Below are positions 1-64,000 of a DNA stretch of 64,000 nt, in pieces. A program made the translations under genes and the position numbers. The notes under the pieces are model-generated. The model had not been told where the DNA came from, made no database searches, and saw only the letters and a program-made list of their open reading frames with translations. Positions within the stretch are counted from its first letter, which is position 1, and each line of letters starts with the position of its first letter. Origin of the DNA: Andreprevotia lacus DSM 23236 (lineage in GTDB: Bacteria; Pseudomonadota; Gammaproteobacteria; Burkholderiales; Chitinibacteraceae); contig NZ_FWXD01000009.1 of assembly GCF_900176275.1 (NCBI RefSeq), positions 62,001-126,000 of the forward strand, given 5' to 3'.

Positions 1-768
1 CAGTCTGTCGCCACCGGCACAAGCATGACGTTTGCCATCTATCTGCCGCCGCAAGCGGCCAGTGGCAAAGTGCCGGTGCTGTACTGGCTTTCGGGCCTGA
101 CCTGCACCGACGAGAACTTTGCCACCAAGGCCGGCGCACAACGCGTGGCGGCCGAATTGGGCATGGCGCTGGTGCTGCCCGATACCAGCCCGCGCGGCGA
201 TGGCATCGCCGATGCAGAGGGCTATGACCTGGGCCAGGGGGCCGGTTTTTACGTGAACGCCACGCAAGCACCGTGGGCGCAGCATTACCGCATGTATGAC
301 TATGTGGTGGACGAGTTGCCGGCGCTGGTGGAAACGCACTTCCCGGTCACCACCCAACGCGCCATCAGCGGGCACTCGATGGGGGGGCACGGCGCGCTGA
401 TGGTGGCGCTACGCAACCCGGGGCGCTACAGCTCTGCCTCTGCCTTCGCCCCCATCGTCAATCCCAGCCAGGTGCCGTGGGGCCAGAACGCTTTTGCCCA
501 TTACCTGGGGGACGATCGCAGCAATTGGCTGGCCTACGACAGCTGCCAATTGCTGGCCGCGGCCGAGACGGAAATCCCCATGCTGATCGATCAAGGCGAG
601 CAGGACAGCTTCATGCCGCTGCAGCTGCAACCGGATGCATTTGCCAGCCTTGCGCAGCAACGCAACTGGCCGCTGACATTGCGCCGGCAGCCGGGCTATG
701 ACCATAGCTACTACTTCATCGCCAGCTTCATTGAGGACCATCTGCGGTTTCATTCCGCTCATTGGTGA
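1..768 (+). CDS. fghA: S-formylglutathione hydrolase (5' partial)
   Basis: Esterase D family serine hydrolase that converts S-formylglutathione to formate and glutathione in formaldehyde detoxification. The reading frame is open from base 1, and the residues before the first Met (QSVATGTS) fit the family N-terminus, so the start lies outside the window; 255 residues are visible of about 280. The nucleophile elbow SGHSMGGHG is at about nt 367-393. Candidate acid and base are in IDQGEQDSF (nt 586-612) and GYDHSYYF (nt 694-717). The gene usually sits beside glutathione-dependent formaldehyde dehydrogenase, which would be upstream and out of view. No terminator is evident after the stop. Confidence 0.93.
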
Positions 769-867
769 TGATTGCGGGGCTGACTGACTGCCCTTCGGCG
801 CACCGCAGCGCCGGGAAATCATCATTTCTGACAGATTGGACGTCTGTTGGCAGGGGGCAGATCAGGC

Positions 868-1626
868 TCAGAACGGCATCTGTTTGCTGGTGGAGAAAAA
901 GTACTTCGACTTGATCTTCACCAGCGTGCCGTCCTGCTTCATGTCGCGTATCGCCTGCGAAAATTTTTTGGCCAGCTCTTCCCCACGCGCGCCCAGGGTC
1001 CTCGAAAACGCGATGTACTGCGGATTGTCCGACAGCACCTGTACCGTTTCCAGCGGTGCCGCCTTGGTCTGATGCACGAAGTACTCGATGACATGCTCAT
1101 CGGTCGCAATCAGTCGGTAGCGCTGCAGTTGCAGTTTTTTCAGCAGGGCCTGGTTGTCCATGCTCGGGTCGCGGCGCAGCGCAAGGTTCTGGTCGAAGGT
1201 GGCGCCATAGCTGTAGCCCAGCACTACGCCGATCAGCTCGTTTTTGACGTCCTCCAGCGAACTGGCGTGCACCCCGGCGCCTTTGAGTGCCATTAGCGAG
1301 ATGCGCTCATGGCCGGCGGCTTCGTCGGTGAAAAACAGAAACTCGGCGCGCTCCTTGCTGAATACGGGCATGAAGATACCGTCGCTCTGACCGCTTCTGG
1401 CCGAAGCCAGCGCCCGGTTCCATGGCATGACGCTGATATCGGCCTCGCAGCCCAGCCGCTTGCACAACTCGCGCACTACATCAACTTCTGCACCGGAAAG
1501 CCGCCCTCCCTGCTGGATCACGTAGGGCGGGAATTCAGTCGTCGCAAAAACGAGTTTTTCGGCGTGGGCGGGCAGGGTTGCCAAGATGAGCAGCGTCAGT
1601 ATGGCAAGGCGGCAGGGCATGTTCAT
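868..1626 (-). CDS. Periplasmic solute-binding protein, amino-acid type (SBP_bac_3)
   Basis: A 252-residue secreted protein with an N-terminal signal peptide (hydrophobic ILTLLILATLPAHA, cleavage near residue 22). The start of the mature protein, FATTEFPPYV, and later blocks such as MPWNRALASARSG and FSKERAEFLFF are typical of the polar amino-acid ABC-transporter binding fold (PBPb). No permease or ATPase lies nearby, so it is an orphan binding protein. Many such orphan proteins in betaproteobacteria are annotated only as transporter substrate-binding proteins, and the ligand cannot be read from the sequence. A second in-frame Met lies two codons downstream (nt 1620). Confidence 0.85.
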   Translation of the reverse strand: MNMPCRLAILTLLILATLPAHAEKLVFATTEFPPYVIQQGGRLSGAEVDVVRELCKRLGCEADISVMPWNRALASARSGQSDGIFMPVFSKERAEFLFFTDEAAGHERISLMALKGAGVHASSLEDVKNELIGVVLGYSYGATFDQNLALRRDPSMDNQALLKKLQLQRYRLIATDEHVIEYFVHQTKAAPLETVQVLSDNPQYIAFSRTLGARGEELAKKFSQAIRDMKQDGTLVKIKSKYFFSTSKQMPF

Positions 1627-1932
1627 GGTCTATACGGGTAGCAGGCGGTTTTCGAGGCGCTTTGATACATCTTAGGTCGCCGCGTGATGCTTACAAATCG
1701 TACGCCCATGGGACATGGTCTGCGCTGTCTTTACGTCGTATCCCTGCCTTGGTGAGTTGCATCACACGCATCGGCAGAAATCGAGTCAACCCGGATCGGG
1801 TCGCGCCCGTTTTTAGGCTGCAAAGGCCATGCATGCTTCGGGCCCAGTGGTGAAACAGGGTGATGTGCTAACTGATGTTCCCGATACGGTTTCACTGATC
1901 CATATTGGATGTATCGCTTGCGGGAGTTGGCC
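1627..1932. other. Intergenic region between divergent genes
   Basis: About 300 bases between the divergently transcribed binding protein and the arylsulfotransferase-like lipoprotein. I see no convincing gene, RNA or strong hairpin. It must contain the promoters of both genes. Confidence 0.5.
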
Positions 1933-3459
1933 ATGACCAGAGTGCTCGTGTCTGTCTTGCTGTCGGGTTTGTTGCTGAGCGGGTGTGGTGGCGGGGGAGA
2001 TGGTGCCAGCCAGACAACCACAACGCCCCAGCCTCAGTTGCAGGTGCAGTCGGTGGCTGAGGGGGTAACCCAGTTCATCCGGATTGCCAGCCTGCAGGTG
2101 CAGGGCGCTAGCGCCTTGAGCAGTGCCCAGTTCGAGATTGCGCCACGGGCGGGCAGCAAGTCGCGCTCGGTGCTGGTGCAATACGATCGCAGTTATCTGC
2201 TGCGGCGCGGCTGGTATGACGAGGCCAGCCACATGTTGCGCCTGCCGCTGTTCGGGCTGTATGCGGGACGTGATAACCAGGTGCAGCTGACCGCGCGTTT
2301 TGCCGATGGCAGCCAGGCCACCACGGCGCTGACGGTAACGACGCCGGCCTATGTCGATGCCAAGGGCGTTTACGATCATCTCACCGTGCATACGCCACGC
2401 AGTGGCGATGTGCTGGCCTATGACTTCGTGATGCTCAAGCCCATGCTGGGTGCGCCGGTGGTGCTGGATACCGATGGCGAGCTGCGCTGGATGGGGCAAC
2501 CGCCGGTCAGCACGCTGTCGTCGCAGGCATCCATCTTTACCGGCAGCGATTTCCTGGTGGGGTCGAACACCGATGCGACGCTGTACCGGCTGTATCTGGA
2601 CGGCGGCTATGATCAGGCGACGGTGCAGGACAGCAGCATCAACAACTTCCATCACGATATCCTGCCCGGCAAGACGGGCTATCTGGTCGAGCTGGATACC
2701 CAAAGTGGCGGGGTGCAGAACATCGAGTCGGTGCTGGAAGAAGTCGATGGCAGCGGTCAGGTGCTCAAGCGCTGGGATCTGGCGCAAATCCTGCGCGATA
2801 CCATACGCGCCGGGGGCGAAGACCCGGCGCCGTTCATCCGCGACGGCGTGGACTGGTTTCACATGAACTCGGCCATTTATGATGCGCGCGACGATAGCGT
2901 GATCGTGTCCAGCCGCGAGAATTTCGTCCTCAAGCTCGATTACGCTACCGGCACGGTGAAGTGGATACTGGGTGACACCAGCAAGTACTGGTACACGCAA
3001 TTTGCCTCGCTGCGCGCGCTGACGCTGGCATTGAACGATGCGCCGCCGGTGGGCCAGCATGCCTTGTCGATCACGCCCTATGGCGACCTGATGATGTTCG
3101 ACAATGGCAAGGCCAGCCTCAACAACCCCTATGGCACATCGGCAGGCATCAACAATACCGTCAGTGCGGCGATCTCCTACAACATCAACACCCAGACGCG
3201 CAGTGCCTATCTGACCTCGCGCTTCATCCATCCCGAGCAGCTGTATTCGCCGTTTTGCTCCAGCACCTATCTGGATGCTTCGGGCGGGCAGTTGATCGGC
3301 TATGCGGTGGCCACCGATGCGCAGGGCGTGACGACCATGCGCCTGGTGGGGCGGCTGGCCAATGGCGTGATTGCCTTTGACTACGGCTTTCCGACCGCTG
3401 GCTGCGCAACCGGCTGGAACGCACGGGCGATCAATCTGCACGGCATGATGTTGCAATGA
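1933..3459 (+). CDS. Arylsulfotransferase (ASST)-like lipoprotein
   Basis: A 508-residue predicted lipoprotein. The start at 1933 is chosen because GGGAG lies 8 bases upstream and it gives a clean lipoprotein signal, LLLSGCGGGG, with the lipid cysteine at residue 18. The rest matches the PAPS-independent arylsulfate sulfotransferase family, which moves sulfate between phenols by a ping-pong mechanism through a sulfo-histidine. Candidate catalytic positions are conserved: NNFHHDI (nt ~2641-2661), DWFHMNS (~2851), the Arg in SSREN (~2908) and GQHALSI (~3052). E. coli AssT works with a DsbL/DsbI pair; none is encoded here. A strong hairpin follows the stop. Confidence 0.82.
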   Translation: MTRVLVSVLLSGLLLSGCGGGGDGASQTTTTPQPQLQVQSVAEGVTQFIRIASLQVQGASALSSAQFEIAPRAGSKSRSVLVQYDRSYLLRRGWYDEASHMLRLPLFGLYAGRDNQVQLTARFADGSQATTALTVTTPAYVDAKGVYDHLTVHTPRSGDVLAYDFVMLKPMLGAPVVLDTDGELRWMGQPPVSTLSSQASIFTGSDFLVGSNTDATLYRLYLDGGYDQATVQDSSINNFHHDILPGKTGYLVELDTQSGGVQNIESVLEEVDGSGQVLKRWDLAQILRDTIRAGGEDPAPFIRDGVDWFHMNSAIYDARDDSVIVSSRENFVLKLDYATGTVKWILGDTSKYWYTQFASLRALTLALNDAPPVGQHALSITPYGDLMMFDNGKASLNNPYGTSAGINNTVSAAISYNINTQTRSAYLTSRFIHPEQLYSPFCSSTYLDASGGQLIGYAVATDAQGVTTMRLVGRLANGVIAFDYGFPTAGCATGWNARAINLHGMMLQ

Positions 3460-3494
3460 TGGGTGCAGCTACGCCCAAGAGGGAATAACAAGAA

Positions 3495-3520
3495 AAACGG
3501 CCCGCATCAGCGGGCCGTTT
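3495..3520. terminator. Rho-independent terminator, probably bidirectional
   Basis: Perfect stem of AAACGGCCCGC and GCGGGCCGTTT around a 4-base ATCA loop, with A and T tracts on either side. It lies between the convergent arylsulfotransferase gene and the chitin-active enzyme gene and can serve both. Confidence 0.85.
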
Positions 3521-3561
3521 GCTTGCCGGCTGGCGGGGTTGGCCCGCCAGCCATGCCCGGT

Positions 3562-6030
3562 TTAATGGAGGACCACCGACACCGGCTTGCTGTAGTAATT
3601 GATGATCTTGTTCGCCAGCCAACCGTGGTCATCGGTGTTGCTGAAGTTCTTGATCACGTTGGTGGTATTGCCGCCGCCCCACAGGATGGAGAAGACATTG
3701 TTGCTGGCCGCCAGTGCCAGCTTGCCGTTGTCGATGCTCCAGTTGTAGTTGCCCGACTTGCCAGCGTATTCCAGCAGGTATTGCTGGTAGTTGGCGCTGC
3801 CGCTCAGGCAGTTGTAGGCCGCACTGCCGCACGAAACCTGGAAGCTGCCCACCGCGCTGTTGGCGTTGCTGCTGCTGGCGGTGCCCATGATCAGGTTGCT
3901 CAGGTTGGACGTTAGGTTGCTGTCGCCGAAGAAGTACACCGGCGCAGTGCTGAACACATAGCTGCCTGCAGTGCCCTGGAACAACTCGGGGTTGCTTTCC
4001 GAAGTGTTGGGCAGGTGCGAGCCGGGAATCTGCCACAACATCATTGGAATGTTGTTGTTGGCCTTGCTCACCTGGCCGACGGCGGTGAGGAAGTTATCCC
4101 ACGAGCGCGCGTTGTACAGCGTGGCCGAACCCGGCGCGGCGCTGTCGTCCATCTCGTAACGATCAAACAGGAAGAAGTCCGGGCTGGTGGCATTGCCGGT
4201 GGTGATGGTGCCCGGCGCGTTGGTCTTCAGCCAGTTGGAAACCGGTGTCGAGAAGGTCGACGCGATTTGCGCGTCGGTCAGCGTGTTGTGCAGCCAGAAG
4301 CCCGAGCCGATGGCCCACATGTTCTCCTGCCAGCCGAACGTCACCGTGTTCTTCGGTGCCAGGGTGCGGATCAGCCAGTTGTTGGCTTCCACCCAGCCCG
4401 CAAAGCCGGCGGCAAAGGTCGGGGTTGGATACGCGGCGGTGTCATAGGTCGGATTGCTGATGCAAGACTTGAACCACGCGCCCACCTGGCTATCCGTGCT
4501 GCCGGTGCCCACGGTGTTGCCGACGTTGGAGTTCCAGAACAGGTCGTTCTGGCCATCCACGCTCCATGCCGGGTAACCGTCATCCAGCATGTTCTGCAGG
4601 ATCTGCACCGGGTTGCCGGTATAGGTCTTGCCGATATAGGTGGCCTTGCCCACGCCGTTCGGATCACCGGTGTTGGTGTAGCTGCGGCTGGTGGTCATCA
4701 GACACATGGCTTGGGCCACGGCGGTATTCACCGCGCCGGCCGGCAGTGCGCTGTTCACCATGCTGATGTAGCTGTTCTGCTGGATGGCGCCGAGCAGGTC
4801 AGGATTCATCAGCAGTGAGCCGTAATAGCTGTTGCCGTTGTACGTCACCGGGCGGTAGCGCAGCATCAATGCATCGGCGGCCAGCGTGGAGAAGTGGCGG
4901 CCCATGATGTAGCTGGCCGTTGCCATGGCGCTGCTGGCGCCGGCGGGGGCGTTGGTGAAGTCGTCGACGTTCTGGCCGCCGCTCATTTGCGCGGTGTATT
5001 CGACGATGGCGACGCGCATCGGATGGTTGTTGATCGCGCTGAGCGCGGTCAGGTCACGGGTCATGCGGTAGGCGTTGCTCGGCGGGTCGATCACGCCCGG
5101 ATCACCGTTGCCGTTCACGCCGGCGTACTTGAAGACCACGTCGACCGGACGGCCGCCGAAGTCATCGTTGCCGCCGGTCGAGCTGGCAGTCGGTGTGGTG
5201 TTGTTCGGGCCACCAATCGCGCCTTGCGCAACGAAGGCCGGCCAGCCAGGCACCGAGCCACCGCTGATGATGGGCAACGGGGTGGGGCTGGGCGTCGGCG
5301 TTGCGCCCGGTGTCGGGGTCGCGGTGGTGCCCGGGACCGGTGTCGGCGTGGCGACGGTGCCGCTGCAGCTGCCCAGATCGGTCCAGGGCAGGCCGCTGCC
5401 GGCATTGGTATCAGGCTGATTGCCTTGCGTCCACCACTTGGCCTGATAGTTGCGGCCGTTGTAGCTCACTTGGGCGCCGCCCGAATAGGCGGTGCCACTG
5501 TTCCAGCTTGTCAGGCAGCCCGAGCCGGATGGCGTCGGTGTCGCGGTCGGTGCCGGCGTAGCCGTTGGCGCCGTGGTGGGGGTGGGGGTCGATGTCGGCA
5601 CAGGCGTGGTGGTCGGCTTGGGCGTTGCTGTCGGGCTTGGGGTTGCAGTGGCCGCCGGTGTCGGGGTCACGGTTGGCTTGGGGGTTGCGGTCGCTGCCGG
5701 TGTAGGCGTGGCCGTCGGAGCGGGTGTCGCGGTCGGCTTGGGCGTTGCCGTGGGGGCGGGTGTTGCGGTCGGGGCCGGCGTCGGTGTCGGCGTGCTGCCG
5801 CTGTCTACGCCCAGATAGGTCCACAGGCTGGCGGTGGTCGGGTTCCAGCCGGTGCTGCTGTAGTCGGTCTGATTGACGGTGGCCTTATAGTCGCCGCCGT
5901 TGTACGACACGATGGTGCCGGCGGTGTAGTAGGTATCGGCCTGCCATGCGGGGTAGGTGGCGGCCAGCGCATGGGCTGCCAGTAGCGCGGCAGGCAATGC
6001 CGCCAGCGCCTTGGGTATTGCACGATGCAT
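3562..6030 (-). CDS. Secreted CBM5/12 protein with unrecognised TIM-barrel-like catalytic module
   Basis: An 822-residue exoenzyme. A signal peptide (cleavage near AHALAA, residue ~24) is followed by a CBM5/12 chitin-binding module (~25-75, YPAWQADTYYTAGTIVSYNG), a long Pro-Thr-Ala linker, a second CBM5/12 (~172-225) and another linker. The C-terminal ~560 residues do not contain the GH18 DxxDxDxE motif or any GH19 signature I recognise. Strand-like segments ending in acidic residues recur: VVFKYAG, VAIVEYTAQ, LLMNPDLL, FGWQENMW, FLFDRYEMDD, MMLWQIPG and FSILWGGG. This resembles a (beta/alpha)8 glycosidase. The N-terminal module is nearly identical to those of the two downstream GH18 chitinases, so chitin or a chitin derivative is the likely substrate, but the catalytic family is not assigned. 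Confidence 0.72.
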   Translation of the reverse strand: MHRAIPKALAALPAALLAAHALAATYPAWQADTYYTAGTIVSYNGGDYKATVNQTDYSSTGWNPTTASLWTYLGVDSGSTPTPTPAPTATPAPTATPKPTATPAPTATPTPAATATPKPTVTPTPAATATPSPTATPKPTTTPVPTSTPTPTTAPTATPAPTATPTPSGSGCLTSWNSGTAYSGGAQVSYNGRNYQAKWWTQGNQPDTNAGSGLPWTDLGSCSGTVATPTPVPGTTATPTPGATPTPSPTPLPIISGGSVPGWPAFVAQGAIGGPNNTTPTASSTGGNDDFGGRPVDVVFKYAGVNGNGDPGVIDPPSNAYRMTRDLTALSAINNHPMRVAIVEYTAQMSGGQNVDDFTNAPAGASSAMATASYIMGRHFSTLAADALMLRYRPVTYNGNSYYGSLLMNPDLLGAIQQNSYISMVNSALPAGAVNTAVAQAMCLMTTSRSYTNTGDPNGVGKATYIGKTYTGNPVQILQNMLDDGYPAWSVDGQNDLFWNSNVGNTVGTGSTDSQVGAWFKSCISNPTYDTAAYPTPTFAAGFAGWVEANNWLIRTLAPKNTVTFGWQENMWAIGSGFWLHNTLTDAQIASTFSTPVSNWLKTNAPGTITTGNATSPDFFLFDRYEMDDSAAPGSATLYNARSWDNFLTAVGQVSKANNNIPMMLWQIPGSHLPNTSESNPELFQGTAGSYVFSTAPVYFFGDSNLTSNLSNLIMGTASSSNANSAVGSFQVSCGSAAYNCLSGSANYQQYLLEYAGKSGNYNWSIDNGKLALAASNNVFSILWGGGNTTNVIKNFSNTDDHGWLANKIINYYSKPVSVVLH

Positions 6031-6113
6031 ATCTCACTCCATTTTCTGTTTTTTGAATGGTTACTTCTGGCTTGGTTGCGACCCTGGCGCTGGCCTTGCG
6101 GCCGGGCACCAGC

Positions 6114-6146
6114 AAAAAGACCCCACCGGGTCGCAGTCCGGTGGGG
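6114..6146 (-). terminator. Rho-independent terminator of GH18 gene
   Basis: On the minus strand a stem of CCCCACCGG paired with CCGGTGGGG is followed by TCTTTTT. It lies about 150 bases after the stop of the 694-residue GH18 gene. A second GC-rich hairpin, without a T tract, lies at about 6190-6212. Confidence 0.75.
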
Positions 6147-6292
6147 CTAAGGAGACTTCCAGGCATGCCCGAAAGTTACGCTTCAAGGGTGGGGCCGGCC
6201 GAGACCGGCCCCGGCAGCTCGCAGGCAGAACCCGGTACTGCATTGCCGTCCAAGGTTTGTGAGTCCATCCGGCGGGGTTCTGCCCTTGACGC

Positions 6293-8377
6293 TTACTGAT
6301 TGACCGTGGCCATCGCGGCGGTCAGCGAGCCGGTTGCATCGTCACCATCCAGCTCCCAGCTGAAGATGCCGTTCAAACCCTTGCTCTTGACGTAGCTGGC
6401 CTTGGCTTGGATGTCGGCCGGGGTGTCGTACGACCAGAAGGTGCTGCCGTCATACTTCCACGATGCCTTGGCGGTGGCGTTGTAGTAGACCGTGCCGGCG
6501 GCGTTCTTCAGCACCTTGTAGTCCTCGATGCCTGCTTCGTAGGTGCCGGTGGCGGCCTTGGTGCCCGGTTGATACAGGCCGTTGTTGGTGCTCGACACAT
6601 TGGTCCAGCCACGGCCGTAGAACGGTACGCCCAGGTTGATCTTCGATGCCGGCAGGCCAGCAGCAAGCAACGCGGTAATGGCGTCGTCGATGTTGTAGCT
6701 GGCAAGGTCGCCACCTGCTGCCACGTTCGGGCTGGCCGGGTCCTTGTACAGATTGGCCTGGAAGTCGGTCACGGTGCCTGCGCCGACCGTGGTGCCGGTT
6801 TCCCATGCACCGTGGAAGTCGTAGCTCATCAGGTCAACCCAGTCGATGTACGGCGCGTACTTGGCCGGTTCGGTCTGGCGGATCTTGTCGGCGCCGGAGC
6901 CCACGGCCACAGTCAGCAGGTAGTGGCTGGCGCCATTGGCTGCGGCAGCAGCATCGAGCTGGGTGCGGAATTCCTGCATCAGCAAGGTGTAGTTCTGCTT
7001 GTCGGCCGCCGATACGGTGTTGTAGCCAACCCCCTGGATCACCGGGTATTCCCAGTCGATGGTCAGGCCGTCGAAGATGCCCTTGAGCGAGCCGGCGCCG
7101 CCGGTGTTGTTGGACGAATCCGCCGGATAGTTGCCGTTGATGTACAGGTCCACGCACGACGACACCAGCGCCTTGCGGCCTGCATCGGTGGCTGCTGCGG
7201 CCGAGAACCACTTCGACCAGGTCCAGCCGCCCAGCGCCATGGTGACCTTCAGGTTCGGATACTTCGCCTTCAGCTGCTTGAGCTGACCGAAGTTGCCGCG
7301 TACCGGGTTGCTCCACAGGTCTGCCACGCCGCTGACGGAGTTCGAAGCATCGAAGCTCTTCTGGATGTCGGCAAATGCATCGCCGCCATCACCGTTGCCG
7401 CTTTCGGTACGGGTGACATTGCCCTGGCACTTGTAGGTGCCGTCGGCCTGTTGATACACGTTGTTGAACGCGTACATCAGATAGCTCAGCTTGGCGGCCT
7501 GGCCCGAGGTATCGACGTTGCGCAGCATGTAGTTGCGGCCGTAGATGCCCCACTGCGCGAAGTAGGAGCCGATCTGCTTGCTGCCGGTGCTCGGTACAGG
7601 CGTTGCCGTGGGGGCCGGGGTCGCTGTCGGCGCCGGCGTGGCGGTCGGGCCGGACACTGGTGTCGGGGTCACGGTCGGTGCCGGCGTGGCCGTTGCGACC
7701 GGTGTCGGTGTTGCAGTGGGCTTGGGCGTTGCCGTCGCAGCCGGCGTCGGCGTGGCGGTCGGCGTGCTGCCGCCGCAAGCGCCCAGGTCGGTCCACGGCA
7801 GGCCGTCACCGGTGTTGGACGACGGGATATTGCCCTGGGTCCACCACTTGGCCTGGTAGTTGTGGCCGTTGTAGCTCACCTGAGCGCCACCCGAATAGGC
7901 GGTGCCGCTGTCCCACGTGGCATAGCAGCCCGAGCCGGCCGGTGTCGGTGTCACGGTCGGGGCCGGCGTTGCGGTTGGTGCGGTGGTCGGGGTCGGCGTG
8001 CTGGTCGGCACCGGCGTAGTGGTCGGCTTCGGTGTCGCGGTGGCTGCCGGTGTCGGCGTCGCGGTCGGCACCGGCGTCGAAGTCGGCTTGGGGGTGGCCG
8101 TGGCCGTCGGTGTGGCGGTCGGGGCAGGTGTCGGTGTTGGCGTGGTGCTGTCTACGCCGATGTAGGTCCACAGGCTGGCGGTGGTGGGGTTCCAGCCGGT
8201 GCTGGCGTAGTCGGTCTGGTTGACGGTGGCTTTATAGTCGCCGCCGTTGTAGGACACGATGGTGCCGGCGGTGTAGTAGGTATCGGCCTGCCAGGCCGGG
8301 TAGCTTGCGGCGAACGCATGGGTTGCCAGCAACGCTGCCGGAATGACGGCGAGTGCGAAGCGAGTCGATTGCAACAT
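6293..8377 (-). CDS. GH18 chitinase with two CBM5/12 modules, motif variant DGLTIDWE
   Basis: A 694-residue secreted chitinase: signal peptide (MLQSTRFALAVIPAALLATHAFAA), CBM5/12, Pro-Thr linker, second CBM5/12, linker and a C-terminal GH18 barrel (~residues 270-694). GH18 hallmarks include KVTMALGGWTWS, then FDGLTIDWEYP with catalytic Glu443, then YDFHGAWE and GVPFYGRGW. The usual DxxDxDxE pattern has Thr439 in place of the first Asp of the DxDxE core; Asp436, Asp441 and Glu443 remain. The N-terminal 0.78 kb is almost identical to the neighbouring GH18 gene. Upstream, at a fixed distance, lie a palindrome and a second motif shared with that gene. The start has a GGAG ribosome-binding site. 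Confidence 0.93.
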   Translation of the reverse strand: MLQSTRFALAVIPAALLATHAFAASYPAWQADTYYTAGTIVSYNGGDYKATVNQTDYASTGWNPTTASLWTYIGVDSTTPTPTPAPTATPTATATPKPTSTPVPTATPTPAATATPKPTTTPVPTSTPTPTTAPTATPAPTVTPTPAGSGCYATWDSGTAYSGGAQVSYNGHNYQAKWWTQGNIPSSNTGDGLPWTDLGACGGSTPTATPTPAATATPKPTATPTPVATATPAPTVTPTPVSGPTATPAPTATPAPTATPVPSTGSKQIGSYFAQWGIYGRNYMLRNVDTSGQAAKLSYLMYAFNNVYQQADGTYKCQGNVTRTESGNGDGGDAFADIQKSFDASNSVSGVADLWSNPVRGNFGQLKQLKAKYPNLKVTMALGGWTWSKWFSAAAATDAGRKALVSSCVDLYINGNYPADSSNNTGGAGSLKGIFDGLTIDWEYPVIQGVGYNTVSAADKQNYTLLMQEFRTQLDAAAAANGASHYLLTVAVGSGADKIRQTEPAKYAPYIDWVDLMSYDFHGAWETGTTVGAGTVTDFQANLYKDPASPNVAAGGDLASYNIDDAITALLAAGLPASKINLGVPFYGRGWTNVSSTNNGLYQPGTKAATGTYEAGIEDYKVLKNAAGTVYYNATAKASWKYDGSTFWSYDTPADIQAKASYVKSKGLNGIFSWELDGDDATGSLTAAMATVNQ
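7598..8377 (-). repeat. Duplicated N-terminal block (copy 1)
   Basis: This coding segment (signal peptide, CBM5/12, linker, CBM5/12, second linker) is nearly identical in DNA to 11038-11815. The similarity stops where the Pro-Thr linker passes into the different GH18 domains. It indicates recent duplication or gene conversion with module shuffling at the linker. Confidence 0.85.
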
Positions 8378-8556
8378 TCTAGTGATGCTCCATCCTTGGG
8401 TCGGTGCGTGTTGGTATTGTTAGGTGGTGCTCACTGGTCTTGGCGCAAAAGGACAAATCGTAATGCAGCGTACATTTTTTCGTCCTGGCCCGGAACAGCG
8501 GTTGCAGCCGCACAGGTCATGCAACGCTGCCTATTAGCGCCAATCGGAAAATCGCC

Positions 8557-8586
8557 GTCAAATATGTTGTGTATCAACAATTTGAC
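8557..8586. promoter_or_regulatory. Palindromic operator candidate, copy 1
   Basis: Imperfect inverted repeat: left arm GTCAAATATGTTG, right arm CAACAATTTGAC, centre TGTAT. It lies 179 bases upstream of the GH18 start at 8377. A matching site occurs 178 bases upstream of the other GH18 gene although the DNA between is not conserved. A regulator-binding site is the simplest reading. Confidence 0.55.
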
Positions 8587-8703
8587 ATACTACAGGCTAA
8601 CGAAAAAGCATCAAATTGGTACTACATACAACGGAGTGATTTGTATTTGTGCAGTGCAGAATATCGTGTAAGAAATTCATGAGAGTTGTGATGTGGTTGC
8701 AAA

Positions 8704-8717
8704 TGGACAAATGGTGC
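8704..8717. promoter_or_regulatory. Shared upstream motif TGGACAAATGGTGC, copy 1
   Basis: A 14-base motif lying 327 bases from the GH18 start. The second GH18 gene has TGGACAAATTGTGC at exactly the same 327-base offset. It may be a second binding site for the same control system. Confidence 0.4.
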
Positions 8718-8943
8718 GGTGCAAAATCATTATTTGTTGATGTAGTAATTGTTGCCGGAAACGGTATGAAAAATTGCGCTGGCATACAGGCTCCGCAGGC
8801 TGGGAAGTGTGTAGTTTTTGCGTCATGTCTGACCGGTGCCGCAGCTGCCCGCACTGTTGCCCGCCCGGCGTGACTTGGCCACGGGCGTGTCAGGCGGGCC
8901 TGCATGCCTTGGGCGGTCTGTACTGACCCATAAACTGGTCATG

Positions 8944-8972
8944 AAAAAGGGCAGACCTTGCGGCCTGCCCTT
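8944..8972 (-). terminator. Rho-independent terminator of second GH18 gene
   Basis: On the minus strand AAGGGCAGGCC pairs with GGTCTGCCCTT (one mismatch) around a short loop and is followed by TTTTT. It lies 32 bases beyond the stop codon of the 936-residue chitinase. Confidence 0.8.
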
Positions 8973-9004
8973 CAACCCGGTTCAGCCGGGAAGGTGTTAC
9001 TGGT

Positions 9005-11815
9005 TTACTTCACGCCAACCGGCAGATCCGGGTATTCCTGCGGCAGTGCGTACTTGGTGCCGCCGATGGTGATCTGGTAGTTGGACGGGCCGGAGATCGG
9101 CAGCTGGTAGTTCAGGGTCACGTCGATCGTGCCGCCCGGTGCCAGCGATTGCCAGCTCGGGATGGTGAATTGCGCGTGGTTGTAGTTGGCCGTGAAGCCG
9201 CCGATGTTGTTCGGACCACTGTAACCGGCGCTGGTCACCTTCAGCCCCACGCCCGACTGGTCGGTCATGGTGGACGGTGCCGATACCGGGTAGTCGAACT
9301 CGACCACGCTGCCGCCCGCAATGGTGGTTGCGGAGTTGTTGGTCAGTACCAGATGCGGGTTGATCGGGTAGTTCTGATCGCCCATCTTCCACTGGTTGAG
9401 TACAACCGACAGGTTGGCAGTGCTGGCCGGCATGGTGCCCTCGGCACGCTTGTTGCCATAGGCGCTGGCTGCCGTGAACTTGTTGAACAAGTCCGTGGTC
9501 AGCGTGGTGCCCATGAAGTACTCGCCCTTGCCGCCGTTCATGCTGGCGTTCCAGGCGTAGTCACCGGCCATTTCCCAGATCATTGCGCCGCCGATACCGT
9601 TGTTCACGATGTAATCGGCCTTGGCATTGATCGACTGCTCGGTTTCCACCGACAGGAAGACCTTCTTGGTGGCGTTCCACAGCCACGGTGCCACCAGCGT
9701 GCTGCTGTAGTTGGGCGCGTAAGTGCCGGTGATGGTCTTTTCCGTCACCTTGTAGGCATCAAGGTAGTCCGGAACGATACCGTTCTGCAGGTTCAGCGCG
9801 TGCCACAGCGGGTTGCCGCCGCCCGGTACCGGGTTCCCGGTGCTGTCGAGGTCATACCAGATGTTGTCGATGCCGACCGCGCCATCGCCGCAGCTGGCGA
9901 TGCCCTGGCATGTCACCGTCGAGCTGACCGTGGGCGAAGTGCCCCACAGGCCGTTGGTGCCGCCGGTCACGTTCTTCCAGCCACGGGTGTAGTACGGCAC
10001 ACCGACGTTGATGCGGCCGGCTTGCAGTGCGCCACGGTAGTAGCGGTACGCCCAGTCCACGTTCAGATAGCCGATGTTCTGGAACTGATACGCGCTGCCG
10101 GCCTTCAGCTCGGCATCGTTGCCGTCGTCAAACAGCGATGCGTTAGGGCCGACATACTGGTTCCACGCGCCGTGCAGGTCATACGACATCAGGCTGGCGT
10201 AGTCCAGGTATTGCAGCGAGGACATGTTTTCTTCGCCACGCAGGATCCAGCCCGATGCCGAACCGGCGATGGTCAGCATGTAGTACTTGTTGTCCTGCAC
10301 TGCGGCGGCATCCAGCTTCTGGCGCAGCGTCTTCATCAGCACGTTGTAGCTGGTCATCAGACCGGCCAGACGCGGCTGCGACAGGCTGAAGTCCAGCGGG
10401 TTACCCGCCTTGGCATTGGTGGTCGGGTGTTCGTAGTCGATATCCACGCCGTCGAAGAACGGGTACTGACGCAGGAAGGCGACGATGGAATCGGCCAGCG
10501 TGTTGATGCCCGCCGTGTTTACCGAGCCGTCGGCATTGGTGGTGGCGGTGTAGAAACCGGTGCCGCCAGCCCAGCCGCCGATCGACATCAGCACCTTCAC
10601 GCCCGGATGCAGCTTCTTCTGTTGTGCAAACAGGTTGAAGTGGCCCTTGTACGGCAGGCTGCTGTCCATGGTTACGCCAGCTACGGCCGGCTTGCCGTCG
10701 GAGCCATCCCACACCATGTCGGTATCGGCATTGCCGGCGCCCGAACCGATGGTGATCTTGTAGGTGTTCTGGTCAACCGCAGCAAACGCGTAGTTGATGT
10801 GCGATACCTTGTCCCACGGCAGGTTGTTCACCAGGAAGGCCGGGGTGCCATCCTTGCCGGTACGCCAGGTGGCGAAGTAACCGACGATACGGCGGTTCAG
10901 GCCGTTGGCCAGCACTTCGCGGCCGTTGGCGTCGTACACCTTGCAGTACGGCACGTTGCTTGCGCCGCTGGTCAAACCATCCGGACGGCAGTTGGTGCCC
11001 GGCACCGGGGTGGGGGCAGGTGTGGCGGTCGGCGCGGGCGTTGCCGTGGGGGCCGGGGTCGCTGTCGGCGCCGGCGTGGCGGTCGGGCCGGATACCGGTG
11101 TCGGCGTCACGGTCGGTGCCGGCGTGGCCGTTGCAACCGGGGTCGGTGTTGCAGTGGGCTTGGGTGTTGCCGTCGCAGCCGGTGTCGGCGTCGCGGTCGG
11201 TGTGCTGCCGCCGCAGGCGCCCAGATCGGTCCACGGCAGGCCGTCACCGGTGTTGGACGACGGGATATTGCCCTGGGTCCACCACTTGGCCTGGTAGTTG
11301 TGGCCGTTGTAGCTCACCTGAGCGCCACCCGAATAGGCGGTGCCGCTGTCCCACGTGGCATAGCAGCCAGAGCCGGCCGGTGTCGGCGTCACGGTCGGGG
11401 CCGGCGTTGCGGTTGGTGCGGTGGTCGGAGTCGGGGTCGACGTCGGAACGGGTGTCGAGGTCGGCTTCGGTGTCGCGGTGGCTGCCGGTGTCGGCGTAGC
11501 GGTCGGCACCGGCGTCGAAGTCGGCTTGGGAGTGGCCGTGGCCGTCGGTGTGGCGGTCGGGGCAGGCGTCGGTGTCGGCGTGGTGCTGTCTACGCCGATA
11601 TAGGTCCACAGGCTGGCGGTGGTGGGGTTCCAGCCGGTGCTGGCGTAGTCGGTCTGGTTGACGGTGGCTTTATAGTCGCCGCCGTTGTAGGACACGATGG
11701 TGCCGGCGGTGTAGTAGGTATCAGCCTGCCAGGCCGGGTAGCTTGCGGCGAACGCATGGGTTGCCAGCAACGCAGCCGGAATGACGGCGAGTGCGAAGCG
11801 AGTCGATTGCAACAT
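9005..11815 (-). CDS. GH18 chitinase with two CBM5/12 modules and C-terminal beta-sandwich
   Basis: A 936-residue secreted chitinase. The start at 11815 (MLQSTRF) is chosen over an upstream Met because it begins the signal peptide and has GGAG before it. The order is signal peptide, CBM5/12, linker, CBM5/12, linker, GH18 barrel with canonical FFDGVDIDYEHP (catalytic Glu462), SIGGW and YDLHGAWN. A C-terminal ~130-residue domain (from about NLSVVLNQWKMG to the end) resembles a CBM2-type immunoglobulin-like sandwich, but its family is uncertain. It forms a pair with the 694-residue enzyme: identical targeting and binding modules, different barrels, suggesting complementary action on chitin. Confidence 0.93.
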   Translation of the reverse strand: MLQSTRFALAVIPAALLATHAFAASYPAWQADTYYTAGTIVSYNGGDYKATVNQTDYASTGWNPTTASLWTYIGVDSTTPTPTPAPTATPTATATPKPTSTPVPTATPTPAATATPKPTSTPVPTSTPTPTTAPTATPAPTVTPTPAGSGCYATWDSGTAYSGGAQVSYNGHNYQAKWWTQGNIPSSNTGDGLPWTDLGACGGSTPTATPTPAATATPKPTATPTPVATATPAPTVTPTPVSGPTATPAPTATPAPTATPAPTATPAPTPVPGTNCRPDGLTSGASNVPYCKVYDANGREVLANGLNRRIVGYFATWRTGKDGTPAFLVNNLPWDKVSHINYAFAAVDQNTYKITIGSGAGNADTDMVWDGSDGKPAVAGVTMDSSLPYKGHFNLFAQQKKLHPGVKVLMSIGGWAGGTGFYTATTNADGSVNTAGINTLADSIVAFLRQYPFFDGVDIDYEHPTTNAKAGNPLDFSLSQPRLAGLMTSYNVLMKTLRQKLDAAAVQDNKYYMLTIAGSASGWILRGEENMSSLQYLDYASLMSYDLHGAWNQYVGPNASLFDDGNDAELKAGSAYQFQNIGYLNVDWAYRYYRGALQAGRINVGVPYYTRGWKNVTGGTNGLWGTSPTVSSTVTCQGIASCGDGAVGIDNIWYDLDSTGNPVPGGGNPLWHALNLQNGIVPDYLDAYKVTEKTITGTYAPNYSSTLVAPWLWNATKKVFLSVETEQSINAKADYIVNNGIGGAMIWEMAGDYAWNASMNGGKGEYFMGTTLTTDLFNKFTAASAYGNKRAEGTMPASTANLSVVLNQWKMGDQNYPINPHLVLTNNSATTIAGGSVVEFDYPVSAPSTMTDQSGVGLKVTSAGYSGPNNIGGFTANYNHAQFTIPSWQSLAPGGTIDVTLNYQLPISGPSNYQITIGGTKYALPQEYPDLPVGVK
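11038..11815 (-). repeat. Duplicated N-terminal block (copy 2)
   Basis: Near-identical partner of 7598-8377, covering the signal peptide, both CBM5/12 modules and linkers. The linkers themselves are low-complexity tandem repeats coding for PTATPAP-type units, a likely substrate for recombination. Confidence 0.85.
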
Positions 11816-11993
11816 TGGGATTGCTCCATCCTTGGTTGGTGTCACGCCCTGTGTGGTCCGGGCGCGCTTTGCTTTGCTGGTTGTCTTGCGACAAGGCGTG
11901 GCTGCGTGGAAGTGATTGCTGCTCACGCCGGGCCAGCCGTTGCCACCGCGTGCGGCAGCAACATTGCGTATTTATGGCGGTGGATGAATGACC

Positions 11994-12023
11994 GTCAAAT
12001 TTGTTGTGTATCAACTATTTAAC
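11994..12023. promoter_or_regulatory. Palindromic operator candidate, copy 2
   Basis: The same element as at 8557: left arm GTCAAATTTGTTG, centre TGTAT, right arm CAACTATTTAAC. It differs from copy 1 at only a few positions. It starts 178 bases upstream of the start codon at 11815. Confidence 0.55.
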
Positions 12024-12141
12024 AAATGAGCGGGCCACGGCCCTGGCCGGGCGGGATGGACATTTTCCATCAATGATGGTGGTTTGTTGCGGTGCGAAAC
12101 GAGCGGGGATAAAAGCGCCGGAATGAACGTATTGTTCTATT

Positions 12142-12155
12142 TGGACAAATTGTGC
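12142..12155. promoter_or_regulatory. Shared upstream motif TGGACAAATTGTGC, copy 2
   Basis: One mismatch to 8704-8717 and exactly the same 327-base distance to its start codon. The sequence between the palindrome and this motif is otherwise diverged. Confidence 0.4.
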
Positions 12156-12319
12156 TGCGCAGCATTTCATTGCGCGGGGACGATGCGATGCATGCCGGCT
12201 GCGTGGTCTGCCGGGCTGGTTGCCTGGGGTCAAAACGGCCGGCAAGTGTGCGATCCGCGCATCAGTACGCGGGGTGTTGACGCATCCGGCGCAATGCTGC
12301 GCCGGGTGGGGGTGGTGCT

Positions 12320-12607
12320 CTAGGGCCTGTTAACACTTATTTCGCGCTTGCGCTGGGCCGCAAAGAGGTCAGCTACAAGGCACGCAACGCAGGCAATAAC
12401 CGGTTATTGCCAAGGCGCGTAACGCCGTAGATGGCCTCTTTGCGGCCCAGCCCTGCGGGTGCGGGGTATTTCGGGCGGTTCGCTGCGTTGCAAACCGCCT
12501 GCGGTACCCGTACCGCGCGGTACCCGTACCGCGGCGCGTTCTGCGCCTTGCGCTCCATCCCGAACTACCCCGAACGCAAGCGTGAAATAAGTGTTAACAG
12601 GCCCTAG
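12320..12607. mobile_element. MITE-like non-autonomous element
   Basis: Two 33-base terminal inverted repeats, starting CTAGGGCCTGTTAACACTT at 12320-12352 and mirrored at 12575-12607, match with one difference. Inside, a 17-bp stem (12352-12368 with 12435-12451) makes a large hairpin, and a second part contains repeated GCGGTACCCGTACCGC-type palindromes. There is no transposase. CTAG at both outer ends could be part of the repeat or a 4-base target duplication. The right end supplies the TAG stop of the adjoining gene. Confidence 0.72.
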
Positions 12608-12900
12608 CGTGCGGCCGAGGCCGGGTGACGGGCGTCGCGATCGGCCTTCAGCTTGGCCTTGTCGGCCTGCAGCGTGCTGTGGCTGGCCTGCCGGTCTGCT
12701 TTCAGGTGTGCACGGTCGCTGGCCAGCGCAGCGCTATCGTGCTGGCTGCGGTCGGCGGCGATCTTGGCACGATCGGCTTGCAACGTTGCCCGTGCAGCGG
12801 CGCGGTCGCTCTTGAGTTTTTCGCGGTCCGCGTTGTTGGGGCCGGCCAGTGTGGCTGTGGACAGTGCGCACAGCAGCAACAGTGTCAGGGTGTGTTTCAT
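12604..12900 (-). CDS. Small periplasmic ADR-repeat protein
   Basis: A 98-residue protein with a clear signal peptide (LTLLLLCALSTATLAG). The rest is made of short repeats of the form LKADRAxxxxxLQADRAKI, highly charged and probably helical or coiled coil. I do not recognise a named family. The stop codon TAG is contributed by the terminal repeat of the MITE-like element, so the protein may have been longer before insertion. It sits 57 bases after another small periplasmic helical protein, on the same strand. Confidence 0.6.
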   Translation of the reverse strand: MKHTLTLLLLCALSTATLAGPNNADREKLKSDRAAARATLQADRAKIAADRSQHDSAALASDRAHLKADRQASHSTLQADKAKLKADRDARHPASAAR

Positions 12901-12957
12901 GGCTACTCCCGCGATGCAGGTTGAGTGGTGCCGGCCATGGCGCAGGCCGGCCGGGGA

Positions 12958-13293
12958 TTACTTGCCGATTTCCTTGCTGACCGAGTTTTCCTGCTGGTTC
13001 AGCACTTTCTTCTCGGACTTGGTGATATGGCCGTTGTTCTGGCTGGCCATGTCGCGTTCTTCCTGGCGGATCTGGCGATCCTGCTTGTGCAGCCCGTGCG
13101 CCTGCTGCTTGGTGATTTCGCCTTCCTTCACTTCCTTGTTGATGCGGCGATCCTGATTGGCAAGGCGCTGGTTCACTTCGGTGCGGCGCGGGTGGGCTTT
13201 TTGCCAGGCGGTTTCGGCCATGGCGCTGGTGGAGAACGCCAGGCCCAGTACGCCAACAAGGATTGCATTGCCGACAAGCATCGTGGTTTTCAT
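12958..13293 (-). CDS. Small periplasmic helical protein
   Basis: A 111-residue protein starting at MKTTMLVGNAILVG, with a signal peptide cleaved near STSAMA. The mature part, with blocks such as RRTEVNQRLANQDRRINKEV and GEITKQQAHGLHKQDRQIRQ, matches a common but uncharacterised family of small exported alpha-helical proteobacterial proteins. The start at 13293 is chosen because it begins the signal peptide; the frame stays open upstream without coding character. Probably cotranscribed with the downstream ADR-repeat protein. Confidence 0.65.
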   Translation of the reverse strand: MKTTMLVGNAILVGVLGLAFSTSAMAETAWQKAHPRRTEVNQRLANQDRRINKEVKEGEITKQQAHGLHKQDRQIRQEERDMASQNNGHITKSEKKVLNQQENSVSKEIGK

Positions 13294-13458
13294 GGTGGGG
13301 CACCTTATAGTGAATTGAGAACCTGGCTGCGGTCTGGCTTGCGGGCCGGTTCTGAGTGATAAAACGCGCCCCGGCGCGCGCACGACGACACGCGTGTGTT
13401 TCCCGCAGTAACCGGATCGCGCACCCGTGTACGACGGCGCTAAAACAGTGAGGCAGAC

Positions 13459-14319
13459 ATGTTGCAGCGGCAGATTTCCAGTGAAGCTACCCATGAGTTG
13501 ATGAAAAGCCTGGTCATCCCGCCCAGGCCGGCGATACTGGTTGCGCTGGAAGAGGCGGCGCGCGCGGCCGAGCCTGATCTTGCCGCGATAGGCCGCATCA
13601 TTGTCGGCGATCTGGCGCTGTCGGCCGCGGTACTCAAGACCGTCAATTCGCCGCTGTTCCGGCGTGGCGGCAAGATAGGTTCGGTGCCACAGGCGGTGCA
13701 GATGCTGGGCCGCGACAATCTCTACAACGTGGTGCGTGGCTTGCTGCTGCGTCACAGCATCAAGGGCAAGGGTCTTGCCCCGGAGCAGCTCGATTCCTTC
13801 TGGAGCATCGCGCAGCAGTGCGCGATGGTGGCGGCCTATCTGGCGGCGCGCGTGCCAGGCGTGCAGCCGGACGACGCCTATACCTATGGCTTGTTCCGCC
13901 ATTGCGGCATGATCCTGATGGCCATGCGCTTTCCCAGCTACGCCAAAAACATGCATGAATCCGAGCGGCTGGCGCGTGCCGAGGGGATTGCGCAAGAGGA
14001 AAAGCGCTATCACACCAGCTTCAACGTGATCGGGTATCTGGTGTGCCGCAGCTGGTATCTGCCCGAGGACGTGGCACTGGCCGTACTGAACCAGCACGAC
14101 TACGCACTATTCGATGGGCCGGGGCGTGACCAGCACCATATCCTGGCGCTGGTTGCACTGGGCAGCCTGGCCGAACACATCGTCAAGATGACGGTGCATC
14201 AGTTCGAGCACGTTGAATGGCGGCAGATCGAGCCAACCTTGCTGCGTTTTCTTGGTCTGGATGGTAACGAGTTCGAAGACCTCTACGACGCCATGCAGGG
14301 CATGCTGGCGGAACACTGA
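13459..14319 (+). CDS. HDOD domain protein
   Basis: A 286-residue cytoplasmic protein made of a single HDOD domain, a degenerate HD fold used in bacterial signalling, often with c-di-GMP or two-component systems. Family blocks are the N-terminal LVIPPRPAIL, IGRIIVGDLALSAAVLKTVNSP and VPQAVQMLGRDNLYNVVRG. A GAGG element precedes the ATG. It stands alone, with no receiver or output domain. Its target cannot be inferred from context. Confidence 0.85.
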   Translation: MLQRQISSEATHELMKSLVIPPRPAILVALEEAARAAEPDLAAIGRIIVGDLALSAAVLKTVNSPLFRRGGKIGSVPQAVQMLGRDNLYNVVRGLLLRHSIKGKGLAPEQLDSFWSIAQQCAMVAAYLAARVPGVQPDDAYTYGLFRHCGMILMAMRFPSYAKNMHESERLARAEGIAQEEKRYHTSFNVIGYLVCRSWYLPEDVALAVLNQHDYALFDGPGRDQHHILALVALGSLAEHIVKMTVHQFEHVEWRQIEPTLLRFLGLDGNEFEDLYDAMQGMLAEH

Positions 14320-14440
14320 GCCCACTACTGCAAGTGGCCAGGATACTGGCCGATCCGCGCGCTCCCCGGTACAGTTCATGCGCCCCGCTTAGGCCCGTTT
14401 GCGGCCGGGTGAGAGGCAGACAAGAACGAGGAGAGAAATC

Positions 14441-15508
14441 ATGAACCGCACACAGGTGCTGGCCCTGCTGGCAGGTGTGGCGCTGACCGCAATGCTGGCA
14501 GCATGCGTGGATGACAGCAGCAGCGTGACCAGCCCCACGCCGGTGCCGACCCAGCCCCCCACCCCGACGCCGCTACCGCCGGTCACCGGCATTCCACAAG
14601 CTTCAGTGGCATACCGCTTTGCGCCTTATCTGAGCAGCGGTGGTGCCTTCGATGCCGTGGCGTGGTCCAAAGCCACCGGGCAGAAATACGTCACGCTGGC
14701 GTTTTACAACAGCGACGGCACCTGCAAGGGCGCATGGACTGGTGGTGACGATGCGGCTGTACAGGCCGTGGTGAACGATCTGCGCAGCCTGGGCGGGGGC
14801 GTCATCATCGCGACCGGTGGCTGGAATGGCGACGACCCGGCGCGTCGCTGCAGCAACGCAGCGGCCCTGGCGGCGGTGTATCAGGGCGTGCTCGATCAAT
14901 TGGGGGCAGACCATCTCGATATCGACCCGGCAGCGGGTGACAAGTACAACAACCTGGCGCCGGCAGTGGTCGATCTGCGCAATGCAGCGCTCAAACTGCT
15001 GCAGGACAACTTCAAGGCGCAGGGCAAGACGCTGACGGTGTCGTACACGCTGGTGTCCCATGCCGATTCCGGCTTCGATGCCGCCAGCCTGTATGTGCTG
15101 CAGTCGGCCAAGGCGGCCGGGGTCGAGATCGGTCTGGTCAACCCGATGGTGATGGACTTCTACGATGGTGTGTCCGGCAAGCAGATGGGGGCGCGTGGCG
15201 TGCTGGCGCTGCAGAACGTGTTCCAGCAACTGAAAGCGCTGTTGCCGGGCAAGAGCGACGCGCAATACTGGGCCATGATGGGTGCGCTGCCGATGATAGG
15301 CCAGAACGATAATGCCTCCGAAGTGTTTACCGCCGCCGACGCATTGACGCTGCTCGACTTTGCGCGCCAGAAGGGCATGGGGCGGCTGGCGTTCTGGTCG
15401 CTGGGGCGTGATAACGGCAACTGCGCGGGCAAGACCGCCGCAGACTGGCAATGCAGCGGCCTGGCCCAGCAGCAGTGGGAGTTCAGCCTGCGCTTTGGTG
15501 GTTTCTGA
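14441..15508 (+). CDS. GH18-like lipoprotein lacking the catalytic glutamate
   Basis: A 355-residue predicted lipoprotein; the start at MNRTQVLAL has GAGGAGA upstream and gives a lipobox MLAAC. After a Pro-Thr linker (~residues 27-48) follows a GH18-type barrel of the bacterial ChiD-like group: VAYRFAPYL, VIIATGGWNGDD, then the active-site strand ADHLDIDPAAG (residues 156-166) and NPMVMDFYDG. The DxDxE catalytic triad reads Asp160, Asp162, Ala164, so the proton-donating Glu is gone. It is probably a surface-anchored chitin-binding pseudoenzyme rather than a chitinase. The Pro-Thr linker resembles those of the secreted chitinases in this window. Confidence 0.82.
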   Translation: MNRTQVLALLAGVALTAMLAACVDDSSSVTSPTPVPTQPPTPTPLPPVTGIPQASVAYRFAPYLSSGGAFDAVAWSKATGQKYVTLAFYNSDGTCKGAWTGGDDAAVQAVVNDLRSLGGGVIIATGGWNGDDPARRCSNAAALAAVYQGVLDQLGADHLDIDPAAGDKYNNLAPAVVDLRNAALKLLQDNFKAQGKTLTVSYTLVSHADSGFDAASLYVLQSAKAAGVEIGLVNPMVMDFYDGVSGKQMGARGVLALQNVFQQLKALLPGKSDAQYWAMMGALPMIGQNDNASEVFTAADALTLLDFARQKGMGRLAFWSLGRDNGNCAGKTAADWQCSGLAQQQWEFSLRFGGF

Positions 15509-15616
15509 TCCGGCCGGTGAGGCGCGCGCGGGCCTGTTGCCGGGCATCTCGTGGCATACCTTGCCGCAAACAGCCTGCCGGCAATTTGATGGACTTGTCT
15601 TGTGCGGGAGCGTTGG

Positions 15617-16219
15617 GTGCTTTATCTGCTTGATTTGATCGGCTGCGCTGTTTTTGCCGTTAGCGGTGCGCTGGCGGCCGGCCACGCCGGGCTGGATCTG
15701 CTGGGGGTGATGACGATCGCTACCATCACCGCCATCGGTGGCGGTACGGTGCGCGACCTGCTGATGAACCGCCACCCTGTGTTCTGGATGTGCGATCCGC
15801 GTTATCTCTATCTGACCTGCATCACCGGCCTGCTGACGGTGCTGTATGTGCGCTACTTTCCGTCGCCTGCTGCGGCGCTGCTGGTGCCTGATGCACTGGG
15901 GCTGGCGCTGTTTGCCATTTGCGGCGCGCAGCTGGCCGAGCAAGCCGGCCACCCGCGCATCATTGTGGTGTTGATGGGCATGCTGACCGGCACCGCCGGT
16001 GGTGTGGTGCGCGATGTGCTCAGCAACCAGGTGCCGCTGATCCTGCGCAAGGACATTTATGCCTCGGCCGCGATTGCCGGCATCGTGCTTTATTTGCTGC
16101 TAAGGGCGTTGCGTGTGTCCACCCTGTGGGCCGGCGCAGCAGGCTTTGTTGCCATTGCCGCACTGCGCCTGCTGGCCGTTGCCTATGGCTGGCAACTGCC
16201 GGTGTTCAGGCTGGCCTGA
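15617..16219 (+). CDS. TRIC cation channel family membrane protein (UPF0126)
   Basis: A 200-residue inner-membrane protein with about seven hydrophobic segments. Two repeated halves each carry the family glycine motif: IGGGTVRDLL in the first and AGGVVRDVL in the second. Distant relatives of trimeric intracellular cation channels; YadS-type in bacteria. I prefer the GTG at 15617, preceded by GGGAG at a 6-base spacing and matching the family start LYLLDLIG, over an in-frame GTG at 15602. It converges on the PepSY gene. Confidence 0.85.
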   Translation: MLYLLDLIGCAVFAVSGALAAGHAGLDLLGVMTIATITAIGGGTVRDLLMNRHPVFWMCDPRYLYLTCITGLLTVLYVRYFPSPAAALLVPDALGLALFAICGAQLAEQAGHPRIIVVLMGMLTGTAGGVVRDVLSNQVPLILRKDIYASAAIAGIVLYLLLRALRVSTLWAGAAGFVAIAALRLLAVAYGWQLPVFRLA

Positions 16220-16240
16220 GCCAGTCTGGACACCGGGGGC

Positions 16241-17608
16241 TCACGCCAGCGCGCGTTTGAGTACCGGTACGCGGCGCAGCAACAGCCAGTCGGCCAACAG
16301 CACGGCCAGGATCGACACCCCGACCAGCGGGAAGGCGACGGCCAGCAGCACGAACACCGCCAGTCCGCTTTTCCACGCCGGCATCTGGCGTGACGGCGCC
16401 GGTGCGCCCAGCCGGCCGCGCGGGCGGCGTTGCCACCACATCACCGTGCCGCTCACGCTCAGCAGGATCACGAACAGGCAGGCAAACAGCATCAGCAACT
16501 GGTTGGCCAGGCCGAAGAACTTGCCCTCGTGCAGTGCCACACCCATTTCGACGGCCTTGGGCACCGCGCCATAATCCCGCCAGCCCACCTGTGCCAGCAC
16601 CTTGCCGCTGTACTGGTCGACGTGCACGGTTTGTTCTTCGCGCGGATCATTCGGGAAGGCTGACAGCGTGAACACGCCGCTCTCGTCGCCGGGCAGGCTG
16701 ATGCCATAGCTGGCCGGTAGGCCGATATGGCGCGCCAGGGCTTCCAGCTGCGCGAGTGTGACCAGGCTTGCACCGGGTGCCGGGGTTGCTGCCTCTTCGT
16801 GATGGTGATGCGAACCCGATTTGGGCAGCGGTGTGTCCTCTGCCGCCCAAGCCACCGTAGGCTGGCCGCCGACATTGAGGCTGGCCGCGGTGCGATCCGA
16901 CTTGGGTACGTCATCCCACATTTGCGCCGGAAAGCGGCTCCATACCTTGGCGTATTGCGAGCCCCACACGCCGCTCCACGGCAGGCCGGACAGCAGCATG
17001 AAGGCCAGCAGCAATACGCCCCAGAAGCCGCCCACCACGTGCAGATCACGCCAGAACAAGCGCTTGCTGGCGCGCAGGCGCGGCAGCAGCGTGCCCCACA
17101 CGCCGCCACCACGCGGCCACCACATGTAAAGCCCGGAGGCGACCAGCACCAACGCCCAGCTGGCGGCCATCTCGACGATGAAATCACCCGTCTTGCCCAG
17201 CAGCAGCTTGCCATGCAGTTTCTTGGCGATGTGCTGCAGGGTGCGTTCGTCGTCCTGCGCACCCAGCACCATATTGCGGTAGGGGTCGACGTAAACGGTC
17301 TGTGTACCCTGTGCCGCAGCCAGCGTAAAGCTGCTGCTGCGGTCGGCGGCAGTGGGCGGGGTGTACTTGCGCACGGTCTGGCCGGGGTAGGCCGCGCGTA
17401 CCGTGGCGAGCAGGGCATCCGCGCTCGCCGGTGTGCCTTGCGGGGTGACCACCAGCAGCGGCCGGTACATGGCCAGATCGAGCTGGGGTTTGAACAGGTA
17501 AACCATGCCGGTCAGGGCCAGCATCAGCATGATGGGTACGACAAGAAGGCCGGCATAGAAATGCCAGCGCCAGGCAAGCGCGTAGAAACGCGGCGGAGTA
17601 TTCGCCAT
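16241..17608 (-). CDS. PepSY-associated transmembrane protein
   Basis: A 455-residue inner-membrane protein of the iron-regulated PepSY_TM family. The N-terminal block LAWRWHFYAGLLVVPIML begins a TM helix, followed by PepSY domains (VDPYRNMVLG and VDQYSGKVLAQ), a central TM pair and two C-terminal TM helices. A histidine-rich SHHHHEEA stretch lies near residue 270. Members usually accompany TonB-dependent siderophore receptors and are thought to take part in ferric-siderophore reduction. Here it follows a DUF2946 gene by 95 bases, and another DUF2946 gene precedes the TonB receptor at 52-55 kb. Confidence 0.88.
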   Translation of the reverse strand: MANTPPRFYALAWRWHFYAGLLVVPIMLMLALTGMVYLFKPQLDLAMYRPLLVVTPQGTPASADALLATVRAAYPGQTVRKYTPPTAADRSSSFTLAAAQGTQTVYVDPYRNMVLGAQDDERTLQHIAKKLHGKLLLGKTGDFIVEMAASWALVLVASGLYMWWPRGGGVWGTLLPRLRASKRLFWRDLHVVGGFWGVLLLAFMLLSGLPWSGVWGSQYAKVWSRFPAQMWDDVPKSDRTAASLNVGGQPTVAWAAEDTPLPKSGSHHHHEEAATPAPGASLVTLAQLEALARHIGLPASYGISLPGDESGVFTLSAFPNDPREEQTVHVDQYSGKVLAQVGWRDYGAVPKAVEMGVALHEGKFFGLANQLLMLFACLFVILLSVSGTVMWWQRRPRGRLGAPAPSRQMPAWKSGLAVFVLLAVAFPLVGVSILAVLLADWLLLRRVPVLKRALA

Positions 17609-17703
17609 GATGGGTTCCGGTGTTGCCAGCAGCCACGGGCTGCTGTGCCCGTAGCGGGCATCGTCAGGTCATCACGCAGGGGCGTGATGGGGCAGGGTGA
17701 CGT

Positions 17704-18069
17704 TCAGGCGGAACCGGGTGGTGCGCGCGCCTCGCGCAGGCGTGCCAGTGGCGTGCTGGGCTGATCCGGGGCGGCCGGGAGGGCCGTCAATGCGGTCAAC
17801 CGCGTGGCGGGCAGCGGTGCCACCCAGGGCAGCAGCGGTACACCGGTGCCGCCGGCGATGGCTGCGGTGCAATCCGGGCATGATAGCTGCGGGTGGCCGG
17901 GCAGGGGCAGCTCGCGCGGGTTGGACATGCCCTGCGTGCTGCACAGTGATTGCGTCAGCCCGCTCTGGCCCGGCATACCCAGCTCGTGCCACACGCGCAG
18001 ACTGCCCTGCAGCGTCAGGGCCAGCATCAGGGTCAGGCAAAGCAGGGCAAGGCGGCGCATCTGTGCCAT
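17704..18069 (-). CDS. DUF2946-like exported protein
   Basis: A 121-residue protein with an N-terminal hydrophobic segment (LALLCLTLMLALTLQGSL), a central LCSTQG and an HPQLSCPDCTAA block. The Cys/His spacing fits DUF2946, a family frequently found next to copper or iron uptake genes. Upstream of the PepSY gene on the same strand. A related 135-residue gene precedes the TonB receptor gene at 52 kb. Metal binding through the cysteines is an inference. Confidence 0.65.
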   Translation of the reverse strand: MAQMRRLALLCLTLMLALTLQGSLRVWHELGMPGQSGLTQSLCSTQGMSNPRELPLPGHPQLSCPDCTAAIAGGTGVPLLPWVAPLPATRLTALTALPAAPDQPSTPLARLREARAPPGSA

Positions 18070-18249
18070 GGTGGCTCACAGCGGGAAATGGCGGATTATA
18101 GCCCGCCAGCCACCCGGCCAAGGTGGCGGTTCTGCAGGTGTTGTGCGTTTGCACCGTCCGGCTGGCGAGCCTGCACCATCAGTTGCCGGCACTCGCCGCT
18201 TGGCTTGGGGCGCCGCAGTGGCTGGCGCGCTGGCATGGACTGGCGCCAC

Positions 18250-18699
18250 TCAGCCACGCCGCACGGCCAGAAACACGCCGGCCGACATCAGCAGCAGGCC
18301 GATCGCCCGCTGTGCGGTGATGGCATGCGTGGGTGCGCCCAGCAGACCGAACTGGTCGATGGCGGCCATGGAAACGAGCTGGCCCAGCAGGACGAACGCC
18401 ACCGCATTGCCCACGCCGAACTGCGGGGCCACCCAGGTGACGCTGAGTACGTAAAAGGCCACGAACACGCCGCCGCAGTAGTAATACAGCGGTACTGCGG
18501 TTTTGGGTGGTGGCTTCAGCCCGCCCTCTACCGCAAACAGGAATACCACAGAGATTGCCAGCGCCAGCAGAAACAACACCGAGGCTGCAAACGCCGGGCT
18601 GGCGTAGCGCGCGCCCAGGTTGGCACTCAGCGCTGCCATGACAGGAATGCCGATGCCGGTGGCCAGCATCAGACATGCAAAGAACAACTGGTTTGCCAT
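18250..18699 (-). CDS. DMT-family small membrane protein (DUF606/YdcZ)
   Basis: A 149-residue membrane protein with about five hydrophobic helices. Start MANQLFFACLMLATGIGIPV is preferred to an upstream GTG because it opens directly into the first helix. Family features include GARYASPAFAASVLFLLAL and PLYYYCGGVFVAFYVLS. Members are putative drug/metabolite transporters often encoded as pairs of half-proteins; only one is present here. Confidence 0.75.
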   Translation of the reverse strand: MANQLFFACLMLATGIGIPVMAALSANLGARYASPAFAASVLFLLALAISVVFLFAVEGGLKPPPKTAVPLYYYCGGVFVAFYVLSVTWVAPQFGVGNAVAFVLLGQLVSMAAIDQFGLLGAPTHAITAQRAIGLLLMSAGVFLAVRRG

Positions 18700-18884
18700 T
18701 CCGCCTGTCCTCCCGCCTTTGCCCGGGCACCACATGCCCGCAGCACATCAACGATCACGCATGCCGGGCGGTGCCTGTTGCCGCAGCGCACGAGATTAAT
18801 GGAACGATAGCTTCTGGACGCTGTTTTGTTGTGACGGTTGATGCACGGTCGCCCAAGTGCAGCGCGGCCCAGCCGGATTGCGCT

Positions 18885-19664
18885 TCACTTGGCCTGTCGG
18901 CGGGGCCGGAAATACTGCTGATCGGCATAAAAGGCATCGTCCTGCTCTGGCCACCAACCGGGCACGCCCAGATAGGGCAGCGGCGGCAGCTGGCGTGGCG
19001 TGGTGAGCATGCCGGCATCGAGCTGGCGGGCAATTTCACCATCCAGCCAGGCCAGTCGATCAGCTTGCGGCAGCGCGAAGTAATCGGCGGGTACGGCCAG
19101 CTGCCAGCTCTTGCCGGTCAGGCCCTTGAATGGCTGCAGCAGTGCTTCGTAATTGGCATGGCCGAACGAGATGGCCTCGATGCGCAGGCCCCAGTCGGCA
19201 CGGTGCTCAACGAACAGCGCCTGCCACTGGTGCTCGCGCTGCAGGGCGAGTAACGCCGGGTCGCAACTGGCGACGATCAGCCCGCATTCATCGAACAAGG
19301 TCGCAGCATCACGTACGGTACCGCGTGCCTTGCCAGCGCTGGCGGCCATTTCACGCAGGTGCAGCGCATTGAGCGCGGCTTTGGCGCGCGGGAAGGTGTG
19401 CCACACCAGCGCATTGAAGGTGTCGTGCCAGTTGGGCCGGGTCGCAATGCGGCCCAGCTCGGCGATTTCGACTTCGTAGTAGTGGGTGAGGCTGTCCGAA
19501 TCGACACACTGCAACGGCAGGCCGCGCTGGGTGCGTGGCGCGGGCTGCAACCGTGCCCAGTCGGTCAGTGCGGGGAAGCGTTCAAGCTGCAGCAGCAGCG
19601 GCAGCATGGGGGCGTAGGCAGGGTGGCCACTGAAGTAATCCAGCGGCCAGTCAGGCGGGCTCAC
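18885..19664 (-). CDS. DUF3025 family protein
   Basis: A 259-residue soluble protein. Blocks such as YFEVEIAE-like HYYEVEIAELGRI, NWHDTFNALVWHTFPRAKAALN and RGTVRDAATLFDECG match the DUF3025 family, which has no known function. The start is GTG, 7 bases after the stop of the upstream PEBP-like gene, so the two are probably cotranscribed. No export signal. Confidence 0.75.
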   Translation of the reverse strand: MSPPDWPLDYFSGHPAYAPMLPLLLQLERFPALTDWARLQPAPRTQRGLPLQCVDSDSLTHYYEVEIAELGRIATRPNWHDTFNALVWHTFPRAKAALNALHLREMAASAGKARGTVRDAATLFDECGLIVASCDPALLALQREHQWQALFVEHRADWGLRIEAISFGHANYEALLQPFKGLTGKSWQLAVPADYFALPQADRLAWLDGEIARQLDAGMLTTPRQLPPLPYLGVPGWWPEQDDAFYADQQYFRPRRQAK

Positions 19665-19670
19665 CGGCGA

Positions 19671-20165
19671 TCAGAGCTTGCCGAGGTCAAGACGGCCTTC
19701 GCCCAGTACCTTGCTCTTGCTGGCGTCCAGTGCCTTGACCTGCAGCACGTAGCGGCTGCCCTTGTTGCACGGTGGCAGATAGGCACCCGCACCGCCGCCA
19801 CGCTGGGCAGAGATCAGCTGGAAGCCGCCGGGCAGGCCGGCTTGTTCGCCCGGGACGCTGGGCACCTGGGCATTGGTGGCGCCGCTGGGCAAGGTATACA
19901 GCACCACGCCGTGGCCGCCGTTGTCGAGCGCGCCACCGCGTTCGGAAAACTCAACCTGCAGTGCGGCGGTGCCGGCCGGTAGGTCGTACACATTCAGCGC
20001 CGGGCTGGCGCCCTGACCACCCAGCTTGGCACATTGCTGGCCGGGCGGGATGGCGACGCCATTCCAGGCGGGATTGGCAAAACGGACGGTCAGCCGCACC
20101 CCTTCGGCCAGGGCGGCCGGGGCGGCGAGCGAGGCAAACAAGGCAAGGGCGGCAAGGCGTTTCAT
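19671..20165 (-). CDS. Exported PEBP-like protein
   Basis: A 164-residue protein with a signal peptide (LALFASLAAPAALA). The mature part shows a YbhB/PEBP-like pattern: SPALNVYDLPAGTAALQVEF followed by GHGVVLYTLPSG. A C-terminal PPCNKGSRYVLQVKALD resembles the PEBP end. Resemblance is moderate, and a different small beta-sandwich is possible. It leads into the DUF3025 gene. Its start lies just after a strong palindromic terminator. Confidence 0.55.
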   Translation of the reverse strand: MKRLAALALFASLAAPAALAEGVRLTVRFANPAWNGVAIPPGQQCAKLGGQGASPALNVYDLPAGTAALQVEFSERGGALDNGGHGVVLYTLPSGATNAQVPSVPGEQAGLPGGFQLISAQRGGGAGAYLPPCNKGSRYVLQVKALDASKSKVLGEGRLDLGKL

Positions 20166-20180
20166 GGTATGAGCCAAACG

Positions 20181-20220
20181 AAAAAGGCGAATTCGCCACG
20201 GATATTGTAGCGAATTCGCC
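20181..20220 (-). terminator. Rho-independent terminator with palindromic arms
   Basis: On the minus strand GGCGAATTCGC pairs with GCGAATTCGCC across a 13-base loop and is followed by TTTTT. Each arm is itself a palindrome around GAATTC. It sits after tpx and 16 bases before the PEBP-like start. The loop contains TACAAT, which could act as a -10 element for the next gene. Confidence 0.65.
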
Positions 20221-20225
20221 CCGGG

Positions 20226-20251
20226 GTCAGGGTGAGCATGCTCACCCTGAC
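20226..20251. repeat. Perfect 26-bp palindrome
   Basis: Half-site GTCAGGGTGAGCA is followed immediately by its exact complement with no loop. It is between tpx and the PEBP-like gene. There is no adjacent T tract, so an operator or protein-binding site is more likely than a terminator. Confidence 0.5.
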
Positions 20252-20311
20252 GGTGTAACAATTAACTTCGGCGTGTTGCAGTGCTGAGCAACCAACCGTG
20301 CCGGCAGGCGC

Positions 20312-20812
20312 TTAAGCCAGTGCCTTCAGTGCCGCGTCGTAGTTCGGCTCGTCCTTCACTTCGGCAACCAGCTCGGTGTGCAGCACCTTGTCGTTGGCAT
20401 CCAGCACCACGACGGCGCGCGCAGCCAGGCCAACCAGCGGGCCGGATGCGAACTCAACACCGTAGTCGGCCAGGAAGGCGCGGCCGCGCTGGGTGGACAG
20501 TGTCACCACATTGTCGAGGCCTTCTGCGCCGCAGAAGCGCTTTTGTGCGAACGGCAGGTCGGCCGAGATGCACAGCACCACGGTGTTTTCCAGCTTGGAC
20601 GCAGCCTGGTTGAAGTGGCGCACCGAGGTAGCGCAGGTAGGGGTGTCGATGCTCGGGAAAATGTTCAGCACCTTGTTCTTGCCGGCAAAGCTGGCCAGGG
20701 TGACGTCAGACAGATCGGCGCCGACCAGCGAGAACGGCTTGGCCTGGCTGCCGACTGCCGGCAGGGTGCCGTTGACTTCAACCGGGTTACCGCCGAGGGT
20801 GACTTGCGACAT
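20312..20812 (-). CDS. tpx: Thiol peroxidase
   Basis: A 166-residue atypical 2-Cys peroxiredoxin that reduces hydroperoxides using thioredoxin. The peroxidatic Cys60 lies in [15 protein letters not shown] and the resolving Cys94 in RFCGAEG; length and spacing match Tpx. The start [13 protein letters not shown] is chosen at 20812, discarding upstream in-frame codons. It lies 109 bases after a degenerate paralogue on the same strand. Confidence 0.95.
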
Positions 20813-20921
20813 GGGTATGCTCCTGTGGTGACTGCCAATGAAAAACCGGGCTGGATTGTCGATCCTGCCCGGTGGGTATTGCAAGCACTTTACAGGCGCG
20901 CTGCGCGCCGGTGCCCTGTGT

Positions 20922-21458
20922 TCATGCTTCCGCTTCGGGCTCGCGCGGTGGTGGCGGGGGCAGCAGCGCCTGGGCGGCTTCGTCGAAATCGGGTTCGCTG
21001 TTCAGCTCGCGCACCAGCTCGGCATAGACCACCACATCGTTGGTGTCGAGCGCGATCAGTGCGGTTGCCATCAGGCCGGACAGCGGCACATCGGTGATCA
21101 TCACGCCGTAGTCCTTGTGGAAATCGCGCCCGCGCAAGGTACACAGCAGCTGGATTTTCTTGAACCCCTCGATCTGCACCGTGCGTGCCAGCGCGTACGG
21201 CGTATCGACCGAGACCACCAGCACGGCGGTGTTGTCGAACAGGTCGGCCATGGCTTCCAGCCGGCGCGCAATGGTGAGGCCCACGGCAGCGTCTATGCTG
21301 GGCACCACGGCGATCAGCTTGCGGCGACCATAGAATTTGGACAGCGGCACATCCTGCATGTGCTGGTCCACCAGCATGAAGCTGTGCGCGTCTTCGCCTA
21401 CGTGGGGGAAATGTCCGCCGACGCTGATGGGGGTGCCGTTGAGCAAGATGGTGGCCAT
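20922..21458 (-). CDS. Cysteine-less Tpx paralogue
   Basis: A 178-residue protein that aligns without gaps to the neighbouring Tpx over the first ~100 residues, including the N-terminal pattern and VVPSID. The peroxidatic position is Gly60 (AAVGLT) and the resolving position is Val94 (RTVQIEG), so neither catalytic cysteine survives. One cysteine remains at ~106 (LLCTLRG). The tail ends in a proline-rich, acidic segment ([12 protein letters not shown]). The frame is intact, suggesting selection for a non-peroxidase role. Confidence 0.82.
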
Positions 21459-21594
21459 GGCAGCCGTCCTGTCAGGTGTGAAGAGTTTCAGTATGGATGG
21501 CTTGCGCCCAAAAACAAGGCGCTGCGGGGCTTGCCGCTACCATTGCATCGATTTGGAGTCGTGCATGCCCGCTGCAGGCGTGAAAGCGCAAGCG

Positions 21595-23049
21595 CTACGG
21601 GTAGTACCAGAACAGCGAATAGCCGGTAGAGCGCAGGTTGCCCAGCTCAAGCTGCAGGAAGGCATGCACTTCGTCGCCGGCCGGAAACTGGCTGCGGTTG
21701 CGTTCGGCCGGCACCAGATACTCGTGCGGGCTGAATGATTTCTTGGCGACTACCTGCTCGTGTTCATCGGTCAGCGTCAGCTCCAGCATGGGCAGCGCCT
21801 GTTCGTACGGGGCCAGATTGCGCACGCTGGCATTGACCTGAATCATGCTGTCCTGCCCTGGTACATAGGTCAGCTCGGAGTAGTCCGAGCGCAGCAGGTC
21901 GGCCTGGGTGGGCAGTGCCAGCGTGCAGCCCAGCAACTGGCATACGCGCTGGTAATGCGGGTGCAGCCACGGCAACTGGGCAATGGCCTCGGTGCGGTAG
22001 GTAAACGCCAGCTGGCCGATCAGCGCGATCAGTGCGAGCAGTGCCAGCGGCGGCCACGCCCAGCGCCACGGCGACGGCGGCGGTGGCGGGGTCAGCAGCG
22101 CTTCGTCTTCCAGCGTGCGGATCGGCTGATAGCGGCCACTGCGCTCGCCATGTTCTTCATGCTCTTCGGCGGCGGCGGTGGGCTGGGCGGGTGATTCCTG
22201 CTCCAGTTCGGCAGCGGCCGGTGTGGCTTCTATCTCGATGCCTGTTGAGGGCTCATCATCCGGGGCCGTTTCGTCCGCGTGGACGATCTGCGCGGTGTCA
22301 GGGGCTGGCTCGATCACCGGTTCGGCTGTCGCTGCCTGTTCGGCCTGGACCGCAACGGCCGCTGCGGCGACGGGCGCTGCCGGTTCGGGCTGCACGGCAG
22401 GCGCAGGCGCAGGCGCCGCCTGGCTGGCCGGCGGCGTGGCGACGGGAGCGTGGGCCACCGGGGCTGGTGCGATGCCCACTTGCGCGTGAGCAACATCCGG
22501 CGCGGCAACTGGCTCGGGCTTTGGCGCTGCAGTTGGTGCTGCGGGCGGAGGTGTCTTGGGTGTTACTGTCGGTTGTGGTTCAGGCGGTTGCGGTGCGTGC
22601 GCCGCTGCTCGGGTCGTCGTGGCCGGGGTTGCCACTGCCGGTGCATTGCGTGGCGCTGCATCGGCTTGTGGAGCCACGGCGGCGGGTGGGCGCGTTGCCT
22701 GATTGCTTGCAGCCGCACGGGCTGGTGCGCTGGCTGGCGCGCTTTTCGCACCGCTAGTTGCCGGCGGCGGTGTCGGGCCGCTGGTGGCTGGTTGCGTGAC
22801 TGGCGGGGTGGTGGCCACTGCCGGTGCAAGCGGTGCCGCTGCTGCAGGTTTGCCAGCAGCGGGGGCAATGGCCGGTGCGCTGGCGGGGGCCGGTGCTGCT
22901 GCCGCTTCGGCAGGGGTTTCAACGCAGTCGAGTGCGTTGAATACAAATGCGCATTTACCGCAACGCACCTTGCCCCGGTGCGCAGCAAGCTGCGTATCGG
23001 TGACCTTGAAGGCGGTCTGGCAATTGGGGCATCGGGTGACGAGCGGCAT
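21595..23049 (-). CDS. DUF3426 zinc-ribbon membrane protein
   Basis: A 484-residue protein. It starts with an MJ0042-type zinc ribbon, CPNCQTAF...VRCGKCAFVFNAL (residues ~8-42). Then comes a ~230-residue Ala/Pro-rich disordered region, one TM segment (WAWPPLALLALIALIG) and a C-terminal DUF3426 domain of about 150 residues. Genes of this type follow prmA in many betaproteobacteria, as here. Function is unknown. The low-complexity middle explains the unusual codon bias. Confidence 0.88.
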   Translation of the reverse strand: MPLVTRCPNCQTAFKVTDTQLAAHRGKVRCGKCAFVFNALDCVETPAEAAAAPAPASAPAIAPAAGKPAAAAPLAPAVATTPPVTQPATSGPTPPPATSGAKSAPASAPARAAASNQATRPPAAVAPQADAAPRNAPAVATPATTTRAAAHAPQPPEPQPTVTPKTPPPAAPTAAPKPEPVAAPDVAHAQVGIAPAPVAHAPVATPPASQAAPAPAPAVQPEPAAPVAAAAVAVQAEQAATAEPVIEPAPDTAQIVHADETAPDDEPSTGIEIEATPAAAELEQESPAQPTAAAEEHEEHGERSGRYQPIRTLEDEALLTPPPPPSPWRWAWPPLALLALIALIGQLAFTYRTEAIAQLPWLHPHYQRVCQLLGCTLALPTQADLLRSDYSELTYVPGQDSMIQVNASVRNLAPYEQALPMLELTLTDEHEQVVAKKSFSPHEYLVPAERNRSQFPAGDEVHAFLQLELGNLRSTGYSLFWYYP

Positions 23050-23198
23050 GGCGGGGATTCTAGTCGATTTGGCGCTGCCGACAAAACCTTGCTGGCCGCG
23101 TTGCGCTCACGTGTGGCATGGCTTGTACGGCTCGCATTCCGCGTATCTTCCCGGCGGTGTCGCGCGGTGGATGCACGGCCACCCGGGCCGTGCGGCGA

Positions 23199-24089
23199 TC
23201 AGGCGTGCTTGCTGCCGGACAGGCACACCCAGCCGTCTTCTTCTGCCTTGGGTGCAAAGTTGAACCACTGGCCGTAAATGGCGATCACGTCGTCCGCCTG
23301 TTCGGACAGGATGCCCGACAGCGCAATGCGGCCACCGGCACGCACGCGGCCGGCCAGCATGGGGGCCAGTGCCTTGAGCGGGTTGGTGAGGATGTTGGCG
23401 ACCACCACATCGTATTCGCCGTCCGGCAGCGCGTCAGGCAGGTAGAAGGCGATCTCCACACTGTTCTGCTCGGCATTCTGGCGGCTGGCCACCATGGCCT
23501 GCGGGTCGATGTCCACGCCGTCGGTGCGGCCGGCGCCGACCTTGCGCGCGGCAATGGCCAGAATGCCCGAGCCGCAGCCGTAGTCGAGCACGGTTTCACC
23601 GGCCCGGATATTGGCATCCAGCCACTGCAGGCACAGCCGCGTGGTGGGGTGGCTGCCGGTACCGAACGCCAGACCCGGATCGAGCGCGATATTGATCGCG
23701 TCGGCATCGGGGGCTTCGTGCCACGTCGGGGTGATCCACAGCCGCTTGGAAATCGGGATGGGGTCGAACTGCGCCTGCGTCAGCCGCACCCAGTCCTGCT
23801 CTTCGACCGTGACGGTCTGATAGCTCGGGGCGGCGATGCCGATGGCGTTGGCGGCGGCGGCCACGGTCAGCGCCGGGTCCATTGCGTCGTCCAGGTGCGC
23901 CACCACGATGCTGTGATCCCACATCTGGTCCACTGGCTCGCCCGGCTCGCCGAAAATGGGTTTTTCCTCGGCTGTGCCGGCGGCGGCATCCTCGATGCTG
24001 ACCGACAGCGCGCCCAGATCGAACAGCGCGTCGGACAGCGCTTCGGCGTGTTTGGAATCGGTGGTGATGCGCAGTTCGGTCCAGGGCAT
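23199..24089 (-). CDS. prmA: Ribosomal protein L11 methyltransferase
   Basis: A 296-residue SAM-dependent enzyme that trimethylates L11. The start MPWTELRITTD at 24089 fits the family. SAM-binding motif I is VLDYGCGSGILAIAA; the NPPY-like position is VVVANILTNPL. The substrate-recognition N-terminal domain is present. It is followed by the DUF3426 gene and preceded by a flagellin-like gene that separates it from accC. Confidence 0.95.
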   Translation of the reverse strand: MPWTELRITTDSKHAEALSDALFDLGALSVSIEDAAAGTAEEKPIFGEPGEPVDQMWDHSIVVAHLDDAMDPALTVAAAANAIGIAAPSYQTVTVEEQDWVRLTQAQFDPIPISKRLWITPTWHEAPDADAINIALDPGLAFGTGSHPTTRLCLQWLDANIRAGETVLDYGCGSGILAIAARKVGAGRTDGVDIDPQAMVASRQNAEQNSVEIAFYLPDALPDGEYDVVVANILTNPLKALAPMLAGRVRAGGRIALSGILSEQADDVIAIYGQWFNFAPKAEEDGWVCLSGSKHA

Positions 24090-24154
24090 GGCAGGTCTTC
24101 CGGTAACAAGGCCGCCATTGTCGCACAGGCGTGCTGGCGGCGTTGCCGCAGCCC

Positions 24155-24180
24155 AAACAAAAGCCGCCCGGAGGCGGCTT
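24155..24180 (-). terminator. Rho-independent terminator after flagellin-like gene
   Basis: Stem AAGCCGCC with GGCGGCTT around a 4-base loop, followed on the minus strand by TTGTTT. It separates the flagellin-like gene from prmA, implying independent transcription. Confidence 0.7.
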
Positions 24181-24201
24181 GTGCATGGCCCGCTGTAAGG
24201 G

Positions 24202-25011
24202 TTAACGCAGCAGCGACAGAACCTGACCGGCCGATGCATTGGCCTGTGCCCGCACGGCCAGATCGGCCTGATTGCGGATTTGCGACTGGATCAAGGTCGA
24301 GCTGGCGCTGGCGTAGTCGGTATCACCGATGCGGCTCTTGGCGGCAGAGAGGTTCTCGTTGCTGGTCAGCAGATTGTTGGCGCTGGCGCTCAGGCGGTTG
24401 CTGATGGCACCCAAGGTGGCGCGGCTGCTGTTGATGCTGGTGACGTCGTTATCCAGCGCTGAAATGGCGTTGCCGGCCGATGTCGGGCTGGACAGGTCGA
24501 GCGTGCCGCTGGGGCTGGACAGCGAATTCAGGCTGGTGCCGGGTATGGCAATGGTTTCGTTGGCATTGGCGCCTGCTTGCAGCGTAAAGCCGTTGCCTTG
24601 CAGCAGTTGCTGGCCGTTGAACTGCGTATTCTTGAGGATGTCCTGGCTCGATTGCGACAGTGCATCCGATTGCGCCTGCAGTGCCGCGCGGTCTTCCGGC
24701 GACAGCGTGCTGTTGCCGGCGGCCACGGCCAGCGTGCGCTGGTCGATGGCGTTGTCGGACAGCTGCGACAACGCGCCGTCGGCCACCTGGGTGAGCGAGA
24801 TGCCGTCCGACAGATTGCGCACCGCCTGGCCGTTGCCGGCGATCTGCGCGGCAAACTGCTGGATGATGGCCGAGCCGGCCGCGTCATCGGCCGCGCTGTT
24901 CACGCGCTTGCCGCTGGATAGCTGGTTCAGCGTGCGGTTGAGCGTGTCGGTGTTGCGGTTGGCGGGTACGCTCGAAAGCGTGTTGGCATTGTTGCCGATG
25001 GAGGAAATCAT
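24202..25011 (-). CDS. Short orphan flagellin-like protein
   Basis: A 269-residue protein with the flagellin N-terminal D0/D1 signature (LNRTLNQLSSGKRVNSAADDAAGSAI) and C-terminal helix (STLIQSQIRNQADLAVRAQANASAGQVLSLLR). The variable D2/D3 region is absent. The start MISSIGNNAN at 25011 has GGGGC-type sequence upstream; an in-frame Met seven codons earlier is less likely. There are no flagellar genes nearby. It is isolated between terminators, between accC and prmA. It may be a minor filament subunit or a non-motility secreted protein. Confidence 0.85.
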   Translation of the reverse strand: MISSIGNNANTLSSVPANRNTDTLNRTLNQLSSGKRVNSAADDAAGSAIIQQFAAQIAGNGQAVRNLSDGISLTQVADGALSQLSDNAIDQRTLAVAAGNSTLSPEDRAALQAQSDALSQSSQDILKNTQFNGQQLLQGNGFTLQAGANANETIAIPGTSLNSLSSPSGTLDLSSPTSAGNAISALDNDVTSINSSRATLGAISNRLSASANNLLTSNENLSAAKSRIGDTDYASASSTLIQSQIRNQADLAVRAQANASAGQVLSLLR

Positions 25012-25114
25012 GGGGGCCTCCCCGTCCTGCATTGATACGTCAGCCTCCAGCTTACGCCCGGAGTTTCAGCATCCGCTAATCTAGATGACGAATGGCGCCC
25101 GCCCGCCGCGCATT

Positions 25115-25146
25115 AAAAAAGCCACGATATGCATCGTGGCTTTTTT
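25115..25146. terminator. Bidirectional terminator after accC
   Basis: Perfect stem GCCACGAT with ATCGTGGC flanked by six A and six T bases. It is 19 bases beyond the accC stop on the minus strand. Confidence 0.9.
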
Positions 25147-25164
25147 GTCTGCCTGCCGTACAGA

Positions 25165-26541
25165 TCAGAGCGGCGGCAGCTGGTTTTCCAGCACCGTGCG
25201 GATCTCGGGCATGCGCGCTTCCAGATAATGGATGCTGGTGCCGCCCTTGACGAACTCTGCGTCCAGCAACAACTGCTGGTGCAGCGGAATGTTGGTGCGG
25301 ATGCCCTGCACCACCATTTCCGACAGCGCGATGCGCATGCGGGCCATGGCCTGCTCGCGCGTATCGCCGTAGGTGATGATCTTGCCGATCATCGAGTCAT
25401 AGTTGGGCGGTACGAAGTAACCCTGGTACACGTGCGAATCCACGCGCACGCCAGGGCCACCCGGGGTGTGATACGTGGTGATGCGGCCGGGGCTGGGCAC
25501 GAACTTGAGCGGGTCTTCCGCATTGATGCGGCACTCGACGGCGTGGCCCTTGAGCTTCACGTCTTTCTGCGTGTACTGCAGCGGCAGGCCGGCAGCCACG
25601 CGGATTTGTTCCTGCACGATGTCGATGCCGGTGATCAGCTCGGTGACCGGATGCTCCACCTGCACGCGCGTGTTCATTTCGATGAAGTAGAACTCGCCGT
25701 TTTCGAACAGGAATTCGAACGTACCGGCACCACGGTAGCCGATGTCACGGCAGGCCCGCGCGCACGATTCGCCGATTTTCTTGCGCTGTGCGTCGGTAAT
25801 GCCCGGTGCCGGTGCTTCTTCGATCACCTTCTGGTGACGGCGCTGCATCGAGCAATCGCGTTCGCCCAGATAGATGGCATTGCCATGCTGGTCGGCCAGA
25901 ATCTGGATTTCCACGTGGCGCGGGTTCTGCAGGTACTTTTCCATGTACACGGTGGGGTTGCCGAACGCGGCGCCGGCTTCCGATCTGGTCATTTCGACCG
26001 AGCGCAGCAGCTCTTCCTCGTTATGCACCACACGCATGCCACGGCCACCGCCGCCGCCAGCGGCCTTGATGATCACCGGGTAACCGACCTTGCGGCCGAT
26101 GGCGATCATTTCCTTGGGGTCGTCCGGCAGTGCGCCGTCCGAGCCCGGCACGCACGGCACGCCGGCAGCCTTCATCGCATCCTTGGCCGAAACCTTGTCG
26201 CCCATCAGGCGGATCGATTCGGGGCGCGGGCCGATGAAGACGAAGCCCGATTCTTCGACGCGTTGCGCGAAGTCGGCGTTTTCGGACAGGAAACCATAGC
26301 CGGGGTGGATGGCGTTGGCATTGGTGACTTCGGCCGCCGAAATCAGCGCCGCCATGTTCAGATAGCTCTGCGGCGACGGGTTGGGGCCGATGCAGACCGA
26401 TTCATCGGCCAGCTTCACGTATTTGGCTTCGCGGTCGATCTCGGAATGGACCACCACGGTCTTGATGCCCATTTCGCGGCAGGCGCGCAGGATGCGCAGC
26501 GCAATTTCGCCGCGATTGGCGATAAGGATTTTTTCAAACAT
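25165..26541 (-). CDS. accC: Biotin carboxylase subunit of acetyl-CoA carboxylase
   Basis: A 458-residue ATP-grasp enzyme that carboxylates the biotin on AccB in the first step of fatty acid synthesis. [20 protein letters not shown] is the family start. The glycine-rich ATP loop is [16 protein letters not shown]. Later blocks [25 protein letters not shown] and INAEDP are conserved. Preceded by accB (64 bases) and aroQ, the usual operon. Confidence 0.98.
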
Positions 26542-26605
26542 GTCTGTTAATGCCTGTGACGGGTAAGGCGCGGGCGGGCGTGTTCACGCCGGCAGCCTCA
26601 CGGAA

Positions 26606-27070
26606 TTAACCAATAACAAACAGCGGTTCGCCGTATTCCACCGGCTGGCCGTTCTCGACCAGGATGGCCTTGATCACGCCAGCGTGATCGGCTTCGATTT
26701 CGTTCAGGAGCTTCATCGCTTCGATGATGCACAGCGTGTCGCCGACATTGACCGATTGGCCCACTTCGACGAAGTTCTTCGCATCCGGGCTCGGTGCGCG
26801 GTAGAACGTGCCGACCATCGGCGACTTCACTACAAAGCCTTCCGGCAGGCCGGCAGCGGCAGGTGCTTCACTGGCTGCTGCGGCAGCGGCGACGGGTGCG
26901 GCAACCGGGGCTGCAGCATATTGCACCGGGGCCGGCGAGTAGTAAGCCGGGGCGGCATTCTGATTGACGCGGGTGATGCGGACTTTTTCTTCGCCCTCGG
27001 TCACTTCCAGTTCGGCAATGCCGGACTCTTCGACCAGGTCGATCAGTTTTTTCAGTTTACGCAGATCCAT
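26606..27070 (-). CDS. accB: Biotin carboxyl carrier protein
   Basis: A 154-residue BCCP. The biotinylated lysine is Lys120 in [10 protein letters not shown]. An Ala/Pro-rich linker (~45-75) separates the N-terminal region from the biotinyl domain. It carries carboxybiotin between AccC and the transcarboxylase. It lies between aroQ and accC. Confidence 0.97.
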
Positions 27071-27128
27071 ACGGCAATCCTCCGGGATATTTTGCTGGTG
27101 CTGATTTAATCGGGAAGACGGCGTCCGA

Positions 27129-27578
27129 TCAGGACGCCTTGTAGTCGAGCGCGAACGAGAGGGCGTATTCGTAGCCCCTGGCGCCCAGACCGCAGATCAC
27201 GCCGACGGCGAGATCGGAAAAGAACGAGTGATGCCGGAAAGCTTCCCGTGCATGCACATTGGAGAGATGGACTTCGACGAACGGTTTCTTGACCGCCGCG
27301 AGTGCATCGCGCAGCGCCACGCTGGTATGCGTGAACGCAGCAGGATTGATGACGATGAAGTCAGTCTGATCTGCAAATGTGGCATGGATGCGTTCGATCA
27401 GTTCGTATTCACGGTTGGACTGGAATACCTCGACCTTGGCACCTGCTGCCTGCCCCTGGGCAATCAACCGGCCATTGATGGCGTCGAGGGTATCGGCGCC
27501 GTAATGCTGTGGTTCGCGCAGGCCCAAAAGGTTCAGGTTCGGGCCATGCAACACCAGGATATTGCGGGTGCCAGACAT
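27129..27578 (-). CDS. aroQ: Type II 3-dehydroquinate dehydratase
   Basis: A 149-residue dodecameric-type enzyme of the shikimate pathway. Family blocks include [14 protein letters not shown], the loop region with [21 protein letters not shown] and [18 protein letters not shown]. The first gene of the aroQ-accB-accC unit, 58 bases upstream of accB. Confidence 0.97.
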
Positions 27579-27807
27579 TGCTCACCTCTCGTTATCGACT
27601 CCTGTAATCGGCCGGAGTTTGCCGCCGCCATGTCGGCGTTGTCCAGTAATTTCGGCGAAAATCACTGCAAAATTCCGTCAAAACGCCTGTTTGAAAATGC
27701 GCTGCCGCCAAGTTTTTCGGGCGTTGGCGGCGGGCCGGGCTGGTATACTGACACCCATTCTCATACTGACCGCTGGGCGCATTTTTGGCCCGGTTTTGCG
27801 CTCGAAC

Positions 27808-28833
27808 ATGCAAGTTGCCGATTTTGACTACCACCTGCCCGAACACCTGATCGCCCAGTTTCCGCCCGAAGTGCGCGGCGCCAGCCGCCTGCTGCATGTC
27901 GATGGCGCAAAACTTGCCGATGGCATGTTCGCCGATTTGCCCAAACTGCTGCGCGTCGGCGATATCCTCGTCTTCAACGACACCAAGGTGATCAAGGCCC
28001 GCCTGTTCGGCGAAAAAGCCAGTGGCGGCAAGATAGAGGCGCTGGTGGAGCGCGTACTGGATGAACACCGCGCGCTCGCACACGTACGTGCGAGCAAGGC
28101 CCCAAAGCCCGGCACCGTGCTGCACTTCAACGGCGGCGCCAGCGCCGTCATGGTGGAACGGCGCGGCGACCTGTTCCTGCTGGAGTTCGCCGGCGAACAG
28201 ACGGTGCTGGAGCTGCTGGAGCACGCCGGCGAGCTGCCACTGCCGCCCTACATCACCCACACGCCCGACGACGACGACGCCAAGCGCTATCAAACCGTCT
28301 ACGCCCGCGACCCCGGCGCGGTGGCTGCACCCACCGCCGGCCTGCACTTTACCGAAGACCTGCTGCACACCCTGCGCGGGATGGGCGTGCACACCGCCTT
28401 CCTCACCCTGCATGTCGGCGCTGGCACCTTTCAGCCCGTGCGCGTCGACGACGTGGCCGACCATGTGATGCACCACGAGCGCTACAGCATTCCCGCCGCC
28501 ACGGTCGACGCCATCAAGGCCGCCAAGGCCGCTGGCGGTCGCGTGATTGCCGTGGGCACCACCAGCCTGCGCGCGCTGGAAGCCGCCTCGCAACACGGCC
28601 TGCTGGCCGAGCCCGAGGGCGATACCGACATCTTCATCACTCCCGGCTACCAGTTCCACGCCGTGGACCGGCTGATCACCAACTTCCACCTGCCCAAATC
28701 CACCTTGCTGATGCTGGTATCGGCCTTTGCCGGCTACGACGTGATGCGCAGCGCCTATGCGCATGCAGTGGCGCAGGGGTACCGCTTTTTCAGCTATGGC
28801 GATGCGATGTTGCTGGAGCCGGCACAGAGCTAG
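27808..28833 (+). CDS. queA: S-adenosylmethionine:tRNA ribosyltransferase-isomerase
   Basis: A 341-residue enzyme that transfers and rearranges ribose from SAM to form epoxyqueuosine at tRNA position 34. The start [17 protein letters not shown] is chosen inside a longer open frame. Blocks such as [39 protein letters not shown] and [15 protein letters not shown] are diagnostic. In many genomes tgt follows directly; here three unrelated genes intervene. Confidence 0.97.
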
Positions 28834-28887
28834 TGTTCGGCGCTGGGTCGCCCAAAGCAGATTATGTAAAAGGCTGGAGGTTTTGGC

Positions 28888-29550
28888 ATGTTGTTGTTTC
28901 AGTGCACTAAAGACGCTTGCGCAGCGCTAACTTCGACCCGCAAGGGCGTGACCGAGTCTTGGATCTGTGATCACCCGCTGCCTTCAGATGACCCGGCGTG
29001 GGTGTGGCAATTGCACGCCGTCAAGATTGCCCGTCATCCCGTCTTGGTTGCAATGCATGCCGATACACGATTTTCGATGGTGTTTTGGGGCGTCAAAAAG
29101 GGAGATGGTGAAACCCTGATTCAACTTTTTTTTGAGCGCATGCTTAATCATGTGGCCTGGCTGGCCAGAGACTTTGCGCTGCTGGATGCATCCGGCTTGA
29201 AAGCAATGGCGGACCGATTGATTGACGTTCATCAGCAATGTACTTTCCGGGCCGGAGGTGATCGCAGCGTTCAGACACATCTCAATGAGGTGGTTCGTTA
29301 TTGTCGAGATGCCGTTGCGGATAACGGAGGGTTGCCTGACAATCAAGAGCAAGCAGCCGGTTTCGACGCATATCTGAATCAGGCACCGCGTGGAGCACGT
29401 GGTCGCCCGCACTGGTTCCCCGATGACGAAATGTTGTGCGCATGTCTGCGCGATTTTGCCGGTGTTGATGAGGCTGGACTGCTACACGCGCGTGAGCGCA
29501 TGCGCACTGCAAGATATCGGGACATTGAGCAACTCCTGCAGCAGTCATAA
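28888..29550 (+). CDS. Hypothetical protein, DUF6933-like N-terminus
   Basis: A 220-residue soluble protein. The start MLLFQCTKDACAAL and the strand VLVAMHADTRFSMVFWG resemble DUF6933, which is uncharacterised. The C-terminal part is probably helical. GGAGG precedes the ATG. The gene is less GC-biased than its neighbours, and it sits between queA and tgt, so recent acquisition is plausible. The family match is tentative. Confidence 0.55.
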   Translation: MLLFQCTKDACAALTSTRKGVTESWICDHPLPSDDPAWVWQLHAVKIARHPVLVAMHADTRFSMVFWGVKKGDGETLIQLFFERMLNHVAWLARDFALLDASGLKAMADRLIDVHQQCTFRAGGDRSVQTHLNEVVRYCRDAVADNGGLPDNQEQAAGFDAYLNQAPRGARGRPHWFPDDEMLCACLRDFAGVDEAGLLHARERMRTARYRDIEQLLQQS

Positions 29551-29709
29551 ATCACGCTGCTTCCGGGTAGAGTCCCGCCGGAGGAGCTTGAGAGCCGCCA
29601 CAAAACCCTGCTGATGGCGTTAGGCTCACTTGCCGTACAGCTTGTACCGTCTGCGTTCAGGTGCCTTGCCAGTACCGCTGCACCGGGTTTTGTTAGCGGC
29701 TCGAAAGCG

Positions 29710-30627
29710 CTATTGCCCCGGCCGTCTGGCCAGCAGCCCCGGCAACTCTGCCGCCAGCGCATCAATCAACACCCGCATCCGCGACGGTAAATGCCGGTTG
29801 TGCGGCCAGACCAGGTGCATGGGGATGCCGTAGTCGGGCAAATGGTCCAGCAGCGGGATCAGCGCGCCGCTGCGCAATTCGTCGCGGATCAGCCAGCGTG
29901 GCATCCAGATCAGGCCCATGCCGGCCAGGCCAGCGTCGCGGATGGCTTCGAGGTCGTTCAGCGTGCAGCGGCCGCGCATGCGGATTTCTTCCAGTTCGCC
30001 ATCTTCGCGGTAAAAGCGCCACGCTACTTTTTGCCCGGAGCGGGTATAGGCGATGCCCTCGTGCGCTGCCAGGTCGGCCAGCGTTTGCGGGGCGGGGTGC
30101 TGTGCCAGATAGGCGAGACTGGCGCACAGCACCATGTATTGCATGCCCAGTCCACGCGCCTGCAGGCCGGGGCTGTCGCCCAGCGGGCCGCCGCGTATGG
30201 CCAGGTCTATGCCCGCCTCGATCAGGTTGGTGACCTGGTCGCTGTACAGCACTTCCATCGATAACTCCGGGTAGCGCTGCGCCAGTGCCAGCAGTATCGG
30301 TGTTGCGCAGCGGCGGCCAAACAGCACTGGCGTGCCGATGCGCAAGCGGCCGGCCGGTGCGCGGCGGCCGTCGTCCAGCGCGGCTTCGCCGCCTTCCAGT
30401 TCGGCCAGCGCACGCAGGCAGGCGTCGTAATAGGCCTGGCCGTCATCGGTCAGCCGCTGGCTGCGTGTGGTGCGGTGAAACAGTCGCGCGCCTAGTCTTT
30501 CCTCCAGCCGGGCAATGCTTTTGCCCACCGCCGAGCGGGTCAGGTTCAGCCGCTGTGCGGCCAGTGCAAAGCTGCCGGCTTCCACGACTTCGACAAAGGT
30601 GCTCACGCCATTCATGCGGTCTACCAT
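29710..30627 (-). CDS. LysR-family transcriptional regulator
   Basis: A 305-residue regulator: N-terminal winged HTH (FVEVVEAGSFALAAQRLNLTRSAVGKSI) and a periplasmic-binding-protein-like effector domain. Of the type that controls a divergent oxidoreductase gene; the divergent neighbour at 30757 is a quinone-oxidoreductase-like dehydrogenase, its likely target. A second Met at codon 5 (nt 30615) is an equally possible start. Confidence 0.9.
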   Translation of the reverse strand: MVDRMNGVSTFVEVVEAGSFALAAQRLNLTRSAVGKSIARLEERLGARLFHRTTRSQRLTDDGQAYYDACLRALAELEGGEAALDDGRRAPAGRLRIGTPVLFGRRCATPILLALAQRYPELSMEVLYSDQVTNLIEAGIDLAIRGGPLGDSPGLQARGLGMQYMVLCASLAYLAQHPAPQTLADLAAHEGIAYTRSGQKVAWRFYREDGELEEIRMRGRCTLNDLEAIRDAGLAGMGLIWMPRWLIRDELRSGALIPLLDHLPDYGIPMHLVWPHNRHLPSRMRVLIDALAAELPGLLARRPGQ

Positions 30628-30756
30628 TCTTGCGCCCAGATTGGTGAATTCAGTTCCGTAATCATACGAAATCTTGCCGCCACTGCGGAATCTGCTTCGC
30701 CTTTATGCTGGCGTCACTGGTTCAAAACGAACCGACCAACCTCAAGGAGCAACACC

Positions 30757-31770
30757 ATGGGCAAGACACTGCAACGCTGGGCAATGAAGGATTTTGGCGC
30801 CGCACATCTGGTGCAGGAAACAGTGGCGCTGCCGCAGCCGGCCGCCGGTGAAGTGCTGGTGCAGGTGAAGGCGGCCGCGCTCAACTACCGCGATGTGATG
30901 GTGGTGGAAAACGGCATGGGCATGGCGCTGGACTGGCCGCAGGTGCCGGGCTCGGACATGGCCGGCGTGGTGGTGGCCGTGGGCAGCGGTGTAACGCGGG
31001 CCAAAGTGGGGGATCGCGTGGTCAGCACCTTCTGGCATGGCTGGCACGATGGTGCTGCGCCGGCCGGCATCGCCGCGCTGGGTGGCCCGCTGCCGGGCGT
31101 GCTGGCCGACCATGTCGTGCTGTCGCAGGAAGATATCGTGCTGGCGCCGGCCACATTGAGCGATGCCGAGGCCGCCACCCTGACCTGCGCCGGCCTGACC
31201 GCCTGGACCGCACTGGTCGAATCGGGTGGCCTGCGTGCCGGCCAGACGGTGGTGGTGCAGGGCACCGGTGGTGTGGCGCTGTTTGCGCTGCAGCTGGCGG
31301 TGGCACAGGGCGCCGAGGTGATCGTGATCTCGGGCAGTGACGACAAACTGGCGCGGGCCCAGGCGCTGGGTGCCAGGCATGGCGTCAACCGCAGCAAACA
31401 TCCGGACTGGGCGGCCGAAGTACTGCGGCTGACCGATGGCCGTGGCGCCGATCATGTCATCGAGCTGGTCGGTGGCGACAATGTGGCCAAGTCGCAGGCG
31501 GCGCTGGCGCAGGGCGGGCGCTTGTCGGTGATCGGTTTGCTGGATGACATGGCCTTCAATGGCTCCATCATCCCCTTCCTGCAAAAGCGGCTGACCGTGC
31601 AGGGTATCGGCGTGGGCCATCGCCACGCGCTGGAAAATCTGGTGCGCGCCATTGACCGTGCCGGCATCAAGCCGGTGATCGACACCGAGTATGGTTTCGA
31701 CGAGTTGCCACAGGCCTTGGCGCACCAGGCACGCGGGGGCTTTGGCAAGATCGTGCTGCGGGTCGGCTGA
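30757..31770 (+). CDS. NAD(P)-dependent MDR-superfamily alcohol dehydrogenase / quinone oxidoreductase
   Basis: A 337-residue medium-chain dehydrogenase. GroES-like N-terminal domain with ALNYRDVMVV and VPGSDMAGVV; Rossmann motif GTGGVALFALQLA. Structural zinc cysteines are absent, which places it with the quinone-oxidoreductase-like group. A GGAG site precedes the ATG. Divergent from the LysR gene, which probably regulates it. Substrate unknown. Confidence 0.88.
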   Translation: MGKTLQRWAMKDFGAAHLVQETVALPQPAAGEVLVQVKAAALNYRDVMVVENGMGMALDWPQVPGSDMAGVVVAVGSGVTRAKVGDRVVSTFWHGWHDGAAPAGIAALGGPLPGVLADHVVLSQEDIVLAPATLSDAEAATLTCAGLTAWTALVESGGLRAGQTVVVQGTGGVALFALQLAVAQGAEVIVISGSDDKLARAQALGARHGVNRSKHPDWAAEVLRLTDGRGADHVIELVGGDNVAKSQAALAQGGRLSVIGLLDDMAFNGSIIPFLQKRLTVQGIGVGHRHALENLVRAIDRAGIKPVIDTEYGFDELPQALAHQARGGFGKIVLRVG

Positions 31771-31810
31771 GCGCCTGTCATTTCGCGGCTCTGTACGGGC
31801 AAACAGCATC

Positions 31811-31835
31811 AAGGGCCCGGCAGAGCCGGGCTCTT
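31811..31835. terminator. Possible terminator hairpin
   Basis: GGCCCGGC and GCCGGGCT arms around AGA form a GC-rich stem after the dehydrogenase gene. No clear T tract. The 290 bases up to tgt contain nothing else I can identify apart from the tgt promoter. Confidence 0.4.
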
Positions 31836-31875
31836 GCCAGCGCAGGCAGGCGAAGCTGCGCCTCTTCTTGTTTGA

Positions 31876-33174
<1,299 letters not shown>

Positions 33175-33549
33175 GCTGTTTGTTGTCGGGGCGTTAGCTG
33201 AAACGCCTTGCATTTCTTGAGGTTAGCGCCTGCGGCGCGGTGTTTATAGGGGCCGGTTCCGCCCGGCAGGCAGGTTAAGGGGGCGTCTCGCCACCCCCTT
33301 AACAATCCCGGGCGACCCTACTTGTGCGTTCCACGGCTTTGCCGTGGAATACCCTGCGCTGCGCGCCAGCCCCGGCGGGTCGGTAACTCGGCCCTGCGGG
33401 CCTCAGACATCCCTCCCCTTCATCCGGGTCTGGCTGTGCTGCTCGGCGCTTCAGAAGGGGAGAGGGTGGTATGCGGTCGACCGTGACAAGAGCCCGGTGT
33501 TGCCGGGCTCTTGGTTCAATTGCAAACCATCACGGCTGCCAACAGGCCA
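33175..33549. other. Hairpin-rich intergenic region
   Basis: A 375-base non-coding region between tgt and the convergent glycine-zipper gene. It contains several inverted repeats: GTTAAGGGGG with CCCCCTTAAC (~33271-33302), TTCCACGGC with GCCGTGGAA (~33326-33346), and a GAGCCCGG/CCGGGCTC stem (33487-33513). It may be a degenerate intergenic repeat element. I see no gene. Confidence 0.5.
33487..33513. terminator. Terminator-like hairpin
   Basis: An 11-bp perfect stem, CAAGAGCCCGG with CCGGGCTCTTG. It lies between convergent tgt and the glycine-zipper gene. It lacks a strong T tract on either side. Confidence 0.5.
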
Positions 33550-34293
33550 TCAGCGCGGTATCAACTGATCGTTCTCAAACTTGATCTTGTCGCCGACGCG
33601 GAAGCCGTGTTCGGATGAATCGAAGGCCACGGTTTTGCTTTCGCCTGAATCGAGCTTGAAGGTGACCTCGTAATACTTCTTCTTGGTGACCTGCTTTTCG
33701 ATTTCATTGCCGGCCAGTCCGCCGCCGATGGCTCCAATGACGGTGGCCACGGTGCGGCCATTGCCCTTGCCAACCTGGTTGCCCAGCACGCCGCCCACCA
33801 CAGCGCCGCCGATCTTGCCCAGCAGCGAGCCCTCGCCGGGTTTTTCCACCTCGTTCACGGCGGTAATCACGCCACAGTTGGGGCAGGGCGGGGCGTTCTT
33901 GTTGGCTAGCGCCAGCTTGAGCGATGCCTTTTGCGCATTCAATGCTGCCTTCTGGCAAGTGCCGGCATCGGGTTTGTCGAGCTGGGTACAGAAAGCCACG
34001 CGGGCCTTGTAGTCCTTGTCGATCTGCGCCTTGGCGCTGGCATAAGGGGGCGGGTAGACCTGCGCCGACGTCGGCGCCTGCCACGCCTGCCAGGCTGTCT
34101 TGTAGGCCGTCTTGCGCGTGGTGGCGGCATCCTTTTTGCAGCCGGGCTGCTCGCTCTTGCCCAGCTCGGCGCACACGGCCAGATCGTTCTGATAGTCGCT
34201 TTCGATGCGTGCCTTGGCCTCGACCAGCGTTTCGGCGTGAGCCAGTGCGCTCGTCAGAGCGAATGCGGCGGCGTATATCATCATCTTCTGCAT
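33550..34293 (-). CDS. Exported glycine-zipper (SlyB-like) protein
   Basis: A 247-residue protein with a signal peptide (MIYAAAFALTSALAHA). A lysine- and cysteine-rich N-terminal half is followed by a CPNC motif and a glycine-zipper 2TM segment, GGAVVGGVLGNQVGKGNG through VIGAIGGGLAGNEI. The C-terminal part (YYEVTFKLDSGES...GDKIKF) is a small beta-domain of the SlyB type. Probably outer-membrane or periplasmic and involved in envelope integrity. Divergent from yajC. Confidence 0.8.
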   Translation of the reverse strand: MQKMMIYAAAFALTSALAHAETLVEAKARIESDYQNDLAVCAELGKSEQPGCKKDAATTRKTAYKTAWQAWQAPTSAQVYPPPYASAKAQIDKDYKARVAFCTQLDKPDAGTCQKAALNAQKASLKLALANKNAPPCPNCGVITAVNEVEKPGEGSLLGKIGGAVVGGVLGNQVGKGNGRTVATVIGAIGGGLAGNEIEKQVTKKKYYEVTFKLDSGESKTVAFDSSEHGFRVGDKIKFENDQLIPR

Positions 34294-34438
34294 GACGCTT
34301 ACTCCTTGAATTGCGGCGGTTTTTTCAGCATAGCCAAGCCGCGCGACAAAGCGGTGAAAACGGCCGCTAGTCGCAGTGGATTTAGCGAGAGCCGCGGGCT
34401 AGAATGGGCGGCTTTGTTTTTTCACCCAGGGTCTACCC

Positions 34439-34771
34439 ATGTTTATCAATACCGCATACGCCGCTGACGGCGCCGCTGCCGCTTCGCCTGCTGGCGGCAT
34501 CGTCAGCTTCCTGCCGATGGTCGTGATCTTCGTGCTGTTCTACTTCATGCTGATCCGTCCGCAGCAGAAGAAGGCCAAGGAAGCAAAGGCCATGATCGAT
34601 GCGCTGGACAAGGGTGACGAAGTCGTTACTGTTGGCGGTATCGTCGGCAAGATCACCAAAGCCGGTGAAACCTATCTCACGCTGGAGCTGTCCGCCGGTG
34701 TGGAAATCCTGGTTCAGCGCAGCGCCGTGTCGCAGCGTCTGGAAAAAGGCACTCTGAAAAACAACAAATAA
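34439..34771 (+). CDS. yajC: Preprotein translocase accessory subunit YajC
   Basis: A 110-residue single-TM inner-membrane protein. The TM segment is FLPMVVIFVLFYFMLIRPQQKKAKE, followed by the conserved DEVVTVGGIVGKI. It associates with SecDF, encoded immediately downstream in the same direction. Confidence 0.95.
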   Translation: MFINTAYAADGAAAASPAGGIVSFLPMVVIFVLFYFMLIRPQQKKAKEAKAMIDALDKGDEVVTVGGIVGKITKAGETYLTLELSAGVEILVQRSAVSQRLEKGTLKNNK

Positions 34772-34818
34772 GCGCAGCCGCCCGGCATGACCGGGCGCGT
34801 GTGCTGGATGGTCCCCTC

Positions 34819-36678
34819 ATGAACCGCTATCCGCTCTGGATGTATGTTTCCATCGTCGCGCTGTTGGTTGCCGCGACGCTGTTCACCCTGCCCAACTTCT
34901 TCGGTGAAAGCCCGGCGGTGCAGATTTCTGCCGGCCGCAGCACGGTCAAGGTCGATGAATCGCTGCAGGCCCGCGTGCAGACCATTCTGGCTGCTGCCAA
35001 GCTCAGCCCGGATGCAGTGCTGTTCGAGAACGGCTCGGTCAAGGCCCGCTTCAAGGACGGCGATACTCAGCTCAAGGCTCAGGATGCGCTGAAGAATGCG
35101 CTGGACGATGACTATGTGACTGCGCAAAACCTGTTGCCACGGACGCCGAACTGGCTGACCAGCATTGGCGCCAAGCCGATGTCGCTGGGTCTGGACCTGC
35201 GCGGTGGCGTGCACTTCCTGCTGGAAGTGGACATGAAGGCTGCCGTCGACAAAGACCTGGAGAAGACCGCCGGCAACATCCGCCGCGAACTCAAGGACAA
35301 GAAAATCCGTTTTGGCCGTGTGGTGCGCGAGCGCGATACGGTTGAAATCCAGCTGCGCGATGCGGCAACCGTCGATGCGGTTGATCCGGTGGTGCGCAAA
35401 CTGCTGCCTACGCTGCAGGTAATTGACGTCAAGGACGGCAGCAACAACAAGGTGGTGCTGAGCTACACCGAGGCCGCGCTGTTGACGCTGAAGGATCAGG
35501 CCGTCAAGCAGAACGTGACCACGCTGCATAACCGCGTGAACGAACTGGGCGTGGCCGAGCCGGTGATCCAGCAACAGGGCCAGGGCCGTATCGTGGTCGA
35601 GCTGCCGGGCATCCAGGACACAGCCAAAGCCAAGGACATCCTCGGCCGTACTGCCTCGCTGGAAGTGCGCATGGTCGAGGACGACGCGGCCAAGCTCTCT
35701 GACGCCCGCAACGGCAACGTGCCGGCCGGCTACGAGCTGATGAACGAGCGCTCGCGCGACGGTCAGCCGCGTCAGATTCTGGTGAAAAAGGAAATCGAGC
35801 TGACCGGTGAAAACATCACCGATGCTCAGGCCGGCTTCGACGACCATAACGAGCCTGCCGTCCACATCACGCTGGACAGCAATGGCGCCACCATCTTCCG
35901 CGACCTGACGCATGACAATGTCGGCAAGCGCATGGCCATGATCCTGGTTGAAAAGGGCAAGGGCGAAGTCGTGACCGCACCGGTGATCCGCGGTGAAATC
36001 GGCGGTGGCCGCGTGCAGATTTCCGGCGCAATGAGCACGGTTGAATCGACTGATACTGCACTGTTGCTGCGCGCCGGCTCGCTGGCTGCGCCGATGAACA
36101 TCGTTGAAGAACGTACCATCGGCCCGAGCCTGGGCAAGGAAAACATCGAGAAGGGTTTCCACTCGACCTTGTACGGCTTTCTCGCCATTGCCGTGTTCAT
36201 GCTGATCTACTACCGCATTTTCGGCGTGGTGTCGGCGCTGGCCCTGGTGGCCAACCTGCTGCTGTTGCTGGCTGCGCTGTCCATCCTTGGTGTAACGCTG
36301 ACCTTGCCGGGCATCGCGGCGATTGCGCTGACGCTGGGTATGGCCATCGACTCCAACGTGCTGATCAACGAGCGCGTGCGCGAAGAACTCCGTAACGGGG
36401 TATCGCCGCAGCTGGCGATTACCAATGGCTACAAGCATGCGTTGGATACCATCCTCGATTCCAACGTCACCACCCTGATTGCCGGCCTGGCGTTGCTGAT
36501 CTTCGGTTCGGGCGCGGTGCGCGGCTTTGCCTGGGTGCATTGCATCGGCATCGTCACGTCGTTCATCAGCGCGGTATTCGTGTCGCGCGGCATCATCAAC
36601 CTGATTTATGGCTACCGCCGTCGTCTTACCTCGCTGTCCATCGGCCAGGTCTGGGTGCCGGAAGAGCAAAAGGCATAA
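34819..36678 (+). CDS. secD: Protein translocase subunit SecD
   Basis: A 619-residue membrane protein that, with SecF, uses the proton motive force to pull exported proteins. N-terminal TM (YPLWMYVSIVALLVAATLFTL), a large periplasmic P1 domain with LGLDLRGGVHFLLEVD, and five C-terminal TM helices with the conserved GMAIDSNVLINERVREE. The ATG at 34819 is preferred to an in-frame GTG 18 bases upstream. Next gene secF begins 11 bases after the stop. Confidence 0.97.
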   Translation: MNRYPLWMYVSIVALLVAATLFTLPNFFGESPAVQISAGRSTVKVDESLQARVQTILAAAKLSPDAVLFENGSVKARFKDGDTQLKAQDALKNALDDDYVTAQNLLPRTPNWLTSIGAKPMSLGLDLRGGVHFLLEVDMKAAVDKDLEKTAGNIRRELKDKKIRFGRVVRERDTVEIQLRDAATVDAVDPVVRKLLPTLQVIDVKDGSNNKVVLSYTEAALLTLKDQAVKQNVTTLHNRVNELGVAEPVIQQQGQGRIVVELPGIQDTAKAKDILGRTASLEVRMVEDDAAKLSDARNGNVPAGYELMNERSRDGQPRQILVKKEIELTGENITDAQAGFDDHNEPAVHITLDSNGATIFRDLTHDNVGKRMAMILVEKGKGEVVTAPVIRGEIGGGRVQISGAMSTVESTDTALLLRAGSLAAPMNIVEERTIGPSLGKENIEKGFHSTLYGFLAIAVFMLIYYRIFGVVSALALVANLLLLLAALSILGVTLTLPGIAAIALTLGMAIDSNVLINERVREELRNGVSPQLAITNGYKHALDTILDSNVTTLIAGLALLIFGSGAVRGFAWVHCIGIVTSFISAVFVSRGIINLIYGYRRRLTSLSIGQVWVPEEQKA

Positions 36679-36689
36679 GGGGCCGAATC

Positions 36690-37625
36690 ATGGAATTTTT
36701 CCGCATCAAACGCGACATCCCGTTCATGAGCTACGGCCGTCTGACTACGGCCATCTCGCTCATTACTTTTGTCGTTGCCGTACTGTTCCTGGCCATCAAG
36801 GGCCTGAACTTCGGCGTTGAATTTACCGGTGGTACCGTGATGGAGCTGCGCTACGCGCAGCCCGTCGAGCTGAACCAGGTGCGTACCCAGGTCGATGCCC
36901 TCAAGTATGGCGAGGCTCAGGTGCAGGCGCTGGGCACCACGCGCGACGTGATGGTTCGCTTGCCCAACATCAAGGGCAAGACCAGCGCACAGCTGTCCAA
37001 TGAAGTGCTCACCACCCTGAAAACAGCGCGCCCGGACGTGGAGATGCGCAAGGTCGAGTTCATCGGCCCGTCGGTGGGTGATGAGCTGGTCAGCCACGGC
37101 CTCACTGCCATTGCGCTGGTCTGCGTCGGCATTGTCATTTATCTGGCCATCCGCTTTGAATGGCGTTTTGCCGTGTCGGCCATCATTGCCAACATGCACG
37201 ACGTGGTGATCATCCTGGGCTTCTTTGCCTGCTTCCAGTGGGAATTCAGCCTGACCGTACTGGCTGCGGTGCTGGCGGTGCTGGGGTACTCGGTCAACGA
37301 ATCGGTGGTGGTGTTCGACCGGATTCGCGAGAACTTCCGCAAGACGCAGATGCGTGGCCGTTCCGTGCCGCAGATCATCGACAACGCGATTACCGCCACG
37401 ATGAGCCGTACCATCATCACCCACGGTTCAACCGAGGCGATGGTGTTGTCCATGCTGATCTTTGGTGGCCCGGCGCTGCACGGTTTTGCCACCGCGCTGA
37501 CCATCGGCATCCTGTTCGGTATCTATTCGTCGGTGCTGGTGGCCTCGCCGCTGCTGCTGATGCTGGGTGTGACGCGCGAGAACATGATCAAGCCGGTCGT
37601 GGTCAAGGAAGAGGCGGTCGTTTAA
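36690..37625 (+). CDS. secF: Protein translocase subunit SecF
   Basis: A 311-residue partner of SecD with six TM helices. MEFFRIKRDIPFMSYGR, then GLNFGVEFTGGTVMELRY and the C-terminal GYSVNESVVVFDRIREN are diagnostic. The start codon lies 11 bases after secD. A GC-rich terminator follows the stop. Confidence 0.97.
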   Translation: MEFFRIKRDIPFMSYGRLTTAISLITFVVAVLFLAIKGLNFGVEFTGGTVMELRYAQPVELNQVRTQVDALKYGEAQVQALGTTRDVMVRLPNIKGKTSAQLSNEVLTTLKTARPDVEMRKVEFIGPSVGDELVSHGLTAIALVCVGIVIYLAIRFEWRFAVSAIIANMHDVVIILGFFACFQWEFSLTVLAAVLAVLGYSVNESVVVFDRIRENFRKTQMRGRSVPQIIDNAITATMSRTIITHGSTEAMVLSMLIFGGPALHGFATALTIGILFGIYSSVLVASPLLLMLGVTRENMIKPVVVKEEAVV

Positions 37626-37649
37626 CTCATAGTTCATGCAACCTGCGAT

Positions 37650-37677
37650 GCGCCGGCGTGTCCTACGCCGGCGTTTC
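37650..37677 (+). terminator. Rho-independent terminator after secF
   Basis: Stem of CGCCGGCGT and ACGCCGGCG around a short loop, followed by TTTCT. It ends the yajC-secD-secF unit, 25 bases after the secF stop. Confidence 0.7.
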
Positions 37678-37711
37678 TGCTTGATTGCCCACCCACACCC
37701 GGACCCCAGCC

Positions 37712-38356
37712 ATGGATCTGATGACGTTTGTAGACATATTCCTGCACCTTGATACCCATTTGACCGACTGGGCTACCCAGTACGGCACGCTGGTTTACCT
37801 GCTGCTGTTCGCGGTGATCTTCTGCGAAACCGGTCTGGTGGTGATGCCCTTTCTGCCGGGTGATTCGCTGCTGTTCGTCGCCGGGCTGGTGGCCGCGCTG
37901 GGCAAGATGGACCCGTTTGCCGTGGCAGGTGCCATGGGTGCTGCCGCCATTCTGGGTGACAGCACCAACTACATCATCGGTCGCACGCTGGGTGAAAAAC
38001 TGTTCACCAACCCGAATTCGAAGATATTCCGCCGCGATTATCTGGAGCGCACGCATGCCTTCTACGAGCGCCACGGCGGCAAGACCGTCACGCTGGCGCG
38101 CTTTTTGCCCATCGTGCGTACCTTTGCCCCTTTCGTGGCCGGCGTGGGCGAAATGCCTTATCTGCGTTTCCTGGCCTTCTCGGTATTCGGTACCGTGATC
38201 TGGGTGGGTGGCCTGGTCACGCTGGGTTATTTCTTTGGCAACGTCGAATTCATCCGCAAGAATCTGTCGGTGCTGATCATTGCCATCATCGGCATCTCGT
38301 TCATTCCCGTGGTCGTGGCCGCGTTCAAAGAGCGTTTTCGCAAGCAAGCGGCATGA
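37712..38356 (+). CDS. DedA family membrane protein
   Basis: A 214-residue inner-membrane protein of the DedA/SNARE-associated (VTT) family. Family blocks: FCETGLVVMPFLPGDSLLFVAG, YIIGRTLGE, and the FxxRxxPxxRTFxPxxAG signature as ARFLPIVRTFAPFVAG. Functions in lipid flipping and membrane homeostasis. The ATG at 37712 is chosen over an upstream TTG. The stop overlaps the bioC start (ATGA). Confidence 0.93.
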   Translation: MDLMTFVDIFLHLDTHLTDWATQYGTLVYLLLFAVIFCETGLVVMPFLPGDSLLFVAGLVAALGKMDPFAVAGAMGAAAILGDSTNYIIGRTLGEKLFTNPNSKIFRRDYLERTHAFYERHGGKTVTLARFLPIVRTFAPFVAGVGEMPYLRFLAFSVFGTVIWVGGLVTLGYFFGNVEFIRKNLSVLIIAIIGISFIPVVVAAFKERFRKQAA

Positions 38357-39279
38357 GTCAGGCCAGTAACGAATCGTTTTACACCGACAAGTCGGCCATA
38401 CGCGCCAGCTTTGACGCCGCTGCGCAGCATTACGATGCGGCGGCGGTATTGCAGCGCGAAGTGGCTGATCGCATGGCCGAGCGGCTGGATTACATCAAGC
38501 TGCAGCCGCAGGCCGTGCTCGATGCCGGCTGCGGCACCGGCTACATGGGCAAACTGCTGCAGCAACGCTACGGCAGCGCGCAGCTGATCGAACTCGATCT
38601 GGCGCCGGCGATGCTGCAGGTAGCGCGTGGCAAGCACGAGGCTGGCGGCCTCAAGGGCTTGTTCAGCCGCCTCAGCGGCAAGCGTGCGCTGCAGGTGTGC
38701 GGCGACATCGAGTCGCTGCCGCTGGCCGATGAATCGGTCGACCTGATCTGGTCCAGCCTCACCCTGCAGTGGTGCAATACGCCGGATGCCGCATTCAGGG
38801 AATTCAACCGCGTGCTCAGGCCCGGCGGCCTGCTGATGTTCTCCACCTTGGGGCCGGATACGCTCAAGGAATTGCGCGCGGCGTTTGCTGGCGTCGATGG
38901 CTACAGTCACGTCAACCAGTTCATCGACATGCATGATCTGGGCGATGCCCTCAGCCATTGCGGCTTTGCCACGCCGGTGATGGACATGGAAATGCTGGTG
39001 ATGACCTATGCCGACGTGCGTGGCGTGATGGATGACCTGAAAGGCATCGGCGCGCACAACCTCACGCATGGCCGGCGTCAGGGCATGATGGGCAAGACCG
39101 CGTGGCAGCGTGTGCTGGCGCAGTACGAGCGCTTCCGCAATGCCGATGGCGTGTTGCCGTGCAGTTACGAGGTGGTCTACGGCCATGCGTGGAAGCCGGA
39201 AGCCCGCCCGGCCAAGGTGCTGGCCGACGGCAGCCAGGTGATCGAATTCCGGCCGCGTCCGGGTACTGCAGGGCGCTGA
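38353..39279 (+). CDS. bioC: Malonyl-ACP O-methyltransferase
   Basis: A 308-residue SAM-dependent methyltransferase that caps malonyl-ACP to start pimelate synthesis for biotin. SAM motif I is VLDAGCGTGYMGKLL. Blocks LIWSSLTLQWCN, EFNRVLRPGGLLMFSTLGPDTLKEL and FIDMHDLGDAL are typical of BioC. Translationally coupled to the dedA-like gene and one base from bioD. Other biotin genes are not in the window. Confidence 0.95.
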   Translation: MSQASNESFYTDKSAIRASFDAAAQHYDAAAVLQREVADRMAERLDYIKLQPQAVLDAGCGTGYMGKLLQQRYGSAQLIELDLAPAMLQVARGKHEAGGLKGLFSRLSGKRALQVCGDIESLPLADESVDLIWSSLTLQWCNTPDAAFREFNRVLRPGGLLMFSTLGPDTLKELRAAFAGVDGYSHVNQFIDMHDLGDALSHCGFATPVMDMEMLVMTYADVRGVMDDLKGIGAHNLTHGRRQGMMGKTAWQRVLAQYERFRNADGVLPCSYEVVYGHAWKPEARPAKVLADGSQVIEFRPRPGTAGR

Positions 39280-39280
39280 C

Positions 39281-39994
39281 ATGGCGGCGCAGCGCTTCTT
39301 CATTACCGGCACCGATACCGAGGTCGGCAAGACGGTCGCCACCTGTCAGCTGTTGCGGGCGTTGGCGCGCGATGGTTTGCGTGTGGCGGCCATGAAACCG
39401 GTGGCTTCCGGCTGCGAGTGGCGCGGTGGCGTGTTGTGGAACAGTGATGTGGCTGCGCACCGCACCGCGATGAATGTGAGCGTGCCCGAAGACTGGGCCA
39501 ATCCATACCGCTTTGAGCCGCCGATCTCGCCGCATCTCGCCGCGCGTGAGGCAGGCATTACGGTCTCGCTTGACCACCTGAGCGATTGCGCCGACCGGCT
39601 GGGTGAGCTGGCGGATGTGCTGCTGATCGAAGGGGCGGGCGGCTGGCTGGCGCCATTGTCCGAACAGCACAATATGGCCGATCTGGCGCAGCGGCTGGCT
39701 GCGCCGGTGATCCTGGTGGTCGGTTTGCGACTGGGTTGCATCAACCACGCGCTGCTCAGCGCTGCGGCCATCCACGCCGCGGGCCTGCCGCTGGCCGGCT
39801 GGATTGCCAACCGGGTCGATCCGCACATGGCGCGCGCAGATGACAATCTGGCTTATTTGCGTACCAAGTTGAACGCGCCATTGTTGGCGGAAATCCCGTA
39901 TGCTGCTGACGCAGTACATCAGGTAATGTTGTTGAACGCGGTCAGCCTGACTGGCGGTGCAGCTTGCACAACGCCAGATACACCACCAAACTGA
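39281..39994 (+). CDS. bioD: Dethiobiotin synthetase
   Basis: A 237-residue ATP-dependent carboxylase that makes dethiobiotin. The P-loop is TGTDTEVGKT, with Lys near VAAMKPVASGCE and the conserved LIEGAGGWLAPL. It is one base downstream of bioC. The product feeds BioB, and biotin is used by the AccB/AccC enzyme encoded 12 kb away. Confidence 0.95.
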   Translation: MAAQRFFITGTDTEVGKTVATCQLLRALARDGLRVAAMKPVASGCEWRGGVLWNSDVAAHRTAMNVSVPEDWANPYRFEPPISPHLAAREAGITVSLDHLSDCADRLGELADVLLIEGAGGWLAPLSEQHNMADLAQRLAAPVILVVGLRLGCINHALLSAAAIHAAGLPLAGWIANRVDPHMARADDNLAYLRTKLNAPLLAEIPYAADAVHQVMLLNAVSLTGGAACTTPDTPPN

Positions 39995-40023
39995 CGATAG
40001 CACTGCTGTGCTAAGCCGAGCCC

Positions 40024-40602
40024 ATGATGAAACGGATACTGTGCGCATTTTCCTGCCTGTTGTTGCTGGGCCTGCTTTTGGGCTGCAGCAAGGCATCCTT
40101 CCAGGGCACCGATCTGACCGGTGCAGCCTTCGGGGGGGATTTTCAGCTCACCACGCATACTGGCAAACAGAGTAAGCTGTCTGATTATCGGGGCAAGGCG
40201 GTTGCGTTGTTCTTTGGCTACACCAATTGCCCGGACGTGTGCCCCACCACAATGAGCGAGCTGAAGGCCGCCATGCAGCAGCTCGGCCCCAAGGCCGATC
40301 AGGTGCAGGTGCTGTTTGTCAGCGTTGATCCCGAGCGGGATACGCAAAATGTGCTAAGCCACTATGTACCTGCATTCGATCCGCGTTTCGTCGGGCTGAC
40401 CGGTACGCTGGCGCAAGTCGAGAAGGTGGCGGAGCAATACAAGATCATCATACAAAAACAGGGTAGCGGTAGCAGCTACACGGTAGACCACAGCGCAGGC
40501 ACCTATCTGCTCGACAAGGAAGGCAAGCTGCGCGTGCTGGTCAACTACGGCGCCGGCCCCCAGATACTGGCCCATGATCTGGGCGTGCTGGTCAATGAAT
40601 AG
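40024..40602 (+). CDS. SCO1/SenC copper-binding lipoprotein
   Basis: A 192-residue thioredoxin-fold lipoprotein; lipobox LLLGCSKA. Copper-binding motif is CPDVC plus a His in VDHSAG. These proteins help insert copper in the CuA site of cytochrome c oxidase. The next gene is a PilZ protein 11 bases downstream. No oxidase genes are nearby. Confidence 0.92.
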   Translation: MMKRILCAFSCLLLLGLLLGCSKASFQGTDLTGAAFGGDFQLTTHTGKQSKLSDYRGKAVALFFGYTNCPDVCPTTMSELKAAMQQLGPKADQVQVLFVSVDPERDTQNVLSHYVPAFDPRFVGLTGTLAQVEKVAEQYKIIIQKQGSGSSYTVDHSAGTYLLDKEGKLRVLVNYGAGPQILAHDLGVLVNE

Positions 40603-40613
40603 GCAACACGAGC

Positions 40614-41402
40614 ATGAGTGAGAACGTGCCGCCCGCCGGGCAGGCAAACGAAACGGCCGCAGGGGCCAGCAGCCCGATACCGGAAGGCGATGAAATCGCG
40701 CCTTACCGGTTGCAGAACCCGCTGGAAATCGGTGCGGTGTTGCGGCAGCTGGTCAGCCGGGGCGACTTCGTTACTGTCTACTTCAACGAGGGGCAGCGCT
40801 TTCTGCTGTCGCGCATTCTTGAAGTGGACATCAAGGCCAGAACCTTCTGTTTTGACTGGGGCGGCCACGAGGCAACCAACCAGGCGCTGCTCAACGCCGG
40901 CCGCAAGCTGTTCGTGGCCGCGCCCGACGGCGTGAAGGTGCAGTTTTCGCTCAGTGATGTCAGCAAGCAGGAGGTGGAGGGGCGGCCTGCCTTTGTCGCA
41001 CCGTTTCCAGCCGACCTGATCAAGTTGCAACGCCGCGAGTTTTTCCGCCTGGCCACACCGGTCGGCAAACCCTACAAGGCGACATTCACCCTGCCGGATG
41101 GCAAGCGCCATGCCATCAACCTGCACGATCTGTCGCTGGGCGGCGTCGGCCTGTCGGCCACGGCGCAAGAGGGCGAGGTGATCGAGCTGGGTCTGGTGCT
41201 GCCGCAGGCACAGATGGACCTTGGGGCTGGTGGTGTGCTGGTGGCCGATCTGGAGGTGCGCTCCAAGCGCCCCTACCGCACCAATACCGGCGAGCATTTC
41301 CATGTGGGCTGTCGCTTCGTCAATCTGTCCCGCGCGGCAGAGGCCAATCTGCAGCGCTTGATGGCGCAGCTGGAGCGCGAGCGCAAGGCGCTGACCGGTT
41401 GA
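40614..41402 (+). CDS. YcgR-type PilZ c-di-GMP receptor
   Basis: A 262-residue protein with an N-terminal YcgR-like domain (~45-145) and a C-terminal PilZ domain. c-di-GMP motifs are QRREFFR and DLSLGGVGLS. YcgR proteins slow flagellar rotation when bound to c-di-GMP. No flagellar genes are adjacent. Shares a short gap with the SCO1 gene and ends at a bidirectional terminator. Confidence 0.9.
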   Translation: MSENVPPAGQANETAAGASSPIPEGDEIAPYRLQNPLEIGAVLRQLVSRGDFVTVYFNEGQRFLLSRILEVDIKARTFCFDWGGHEATNQALLNAGRKLFVAAPDGVKVQFSLSDVSKQEVEGRPAFVAPFPADLIKLQRREFFRLATPVGKPYKATFTLPDGKRHAINLHDLSLGGVGLSATAQEGEVIELGLVLPQAQMDLGAGGVLVADLEVRSKRPYRTNTGEHFHVGCRFVNLSRAAEANLQRLMAQLERERKALTG

Positions 41403-41435
41403 GCACCGCCGCCAAGCAGCTGATCAGCCACGTAA

Positions 41436-41463
41436 AACAACGCCACCTTCAGGTGGCGTTGTT
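41436..41463. terminator. Bidirectional terminator overlapping the epimerase stop
   Basis: A perfect 12-bp stem, AACAACGCCACC with GGTGGCGTTGTT, around a TTCA loop. It lies between convergent genes. The minus-strand gene's stop codon TGA is in the loop and its last codons form the stem arm. Confidence 0.85.
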
Positions 41464-42396
41464 CGTTTGGGCGGCCAGCCAGTCGGCAGCGGTGGGCCAT
41501 TGCAGGCGCACGCGCAGTTCGTATTTGAGCCGGTCATTGCGGATGCGGCGCGATTCGTTCAGGTAGCTGAGCAGCCCCGGCGAAATCAGTTGCTGCGCCT
41601 CGGCGCGGCTGACGCGCGGCGAACGCGGCAGCTGCACGTGGTCGGCCACCATGTCGAACCAGTCACCCATCTTGTGCGGTTCGTCGTCGCAGGCGTTGTA
41701 GCTGCGCAGCGGCCGGCCGTGGAACAGCGCCATGCACACCGCCTTGGCCAGATCATCGGCATGGATGTGGTTGGAATAACTGTCCTCGGCGGCGGCAATG
41801 GCTGCTTCGCCGCGTTGCAATCGCGCCGTTGGCAGCCGGTCGGCAGCGTAGATGCCAGGCGCGCGCAACAGTGCCAGTTGCACCTGCTGGCGGCGCGCCC
41901 AGCCGCGCAGGCTGGCTTCCGCATCGGCACGGCGCTGCGCGCGCGGGCTGTCCGGCGCCAGCGGGCGGGTTTCGTCCACCCAGTCGCCATTGCAATTGCC
42001 ATACACGCCGCTGGTGCCGATATACACCGCCCGGCCGGTACTTCTACCGCCGTTGCGCGCGGGCCGTTTTGCCGGCTGTGCTAAAATTGCGGCTTGGCCT
42101 GACAGTGCCGCAATCAGGCGATGGGTGCGCGGGTCGCGCTGGCCTTGCGTGGCTGGCGGCGTACTGTGTATCAGCCACTGGGCAAGCCCGCCCAGCCGGC
42201 GCAGACTGTGCCGTTGATCGAGGTCTGCCCGCACGGGGATGACCCCCAGCCCGCGCAGTCGCTGCGCCGATTCGTCAGAGCGTGCCGTGGCGTAGATGCG
42301 AAAGCGTCGTTGCAGCCAGGGCAGTGCGCGGGCCAGCACGTCGCCACAGCCGACGATGAGCAAGCGCGGCTTGCGGAAATGAATTTGTTTAACCAC
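41449..42396 (-). CDS. NAD-dependent epimerase/dehydratase-like protein (YeeZ type)
   Basis: About 315 residues of an SDR-type Rossmann protein. Dinucleotide-binding LLIVGCGDVLARAL, STPPATQGQRD, VYIGTSGVYGNCNGDWVDET and SYSNHIHADDLAKAV. Similar to YeeZ, with unknown substrate. The start is uncertain: the best candidate is GTG at 42396, as the long upstream open frame is only a shadow of the divergent reductase. The last codons lie in a terminator stem. Confidence 0.78.
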   Translation of the reverse strand: MVKQIHFRKPRLLIVGCGDVLARALPWLQRRFRIYATARSDESAQRLRGLGVIPVRADLDQRHSLRRLGGLAQWLIHSTPPATQGQRDPRTHRLIAALSGQAAILAQPAKRPARNGGRSTGRAVYIGTSGVYGNCNGDWVDETRPLAPDSPRAQRRADAEASLRGWARRQQVQLALLRAPGIYAADRLPTARLQRGEAAIAAAEDSYSNHIHADDLAKAVCMALFHGRPLRSYNACDDEPHKMGDWFDMVADHVQLPRSPRVSRAEAQQLISPGLLSYLNESRRIRNDRLKYELRVRLQWPTAADWLAAQTNNAT

Positions 42397-42417
42397 TGTG
42401 TGAATGCGATAGCGTCG

Positions 42418-43443
42418 ATGTCCAAGCAACTTACCATCCAGCCCTCCGGTCAGCAAATCGTCATGGACGAGCACGAGTTCATTCTCGATGCTGCCGTGCG
42501 CAGCGGCTTCAGCATGCCCTACGGCTGCAAGAACGGCGCCTGCGGCGCGTGCAAGGGCCAGGTGTTGTCGGGTGAGGTCGAGCATGGCCCGCATGCCGAG
42601 TCCGCGCTGTCGCGTACCGAGATGGAGCGCGGCATGGCCTTGTTCTGCTGCGCCAAGCCGCTGGGCGACGTGGTGATCGAATGCCGCGAGATCGCCGCCA
42701 CCAAGGACATCCAGATCAAGACGCTGCCGTGCCGGGTCGAGAAGATCGACAAGGTATCGCACGATGTGGCCGTGCTGTCGCTCAAGCTGCCTGCCACCGA
42801 GCGGCTGCAGTTCCTGGCCGGCCAGTACATCGACATCCACACCAAGGATGGCAAGAAGCGCAGCTTCTCCATCGCCAACGCCCCGCATGATGGCGAGCAT
42901 ATCCAGCTGCACATCCGCCACGTGCCGGGTGGCGCGTTCTCCGAATACATCTGGAACCAGATGAAGGAGCGCGAAATCTTCCGCTTCACCGGCCCGCTCG
43001 GCTCGTTCTTCCTGCGTGAAGACAGCGACAAGCCCATCATCTTCCTTGCCACCGGCACCGGTTTTGCGCCGGTCAAGGGCATCATCGAGCACGCCATTGC
43101 CAAGGGCATCCAGCGCGAAATGATCTTGTACTGGGGCGCGCGCAATCTGGCCGAGCTGTACATGCCGCAACTGGCCGCGCAGTGGCAGGCGGAGAACCCC
43201 AACATCACCTTCATCCCGGTGCTGTCCGAACCGCTGCCCGAGGACAACTGGCAGGGCCGTACCGGCTTCGTGCACGAGGCAGTGCTGGATGACTTCGCCA
43301 ACCTGTCGGGCTGGCAGGTCTATGCCTGCGGCGCGCCGGTGATGGTCGAGGCCGCCTACAAGACCTTCGTGGCGCGCAAGCTGCCCGAGGACGAGTTTTT
43401 CTCGGATGCCTTTTTCACCGCCAAGGATTTGGGCAAAAAATAG
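42418..43443 (+). CDS. 2Fe-2S/FAD oxidoreductase (CDP-6-deoxy-glucoseen reductase-like)
   Basis: A 341-residue flavin reductase. Plant-type ferredoxin domain with CKNGACGACKGQV and LFCC (N-terminal ~90 residues), then FAD-binding KRSFSIANAP and an NAD domain with FLATGTGFAPVKGIIEHA, and the end block YACGAPVMVEAA. The same architecture occurs in phenol hydroxylase and CDP-glucoseen reductases; a general electron-transfer role is likely. Start MSKQLTIQPSG at 42418. Its 5' end is close to the divergent epimerase gene. Confidence 0.88.
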   Translation: MSKQLTIQPSGQQIVMDEHEFILDAAVRSGFSMPYGCKNGACGACKGQVLSGEVEHGPHAESALSRTEMERGMALFCCAKPLGDVVIECREIAATKDIQIKTLPCRVEKIDKVSHDVAVLSLKLPATERLQFLAGQYIDIHTKDGKKRSFSIANAPHDGEHIQLHIRHVPGGAFSEYIWNQMKEREIFRFTGPLGSFFLREDSDKPIIFLATGTGFAPVKGIIEHAIAKGIQREMILYWGARNLAELYMPQLAAQWQAENPNITFIPVLSEPLPEDNWQGRTGFVHEAVLDDFANLSGWQVYACGAPVMVEAAYKTFVARKLPEDEFFSDAFFTAKDLGKK

Positions 43444-43467
43444 AAATTGGACTACGGTGATGCCGCT

Positions 43468-43538
43468 GCTGCGGCAGCCTGTTTGGTGGCGCCCCCGACC
43501 TGTAATCAGGGAGTCGCGAGGCTGATTCCTTACCACCA
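43468..43538 (+). pseudogene. Decayed tRNA-Thr
   Basis: Aligned to the intact tRNA-Thr at 44774, bases from the D arm to the T arm match well: CTGTAATCAGG then GAGTCGCGAG, with GATTCC and a CCACCA end. The acceptor stem does not pair (GCTGCGG at the 5' end versus a 3' side lacking a complement) and a few bases are missing near the 3' end. It is not a functional tRNA. It is followed by a strong terminator. Confidence 0.65.
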
Positions 43539-43553
43539 GTAGCGGGAACGCAG

Positions 43554-43586
43554 AACAGCTCACAGCGATGTGAGCTGTTTTTTTTT
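43554..43586 (+). terminator. Strong rho-independent terminator
   Basis: Stem AACAGCTCAC with GTGAGCTGTT around 6 bases, then a run of nine T bases. It follows the reductase gene and tRNA relic and precedes the MerR gene. Confidence 0.9.
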
Positions 43587-43654
43587 GCTGCCGCTTGACC
43601 CTGACCCAAGGTCAGGCCCTAACTTTCCTCAGGCGCACTTGAACGGAGGTTTGC

Positions 43655-44686
43655 ATGCTGTTGAAAGTTGGAGAACTGGCCAAGCGTTGCGGGCTCACGG
43701 TCCGCACGCTGCACCACTACGACAGGATCGGCTTGCTCACGCCTTCGGCGCGCGCCGACAACGGTTACCGCCTGTATGGCCGCAGCGATATTGCCAGGCT
43801 GCATCAAATCCTGGCGTTGCAGCGCTTTGGTCTCTCACTGGCTGAAATCGGCGCTTGTTTCGCCCAGCCCGGTACCTCACTCACCACCATCCTGACGCAG
43901 CAGATTGCCATGCTCGACCAGCAGATCACACAGGCATCCCGCCTGCGTGCCCAGCTGGCCGGCTTGCAAGGTTCGCTGCTGGATGGGGTGGAACCGGAAC
44001 TGGCCGATTGGCTGACCACATTGGAGCTGATGACCATGTACGACAACTATTTTTCCCAGGATGAACTTGCCCGCTTGCCTATGCTGGGCAACGGCGAGGC
44101 TGCCGAGGCGCAATGGCGCGCCCTCGTTGGTCAGGTGCGCGGTTTGATGGAGAGTGGCGTAGCGCCGGAACACGAGGCCCCACGGCAGCTGGCCGTGCAA
44201 TGGATGAGCATGCTGGTGCGCGATACCGGCGGCGATCCCCGCCTGGTGGCCAAACTCAACCTCATGCACGAGCAGGAGCCGGCCTTGCAGACACGCATTG
44301 GTATCTCGACCGCATTGCGCGACTATGTGCTGCGGGCGTTTTCTGAAAGCAAGATGCTCATCTATGAAAAGTACCTGTCGGCCGAGGAGGCGCGCTTCAT
44401 GCGTGCCCACTATGTGCAGACGGCGCTGGATTGGCCGCCGTTGCTGGCCGAGGTGCGCGACGCCATTGATGCTGACGTCGCACCCGCATCCCCGCAGGGC
44501 ATCGCGCTGGGGCGGCGCTGGCTGGCCTTGTTCCAGCGCTACGCGGGCGATTCGCCGGCCACCCAGCTCAAGTTCCGCACCGCGATGGAGCAGGAGCCCG
44601 AGTTGCTGGCCGGTACCTGGGCGGATGACAGAATGTTCGCCTTCATCCGCCAGGCCATGGCCGCCATGATGCAGCAGCAATCGTAA
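43655..44686 (+). CDS. MerR-family regulator with TipAS-like C-terminus
   Basis: A 343-residue regulator. MerR HTH at the N-terminus (VGELAKRCGLTVRTLHHYDRIGLL) with the wing ADNGYRLYG and a coiled-coil (~75-125). The C-terminal part contains two repeats of a TipAS-like domain (YDNYFSQDELARLP ... and YEKYLSAEEARFM ...), which in relatives binds thiopeptide antibiotics or other ligands. GGAGG precedes the start. Flanked by a decayed and an intact tRNA-Thr. No neighbouring efflux gene to reveal its target. Confidence 0.83.
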   Translation: MLLKVGELAKRCGLTVRTLHHYDRIGLLTPSARADNGYRLYGRSDIARLHQILALQRFGLSLAEIGACFAQPGTSLTTILTQQIAMLDQQITQASRLRAQLAGLQGSLLDGVEPELADWLTTLELMTMYDNYFSQDELARLPMLGNGEAAEAQWRALVGQVRGLMESGVAPEHEAPRQLAVQWMSMLVRDTGGDPRLVAKLNLMHEQEPALQTRIGISTALRDYVLRAFSESKMLIYEKYLSAEEARFMRAHYVQTALDWPPLLAEVRDAIDADVAPASPQGIALGRRWLALFQRYAGDSPATQLKFRTAMEQEPELLAGTWADDRMFAFIRQAMAAMMQQQS

Positions 44687-44773
44687 GCGCTGTTGCTTTT
44701 TGCACCGACTGCCGGCTGTTTCATGAAAAAACAGTTGGCGTGGTTTTTATGGTTTGCTATAGTGCTGTTCTTC

Positions 44774-44849
44774 GCCGATGTAGCTCAGTTGGTAGAGCAC
44801 CTGACTTGTAATCAGGGGGTCGCGAGTTCGATTCCTGCCGTCGGCACCA
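44774..44849 (+). tRNA. tRNA-Thr (TGT anticodon)
   Basis: A 76-base tRNA with encoded CCA. Acceptor strands GCCGATG and CGTCGGC pair, the D arm is TAGCTCAGTTGGTAGAGCA, and the anticodon loop CTTGTAA has anticodon TGT. The T loop is TTCGATT. A terminator follows directly. Confidence 0.95.
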
Positions 44850-44854
44850 GAGTT

Positions 44855-44884
44855 AAAAGGCCAGTCCATCCGGACTGGCCTTTT
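44855..44884 (+). terminator. Terminator of tRNA-Thr
   Basis: AAAAGGCCAGTCC with GGACTGGCCTTTT, a perfect 13-bp stem with a short loop, 5 bases after the tRNA 3' end. It can work on both strands. Confidence 0.9.
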
Positions 44885-44979
44885 GCTTTTTACGTCTGCC
44901 GGAAGCGGGGGTAAGGCTGCAGACTGGCTCGCGGCCAGCTTCCCGGTGCCGCGCTCTACTGCGCGCGGCGCGCGCATCC

Positions 44980-45489
44980 TCAGTGGGCGTCTGTGCCGCG
45001 CCACATGAGGATGTCGTCGTAATGGCGGCCATCCACCAGCAAGGCACGTGGCTCCCTGCCGTACTCCTTGAAGCCGGCCTGTTGATACAGCTGCAGCGCC
45101 TCGCTGTTGCCGTCGGTGACCACCAGCGTGATTTGCGCAACATCAACCCATGCCCGGGCGATGGCCAGCGCTTCAGCAATCAGCCTTTGCCCTATGCCTT
45201 GGCGGCGGTATGACGATGCGACGTACATGCTGCGTATGAAGGCCTTGTGGCGCAGCTTCAGTGAGCCTTCCCGGCCGATGCCCACCACGCCGATCAGTGT
45301 TTCACCATCGAAGGCGCCAAGCACTACGCGATCGGCAGAACCGCACAGAAACCCCCGGATCTGCTCAACGGATCGGCCTGCTTCCTCTGCATGGCTGGAT
45401 GCAAAGGCGGCGGGCTGCTCTGCAAGCGCAAGCAATCTGAGTGCTTGATACGCCCCGGCATCCGGATTGCCGAGTGGACGGATGTTCAT
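44980..45489 (-). CDS. GNAT family N-acetyltransferase
   Basis: A 169-residue acetyl-CoA-dependent acetyltransferase. Acetyl-CoA-binding motif A is YVASSYRRQGIGQRLIAEAL; motif B has LVVTDGNSEALQLYQQAGFKEYG. Substrate unknown. It stands alone, its end near the tRNA-Thr terminator. Confidence 0.88.
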   Translation of the reverse strand: MNIRPLGNPDAGAYQALRLLALAEQPAAFASSHAEEAGRSVEQIRGFLCGSADRVVLGAFDGETLIGVVGIGREGSLKLRHKAFIRSMYVASSYRRQGIGQRLIAEALAIARAWVDVAQITLVVTDGNSEALQLYQQAGFKEYGREPRALLVDGRHYDDILMWRGTDAH

Positions 45490-45615
45490 GCCCCTGTCTC
45501 CATGCTAGCTGTGGCCTGTCAGCATATTGTCATGGTGTGATCCCGGCAGCGCTTGTCTGGTGAAAATGCCAGGTATAGCGGCACGGCGCCGTTCAGCTGC
45601 CAGCAGGCAAGGCAT

Positions 45616-45649
45616 AAAAAAACGCGCATCACCATAGAGGGAATGCGCG
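45616..45649 (-). terminator. Rho-independent terminator after Sel1 gene
   Basis: On the minus strand CGCGCAT pairs with ATGCGCG and is followed by seven T bases. It lies 18 bases beyond the Sel1-repeat gene. Confidence 0.8.
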
Positions 45650-45666
45650 CCCAAGGGGTATGCGGA

Positions 45667-46452
45667 TCAGGGTTGCTGGGCCGGGTGCTTCAGCGCGTGG
45701 GCGGCTTCGGCCAGCTCCTGCTTGTAATTGGCCGGGTCGCGTTTCAGGCCCATTTCGCCGTGCTGGTAAGCCATCGCCATGGCCTGGATGGCGGGCGGGT
45801 ATTCCAGGTCGGCGCTCTTGCGGTACAGGGCCAGCGCCTTGGCATCGTCATTGGCGACGCCATCGCCGTAGCGATAGGCATTGGCCAGCATGAACAGCGC
45901 TGCCGGTTCGTCGTTGCGCGCGGCCACTTCAAACCAGTGGGCAGCGGCCTTGGCATCGGCAGGGATGCCGTAGCCGTTTTTCAGTTGTATGCCCAGATAG
46001 TAGGCCGCGCCGGTATGGCCGGTCTTGGCGGCGGCTTGCAGGGCGGTATGGGCTTGCGGGTAGTTGATGGCCAGCCCGGGGCTGCCCAGCAACCACGCCT
46101 TGCCCAGTGCGGCATAGGCATCGGCATCGCCCGCCTGGCCGGCTTGTTGCAGCCAGCGAACGCCAGTGAGCGCGTGCTCGCTGTCGCCGCGTGCCAGCAG
46201 CACCTGGCCCAGCGTGCGCTGGGCATCGGGCGTGCCTTTGTCGGCCAGCCGTTGCAACTCGGCCAGTGCATCATCATCACGACCGCTGTCGGCCATCACG
46301 CGCAATTCGGTCAGCGTGTTGGCGCGCAGGGCGGGGTCCGGGGCATTGCGGTGCTGCGCTTGCCAGAACAGCCCGCCGGCGGTGGCCAGAGCCACCACCG
46401 ACAGGCTGATCAGCAGGCGAGGGTGCCGCTTTGCAGCGTGCAGTATCGCCAT
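45667..46452 (-). CDS. Sel1-repeat protein
   Basis: A 261-residue protein with an N-terminal membrane anchor (LLISLSVVALATAGGLFW) and about five Sel1-like/TPR helical repeats, such as GTPDAQRTLGQVLLARG and GHTGAAYYLGIQLKNGYG. Such repeats are scaffolds for protein interactions. Begins 9 bases after the CpdB-like gene and is probably cotranscribed. Confidence 0.85.
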   Translation of the reverse strand: MAILHAAKRHPRLLISLSVVALATAGGLFWQAQHRNAPDPALRANTLTELRVMADSGRDDDALAELQRLADKGTPDAQRTLGQVLLARGDSEHALTGVRWLQQAGQAGDADAYAALGKAWLLGSPGLAINYPQAHTALQAAAKTGHTGAAYYLGIQLKNGYGIPADAKAAAHWFEVAARNDEPAALFMLANAYRYGDGVANDDAKALALYRKSADLEYPPAIQAMAMAYQHGEMGLKRDPANYKQELAEAAHALKHPAQQP

Positions 46453-46461
46453 GAAACGTCC

Positions 46462-48531
46462 TTACTTCGACAGATCGATTGCGTACAGCGCCAGTGCCTT
46501 GCCGCTGCCGTCATCGGCTTGCAGCTGCGAGACATTGCTCAGGCCGGCCGCCTGCGCCACGCTCAGCGCATTCTGTGCCGAGTGGAACACCACGGCGCCC
46601 TGTGTGGCTACCTTGGTAAAGCGCCAGCTGCGGTCGCTGCCATGCACCGAGCGCTGCAGGTTCGTGGCGTTCTTGATGTAGGCAATCAGCACATCGCGGT
46701 TGGCATCCGGCGAGGCGAAGATGGTCTTGCTGCCATCCAGACCCGGGAAGTTGCCGCCACCGCTGGCGCGGTAGTTGTTGGTGGCAACGATGAACTGCGC
46801 GCTGTCCGAAATCGGTGCACCCTTGTACTGCAGGTTGCCGATACGGCTGCCCACCGGCTTGGTGACATCGATTTCGTAGCTGATGTCCTTGCTGGTGAAC
46901 ATGTCGAAGTTGTAACCCGGGAAGGAGCTGATCAGCTCTTGCTGGGTAGTCTTGGTCGGGTCGATCTGGTTGAAGCGCTTGGCAGCGGTTTCCAGCCAGT
47001 TCTTGATGTCGGCACCGCTGACCTTCACCGCGTAGATGGTGTTCGGGTACAGGTAGAGGTCGGCTGCGTTGTTGATCGCCACATTGCCGGCGGCCACGTC
47101 GGTGTAATCGGTACCACCGCCAAAACCGCTCTTGAACGGCGCGCTGACCGACAGTACCGGCAGCGATGCGTATTGAGGCAGGTTGTTCTTCACATAGGTG
47201 TTGATGTAGTCGGCCTGGGCCAGGTTGACCACTTCAATTGCGGTCGGGTCACCCACATCGGCAAAGAAACTGTTCATGCGGAAGTTGGTGCTGCCGACCG
47301 GTGTTTTCACGTAGTTGATGGTGGCCTGGTGCTCGGCAGCGATCAGTGCGCTCACGCTCGGGTCAACCGCGACATAGCTCTTGTCCGCATTCTGGGTCGA
47401 ACGGGCTTCCACCGTGGTCTTGCTGGTGTCCACGCTCCACTTGCCGTTGTTATAAGCCAGGTTCAGGCCGATCACGCCCAGATTCTTGCCCCAATAGTTG
47501 GCCATCACGGTCGGTACGCCGTTCACAGTGCCCTTGACCTTGTCTACGCCCGGCAGGTTGAACTGCGGTACGGTGCTGTTGGCATCCGGGAACAGCTGAT
47601 GCGAGTGACCGATCAGCATGGCATCGACACCGGCTACCTTGGACAGGTAGTAGCTGCCGTTTTCCATGGTCGGCGAGTAGGTCGAGTTATCCAGGCCGCC
47701 GTGCGAGATGACCACGACGACATCGGCACCCTTGGCGCGCATTTCCGGAATGAACTGCTCGGCGGCTTCCTTCACGCCAACGGTGTAGACCTTGCCGTCC
47801 AGCCAGCGCTTGTCCCACGCCAGGATGGTGGGCGGGGTGAAGCCAATGATGCCAACCTTGACGATGGCGCTGACGGTCTTGCCATCCGGGCCGGTTGCGG
47901 TCACGGTCTTGTTGATGATGGTGTAGGGCTGGAACAGCGGTTGCTTGGTCTTGGCGCTGTAGACGTTGGCCAGCACTTGCGGGAACTTGGGGCCGGCGCA
48001 GGTCTTCTGGCTGGCCGGGTCGGGCTGGCCGTCCACGTTGAAGCGGTTGCCGGTCACCTGGCTCAGGTAGGGCAGGCCATAGTTGAATTCGTGGTTGCCG
48101 ATGCCGCCGCCTTCATACCCGGCTGCATTCATGGCCTTGTAGATGGCCAGGGTCTGGTCGCAGGTGATCGGGCTGACCATGGCCTGGTAGTCGGACAACG
48201 CGGTGCCCTGGATGGTGTCGCCGTTGTCCAGCAGCAGCGTGTTGGGGAAATCCTTGCGCGCCTGCGCAATCAGCGTGGCAACGCGCTCGAAGCCGAACGA
48301 TTTGTCCTCGGCGAGCTTGAAGTAGTCATAGCTCAGCACATTGGTGTGCAGGTCGGTGGTTTCCAGCAGCGCCAGCTTGGCCACGGTGCCCGATGCCACT
48401 TGCGGGGCCGGAGTCGGCGATGGATTGGTATTGTTGCTGGGTGTGCTGCTGTCGCTGCTGCTGCTGTTGCAGGCGGCCAGCAGGGCCGACGCTGCCACCG
48501 CTGCTGCGGTCAAGGCTAGTTTGTATTGCAT
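46462..48531 (-). CDS. CpdB-like 2',3'-cyclic nucleotide phosphodiesterase/3'-nucleotidase lipoprotein
   Basis: A 689-residue surface or periplasmic lipoprotein (lipobox LLAACNSSSS). An N-terminal calcineurin-like metallophosphatase domain carries ALLETTDLHTNV, LLLDNGDTIQG, GNHEFNYG and GHSHQLFP metal ligands. A C-terminal 5'-nucleotidase domain contains NNYRASGGGNFPGL. It scavenges nucleotides or phosphate outside the cytoplasm. Leads a short operon with the Sel1 gene. Confidence 0.92.
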   Translation of the reverse strand: MQYKLALTAAAVAASALLAACNSSSSDSSTPSNNTNPSPTPAPQVASGTVAKLALLETTDLHTNVLSYDYFKLAEDKSFGFERVATLIAQARKDFPNTLLLDNGDTIQGTALSDYQAMVSPITCDQTLAIYKAMNAAGYEGGGIGNHEFNYGLPYLSQVTGNRFNVDGQPDPASQKTCAGPKFPQVLANVYSAKTKQPLFQPYTIINKTVTATGPDGKTVSAIVKVGIIGFTPPTILAWDKRWLDGKVYTVGVKEAAEQFIPEMRAKGADVVVVISHGGLDNSTYSPTMENGSYYLSKVAGVDAMLIGHSHQLFPDANSTVPQFNLPGVDKVKGTVNGVPTVMANYWGKNLGVIGLNLAYNNGKWSVDTSKTTVEARSTQNADKSYVAVDPSVSALIAAEHQATINYVKTPVGSTNFRMNSFFADVGDPTAIEVVNLAQADYINTYVKNNLPQYASLPVLSVSAPFKSGFGGGTDYTDVAAGNVAINNAADLYLYPNTIYAVKVSGADIKNWLETAAKRFNQIDPTKTTQQELISSFPGYNFDMFTSKDISYEIDVTKPVGSRIGNLQYKGAPISDSAQFIVATNNYRASGGGNFPGLDGSKTIFASPDANRDVLIAYIKNATNLQRSVHGSDRSWRFTKVATQGAVVFHSAQNALSVAQAAGLSNVSQLQADDGSGKALALYAIDLSK

Positions 48532-48684
48532 GACTTGCTCCCTGTTATAAGGCTCGCAAGTCTGCCTGACGTTATTGGCAAGAAATTAACGAATACATGA
48601 ATCTAGTTTGAAATTTATTGGAAAGAAATATGACAAAGCATTCTCTGGTGATTTTTTAATCGGCGAAGAATGTTGGTGCCGGAC

Positions 48685-48713
48685 AAAAAAACGCCGACCC
48701 GCAGGCCGGCGTT
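48685..48713 (-). terminator. Rho-independent terminator of the 616-residue CBM gene
   Basis: On the minus strand AACGCCGGCC pairs with GGTCGGCGTT (one mismatch) around TGCG and is followed by TTTTTTT. It lies 16 bases after the stop. Confidence 0.85.
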
Positions 48714-48728
48714 TCATTTGCTGCCGGT

Positions 48729-50579
48729 TTATTGCAACTGCACGTTGGTGGTGGCGGCAAAGCTGCTGCCCAACGTGGTTTCCAGGTTGCCGATGGCCGC
48801 TTCCAGAACGCCGAAGATCTGGGCGCGCTGTGCCGCATTGCTCAGGTCCAGCGTGGCCGATGCGGCAACGCCCTTCTGCGCCAGTGCGGCGTTGAACGCA
48901 GCCTGCGCCTGCGCCACGGTAATGTATTGCGACTGGCTGCTGCTGGTGGGATAGGCCAGCGTCGCAAACACCTTGCCGAATACCGTGGACAGGTTGCCCA
49001 TGTTGAATGCGACATGGATGTTGGCATTACCGAAGGTGGTGGCACTGCTGGTCGGGATCGGGTTGCCGTAGAACTGGTCGAGGTAGTAGCGCACCTGATA
49101 CGGATACTGCTCGTAGGTGTCCTTGCTGCCCCAGACCGAGCTATAGGCGTTGACCTGATTTACCGTGGCGGTGGTCGCCGTGGCGCCCAGATGACTGTAG
49201 CTCTTCATCAGGGTGCCATAGTAGCCCTGGTTGTAAGCCACGTTCAGCATCACATCCAGGAAACTACCCGGCAGGGTCTTGAAGTTGACCAGCGCATTGT
49301 CGTAATCAGGTTGCCACGGCGTAGTCCAGCCCCCGGTGCCCTTGCCGATGGCGGAGAGCGAGATCATGTCGAGATAGTGGAAGTAAGCCGTCACCACCGG
49401 GCTGTAGTACTTGTTGTTGAACGACGGTGGCGTGACCTTGGTGTTCTGCGTTGGCGCCTCGGCCATGGTGTAGCCGATGTTCTTCTGCAGCGCGATGAAG
49501 TTGACCAGCGAATGGCCGCCCGGCGTATAGCTGCCGTTTGCCATGTCTGCCGCGTAGTTGTTGATCTGGTAGGGACCGCCCTGGCCGCCGCCCATCACGG
49601 CCTGTTGATCGGGCGACGAATCAATCAGGTCGCTGCTCGACTTGTACAGCTGGGTCGCCAGGTTTTCCTGCAGCAGCTGGCCGAGCACCGAGCCGTACAG
49701 ATAATCCTTGTTGTACTGGATGCCCGGGTAGGCGCTTTCTACCAAGTGGCCGTACATCACGCCGGCGATCATGTTGGACATGATGAGGTCGGTGTAGTTG
49801 TCGCCATCCAGTGTCATGCTGTCTTGCGCCGTGCTGGCGCCCAGCAACAGGTGGAAGTTGAGCGTGCCGCTGCTGACCACGCCGGACGGATTCGGCGTCG
49901 GCGTCACGCCCGGCACCGGGGTGGCAGTCGGTGTGCTGGTCGGGACCGGGGTTGCGGTCGGCTTCGGTGTGGCGGTAACCACCGGGGTCGGCGTGGTCGG
50001 GGCGGGGGTTGCCGTCGGGCCGCAGGTGCCGTTGTCGGTCCAGGGCAGACCATCACCGGTGCTGCTGGACGGTATATTGCCTTGCGTCCACCACTTGGCG
50101 GTGTAGGTGTGGCCGTTGTAGCTCACCTGTGCGCCGCCGCTGTACGCGGTGCTGCTGTTCCAGGCCGCAGCACTGCAGCTGCCGGCAGCCGGTGTCGGCG
50201 TGGCAGTCGGCACCGGGGTACTGCTGGGCTTGGGTGTGGCCGTCGGTGTGCTGGTCGGCGCCGGTGTGGCTGTCGGGGCAGGGGTTGCCGTCGGCTTGGG
50301 TGTTGCCGTGGGGGCAGGAGTCGGGCTGCTGCCGGTATCGGCGCCAAGGTCTTGCCACAGTGTTGGCGTGGTCGACGGCGTCCAGCCGGCGCCGGTATAG
50401 GCGGTATGTGTGACAAGGGCTTTGTAGTCGTGGCCGTTGTAAACCACGATGGTGCCGGCGGTATACGTCGTGCCCTCGGCCCAGGCCGGGTAGGCTGCGT
50501 GGGCTGCAATCGAGCTTGCCAGCAGCACAGCCGCCAGCAGACCCGACATGCGCGCATAAGCGCGGGTGCGTGGGTGCAT
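48729..50579 (-). CDS. Secreted CBM5/12 protein with unrecognised lysozyme-like catalytic module
   Basis: A 616-residue exoenzyme: signal peptide (LLAAVLLASSIAAHA), CBM5/12 (YPAWAEGTTYTAGTIVVYNG), Pro-Thr linker, second CBM5/12 with YTAKWWTQGN, linker and a ~370-residue C-terminal module. That module has no GH18 motif. Its central part, VMYGHLVE...LLQENLATQLY then GGGQGGPYQINNYA, recalls the helix-Glu-then-strand layout of lysozyme-like folds (GH19/GH23/GH46 superfamily), with Glu candidates in those helices. The family is not assigned. Start has GGAGG. A probable chitin or chitosan or peptidoglycan hydrolase. Confidence 0.72.
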   Translation of the reverse strand: MHPRTRAYARMSGLLAAVLLASSIAAHAAYPAWAEGTTYTAGTIVVYNGHDYKALVTHTAYTGAGWTPSTTPTLWQDLGADTGSSPTPAPTATPKPTATPAPTATPAPTSTPTATPKPSSTPVPTATPTPAAGSCSAAAWNSSTAYSGGAQVSYNGHTYTAKWWTQGNIPSSSTGDGLPWTDNGTCGPTATPAPTTPTPVVTATPKPTATPVPTSTPTATPVPGVTPTPNPSGVVSSGTLNFHLLLGASTAQDSMTLDGDNYTDLIMSNMIAGVMYGHLVESAYPGIQYNKDYLYGSVLGQLLQENLATQLYKSSSDLIDSSPDQQAVMGGGQGGPYQINNYAADMANGSYTPGGHSLVNFIALQKNIGYTMAEAPTQNTKVTPPSFNNKYYSPVVTAYFHYLDMISLSAIGKGTGGWTTPWQPDYDNALVNFKTLPGSFLDVMLNVAYNQGYYGTLMKSYSHLGATATTATVNQVNAYSSVWGSKDTYEQYPYQVRYYLDQFYGNPIPTSSATTFGNANIHVAFNMGNLSTVFGKVFATLAYPTSSSQSQYITVAQAQAAFNAALAQKGVAASATLDLSNAAQRAQIFGVLEAAIGNLETTLGSSFAATTNVQLQ

Positions 50580-50960
50580 TGGTCATCCTCCTTCAGGACT
50601 TGACGGGCAGGGCCGTTGCCACGGCCTTGCCCCGGGTTTCCGGGGTCGTTGCCCCGGATTGGCTTATCGCCCGTGCGCGGATGCGTGCGGGCGTGTCTGC
50701 ATGTTCCGCAGCGGCAAAAGCACGTCAAGCCTGGGGGTGCAAGGTGGCGGTAGGGGAGGGAAAGCCGCCTGTTACAAAACGGAGGAGGGTGCTGTCGGCC
50801 CGTGTTGCGCAGCAATCAAGCCGGGGCAAGACCCCAGTAAAATCCGGCGCTGGCGGCCATTGGGGTCATGTGGCAATGCAGCATGCAGTGCCGCTGTTTG
50901 CAGGCGTGTAGTCCATTGCGTGCACTGGTGTATGTGTAACGAAATATTCGCGTGTCGTGC
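50580..50960. other. Intergenic region, no gene
   Basis: About 380 bases between the CBM gene start and the end of the MFS gene. The small open frames have composition typical of shadows. I see nothing beyond the ribosome-binding site and presumed promoter of the CBM gene. Confidence 0.5.
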
Positions 50961-52151
50961 TTAGGTTGCACCTTCGCAGGCCAGTGCAGTCTGGCGTGCG
51001 TGGTGGCGCAGCGACAACAGATAGATGGCGATGCCGGCCAGCGGCAGCAGCGCGCCCACCCAGGAAGTCGATGTCCAGCCCAGCCCGGCGGCAATCGCCG
51101 CCCCGCCCAGCCACGCACCCAGCGCATTGGCGATATTGAAGGCTGAATGGTTGAGCGCGGCGGCCAGCGTCTGCGCATCGTTGGCTACATCCATCAGCCG
51201 CACCTGCAAAGCCGGGCCAAGTGCTGCGCCGGTGCCGATCAACAGAATGTTGAACATCGCCAGCCACCAGACGTGCGCGGTGAAATAGAACAGCGCCGTT
51301 ACCGCCACGTTCCACACCAGGATGCCGCCGATGGCGGGCAGCAAGGCACGATCGGCCAGCTTGGCGCCGACCACATTGCCCAAGATCATGCCGCAGCCGA
51401 ACAGGGTGAGCACGGCCGGCATCCATGCCACCGGCAGCCCGGCAACCTTGGTCATCGTCGGCGCCACATAGCTGAATACGCAGAACACGCCGCCAAAGCC
51501 CAATGCACCGATGCCCAGGGTCAGCAGCACCGGCATGTGGGTGAGCGCGCCCAGCTCGCGCGACGGGCTGGCCTCGGCATCGCCGGGCTGGCGGGGCACC
51601 CAGCGGTGGATCAGCCAGCACGCCAGCGCGGCAATCACGCCGACGAACACAAAGGCCGCGCGCCAGCCCCAGTGCTGGCCCAGCCAAGCCGCCAGCGGCA
51701 CGCCGGCCAAGGTGGCGGTGGTCAGCCCCAGCATCACCCGGCCGACGGCCTGCGCCCGCTGATTGGCCGGCACCAGCGATGCAGCCACCAGTGCCGCTAC
51801 GCCGAAATAGGCGCCGTGTGGCAGGCCGGCAATGAAGCGGATGGCTACCATGCTCCACAGCGACGGCGACAAGGCGGTAACGAAGTTGCCCAAGCCAAAG
51901 CAGGCCATCAGCACGATCAGCAGCAAATGGCGCGGCCAGCGCGCGCACAGGGTGGCCAGTACCGGTGCACCGATCACCACGCCGAGCGCATAGGCGCTGA
52001 TCACATAGCCGGCCTCGGGCACGCTGACCTGCAGTTGCGAGGCTACATCGGGCAGCAGGCCCATGATGACGAATTCGCCGGTACCGATGGCAAAGCCACC
52101 CAGCCCCATGGCAAGTTCGGCTTTGACGCTTTGTCTGGCGTTGGTGGTCAT
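50961..52151 (-). CDS. MFS exporter of the AraJ/sugar-efflux group
   Basis: A 396-residue, 12-helix major facilitator. The start MTTNARQSVKAEL at 52151 has GGAG upstream. GLGGFAIGTGEFVIMGLLPDVA, the loop motif RWPRHLLL and GLPHGAYFGVAALVAA are typical of the AraJ/SotB/YdhP drug and sugar efflux group. Substrate unknown. Stands alone. Confidence 0.9.
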   Translation of the reverse strand: MTTNARQSVKAELAMGLGGFAIGTGEFVIMGLLPDVASQLQVSVPEAGYVISAYALGVVIGAPVLATLCARWPRHLLLIVLMACFGLGNFVTALSPSLWSMVAIRFIAGLPHGAYFGVAALVAASLVPANQRAQAVGRVMLGLTTATLAGVPLAAWLGQHWGWRAAFVFVGVIAALACWLIHRWVPRQPGDAEASPSRELGALTHMPVLLTLGIGALGFGGVFCVFSYVAPTMTKVAGLPVAWMPAVLTLFGCGMILGNVVGAKLADRALLPAIGGILVWNVAVTALFYFTAHVWWLAMFNILLIGTGAALGPALQVRLMDVANDAQTLAAALNHSAFNIANALGAWLGGAAIAAGLGWTSTSWVGALLPLAGIAIYLLSLRHHARQTALACEGAT

Positions 52152-52261
52152 GCTGGCTCCTGCCTTCTGCAACGATCAGGCGCCATTTTATCGCTGTTTT
52201 GTACTGACTAAAACGATACAGCAAGCAGGGTCTTTCCCTGATCATGTTGCCAACATGCAGC

Positions 52262-52290
52262 AAAAAGCCCGCATGCGTGGGCATGCGGGC
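52262..52290 (-). terminator. Rho-independent terminator of TonB receptor gene
   Basis: GCCCGCATGC with GCATGCGGGC around a 4-base loop, then TTTTT on the minus strand. It lies 19 bases after the receptor stop codon. Confidence 0.88.
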
Positions 52291-52309
52291 CTGGCTGGGT
52301 GCGACGTGG

Positions 52310-54652
52310 TCAGAGGTCGAACTTCAGCTCGGCGTAGTAAGTGCGCTGCGGGAACGGGTGATACAGGTAGTAATCGCGGTTGTTGATGTTGTCGATGCCG
52401 ACCGCTGCCGTCCACTGCTTGTCGAGGCGGTATTGCACCCGTGTATCGAGCACGAAGAAGGACTCGAAACCCATATAGGTGTGCGCATTGGTATCGGTGT
52501 TGTCGACCGTGGCGTACTGCGTGCCGCTGTAACGCCCGGCCAGCGTGAAGCTCCAGCGCTCGTTCGGGCGATAGGTGGCCACGGCAGTGGCGCGCCAGTC
52601 CGGGATATAGGGCGTGCGCTTGCCGACCGAGGTGGCACCGGCCATGCTCGGCACATAGCGGTCATTGGCGGTGATGCGCGCATCAACGTAAGTGATGCTG
52701 CCCGACAGGTCCAGCCCGGCGATGAAGGCATCGCGCTGGTCGGCGACGATCTCGATGCCGCGCTGGCGCGTGGCGTCGACGTTCTGCATGAAGCTCGTCG
52801 GCGCTGCCACGCCGGGATATTGGGCTGTTTGCGAAATCAGCGCATCGCGCACGTGTTCCTCGAACAGCGAGATGCGCAGCTTGCCGTTGTCGAAGGCGCG
52901 CTCGAAGGCCAGTTCGCCGCTGGTGACGGTTTCCGGCTTCAGATTGGGGTCGGCACTTTGATAGGTGCTACCCACCTGGATGGTTTGGTACAGCTCGCCC
53001 ACAGTGGGGAAGCGCACCGCACGGCCGAGCGAGCCGGTGATCAGCCAGTCCGGCGTGGCCGACCAGGCGATGGAGAGTTTCGGGCTGACCGCGTCGTCCG
53101 AGCGGCCCGGCTGCTGCACCGTCACCAGCTTGCCGGCGCTGTTGGTCAGCGAGTTAGCGCCATCGAAGGCGCGCCAGTTTTCGTAGCGCAGGCCCAGGGT
53201 GGCGGTGATGTCCGGGTGCCAGCGCCAGGCATCTTGCAGCCACAGCGCAGCGGTGCTGCTCTTGCCGCGTGCATCGCTGAACAGCGTGGTGGTGCTGTCG
53301 CTGCGCCAGTCGCTGGTGTTCCAGGTCGGGCTGGCCAGCGTATAGCGGTCGTAATGCACGCCGCCGCGTACGCGGTGCACGTTGTCACTGCTTTTCCAGC
53401 TGGCGCTGGCGTCCAGCGTGGTCCAGCCGGTGCCGCCCATGTCGAGGATGCGGCCGGCACCGCCTTGCTGCGCGCTGGTATAGGGAGTGACGGTGCTGCT
53501 GCGCTCCTTGTGCGTGGCATAGTCATAATTCGCCAGTGCCACATTCCAGCCGATGTTGCCTGCACCCTTGTCGCTCAGGGTCAGGCTCTGCATCACGTGC
53601 AGCGCATCCTTGCTGCCGGCGGAGAACTGGCCGGCGATGCTGCTGGCGCTGTACACCCGCCCGTTCAGGCTGACGTTGCCACTGTTGCCGCCGTAGTAGG
53701 GATTGCCGTTGGCATCGCGCAGGTAACTGTCTGCTGCGGTGCCGGCGCTGTTCTGCCAGAAGCCCAGCGTGTAGGCGGCCTGCAGCGTGGGGGTGACGTC
53801 GTAGGCCAGCTTGAGCTTGGCGTTGTCCTGAACGGTATGGGTGAGGTTGCCTGCACCCAGCACCACGATATCGCCGCCGGTGCGGTTCCTGTCGGCCAGC
53901 ACGCCGCTGATGACGGGTGTGGCGGCGCTGCTGGCGGTGCTGCTGCGCGCAAGGTTGGCATAGGTCACCGGCTGGCTGAAGCTATCCAGATGGCTGGCGC
54001 TCAGCCAGTACGACCAGTTGCCGCTGCGGTTGCCAAAGTAGGCCGAGCCTTGCCCGGCGCGGAAGTTGTCGTGCGTGCCGTACTGGTCGAATTGCTGCTG
54101 GCTGCCAGTGAGCTTGATGCCGGCCTCAAGCTTTTGCGGCATGCGGGTGCTGATGTCGGCGACGAGACCATACGAGTTGCCCGGATAGGCTGCCGAATAC
54201 GGGCCATACAGCACATCGATGCGCTCGATTTCCTGCGGCGACACCATGAACCAGCGTGGCGAGCCATTGCCGTTATTGTTGTTGATCAGCGGGGTCAGCA
54301 ATACGCCATCGGCGTAAACCAGCGAGCGGGCGCTGGCGTTGATGCCGGTGGTACGGCTGGCAATGGGGGCATCGGTATCGCCGATGAAGCGTTTGCGCAC
54401 CAATACATTGGGCAGGTACTTGAAGCTGTCCTCGGTGTTGACCGCGTTCACGGTTTGCGCGAGTTCATCGCGTGTGCGGCCCTCGTTGCTGTTGGGTGCT
54501 TGCAGGCGTGTGGCTGCAGAGGGCGTGTCGGAAATCACGACCGCCGGCAGCTCTGCAGCAGGGGCATCCGCGGCCTGGGCGGGCAGCGTGAACAAAGGCA
54601 GCAGCAGGGCGGCCAGCGGGGTAAGGCGGGCGGGGCAGTACGAAGTCATCAT
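52310..54652 (-). CDS. TonB-dependent outer-membrane receptor
   Basis: A 780-residue siderophore/metal-type receptor. A signal peptide (LAALLLPLFTLPAQAA) is followed by a plug domain with LPNVLVRKRF, VYADGVLLTP and VSPQEIERIDVLYGPYSAAYPGNS. The C-terminal beta-barrel ends in the outer-membrane signal YYAELKFDL. A ferric-complex or copper-complex ligand is likely. Downstream of a DUF2946 gene. The start is either of two adjacent Met codons (54652 or 54649). Confidence 0.93.
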   Translation of the reverse strand: MMTSYCPARLTPLAALLLPLFTLPAQAADAPAAELPAVVISDTPSAATRLQAPNSNEGRTRDELAQTVNAVNTEDSFKYLPNVLVRKRFIGDTDAPIASRTTGINASARSLVYADGVLLTPLINNNNGNGSPRWFMVSPQEIERIDVLYGPYSAAYPGNSYGLVADISTRMPQKLEAGIKLTGSQQQFDQYGTHDNFRAGQGSAYFGNRSGNWSYWLSASHLDSFSQPVTYANLARSSTASSAATPVISGVLADRNRTGGDIVVLGAGNLTHTVQDNAKLKLAYDVTPTLQAAYTLGFWQNSAGTAADSYLRDANGNPYYGGNSGNVSLNGRVYSASSIAGQFSAGSKDALHVMQSLTLSDKGAGNIGWNVALANYDYATHKERSSTVTPYTSAQQGGAGRILDMGGTGWTTLDASASWKSSDNVHRVRGGVHYDRYTLASPTWNTSDWRSDSTTTLFSDARGKSSTAALWLQDAWRWHPDITATLGLRYENWRAFDGANSLTNSAGKLVTVQQPGRSDDAVSPKLSIAWSATPDWLITGSLGRAVRFPTVGELYQTIQVGSTYQSADPNLKPETVTSGELAFERAFDNGKLRISLFEEHVRDALISQTAQYPGVAAPTSFMQNVDATRQRGIEIVADQRDAFIAGLDLSGSITYVDARITANDRYVPSMAGATSVGKRTPYIPDWRATAVATYRPNERWSFTLAGRYSGTQYATVDNTDTNAHTYMGFESFFVLDTRVQYRLDKQWTAAVGIDNINNRDYYLYHPFPQRTYYAELKFDL

Positions 54653-54826
54653 GCATCCTGTCAGCGGCCGCTGCCCGGCGACTCCTGCGCGCGGTATCGA
54701 CGGCCGACACAAGCCCGGGGAGCGGGCAGTTGGCTGGTGCACGCGATCAGGCGCGTGCGTGTGCGGGCCGTCGTCAGCGACGGCCGGAACGGGCCGGCAG
54801 GATGAAAGGGCGGGAGTTGCGCGCGC

Positions 54827-55234
54827 TCAGACTACGCTGCCGGCCTGGGCCGGCTGCGGCGGTGCACGGGGTTGCGCGCTGGTCCACGCATACAGGCGAA
54901 CCGGTGCGGTGTAGAAACGTGCGGGGGCGTCGTAGTGCGCCAGCGGGATTTGTAGTGCTGCTTGCGTCGCCAGCGGCATGCCGCCATGCCAGCTATGGGT
55001 GTGGCAATACGCGCAGGCATGATCGGCATGGCTGCCGGGCAGCTGGCCATCGTCACGCTGCACCGCGCCTGCCAGCAGCAGGCCGGGGCGGACGGCAGGG
55101 CCGGTCGAGCACAGTTCGGCATTGGCCGGGCTGCTCAGCAACTGGCTCAGCCCGGGCGCGACGAAACCGGTCAGGTGCGCCACGAAGGCGAACCAGACGA
55201 CGAGGTAACGAAGCGCGAGGCGGCGGGCGAACAT
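54827..55234 (-). CDS. DUF2946-like exported protein
   Basis: A 135-residue protein with an N-terminal hydrophobic helix (YLVVWFAFVAHLTGFVA), then ELCSTGP and HACAYCHTHSWHGG. The Cys and His pattern is that of DUF2946. It precedes the TonB receptor gene on the same strand by 174 bases. Related to the protein at 17.7-18.1 kb that precedes PepSY. Copper or iron handling is an inference from context. Confidence 0.68.
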   Translation of the reverse strand: MFARRLALRYLVVWFAFVAHLTGFVAPGLSQLLSSPANAELCSTGPAVRPGLLLAGAVQRDDGQLPGSHADHACAYCHTHSWHGGMPLATQAALQIPLAHYDAPARFYTAPVRLYAWTSAQPRAPPQPAQAGSVV

Positions 55235-55484
55235 GGGGGGAGTGTAGCAGCAGGATGCCGGACTGCTGCCGGCGGCGCTGTTTTTTGCCCTTGAGTGTTG
55301 CGCATCGGATGCCCATGGCGGTGTATCGGCGTGATTGCGCTTTTTTTACGGAACGAATACATCGCGCAGCGTTACCTGACGTTACAATTGGCGCCCGCTG
55401 ATCGCCTCGCCGCGCATCAGGCCCCAAGCCATGATGAAGTGGGCCCCATGTGGGAAACGCGTCTATTCAATACCAGGCCTCAGG

Positions 55485-56828
55485 ATGAGCGATCCGATAT
55501 TCGTTGCAACACCGCTGCCGCAGCTGCAGCGGGATTTACTGGCCGCAGCCGGAAGCCCGCCCCTTTTGCAGGCTTATCTGGAAAGGTTGCAGCAGCTGCG
55601 CGATGCCGCGCAGTTCGACGCCTTGCGGCAGGCCGCGCAATGGCTGTGCACGCATTTCCCGGCCTGTGCGCCCGGCTGGGGCTGGCTGGCGCGCGCCTGT
55701 ATCGCGCTGGGTGAGACCGGGGCCGCATTGGGAGCGCTTGATGCGCCTTCGCTGGCGATGGCGCCACAGCACTATCTGCAATGCTGGCGTGGTGAGCTGT
55801 GTCTGGAGATCGGTGCGCTGGATCGCGCCGCCGATGCACTCACGCGTGCACTATCGGTTGCGGATGACGCTTTGCTGCCCAAGATCAAATATCACTGGCA
55901 ACGTCTGCTCTGGCTGGGCGTGGCCCATGGCTATCGGGATGCTGCCATTTCCTACGCCACCCGGCTGCGGCAGGCCTATCCGCATGACGCCTGCTGGCCG
56001 CATATCCTCTGCTCCGCTTACCAGGACAGTGGCGAGATCGCTGGCGCATTCCAGCAGGGCAGACAGGCTGTGGCGCTGTATCTGGATGGTGTGGCCGATG
56101 CCGGGCCACTGGATGTGCATGCGGTGCCGCATTTCGTGCGCCCCGAGGCCGAAGCCATCCTCGACAGGGTGCGGGCGGCGCTGGATGCGGCGGGAATTCA
56201 ATGGTGCCTCTACGCCGGCACCTTGCTGGGCGTGATACGCGATGGCGAATTGCTAGCGTATGACAAGGATCTCGATATCGCCATTCCCGCTGCAAGCAGC
56301 CGGGATGCCGTGATCGAAACCATGCGGCTTGCGGGCTTCCAAGCGGTGCCCGAAGGCGCAAATCCAGGCGAAGAGATGGCGTGGCGCATCATCTTCGCCA
56401 CGCCGGATTCACCGATTTCGCTCGACGTGTTCTTCATTCATCCCGACGGGGACGAGCATGTACGGCTGGGCATGCAGCATGCCGGTCACCCTGTACGCTG
56501 CCGCCTGCCCCGCTTTGACTTCGGCCTGCATGACTGGCGCAACTCGCTCTGGCCTGTACCGGCTGACCCGGCCGCTTTCTTGCTCAGCTTCTACGGCGAT
56601 GGCTGGCGCGAGCCCGACCCTTACTTCAACACCGTGCTGTCCAACCGGGGCCGCACCGCAGCGTCGATACCCGTGGTGCTGGGCTATGGCTACGGCTGCC
56701 TGTACCGGGCCCTGCTGGCAGAAAAATACGCCAAGGCGCTGTCGCTGTGCGCGCAAATCCAGCGCCTGCAGCCCGATCCGCTGTTAGACAGACTGGCGGG
56801 TGAATTGCGGGCCAGACAAGCGGCATGA
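55485..56828 (+). CDS. LicD-domain protein with TPR-like N-terminus
   Basis: A 447-residue cytoplasmic protein. The first ~200 residues are helical, with TPR-like repeats (WGWLARACIALGETGAALGAL). Then a LicD/nucleotidyltransferase-like domain: WCLYAGTLLGVIRDGELLAYD followed by KDLDIAI, the acidic metal-binding site, and SLDVFFIHPDGD. LicD proteins transfer phosphorylated groups such as phosphocholine or phosphoribitol to glycans. The stop overlaps the next start (ATGA). I prefer ATG 55485; an upstream Met at 55431 is possible. First gene of the RLP cluster. Confidence 0.75.
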   Translation: MSDPIFVATPLPQLQRDLLAAAGSPPLLQAYLERLQQLRDAAQFDALRQAAQWLCTHFPACAPGWGWLARACIALGETGAALGALDAPSLAMAPQHYLQCWRGELCLEIGALDRAADALTRALSVADDALLPKIKYHWQRLLWLGVAHGYRDAAISYATRLRQAYPHDACWPHILCSAYQDSGEIAGAFQQGRQAVALYLDGVADAGPLDVHAVPHFVRPEAEAILDRVRAALDAAGIQWCLYAGTLLGVIRDGELLAYDKDLDIAIPAASSRDAVIETMRLAGFQAVPEGANPGEEMAWRIIFATPDSPISLDVFFIHPDGDEHVRLGMQHAGHPVRCRLPRFDFGLHDWRNSLWPVPADPAAFLLSFYGDGWREPDPYFNTVLSNRGRTAASIPVVLGYGYGCLYRALLAEKYAKALSLCAQIQRLQPDPLLDRLAGELRARQAA

Positions 56829-57490
56829 ACAGTGGACTGGACGACACGCTCAGCATCGTCATTGCTGCAGCGGGGGATGGCGCCCGCCTGGGTCTCGGCC
56901 CCAAGGCACTGCTGCCACTGGGCGGCAGGATGCTGCTGGAGGCTGTATGCACCAAGGCGCGCCGGATCGCAGGCGAAGTCATGGTCGCCGCGCCCGCCAG
57001 CCGCATGGCGGAGTGGCAGCGGCATGCCACAGGCTGCGCGGTGATTGCCGGGGGCGAGAGTTTTTTGCGCACCACCGCATCGCTGGCGCAGGCGGCAAGC
57101 CGGCGCAAGTTGCTGGTGTGGAGCGTGGCAGCACCCTTCGTGAGCGAACCGGTGCTGCGCCGCGTTGCTGCCGGGGTGCCGGAGGGCGGGGTTTGCGCGG
57201 TATTACAGCCCAGCGACGTACCGCTGGCCGCCATGCAAGATGGCGCGGTGCGCGAATTCCTGCCGCGCGATGCGGTCATGGCCGTGCAGGGGCCGCAGGC
57301 CTATGATCGTGCCGCGCTGCTTGATCTGATCGCACGGGCCACCGATGCGGACTGGCAGCAGCAGTCATTCCTGCAGGTTGCCCTGCGCCACGGGCAGCCC
57401 GTCGCCACCGTCATGGGCGAGAAAACCAATTTCAAGATCACTACGCCGGACGATTGGCGTCTGGCGCAATACCTGAAGGATTTGCTATGA
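56825..57490 (+). CDS. IspD-like nucleotidyltransferase
   Basis: A 221-residue GT-A-fold transferase. The NTP-binding loop IVIAAAGDGARLGLGPKALL and the C-terminal EKTNFKITTPDDWRLAQYL match IspD/TarI-type cytidylyltransferases, which make CDP-methylerythritol or CDP-ribitol. The core IspD residues are only partly conserved, so this is likely a specialised CDP-sugar or CDP-polyol synthetase rather than the housekeeping enzyme. Overlaps LicD and RLP genes by 4 bases each, showing translational coupling. Confidence 0.78.
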   Translation: MNSGLDDTLSIVIAAAGDGARLGLGPKALLPLGGRMLLEAVCTKARRIAGEVMVAAPASRMAEWQRHATGCAVIAGGESFLRTTASLAQAASRRKLLVWSVAAPFVSEPVLRRVAAGVPEGGVCAVLQPSDVPLAAMQDGAVREFLPRDAVMAVQGPQAYDRAALLDLIARATDADWQQQSFLQVALRHGQPVATVMGEKTNFKITTPDDWRLAQYLKDLL

Positions 57491-58743
57491 GTTCGGCCGG
57501 CCTGTTGGTCGCGCGTGACCCGGCGCTGTATGCGTGGGACGACGCGTTGCGCGAGCAGGATTATCTGTTTGCCTGTTATGAAATCACCACCACGGTGGAT
57601 GGCCACGCGGCCGCGCTGGGCATGGCCATGGAGCAAAGTGCCGCCACCAGCCATATTGCCGGCTATGTCGAGCCGACCATGCTGCTTGGCTACAGCATCC
57701 GCGTGCGGATGGTGCGATCCCTGGGGCAGGCCGTGCCCGTGGTGGGCAGCTATCAACTGGATACGCCGGTTTACGGTGCCGCAGCCGGTGCCGGTGCGCA
57801 GCGCTATCAAATCGAGCTGGCCGTGCCGCTGCGCCTGCTGGCCGGCAAACCGGCGCAGTTGTGGAACGTGGTGGTGGGCGAGCTGCCCAGGCTGGGCTAT
57901 CTGACCGGCTTTGCCTTGCTGCGCGCTGATCTGCCCGCCAGCTTCGGCCCCGGCCCGGGCTTTGGTGCCGAGGCACTGCTGGCATGGTCTGCGCATGGCG
58001 CGGGCCCGCTGCTGTGCCGCTCGATGCGGCCTGCCGTGGGCGTGGACGAGGCAACCATGGCGCGCCTCAATCATGACGTGTTGCTGGGCGGTTTCGACAT
58101 CGTCAAGGATGACGAACTGCAGGTGTTTGCCGACTTTGCCACCTTTGCCAGCCACGTGCGCGCCATGCTGGTGGCGCGCGACGCTGCCAGCGCGGCAACG
58201 GGTCTGCGCAAACGCTATATCGCCAACCTGATCTGCGAGCCGTGGGAGCTGGCCGAGCGTTGGGCACTGGTGTGCGAGCTCGGGGTCGATGGCGTGCTGG
58301 TGGCACCGTGGATACAGGGCATGGGCACGTTGCTGCAGCTGGCACGCCAGCGCCGCATGCCGATACTGGCGCACAACACGCTGGGCGAACTGTTCTCGCG
58401 CAATCCGGGTTGGCGCGTGGCACCCGCCGTGCTGGCACAGTGGCTGCGCGTGCTGGGGGCCGACCTGATCGTGACCGACGGGGACTTTGGCGATACACCG
58501 GGCGATGCCGACGCGCAGGCCGCGCTGGCCGCAGCGCGTGCGCCGCAGGGCGAATGCCGGGCGGTCCTGCCCATCCTGCAGGGGGGCAAGCAACCCGATG
58601 GCCTGCCGCGCTATCGCGCAGCGATCGGCAGTGATGCCTACATGCTGATCGTGGCCAGCTGGGTGGATCATCATCCGGACGGTATCGCCACGGCCGCAGC
58701 GCAGTTCCGGGCCGCTGTGGATGGACAGCCCGCAGCGGGGTGA
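57487..58743 (+). CDS. RuBisCO-like protein (form IV type)
   Basis: A 418-residue member of the RuBisCO large-subunit superfamily. The N-terminal domain ends in WNVVVGELPRLG, then FGPGPGFGAEALL, as in RuBisCO. The barrel has a variant of KPKxGL as RPAVGV (catalytic Lys replaced by Arg181) and keeps the activation site GGFDIVKDDEL (Lys207, Asp209, Glu210; the 26-residue spacing to Arg181 is conserved). AHNTLGELFSRNP retains a His at 296. The loop-6 region (TDGDFGDTPG) has no lysine. Carboxylase activity is therefore excluded; an enolase, isomerase or related enediol reaction is likely. Context points to glycan precursor synthesis. Confidence 0.85.
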   Translation: MSSAGLLVARDPALYAWDDALREQDYLFACYEITTTVDGHAAALGMAMEQSAATSHIAGYVEPTMLLGYSIRVRMVRSLGQAVPVVGSYQLDTPVYGAAAGAGAQRYQIELAVPLRLLAGKPAQLWNVVVGELPRLGYLTGFALLRADLPASFGPGPGFGAEALLAWSAHGAGPLLCRSMRPAVGVDEATMARLNHDVLLGGFDIVKDDELQVFADFATFASHVRAMLVARDAASAATGLRKRYIANLICEPWELAERWALVCELGVDGVLVAPWIQGMGTLLQLARQRRMPILAHNTLGELFSRNPGWRVAPAVLAQWLRVLGADLIVTDGDFGDTPGDADAQAALAAARAPQGECRAVLPILQGGKQPDGLPRYRAAIGSDAYMLIVASWVDHHPDGIATAAAQFRAAVDGQPAAG

Positions 58744-58825
58744 ACGGGCTCAGGCAGCTCAGCTTGGGTCGGGCCGGCCTGCACTGCTAGGATGGGCGCA
58801 TTGCCATCTTCAGGAAGTCGCTACC

Positions 58826-60190
58826 GTGTCGAGCAATCAGGCGCTGGCCGAAGCGTTGTTTTTCGAAGGAAACCGCCATCTGGCCGCTGCCGAGCATGCC
58901 GCAGCGGCGGCCTGCTTTCGCGAGGCGGTCACGCTGGCGCCACAGCTGGCCGAGGCGCATGCCAATCTGGGCTTTTTGCTGGAACAGACCGGCCAGCTGG
59001 ACGAGGCCGAAGCCTGCTACCGTCAGGCCATGGCCATCCTGCCCGACTGCCTGCAGCTGTATCTGAATCTGGGGGCGCTGCTGATGGCGCGCAAGGATTT
59101 TGGCGCGGCGGAGGCGCTCTACCGGCAGGCGCTGCGTTTTGCGGCGGGCGATCCGGCGCTGTGGTCCAACCTGGGCGTGCTGCTGGCCTGCCTGCAGCGC
59201 GACGACGAGGCCGAGCAATGCCATCGCACCGCGCTGGCCATCAACCCGGACTACGCCAATGCGCGTTTCAACCTTGCCTATGTGCTGCTGCGGCATGGTC
59301 GCTTTGACGAGGGCTGGGCAAGCCTGGAGGCACGCGACTGGTACGAGCGGCTGGCACAGTATTTCGAATTTCCGCGCTGGCAGGGTGAACCACTGGCGGG
59401 CCGCAGCGTGCTGATCGGCTTCGAGGCTGGCCATGGTGACATGATCCAGTTCTGCCGCTATGCCGCCGAACTCAAGCGCATGGGGGCCGAGCAGATCACC
59501 GTGGTGTGCCACCCGGGGCTGAAAACGCTGTTCGGCAGCATGATTGGGGTCGACGAGGTCTATTCCTTGCACGACGACGTGCCGACGCGCGGCTGGGATT
59601 ACTGGACACCGCCGCTCAGCCTGCCGTACTACTGCCAGACCCGTCTGGATACCATTCCGGCAACGGTGCCGTATCTGCAGGCCGAACCCGCGCGCGTGGC
59701 CGCATGGGCCACGCGGCTGCCGGCGGCAAGGTTGCGCGTGGGTCTGGCCTGGCTGGGCAATCCGCGTTTCGAGAACGATGCCGATCGCTCATTGTCCGCG
59801 CTGGATATCCTCGCGCCGCTGGCCGCCGTGCCGGGTATACAGTTCATCAGCCTGCAAAAAGGCCGGGGAGAGGATGTGTCAGCCCCGATTGGCATGGCAT
59901 TGCAATCGTATGCCGGTGAGCTGGGCGACTTTGCCGATACCGCCGCACTGATTGCCAATCTTGATCTGGTGATCAGCGTCGATACCGCCGTCGGCCATCT
60001 GGCCGGCGCGCTGGGCAAACCGTGCTGGCTGATGCTGCCCGACTACCGTGCCGACTGGCGCTGGCTGACCGGGCGTGATGATACGCCGTGGTATCCGCAC
60101 ACCCGGCTGTTCCGCCAGCCGCCGGGTGGCGGCTGGGGGCCGGTGGTAACGCAGCTGGCCGAGGCACTCGGCCAGCTGGCTGCCCGCTGA
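58826..60190 (+). CDS. TPR protein with GT9-like glycosyltransferase domain
   Basis: A 454-residue protein. The start is GTG at 58826, with AGGAAG 8 bases upstream. Residues ~1-180 contain five TPRs (AEAHANLGFLLEQTGQLDEA, LYLNLGALLMARKDFG). The C-terminal half has a GT-B-type fold related to ADP-heptose:LPS heptosyltransferases: VLIGFEAGHGDMIQFCRYA, RVGLAWLGNP, FISLQKGRGED and DLVISVDTAVGHLAGALGKP. Relatives take part in surface or flagellar glycosylation. It is 82 bases after the RLP gene and the last gene of the cluster. It converges on the AhpD-like gene 3 bases later. Confidence 0.85.
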   Translation: MSSNQALAEALFFEGNRHLAAAEHAAAAACFREAVTLAPQLAEAHANLGFLLEQTGQLDEAEACYRQAMAILPDCLQLYLNLGALLMARKDFGAAEALYRQALRFAAGDPALWSNLGVLLACLQRDDEAEQCHRTALAINPDYANARFNLAYVLLRHGRFDEGWASLEARDWYERLAQYFEFPRWQGEPLAGRSVLIGFEAGHGDMIQFCRYAAELKRMGAEQITVVCHPGLKTLFGSMIGVDEVYSLHDDVPTRGWDYWTPPLSLPYYCQTRLDTIPATVPYLQAEPARVAAWATRLPAARLRVGLAWLGNPRFENDADRSLSALDILAPLAAVPGIQFISLQKGRGEDVSAPIGMALQSYAGELGDFADTAALIANLDLVISVDTAVGHLAGALGKPCWLMLPDYRADWRWLTGRDDTPWYPHTRLFRQPPGGGWGPVVTQLAEALGQLAAR

Positions 60191-60193
60191 GCT

Positions 60194-60739
60194 TCAGCGC
60201 GCAGTGGCACGCACCACAGGGAAATCGATATCGGTGTGCGCTACGTTGTTGATGTAGTTGGTCAGCACGTTCAGCGCCACACCGGCGACGATTTCCAGCA
60301 CGGCGGCTTCATCAAAACCGGCAGCGCGTACGGCAGCCAGTTCGGTGTCGTTTACCGTGCCGCGTTGTTCCAGCACATGGCGGGCAAAGCGCAGCGCGGC
60401 GGCGTTTTGTGCGTCGCTGCTGTGTGCATCGCGCGCCGCGTCGATTTCAGCCTGCGGCAGGCGGGCCACATTCAGGCCCAGATAGCTGTGCGCAGACAGG
60501 CAGTAATCGCAGCCATTGTATTCGGCAGTCGCCAGTGCGATGCGCTCACGCAGGCCCACGTTCAGCTTGCCCTTGCCCAGCGCGCCGTTCAGCGCCAGAT
60601 AACCTTCCAGCGCGGCCGGGCTGTGGCCCACCAGCTTCATCAGGTTGGGCACCACGCCCAGTTGTTGTTGCACGGCAGCCAGCAGCGGCTTGCTGGCGTC
60701 CAGCGATTGTTCGACGGTGGGGATGCTGATGCGGCTCAT
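60194..60739 (-). CDS. AhpD-like carboxymuconolactone decarboxylase family protein
   Basis: A 181-residue alkylhydroperoxidase-like protein. The active-site motif EYNGCDYCLSAHSYLG contains CxxC and His, as in AhpD. GKGKLNVGLRERIALATA is typical. It probably reduces peroxides or acts on quinone-like substrates. Divergent from the remnant of a LysR gene that would once have regulated it. Confidence 0.9.
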   Translation of the reverse strand: MSRISIPTVEQSLDASKPLLAAVQQQLGVVPNLMKLVGHSPAALEGYLALNGALGKGKLNVGLRERIALATAEYNGCDYCLSAHSYLGLNVARLPQAEIDAARDAHSSDAQNAAALRFARHVLEQRGTVNDTELAAVRAAGFDEAAVLEIVAGVALNVLTNYINNVAHTDIDFPVVRATAR

Positions 60740-60860
60740 GGTCTTGCTCCTCGGGTGGGGCGCCGGGCGATATGCCGCAGCGCATGCCGCTACTTTGCCG
60801 TGTTGGCTGGGCGAATAGAATATCCATAAAATACAAATTATTGTTTCGATTGGTGGAATA

Positions 60861-61478
60861 ATTGATCGACTGCGTTTGATGGCTGCTTATGTGGCGGTGG
60901 CCGAGGCACAAGGTTTTACCGGTGCGGCGCGCAAGCTGGGCATGTCTGCCCCGGCGGTGACGCTGGCGGTGGCGGCACGGTTGGGTGTGCAATTGCTGTA
61001 GCAGACCACGCGGCACGTGCGGGCCACCGAGGCGGGCCAGCGCTATCTGGACGATGCCCGCAGCGCGGCTGCTGCCGCCGACGAAGCCGCCGGAGGCAGC
61101 AGCCGCGCTGCGTGGCCATGTTGCGCTGACCGCACCGGTACTGTTTGGCCGGCTGCACGTGATGCCGCTGGTGGCACGGTTAGCCAGCAGGTTAACTGGC
61201 CTTTTGCCGGCCGCTGCGCTTGCAGACGCGGCTGGCAGTCAGCAACAACGACAGCTGCATCGATGCGGCGCGGCGCGGTCTGGGCATCGTGCGGCTGATG
61301 TCGTATCAGCTGGCCGATGACACTGCCGCAGGTCGTTGACCTCCGTGCTTGGCATCCATGAAGAGGCCGCCTTGCCGGTGCACGTGCTGCATCTCGAGCA
61401 CAAGGCGGGCCTGCCCAAGGTGCGCGGGCTGATTGATTTGCTGCTGACGCGCTTGCGTGCAAATCGCCACCTTAACCC
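60861..61478 (+). pseudogene. Decayed LysR-family regulator
   Basis: The sequence begins IDRLRLMAAYVAVAEAQGF with ATT in the normal ATG position. The HTH follows (FTGAARKLGMSAPAVTLAV), then an in-frame TAG at about 60999 just before QTTRHVRATEAGQRYL. After a frameshift comes LRGHVALTAPVLFGRLHVMPL, then a large deletion. C-terminal pieces (DAARRGLGIVRLMSYQLADD and ALPVHVLHLEHKAGLPKVR) occur in yet another frame. It is a dead regulator. Confidence 0.85.
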
Positions 61479-61489
61479 ACAGCAAGGGT

Positions 61490-61942
61490 TCAGCTACCCA
61501 GTGGCAGCGGTTTGCCAGGGTAACTGGCCAGCACGATGGAGGTGGTCACTGCACCCAGGGTGGCGAGCTGGTCAATCACTGCTTCCAGTTCGTTCATGGT
61601 CGGTACCGTCACCCGCACGATGAAGCAATCCTCGCCGGTAATGCGATCGGCTTGCGTGATGGCTGGTATTGCATCAAACAGTGTCAGGCAGCGTTTGATG
61701 TGCTCATGCGTGGTGCGCAGCCGGATATAAGCCGAGATTTCCATACCCAGCGGGCCTGGGTCTATGCGTGCGGCGTAGCCAGTGATCACACCGGCTTGCT
61801 CCATTTTTTGAATGCGTGCAGTCACTGCGGGTTGCGATAGGCCCACGCGTTTGCCGATTTCCGTATTGGATAGGCGCGCGTTCTGCTGCAGCAGCATCAG
61901 GATACGTCGGTCCAGCCGATCCGCTTCGTACTTTGGTTTCAT
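61490..61942 (-). CDS. Lrp/AsnC family regulator
   Basis: A 150-residue regulator: HTH RLDRRILMLLQQNARLSNTEIG ... LSQPAVTARIQKM, then the RAM effector domain (ISAYIRLRTTHEHIKRCL). It probably senses an amino acid. It is divergent from the RBBP9-like hydrolase at 62067. Start ATG at 61942, 2 codons after an in-frame TTG. Confidence 0.92.
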   Translation of the reverse strand: MKPKYEADRLDRRILMLLQQNARLSNTEIGKRVGLSQPAVTARIQKMEQAGVITGYAARIDPGPLGMEISAYIRLRTTHEHIKRCLTLFDAIPAITQADRITGEDCFIVRVTVPTMNELEAVIDQLATLGAVTTSIVLASYPGKPLPLGS

Positions 61943-62066
61943 CAGCAATATTCACCACTTTCCTGGATATGTGCCGAGATTGCCTTGTTTTTATTGGTTG
62001 TTCCATGGGATTTGCAGGATATCGCCTGCATACTTTAATGGAGGCAAAGACAAGGAGAAGTGCACC

Positions 62067-62600
62067 ATGCAGATGGCTGCGTTGATTGTTCCCGGCATCG
62101 GCAATTCGGGCGCTGCCCACTGGCAAACCTTGTGGCAACAGCAATGGCCTTGGGCTACGCGCATTGCCGTGCCCGACTGGGACAGGCCAGTTCTGGCCGA
62201 CTGGATGGATGCCATAGAACAGGGTGTGCTGCAGAGGGGCGGCGAGACGGTCATCATTGCGCATAGCCTGGGCTGTATCGCTGTTGCGCATTGGGCTGCT
62301 GCCACACGCTTGCGGGTGCGGGGTACCTTGTTGGTGGCGGTGCCTGACCCAGCTGGCCCGGCATTCCCGGCCGAGGCAGCCGGGTTTGTACTACCGCCGC
62401 TGCGGCCGCTGCCGTTTCCGGCGATTGTGGTTGCCAGCTGCGACGACCCCTACGGCAGCATGGCGCACGCCAGCCGCTGTGCGCAGGGCTGGGGAGGCGA
62501 GCTGGTTAATGTGGGTGCATCCGGCCATATCAATGCGGCCAGTGGACTCGGTGACTGGCCGGCTGGCCGCAGCCTGCTTGGCAGGCTGTCAGGCACCTGA
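62067..62600 (+). CDS. RBBP9/YdeN-family alpha/beta hydrolase
   Basis: A 177-residue small serine hydrolase. Start MQMAALIVPGIGNSG with AAGGAGAA upstream. The oxyanion region is VPGIGNSGAAHWQ, the nucleophile elbow is VIIAHSLGCIAVAHW, the Asp is in VASCDDPYGS, and the His in GASGHINAASG. Substrate unknown. Divergent from the Lrp regulator, a likely controller. Confidence 0.88.
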   Translation: MQMAALIVPGIGNSGAAHWQTLWQQQWPWATRIAVPDWDRPVLADWMDAIEQGVLQRGGETVIIAHSLGCIAVAHWAAATRLRVRGTLLVAVPDPAGPAFPAEAAGFVLPPLRPLPFPAIVVASCDDPYGSMAHASRCAQGWGGELVNVGASGHINAASGLGDWPAGRSLLGRLSGT

Positions 62601-62677
62601 GCTGGAGTGGCTAACAGGCTGTGCCGGGAGATGGATGCTGTTTGGCCCGCAGATGACGGGCGTGGATAGACAGGCAC

Positions 62678-63046
62678 TTATGCGGAGGCCTGGTAAATCT
62701 GCTGCAGCAGCTGCTCGGCATCGCCGTGCAGCACCTTGCGCAGCTCGATGCGCACATCGTGTTGCGGCAAGCCCAGTTCGGCCAGCGTGGCCAGCACTTC
62801 GTCGAATTGCTCGCGCAGTGAGGGCTCGGTTTTGCCGCGCCGGTCGCTGAATGCCGCGGCCAGGGTGGCGCCACACTGACAGAGGCGCCTGGACTCGATC
62901 ACGCCGGGATGCGGCTCGTGCGCGGTTTCAGGCAGTGCGCGCGTACTGGTCAGGTATTGGGTAAAGCTCACATACTGCGTGCCGCACTGCGGGCACTGGC
63001 GCGGATAGGCCAGCAAATGCGCCGGGCTGGGGTCTGCATGCGTCAT
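62678..63046 (-). CDS. Zinc-ribbon protein of unknown function
   Basis: A 122-residue soluble protein. Two CxxC/CxC sets, CPQCGTQYVSF and RRLCQCGATL, form a zinc ribbon; the C-terminal helices contain REQFDEVLATLAELGLPQHDV. I do not recognise the family. On the same strand and 44 bases after the alpha/beta hydrolase. Confidence 0.65.
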   Translation of the reverse strand: MTHADPSPAHLLAYPRQCPQCGTQYVSFTQYLTSTRALPETAHEPHPGVIESRRLCQCGATLAAAFSDRRGKTEPSLREQFDEVLATLAELGLPQHDVRIELRKVLHGDAEQLLQQIYQASA

Positions 63047-63090
63047 GGCGCCACTCCTGGTGACGGCCGCTTGCTGCGGCGCTCAATCCA

Positions 63091-63840
63091 CTATAGCTGT
63101 GCCCGGCGGGTGTTTCGAATGAAGCTGCCCAGTGTGTCGGCCAGCACCTGACGGTGTACCACGCGCCCGAACACGTGATCGGCCCCGGCTATCGGGGTCC
63201 AGCGTGCGCCGGCAATCGCGTCGGCAATCTGCCGCCCTTCGCCAAAGGGCACGGTCATGTCCAGCGTGCCGTGGACGACCTGCACGGGCAGGTCGAGTGC
63301 AGCAGCATCGGCTTGCACCTGCAGCGAGCCGGCTTCATCGCGCAGCGCCTGGGTCACTTCCAGCCCGAACCAGTCGATATTGCCGTTGGGCAATGCATGC
63401 GCCAGTGGCCAGATGCCGTCGAGGATGCCGCGCAGATTACCGGCGGGTGCCAGCAATTGCAGCGAGGCCAGCCCGGCATCGCGCGCGGCCTGCATGGCGA
63501 CGATGCCCCCCATCGAAAAGCCGGCCAGGTGCCAGCGCAAGCCCGGGTATTGGGCCACCAGCGTGTGCAGCAGCCAGCGCGTCTGCGCCACCTGCCCGGC
63601 GACCGAAACATCGGTGAAATCGCCGCTGCTCTCGCCACAGCCCAGGAAATCGAAGCGGAACACCGCCAGGCCGCTATCGGCCAGCCGCCGCGCCAGATCG
63701 ACAAACAGATAGGTGAACTCGCCCCGGTTGCCGGTGAACCCGTGCAGCAACAGCACTGCATCGGTGGCTTCGGCAGGCTGGTGGGCGGTGCCCACCAGCG
63801 TATGTTGGGCGTAATCCAGATACAGCGTTTTGACGGTCAT
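63091..63840 (-). CDS. Alpha/beta hydrolase
   Basis: A 249-residue serine hydrolase. Start MTVKTLYLDYAQHTLVG. LLLHGFTGNRGEFTYLF gives the oxyanion loop; LAGFSMGGIVAMQAA is the nucleophile elbow; VVHGTLDMTVPFGEG carries the Asp; and the His is in GADHVFGR. Resembles bacterial YcjY/OsmC-associated esterases. It is 16 bases after the gene at the right edge, so probably cotranscribed. Confidence 0.88.
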   Translation of the reverse strand: MTVKTLYLDYAQHTLVGTAHQPAEATDAVLLLHGFTGNRGEFTYLFVDLARRLADSGLAVFRFDFLGCGESSGDFTDVSVAGQVAQTRWLLHTLVAQYPGLRWHLAGFSMGGIVAMQAARDAGLASLQLLAPAGNLRGILDGIWPLAHALPNGNIDWFGLEVTQALRDEAGSLQVQADAAALDLPVQVVHGTLDMTVPFGEGRQIADAIAGARWTPIAGADHVFGRVVHRQVLADTLGSFIRNTRRAQL

Positions 63841-63856
63841 CGGCGGCTCGCTGGGG

Positions 63857-64000
63857 TCAATGTCTTGGGCGTCTGGCCAGCGCAATATCGAGCTGGCGGG
63901 CAAAGCGTTGCTTGTCGGCTGCCGACAGTGCCGGCGGGCCGCCCGTCTGCACGCCGCTGGCGCGCATGGTCTCCATGAAGTCGCGCATGGTCAGCCGCTC
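63857..64000 (-). CDS. Unidentified protein (5' end outside window)
   Basis: Only the last 47 codons are visible. They include [20 protein letters not shown] and end in ALARRPRH. The family is not recognised. It ends 16 bases before the alpha/beta hydrolase start. Confidence 0.5.

Follow-up and report, generated by a model that had tools for sequence, protein, structure and literature searches.

A RuBisCO-like protein in a small conserved operon with activating and attaching enzymes suggests a role in surface decoration

What would a relative of RuBisCO be doing in an operon whose other genes resemble those for activating and attaching a phosphorylated group? The question is raised by a locus of Andreprevotia lacus DSM 23236, contained in the 64,000-nucleotide stretch of DNA that was analysed as a whole (henceforth the window), in which a gene for a RuBisCO-like protein (RLP) follows genes for a LicD-type protein and an IspD-like cytidylyltransferase. 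RLPs are known to function in the salvage of sulfur, in salvage linked to isoprenoids and in the breakdown of sugar acids, and a survey of the open-licence full-text literature yielded no paper naming an RLP together with LicD, or a RuBisCO-like protein together with a cytidylyltransferase. The four papers that mention RuBisCO-like proteins along with CDP deal, judging from their titles, with plastids, isoprenoids or Rubisco expression.

Layout of the locus and recurrence of its genes

The genes listed in table 1 lie on the same strand, with ATGA junctions between the LicD-type and IspD-like genes and between the IspD-like and RLP genes, and with a gap of 82 bases before the fourth gene (TPR-GT); this layout agrees with the initial annotation of the locus. 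The first three genes have a G+C content of 66.2%, compared with 63.3% for the window. A promoter scan detected no site, against 0.9 expected. Terminator-like sites numbered seven, against 3.2 expected.

Table 1. Genes of the RLP locus, in window coordinates.
Gene	Position	Strand	Product	Features
LicD-type	55485-56828	+	447 aa; alternative in-frame ATG at 55431	TPR-like N-terminus (from comparison with relatives) and LicD-type phosphotransferase domain; motif GTLLGVIRDG...DKDLDIAI
IspD-like	56825-57490	+	221 aa	cytidylyltransferase, paralogue of the genome's canonical IspD (PF01128 and TIGR00453 scores)
RLP	57487-58743	+	418 aa	separate clade; metal site K207/D209/E210 kept
TPR-GT	58826-60190	+	454 aa; GTG start	neighbour; TPRs and GT9-like C-terminus (Pfam Glyco_transf_9, 26.4 bits, cut-off 22)

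Comparison with other genomes delimits a conserved unit of three genes (phosphotransferase, IspD-like, RLP) rather than four. The TPR-GT, proposed earlier as a fourth member of the pathway, has a homologue (E ≤ 1e-40) in 24 of the 43 genomes of the family, the window's included, and only one of these, the window's, carries the RLP, which occurs in 1/43 family genomes. Four regions around TPR-GT homologues (18 kb) contain no match to the LicD-type, IspD-like or RLP genes; eleven genes from the right end of the window, the TPR-GT apart, are unmatched there at E ≤ 1e-8, and a twelfth has no match either. In the six other loci of the RLP clade described below (3.4-20 kb each), the GT part finds no match at E ≤ 1e-3, and the TPR part gives weak matches to TPRs encoded by LicD-type genes. 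Many family genomes have the TPR-GT but lack the RLP, and it does not lie beside the other RLPs of the clade; it is therefore not counted in the module. The same frequencies could be taken to mean that all four genes came to lie together in this genome by chance, an idea that is hardly credible and is contradicted for the first three genes by the recurrence of their order, with overlapping frames, in at least two orders (the one containing Rhodocyclaceae, and Lysobacterales).

The neighbours of the RLP are thus conserved elsewhere, and the grouping of LicD, IspD-like and RLP genes in the initial annotation is upheld. In all seven loci of the clade the IspD-like gene (a remnant in locus L002) and the RLP gene downstream of it have 4 bases in common; the gene preceding the IspD-like gene is LicD-type in five and of the PF04464 family in one, the L002 locus being cut by a contig end. 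The persistence of the L002 RLP beside a wrecked IspD gene means that the RLP may have some use on its own, or that the lineage is decaying. Values of dN/dS among three related loci (RLP 0.17-0.26, IspD-like 0.13-0.33, LicD-type 0.20-0.44) indicate purifying selection on the RLP and IspD-like genes. The module is rare and patchy, with seven members found. Such IspD-like or LicD-like genes are absent from the flanks, for the most part some 1.5 kb long, of all 23 RLP loci compared from outside the clade, and no kinase, reductase or exporter common to the clade loci was noticed when their neighbours were read by eye. Among viral contigs, 132 pattern matches included no relative. On plasmids the IspD-like members had no match at E ≤ 1e-12, and the RLP had only distant ones, all below 60% identity and not above 31.5% among the matches listed (11 of 11 in one scan, 12 of 301 in another).

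The RLP: a separate clade with a retained metal site

The window RLP scores 69.3 bits against the Pfam profile RuBisCO_large (PF00016, cut-off 30.1) and its AlphaFold model (pLDDT 70.8) matches chains with the RuBisCO fold, best of all 1tel (TMq 0.77, Foldseek E 1.9e-25), which together place it in the RuBisCO superfamily, i.e. among RLPs in the wide sense. Phylogenetic analysis unites seven RLPs, some of them from named beta- and gammaproteobacterial MAGs, in a clade of their own, whose stem measures 1.74 changes per site. A first, smaller tree gave a clade of four (100/100), whose union with L005 and form IV-Photo received only 56/23; L005, a candidate member at 183 bits, lies outside the clade and has GAPDH-like and aldo/keto-reductase-like neighbours (named by eye). 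The second tree omitted L009 because of its long branch, and L015, L017 and L019 fell outside the panel. In two sets of genomes with RLP matches (6 and 12 genomes) the window's own RLP is the sole clade member; the 18 other loci were set apart by their scores and, in 15 cases, by their place in a tree.

The initial annotation had named affiliation with MtnW or an isoapionate type as an outcome that would speak against a new pathway; the RLP groups neither with MtnW nor with the acid-sugar (OiaX-like) RLPs. It scores 77.8 and 55.5 bits against NCBIfam MtnW models with cut-offs of 409 and 513.6, and 68.4 bits against that of OiaX (cut-off 700), and lies outside both clades in the tree, where rows of the acid-sugar panel were assigned by similarity and, for two of them, by neighbouring four-carbon acid sugar kinase genes, not by assay. 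The RuBisCO fold and the metal site are common to the clade RLPs, to MtnW (a 2,3-diketo-5-methylthiopentyl-1-phosphate enolase) and to OiaX and the acid-sugar RLPs; however, the four acid-sugar rows shown retain H327, K334 and R295, all of which are lost in the clade. The best profile and fold matches are the form IV-Photo RLPs of Chlorobium tepidum (1tel/1ykw) and Rhodopseudomonas palustris (2qyg). These are drawn on the same side of the tree and have in common with the clade the metal site and, in 6/7 clade members, a Glu at the position of RuBisCO N123. Yet the clade RLPs fall outside the 100/100 clade of 1tel and 2qyg, have other gene neighbours, and differ in Arg for K175 (7/7), in [QA]GGK versus GGSD and in A[SQT][WA] versus GRG.

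The positions K201, D203, E204 and H294 of RuBisCO (spinach numbering) are retained in all seven clade RLPs, where residues K207, D209, E210 and H296 are invariant. K175 is replaced by R, and R295, H327, K334, S379, G403 and G404 are lost, also in 7/7, which speaks against identity as a RuBisCO carboxylase. The replaced residues include those by which RuBisCO binds both phosphate groups of its substrate. With the metal site kept and the phosphate-binding residues usual in RuBisCO and MtnW gone, the RLP probably acts on a new substrate. That many catalytic residues are replaced, and that the L002 RLP stands beside a wrecked IspD gene, might alternatively mean that the protein plays a structural or regulatory part, or is a relic, rather than being a pathway enzyme; we deem this improbable given the four invariant residues and the dN/dS values of the RLP, and MtnW, an active enzyme according to PMC6302742, is also without several RuBisCO residues.

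The IspD-like protein: a putative second cytidylyltransferase

The IspD-like protein of the window exceeds the cut-off of the Pfam profile IspD (PF01128; 74.6 bits, cut-off 27), as do its relatives. Against the equivalog profile TIGR00453 (cut-off 181.3) it reaches 92.4 bits and four relatives 115-138 (five proteins were scanned, L004 being outside the scan), and a canonical IspD with 221 bits is encoded elsewhere in the same genome. At E ≤ 1e-35 the IspD-like clade was detected in 3/289 genomes of a single order, and these are exactly the ones with the RLP; being part of the profile they match by construction, and the informative part is the 0/286 others. The HDxARP motif, kept in the canonical enzyme and in four of the five intact relatives (LDIARP in the fifth), reads WSVAAP in the window protein, so the activity of this particular enzyme is not certain.

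Membership of the second gene in the IspD family, and a precedent from Rhodospirillum rubrum, could point to a side route of isoprenoid synthesis or methionine salvage, in which the RLP would supply a 1-deoxypentulose phosphate, with the IspD-like enzyme as a second MEP cytidylyltransferase. Such a route appears very improbable to us: a canonical IspD is encoded by the host in any case, the scanned IspD-like proteins all stay below the equivalog cut-off, the third partner (LicD or PF04464) is in neither case known as an isoprenoid enzyme, and no mtn- or dxs-like or other methionine-salvage genes were noticed by eye in the neighbourhoods. The presence of the canonical IspD in addition is instead counted in favour of a module that makes CDP-X, where X is a phosphorylated unit.

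Exchange of the phosphotransferase

The LicD-type protein scores 22.6 bits against Pfam LicD (PF04991), exactly the cut-off and over 34 matched residues; this weak match and the DKDLD motif, an instance of the DxD-type motif of the family, assign it to LicD. It can be aligned with the LicD-type neighbours of other RLPs, and the cut-off is exceeded, again by weak matches, in four of the five LicD-type genomes, in G951 only with neighbours in frame (20.1 bits in the protein scan). The single PF04991 match of a genome adjoins the RLP gene in 5/7 clade genomes, the window's among them; the PF04464 genome and that of L002 have none. A predicted structure (pLDDT 50.4) was too poor for use. In the most divergent clade locus the place of LicD is taken by an unrelated CDP-glycerol:glycerophosphotransferase (PF04464, 67.5 bits, cut-off 22.1). 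This swap of CDP-alcohol phosphotransferase families suits the earlier idea that an activated phosphorylated group is made and attached, here with CDP as the activating group. It is the strongest indication that CDP-X is formed by the module and X-phosphate then transferred.

A putative pathway and its known counterparts

Considering these results, we favour, with a probability of roughly 60%, the reading that the three-gene module produces a phosphorylated unit X in CDP-activated form and passes X-phosphate on to an acceptor of the cell envelope, the function of a CDP-alcohol phosphotransferase module being inferred from the protein families. Weighing against it are the lack of a kinase, reductase or exporter noticed by eye as common to the loci, the lost HDxARP motif of the window's IspD-like protein, the weak LicD matches, the wrecked IspD gene of L002 and the small number of seven members. 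The RLP, as a putative Mg2+/carbamylated-lysine enzyme, would enolize a sugar-phosphate-like substrate, and isomerization or epimerization (less likely decarboxylation) would give X-phosphate or its direct precursor. The IspD-like enzyme would convert X-phosphate and CTP to CDP-X and pyrophosphate, and the LicD-type protein (PF04464 in one lineage) would move X-phosphate from CDP-X to the acceptor as a phosphodiester.

An IspD-family enzyme likewise goes together with a phosphotransferase of the LicD-domain or PF04464 kind in mammalian ISPD with FKTN and FKRP (CDP-ribitol synthesis, ribitol-phosphate transfer) and in bacterial TarI/TarJ with teichoic-type transferases, and the loci L004 and L042 each have two LicD-type genes, like FKTN plus FKRP; the LicD-type proteins of the module differ in bearing TPR repeats. 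The CDP-ribitol enzyme of many bacteria forms a fusion with a D-ribulose-5-phosphate reductase, which makes D-ribitol-5-phosphate (PMC4873967), whereas in the module the RLP gene takes the next place.

Making X-phosphate is most likely the role of the RLP. It might also act downstream, altering the unit while it is bound to CDP (e.g. by epimerizing or decarboxylating CDP-X) or the group once transferred, or recycling X-phosphate; its gene is always the third of three, and the loss of the two-phosphate residues would fit a phosphate held elsewhere, e.g. in a nucleotide-linked substrate. Nevertheless, reactions need not follow the order of the genes, and the characterized RLPs are, in part according to PMC6302742, all known to use small phosphorylated sugars, and we therefore consider a downstream position unlikely. 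That the new RLP branch is a dedicated biosynthetic enzyme whose product, a phosphorylated sugar or polyol not described before, is activated with CTP and then linked to the envelope by transferases of LicD or teichoic-acid type that can replace each other, is in our estimation an even bet.

Significance

The placement of an RLP in a small conserved operon with activating and attaching enzymes suggests a role in surface decoration, such as is known for no relative of RuBisCO. As the module comprises only three genes, X is open to a direct search by in vitro assay. If the proposal is true, an RLP would serve in envelope assembly and not in fixing carbon, in salvage or in catabolism. By helping to build a CDP-activated group it would extend the chemistry assigned to the RuBisCO fold, and it would point to an undescribed phosphodiester decoration.

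Organization of the RLP gene cluster

The four co-directional genes of the cluster lie exactly as the initial annotation had placed them, with ATGA junctions linking the LicD-type, IspD-like and RuBisCO-like protein (RLP) genes and an 82-base gap preceding the gene for the TPR protein with a GT9-like end (TPR-GT).

Genes of the cluster in the window.
Gene	Position	Strand	Sequence
LicD-type protein	55485-56828	+	window
IspD-like protein	56825-57490	+	window
RLP	57487-58743	+	window
TPR protein with GT9-like end	58826-60190	+	window

A comparison with other genomes, as that annotation had proposed, revealed the same order of the first three genes at four further loci, L003 (LicD-type gene truncated by the contig end), L004, L042 and L044. 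At L043 the order is PF04464 protein, IspD-like, RLP, the first gene encoding a CDP-glycerol:poly(glycerophosphate) glycerophosphotransferase (PF04464, 67.5 bits, cut-off 22.1). The IspD/RLP overlap is four bases at all seven loci of the RLP clade described below, and among the six possessing both genes the transferase/IspD overlap amounts to 4 (window, L043, L044), 8 (L003, L004) or 1 (L042) bases. The seventh locus, L002, is on a contig starting just upstream of a module remnant, in which an IspD-like pseudogene with its middle deleted (170-335) stands immediately 5' of an intact RLP gene; what is left of it is a 25-residue stretch resembling the N-terminus and containing a stop, plus the final 29 residues, read in a different frame, and the four-base overlap is retained. 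The L002 RLP itself deviates at two positions (E132 to Lys, E49 to Ala), which, judging from this one metagenome-assembled genome (MAG), fits decay of the module.

A second TPR-LicD-like gene with the motif RKDIDI adjoins the module in L004 (775-2196) and L042 (7541-8860), and the Pfam LicD model does not match either at E <= 0.05. By eye, the module in these two genomes of one order is flanked by groEL-like and phytoene-desaturase-like genes.

Phylogeny and distribution of the RLP clade

A tree built from 32 sequences of RLPs and RuBisCO unites the seven RLPs in one clade (100/99), whose stem measures 1.74 changes per site, with the RLP of L005 as sister (93/91), followed by the IV-Photo family. 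The MtnW and acid-sugar (OiaX-like) RLPs are across the midpoint root, and the grouping with a known type that the initial annotation had named as fatal to its pathway idea is not recovered. An earlier 24-sequence tree held a firm clade of four (100/100), joined only weakly (56/23) with L005 and IV-Photo; branches are long, and the panel comprises few reference structures and RuBisCO of neither form I nor form II. Every NCBIfam score of the window RLP falls far short of the cut-off for the family concerned, and its AlphaFold model (four sequences; pLDDT 70.8, pTM 0.67) matches RuBisCO-fold chains, best 1tel (TMq 0.77). The window RLP belongs to none of the named RLP families tested.

The L005 RLP gene (G053:C3, 1453-2793) is located, by eye, between GAPDH-like and aldo/keto-reductase-like genes on a 4.5 kb contig. 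At L032 (1-4729, plasmid NZ_CP090961 of Mariluticola halotolerans) the RLP gene follows mtnK, mtnA and two further genes, whose products are annotated as having a DXS N-terminal and a transketolase C-terminal domain, an operon looking like the salvage-to-isoprenoid type.

One genome-contig scan, with patterns built from the window RLP only, yielded three relatives of 56-58% identity, L002 from a Rhodocyclaceae MAG and L003 and L004 from Lysobacterales MAGs. A search of 299 genomes from the order to which L004 belongs added L038/L042 (genome G951) and L039/L043 (G794), making three positive genomes with L004's own, and one of 300 genomes from L002's order added L041/L044 (G1368), making two with L002's own. 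In the window's family the clade occurs in 1 of 43 genomes, the window's, and G794 alone is positive among 10 genomes searched of its family. Samples of 369 class and 398 phylum genomes contained no further member at E <= 1e-30, the other genomes with matches (5 and 11, respectively) carrying other RLPs. The clade is rare and patchy, which fits spread by horizontal transfer.

A profile of six IspD-like proteins found members at E <= 1e-35 in three of 289 genomes from one order. These are the same three that carry the RLP, and their own proteins went into the profile, so what the search adds is the lack of members in the remaining 286. The Pfam LicD model has a single match, always adjoining the RLP gene, in each of G000 (the window's genome), G790, G791, G951 and G1368 (below cut-off in the last) and none in G794 or G789 (the genome of L002); as it fails to recognize the second LicD-like genes, it could overlook further ones. 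Neither the IspD-like nor the LicD-type profile found a match at E <= 1e-3 in 23 loci with other RLPs (L005-L022 and L029-L033; flanks mostly about 1.5 kb).

The proposal that TPR-GT is a fourth member did not hold up: homologues occur in 24 of the 43 genomes of the window's family, including the window's, and its GT part has no match at the six other clade loci. Nor do four 18-kb regions around TPR-GT homologues match any of 12 other genes from the window's right-hand end. The pathway may nevertheless use TPR-GT in this genome.

The RLP active site

Residues were read by alignment to the RuBisCO chain 2cwx, in spinach numbering. All seven clade RLPs retain K201, D203, E204 and H294, and all have Arg for K175 (in none of 12 other sequences shown), lack K334 and carry a new Lys after GG (K368), which among the other sequences shown only L005 has. 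R295 is replaced by Asn (six) or Gln (one), H327 by Val (six) or Met (one), S379 by Gln (six) or Ala (one), and G403/G404 by SW, QW or TA. Six of the seven have Glu for N123, as do the IV-Photo sequences and L005, and L005 also shares with the clade the Asn at the R295 position and the GGK stretch. We read this pattern as a putatively intact metal-carbamate site for enolisation, combined with a remodelled substrate pocket.

Proposed function of the module

PF04464 proteins perform the same chemistry as LicD-type transferases from CDP-glycerol or CDP-ribitol, as the family name also implies. For the LicD-domain proteins FKTN and FKRP, CDP-ribitol is made by ISPD (PMC4873967). That LicD and PF04464 proteins replace one another while the IspD-RLP pair stays the same is an argument for this pair providing a CDP-linked alcohol phosphate, irrespective of the transferase.

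The window's IspD-like protein calls for caution. Alone among seven aligned sequences, it has WSVAAP in place of HDxARP, a replacement that arose by several base changes and makes its activity less certain; R21, K27 and K204 are invariant in all seven, the window's included. The host genome also encodes a canonical IspD (221 bits).

RLP chemistry described in PMC6302742 includes the tautomerisation of methionine salvage and the decarboxylation of 3-oxo-isoapionate-4-phosphate, and isomerisation is named in its reference list. By analogy, the clade RLP would most likely produce the phosphate of a hypothetical alcohol or sugar unit, X, by enolisation-based isomerisation or epimerisation.

Three long adjacent minus-strand ORFs in the window (3562-11926) share, by eye, a near-identical stretch close to their starts, and a gene of similar look, with CBM5/12 domains, occupies 48729-50579. 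A flagellin-like gene (24202-25032, recognized by eye from its start) is located 30 kb from the cluster, and its product is a conceivable candidate acceptor.

The core idea of the initial annotation, the making and attaching of an activated phosphorylated group, is better supported than could be known from the sequence alone, though for three genes and not for the fourth. We infer that the three-gene module operates in the manner of a CDP-polyol phosphotransferase system, in which X-phosphate would be converted to CDP-X and then transferred to an acceptor.
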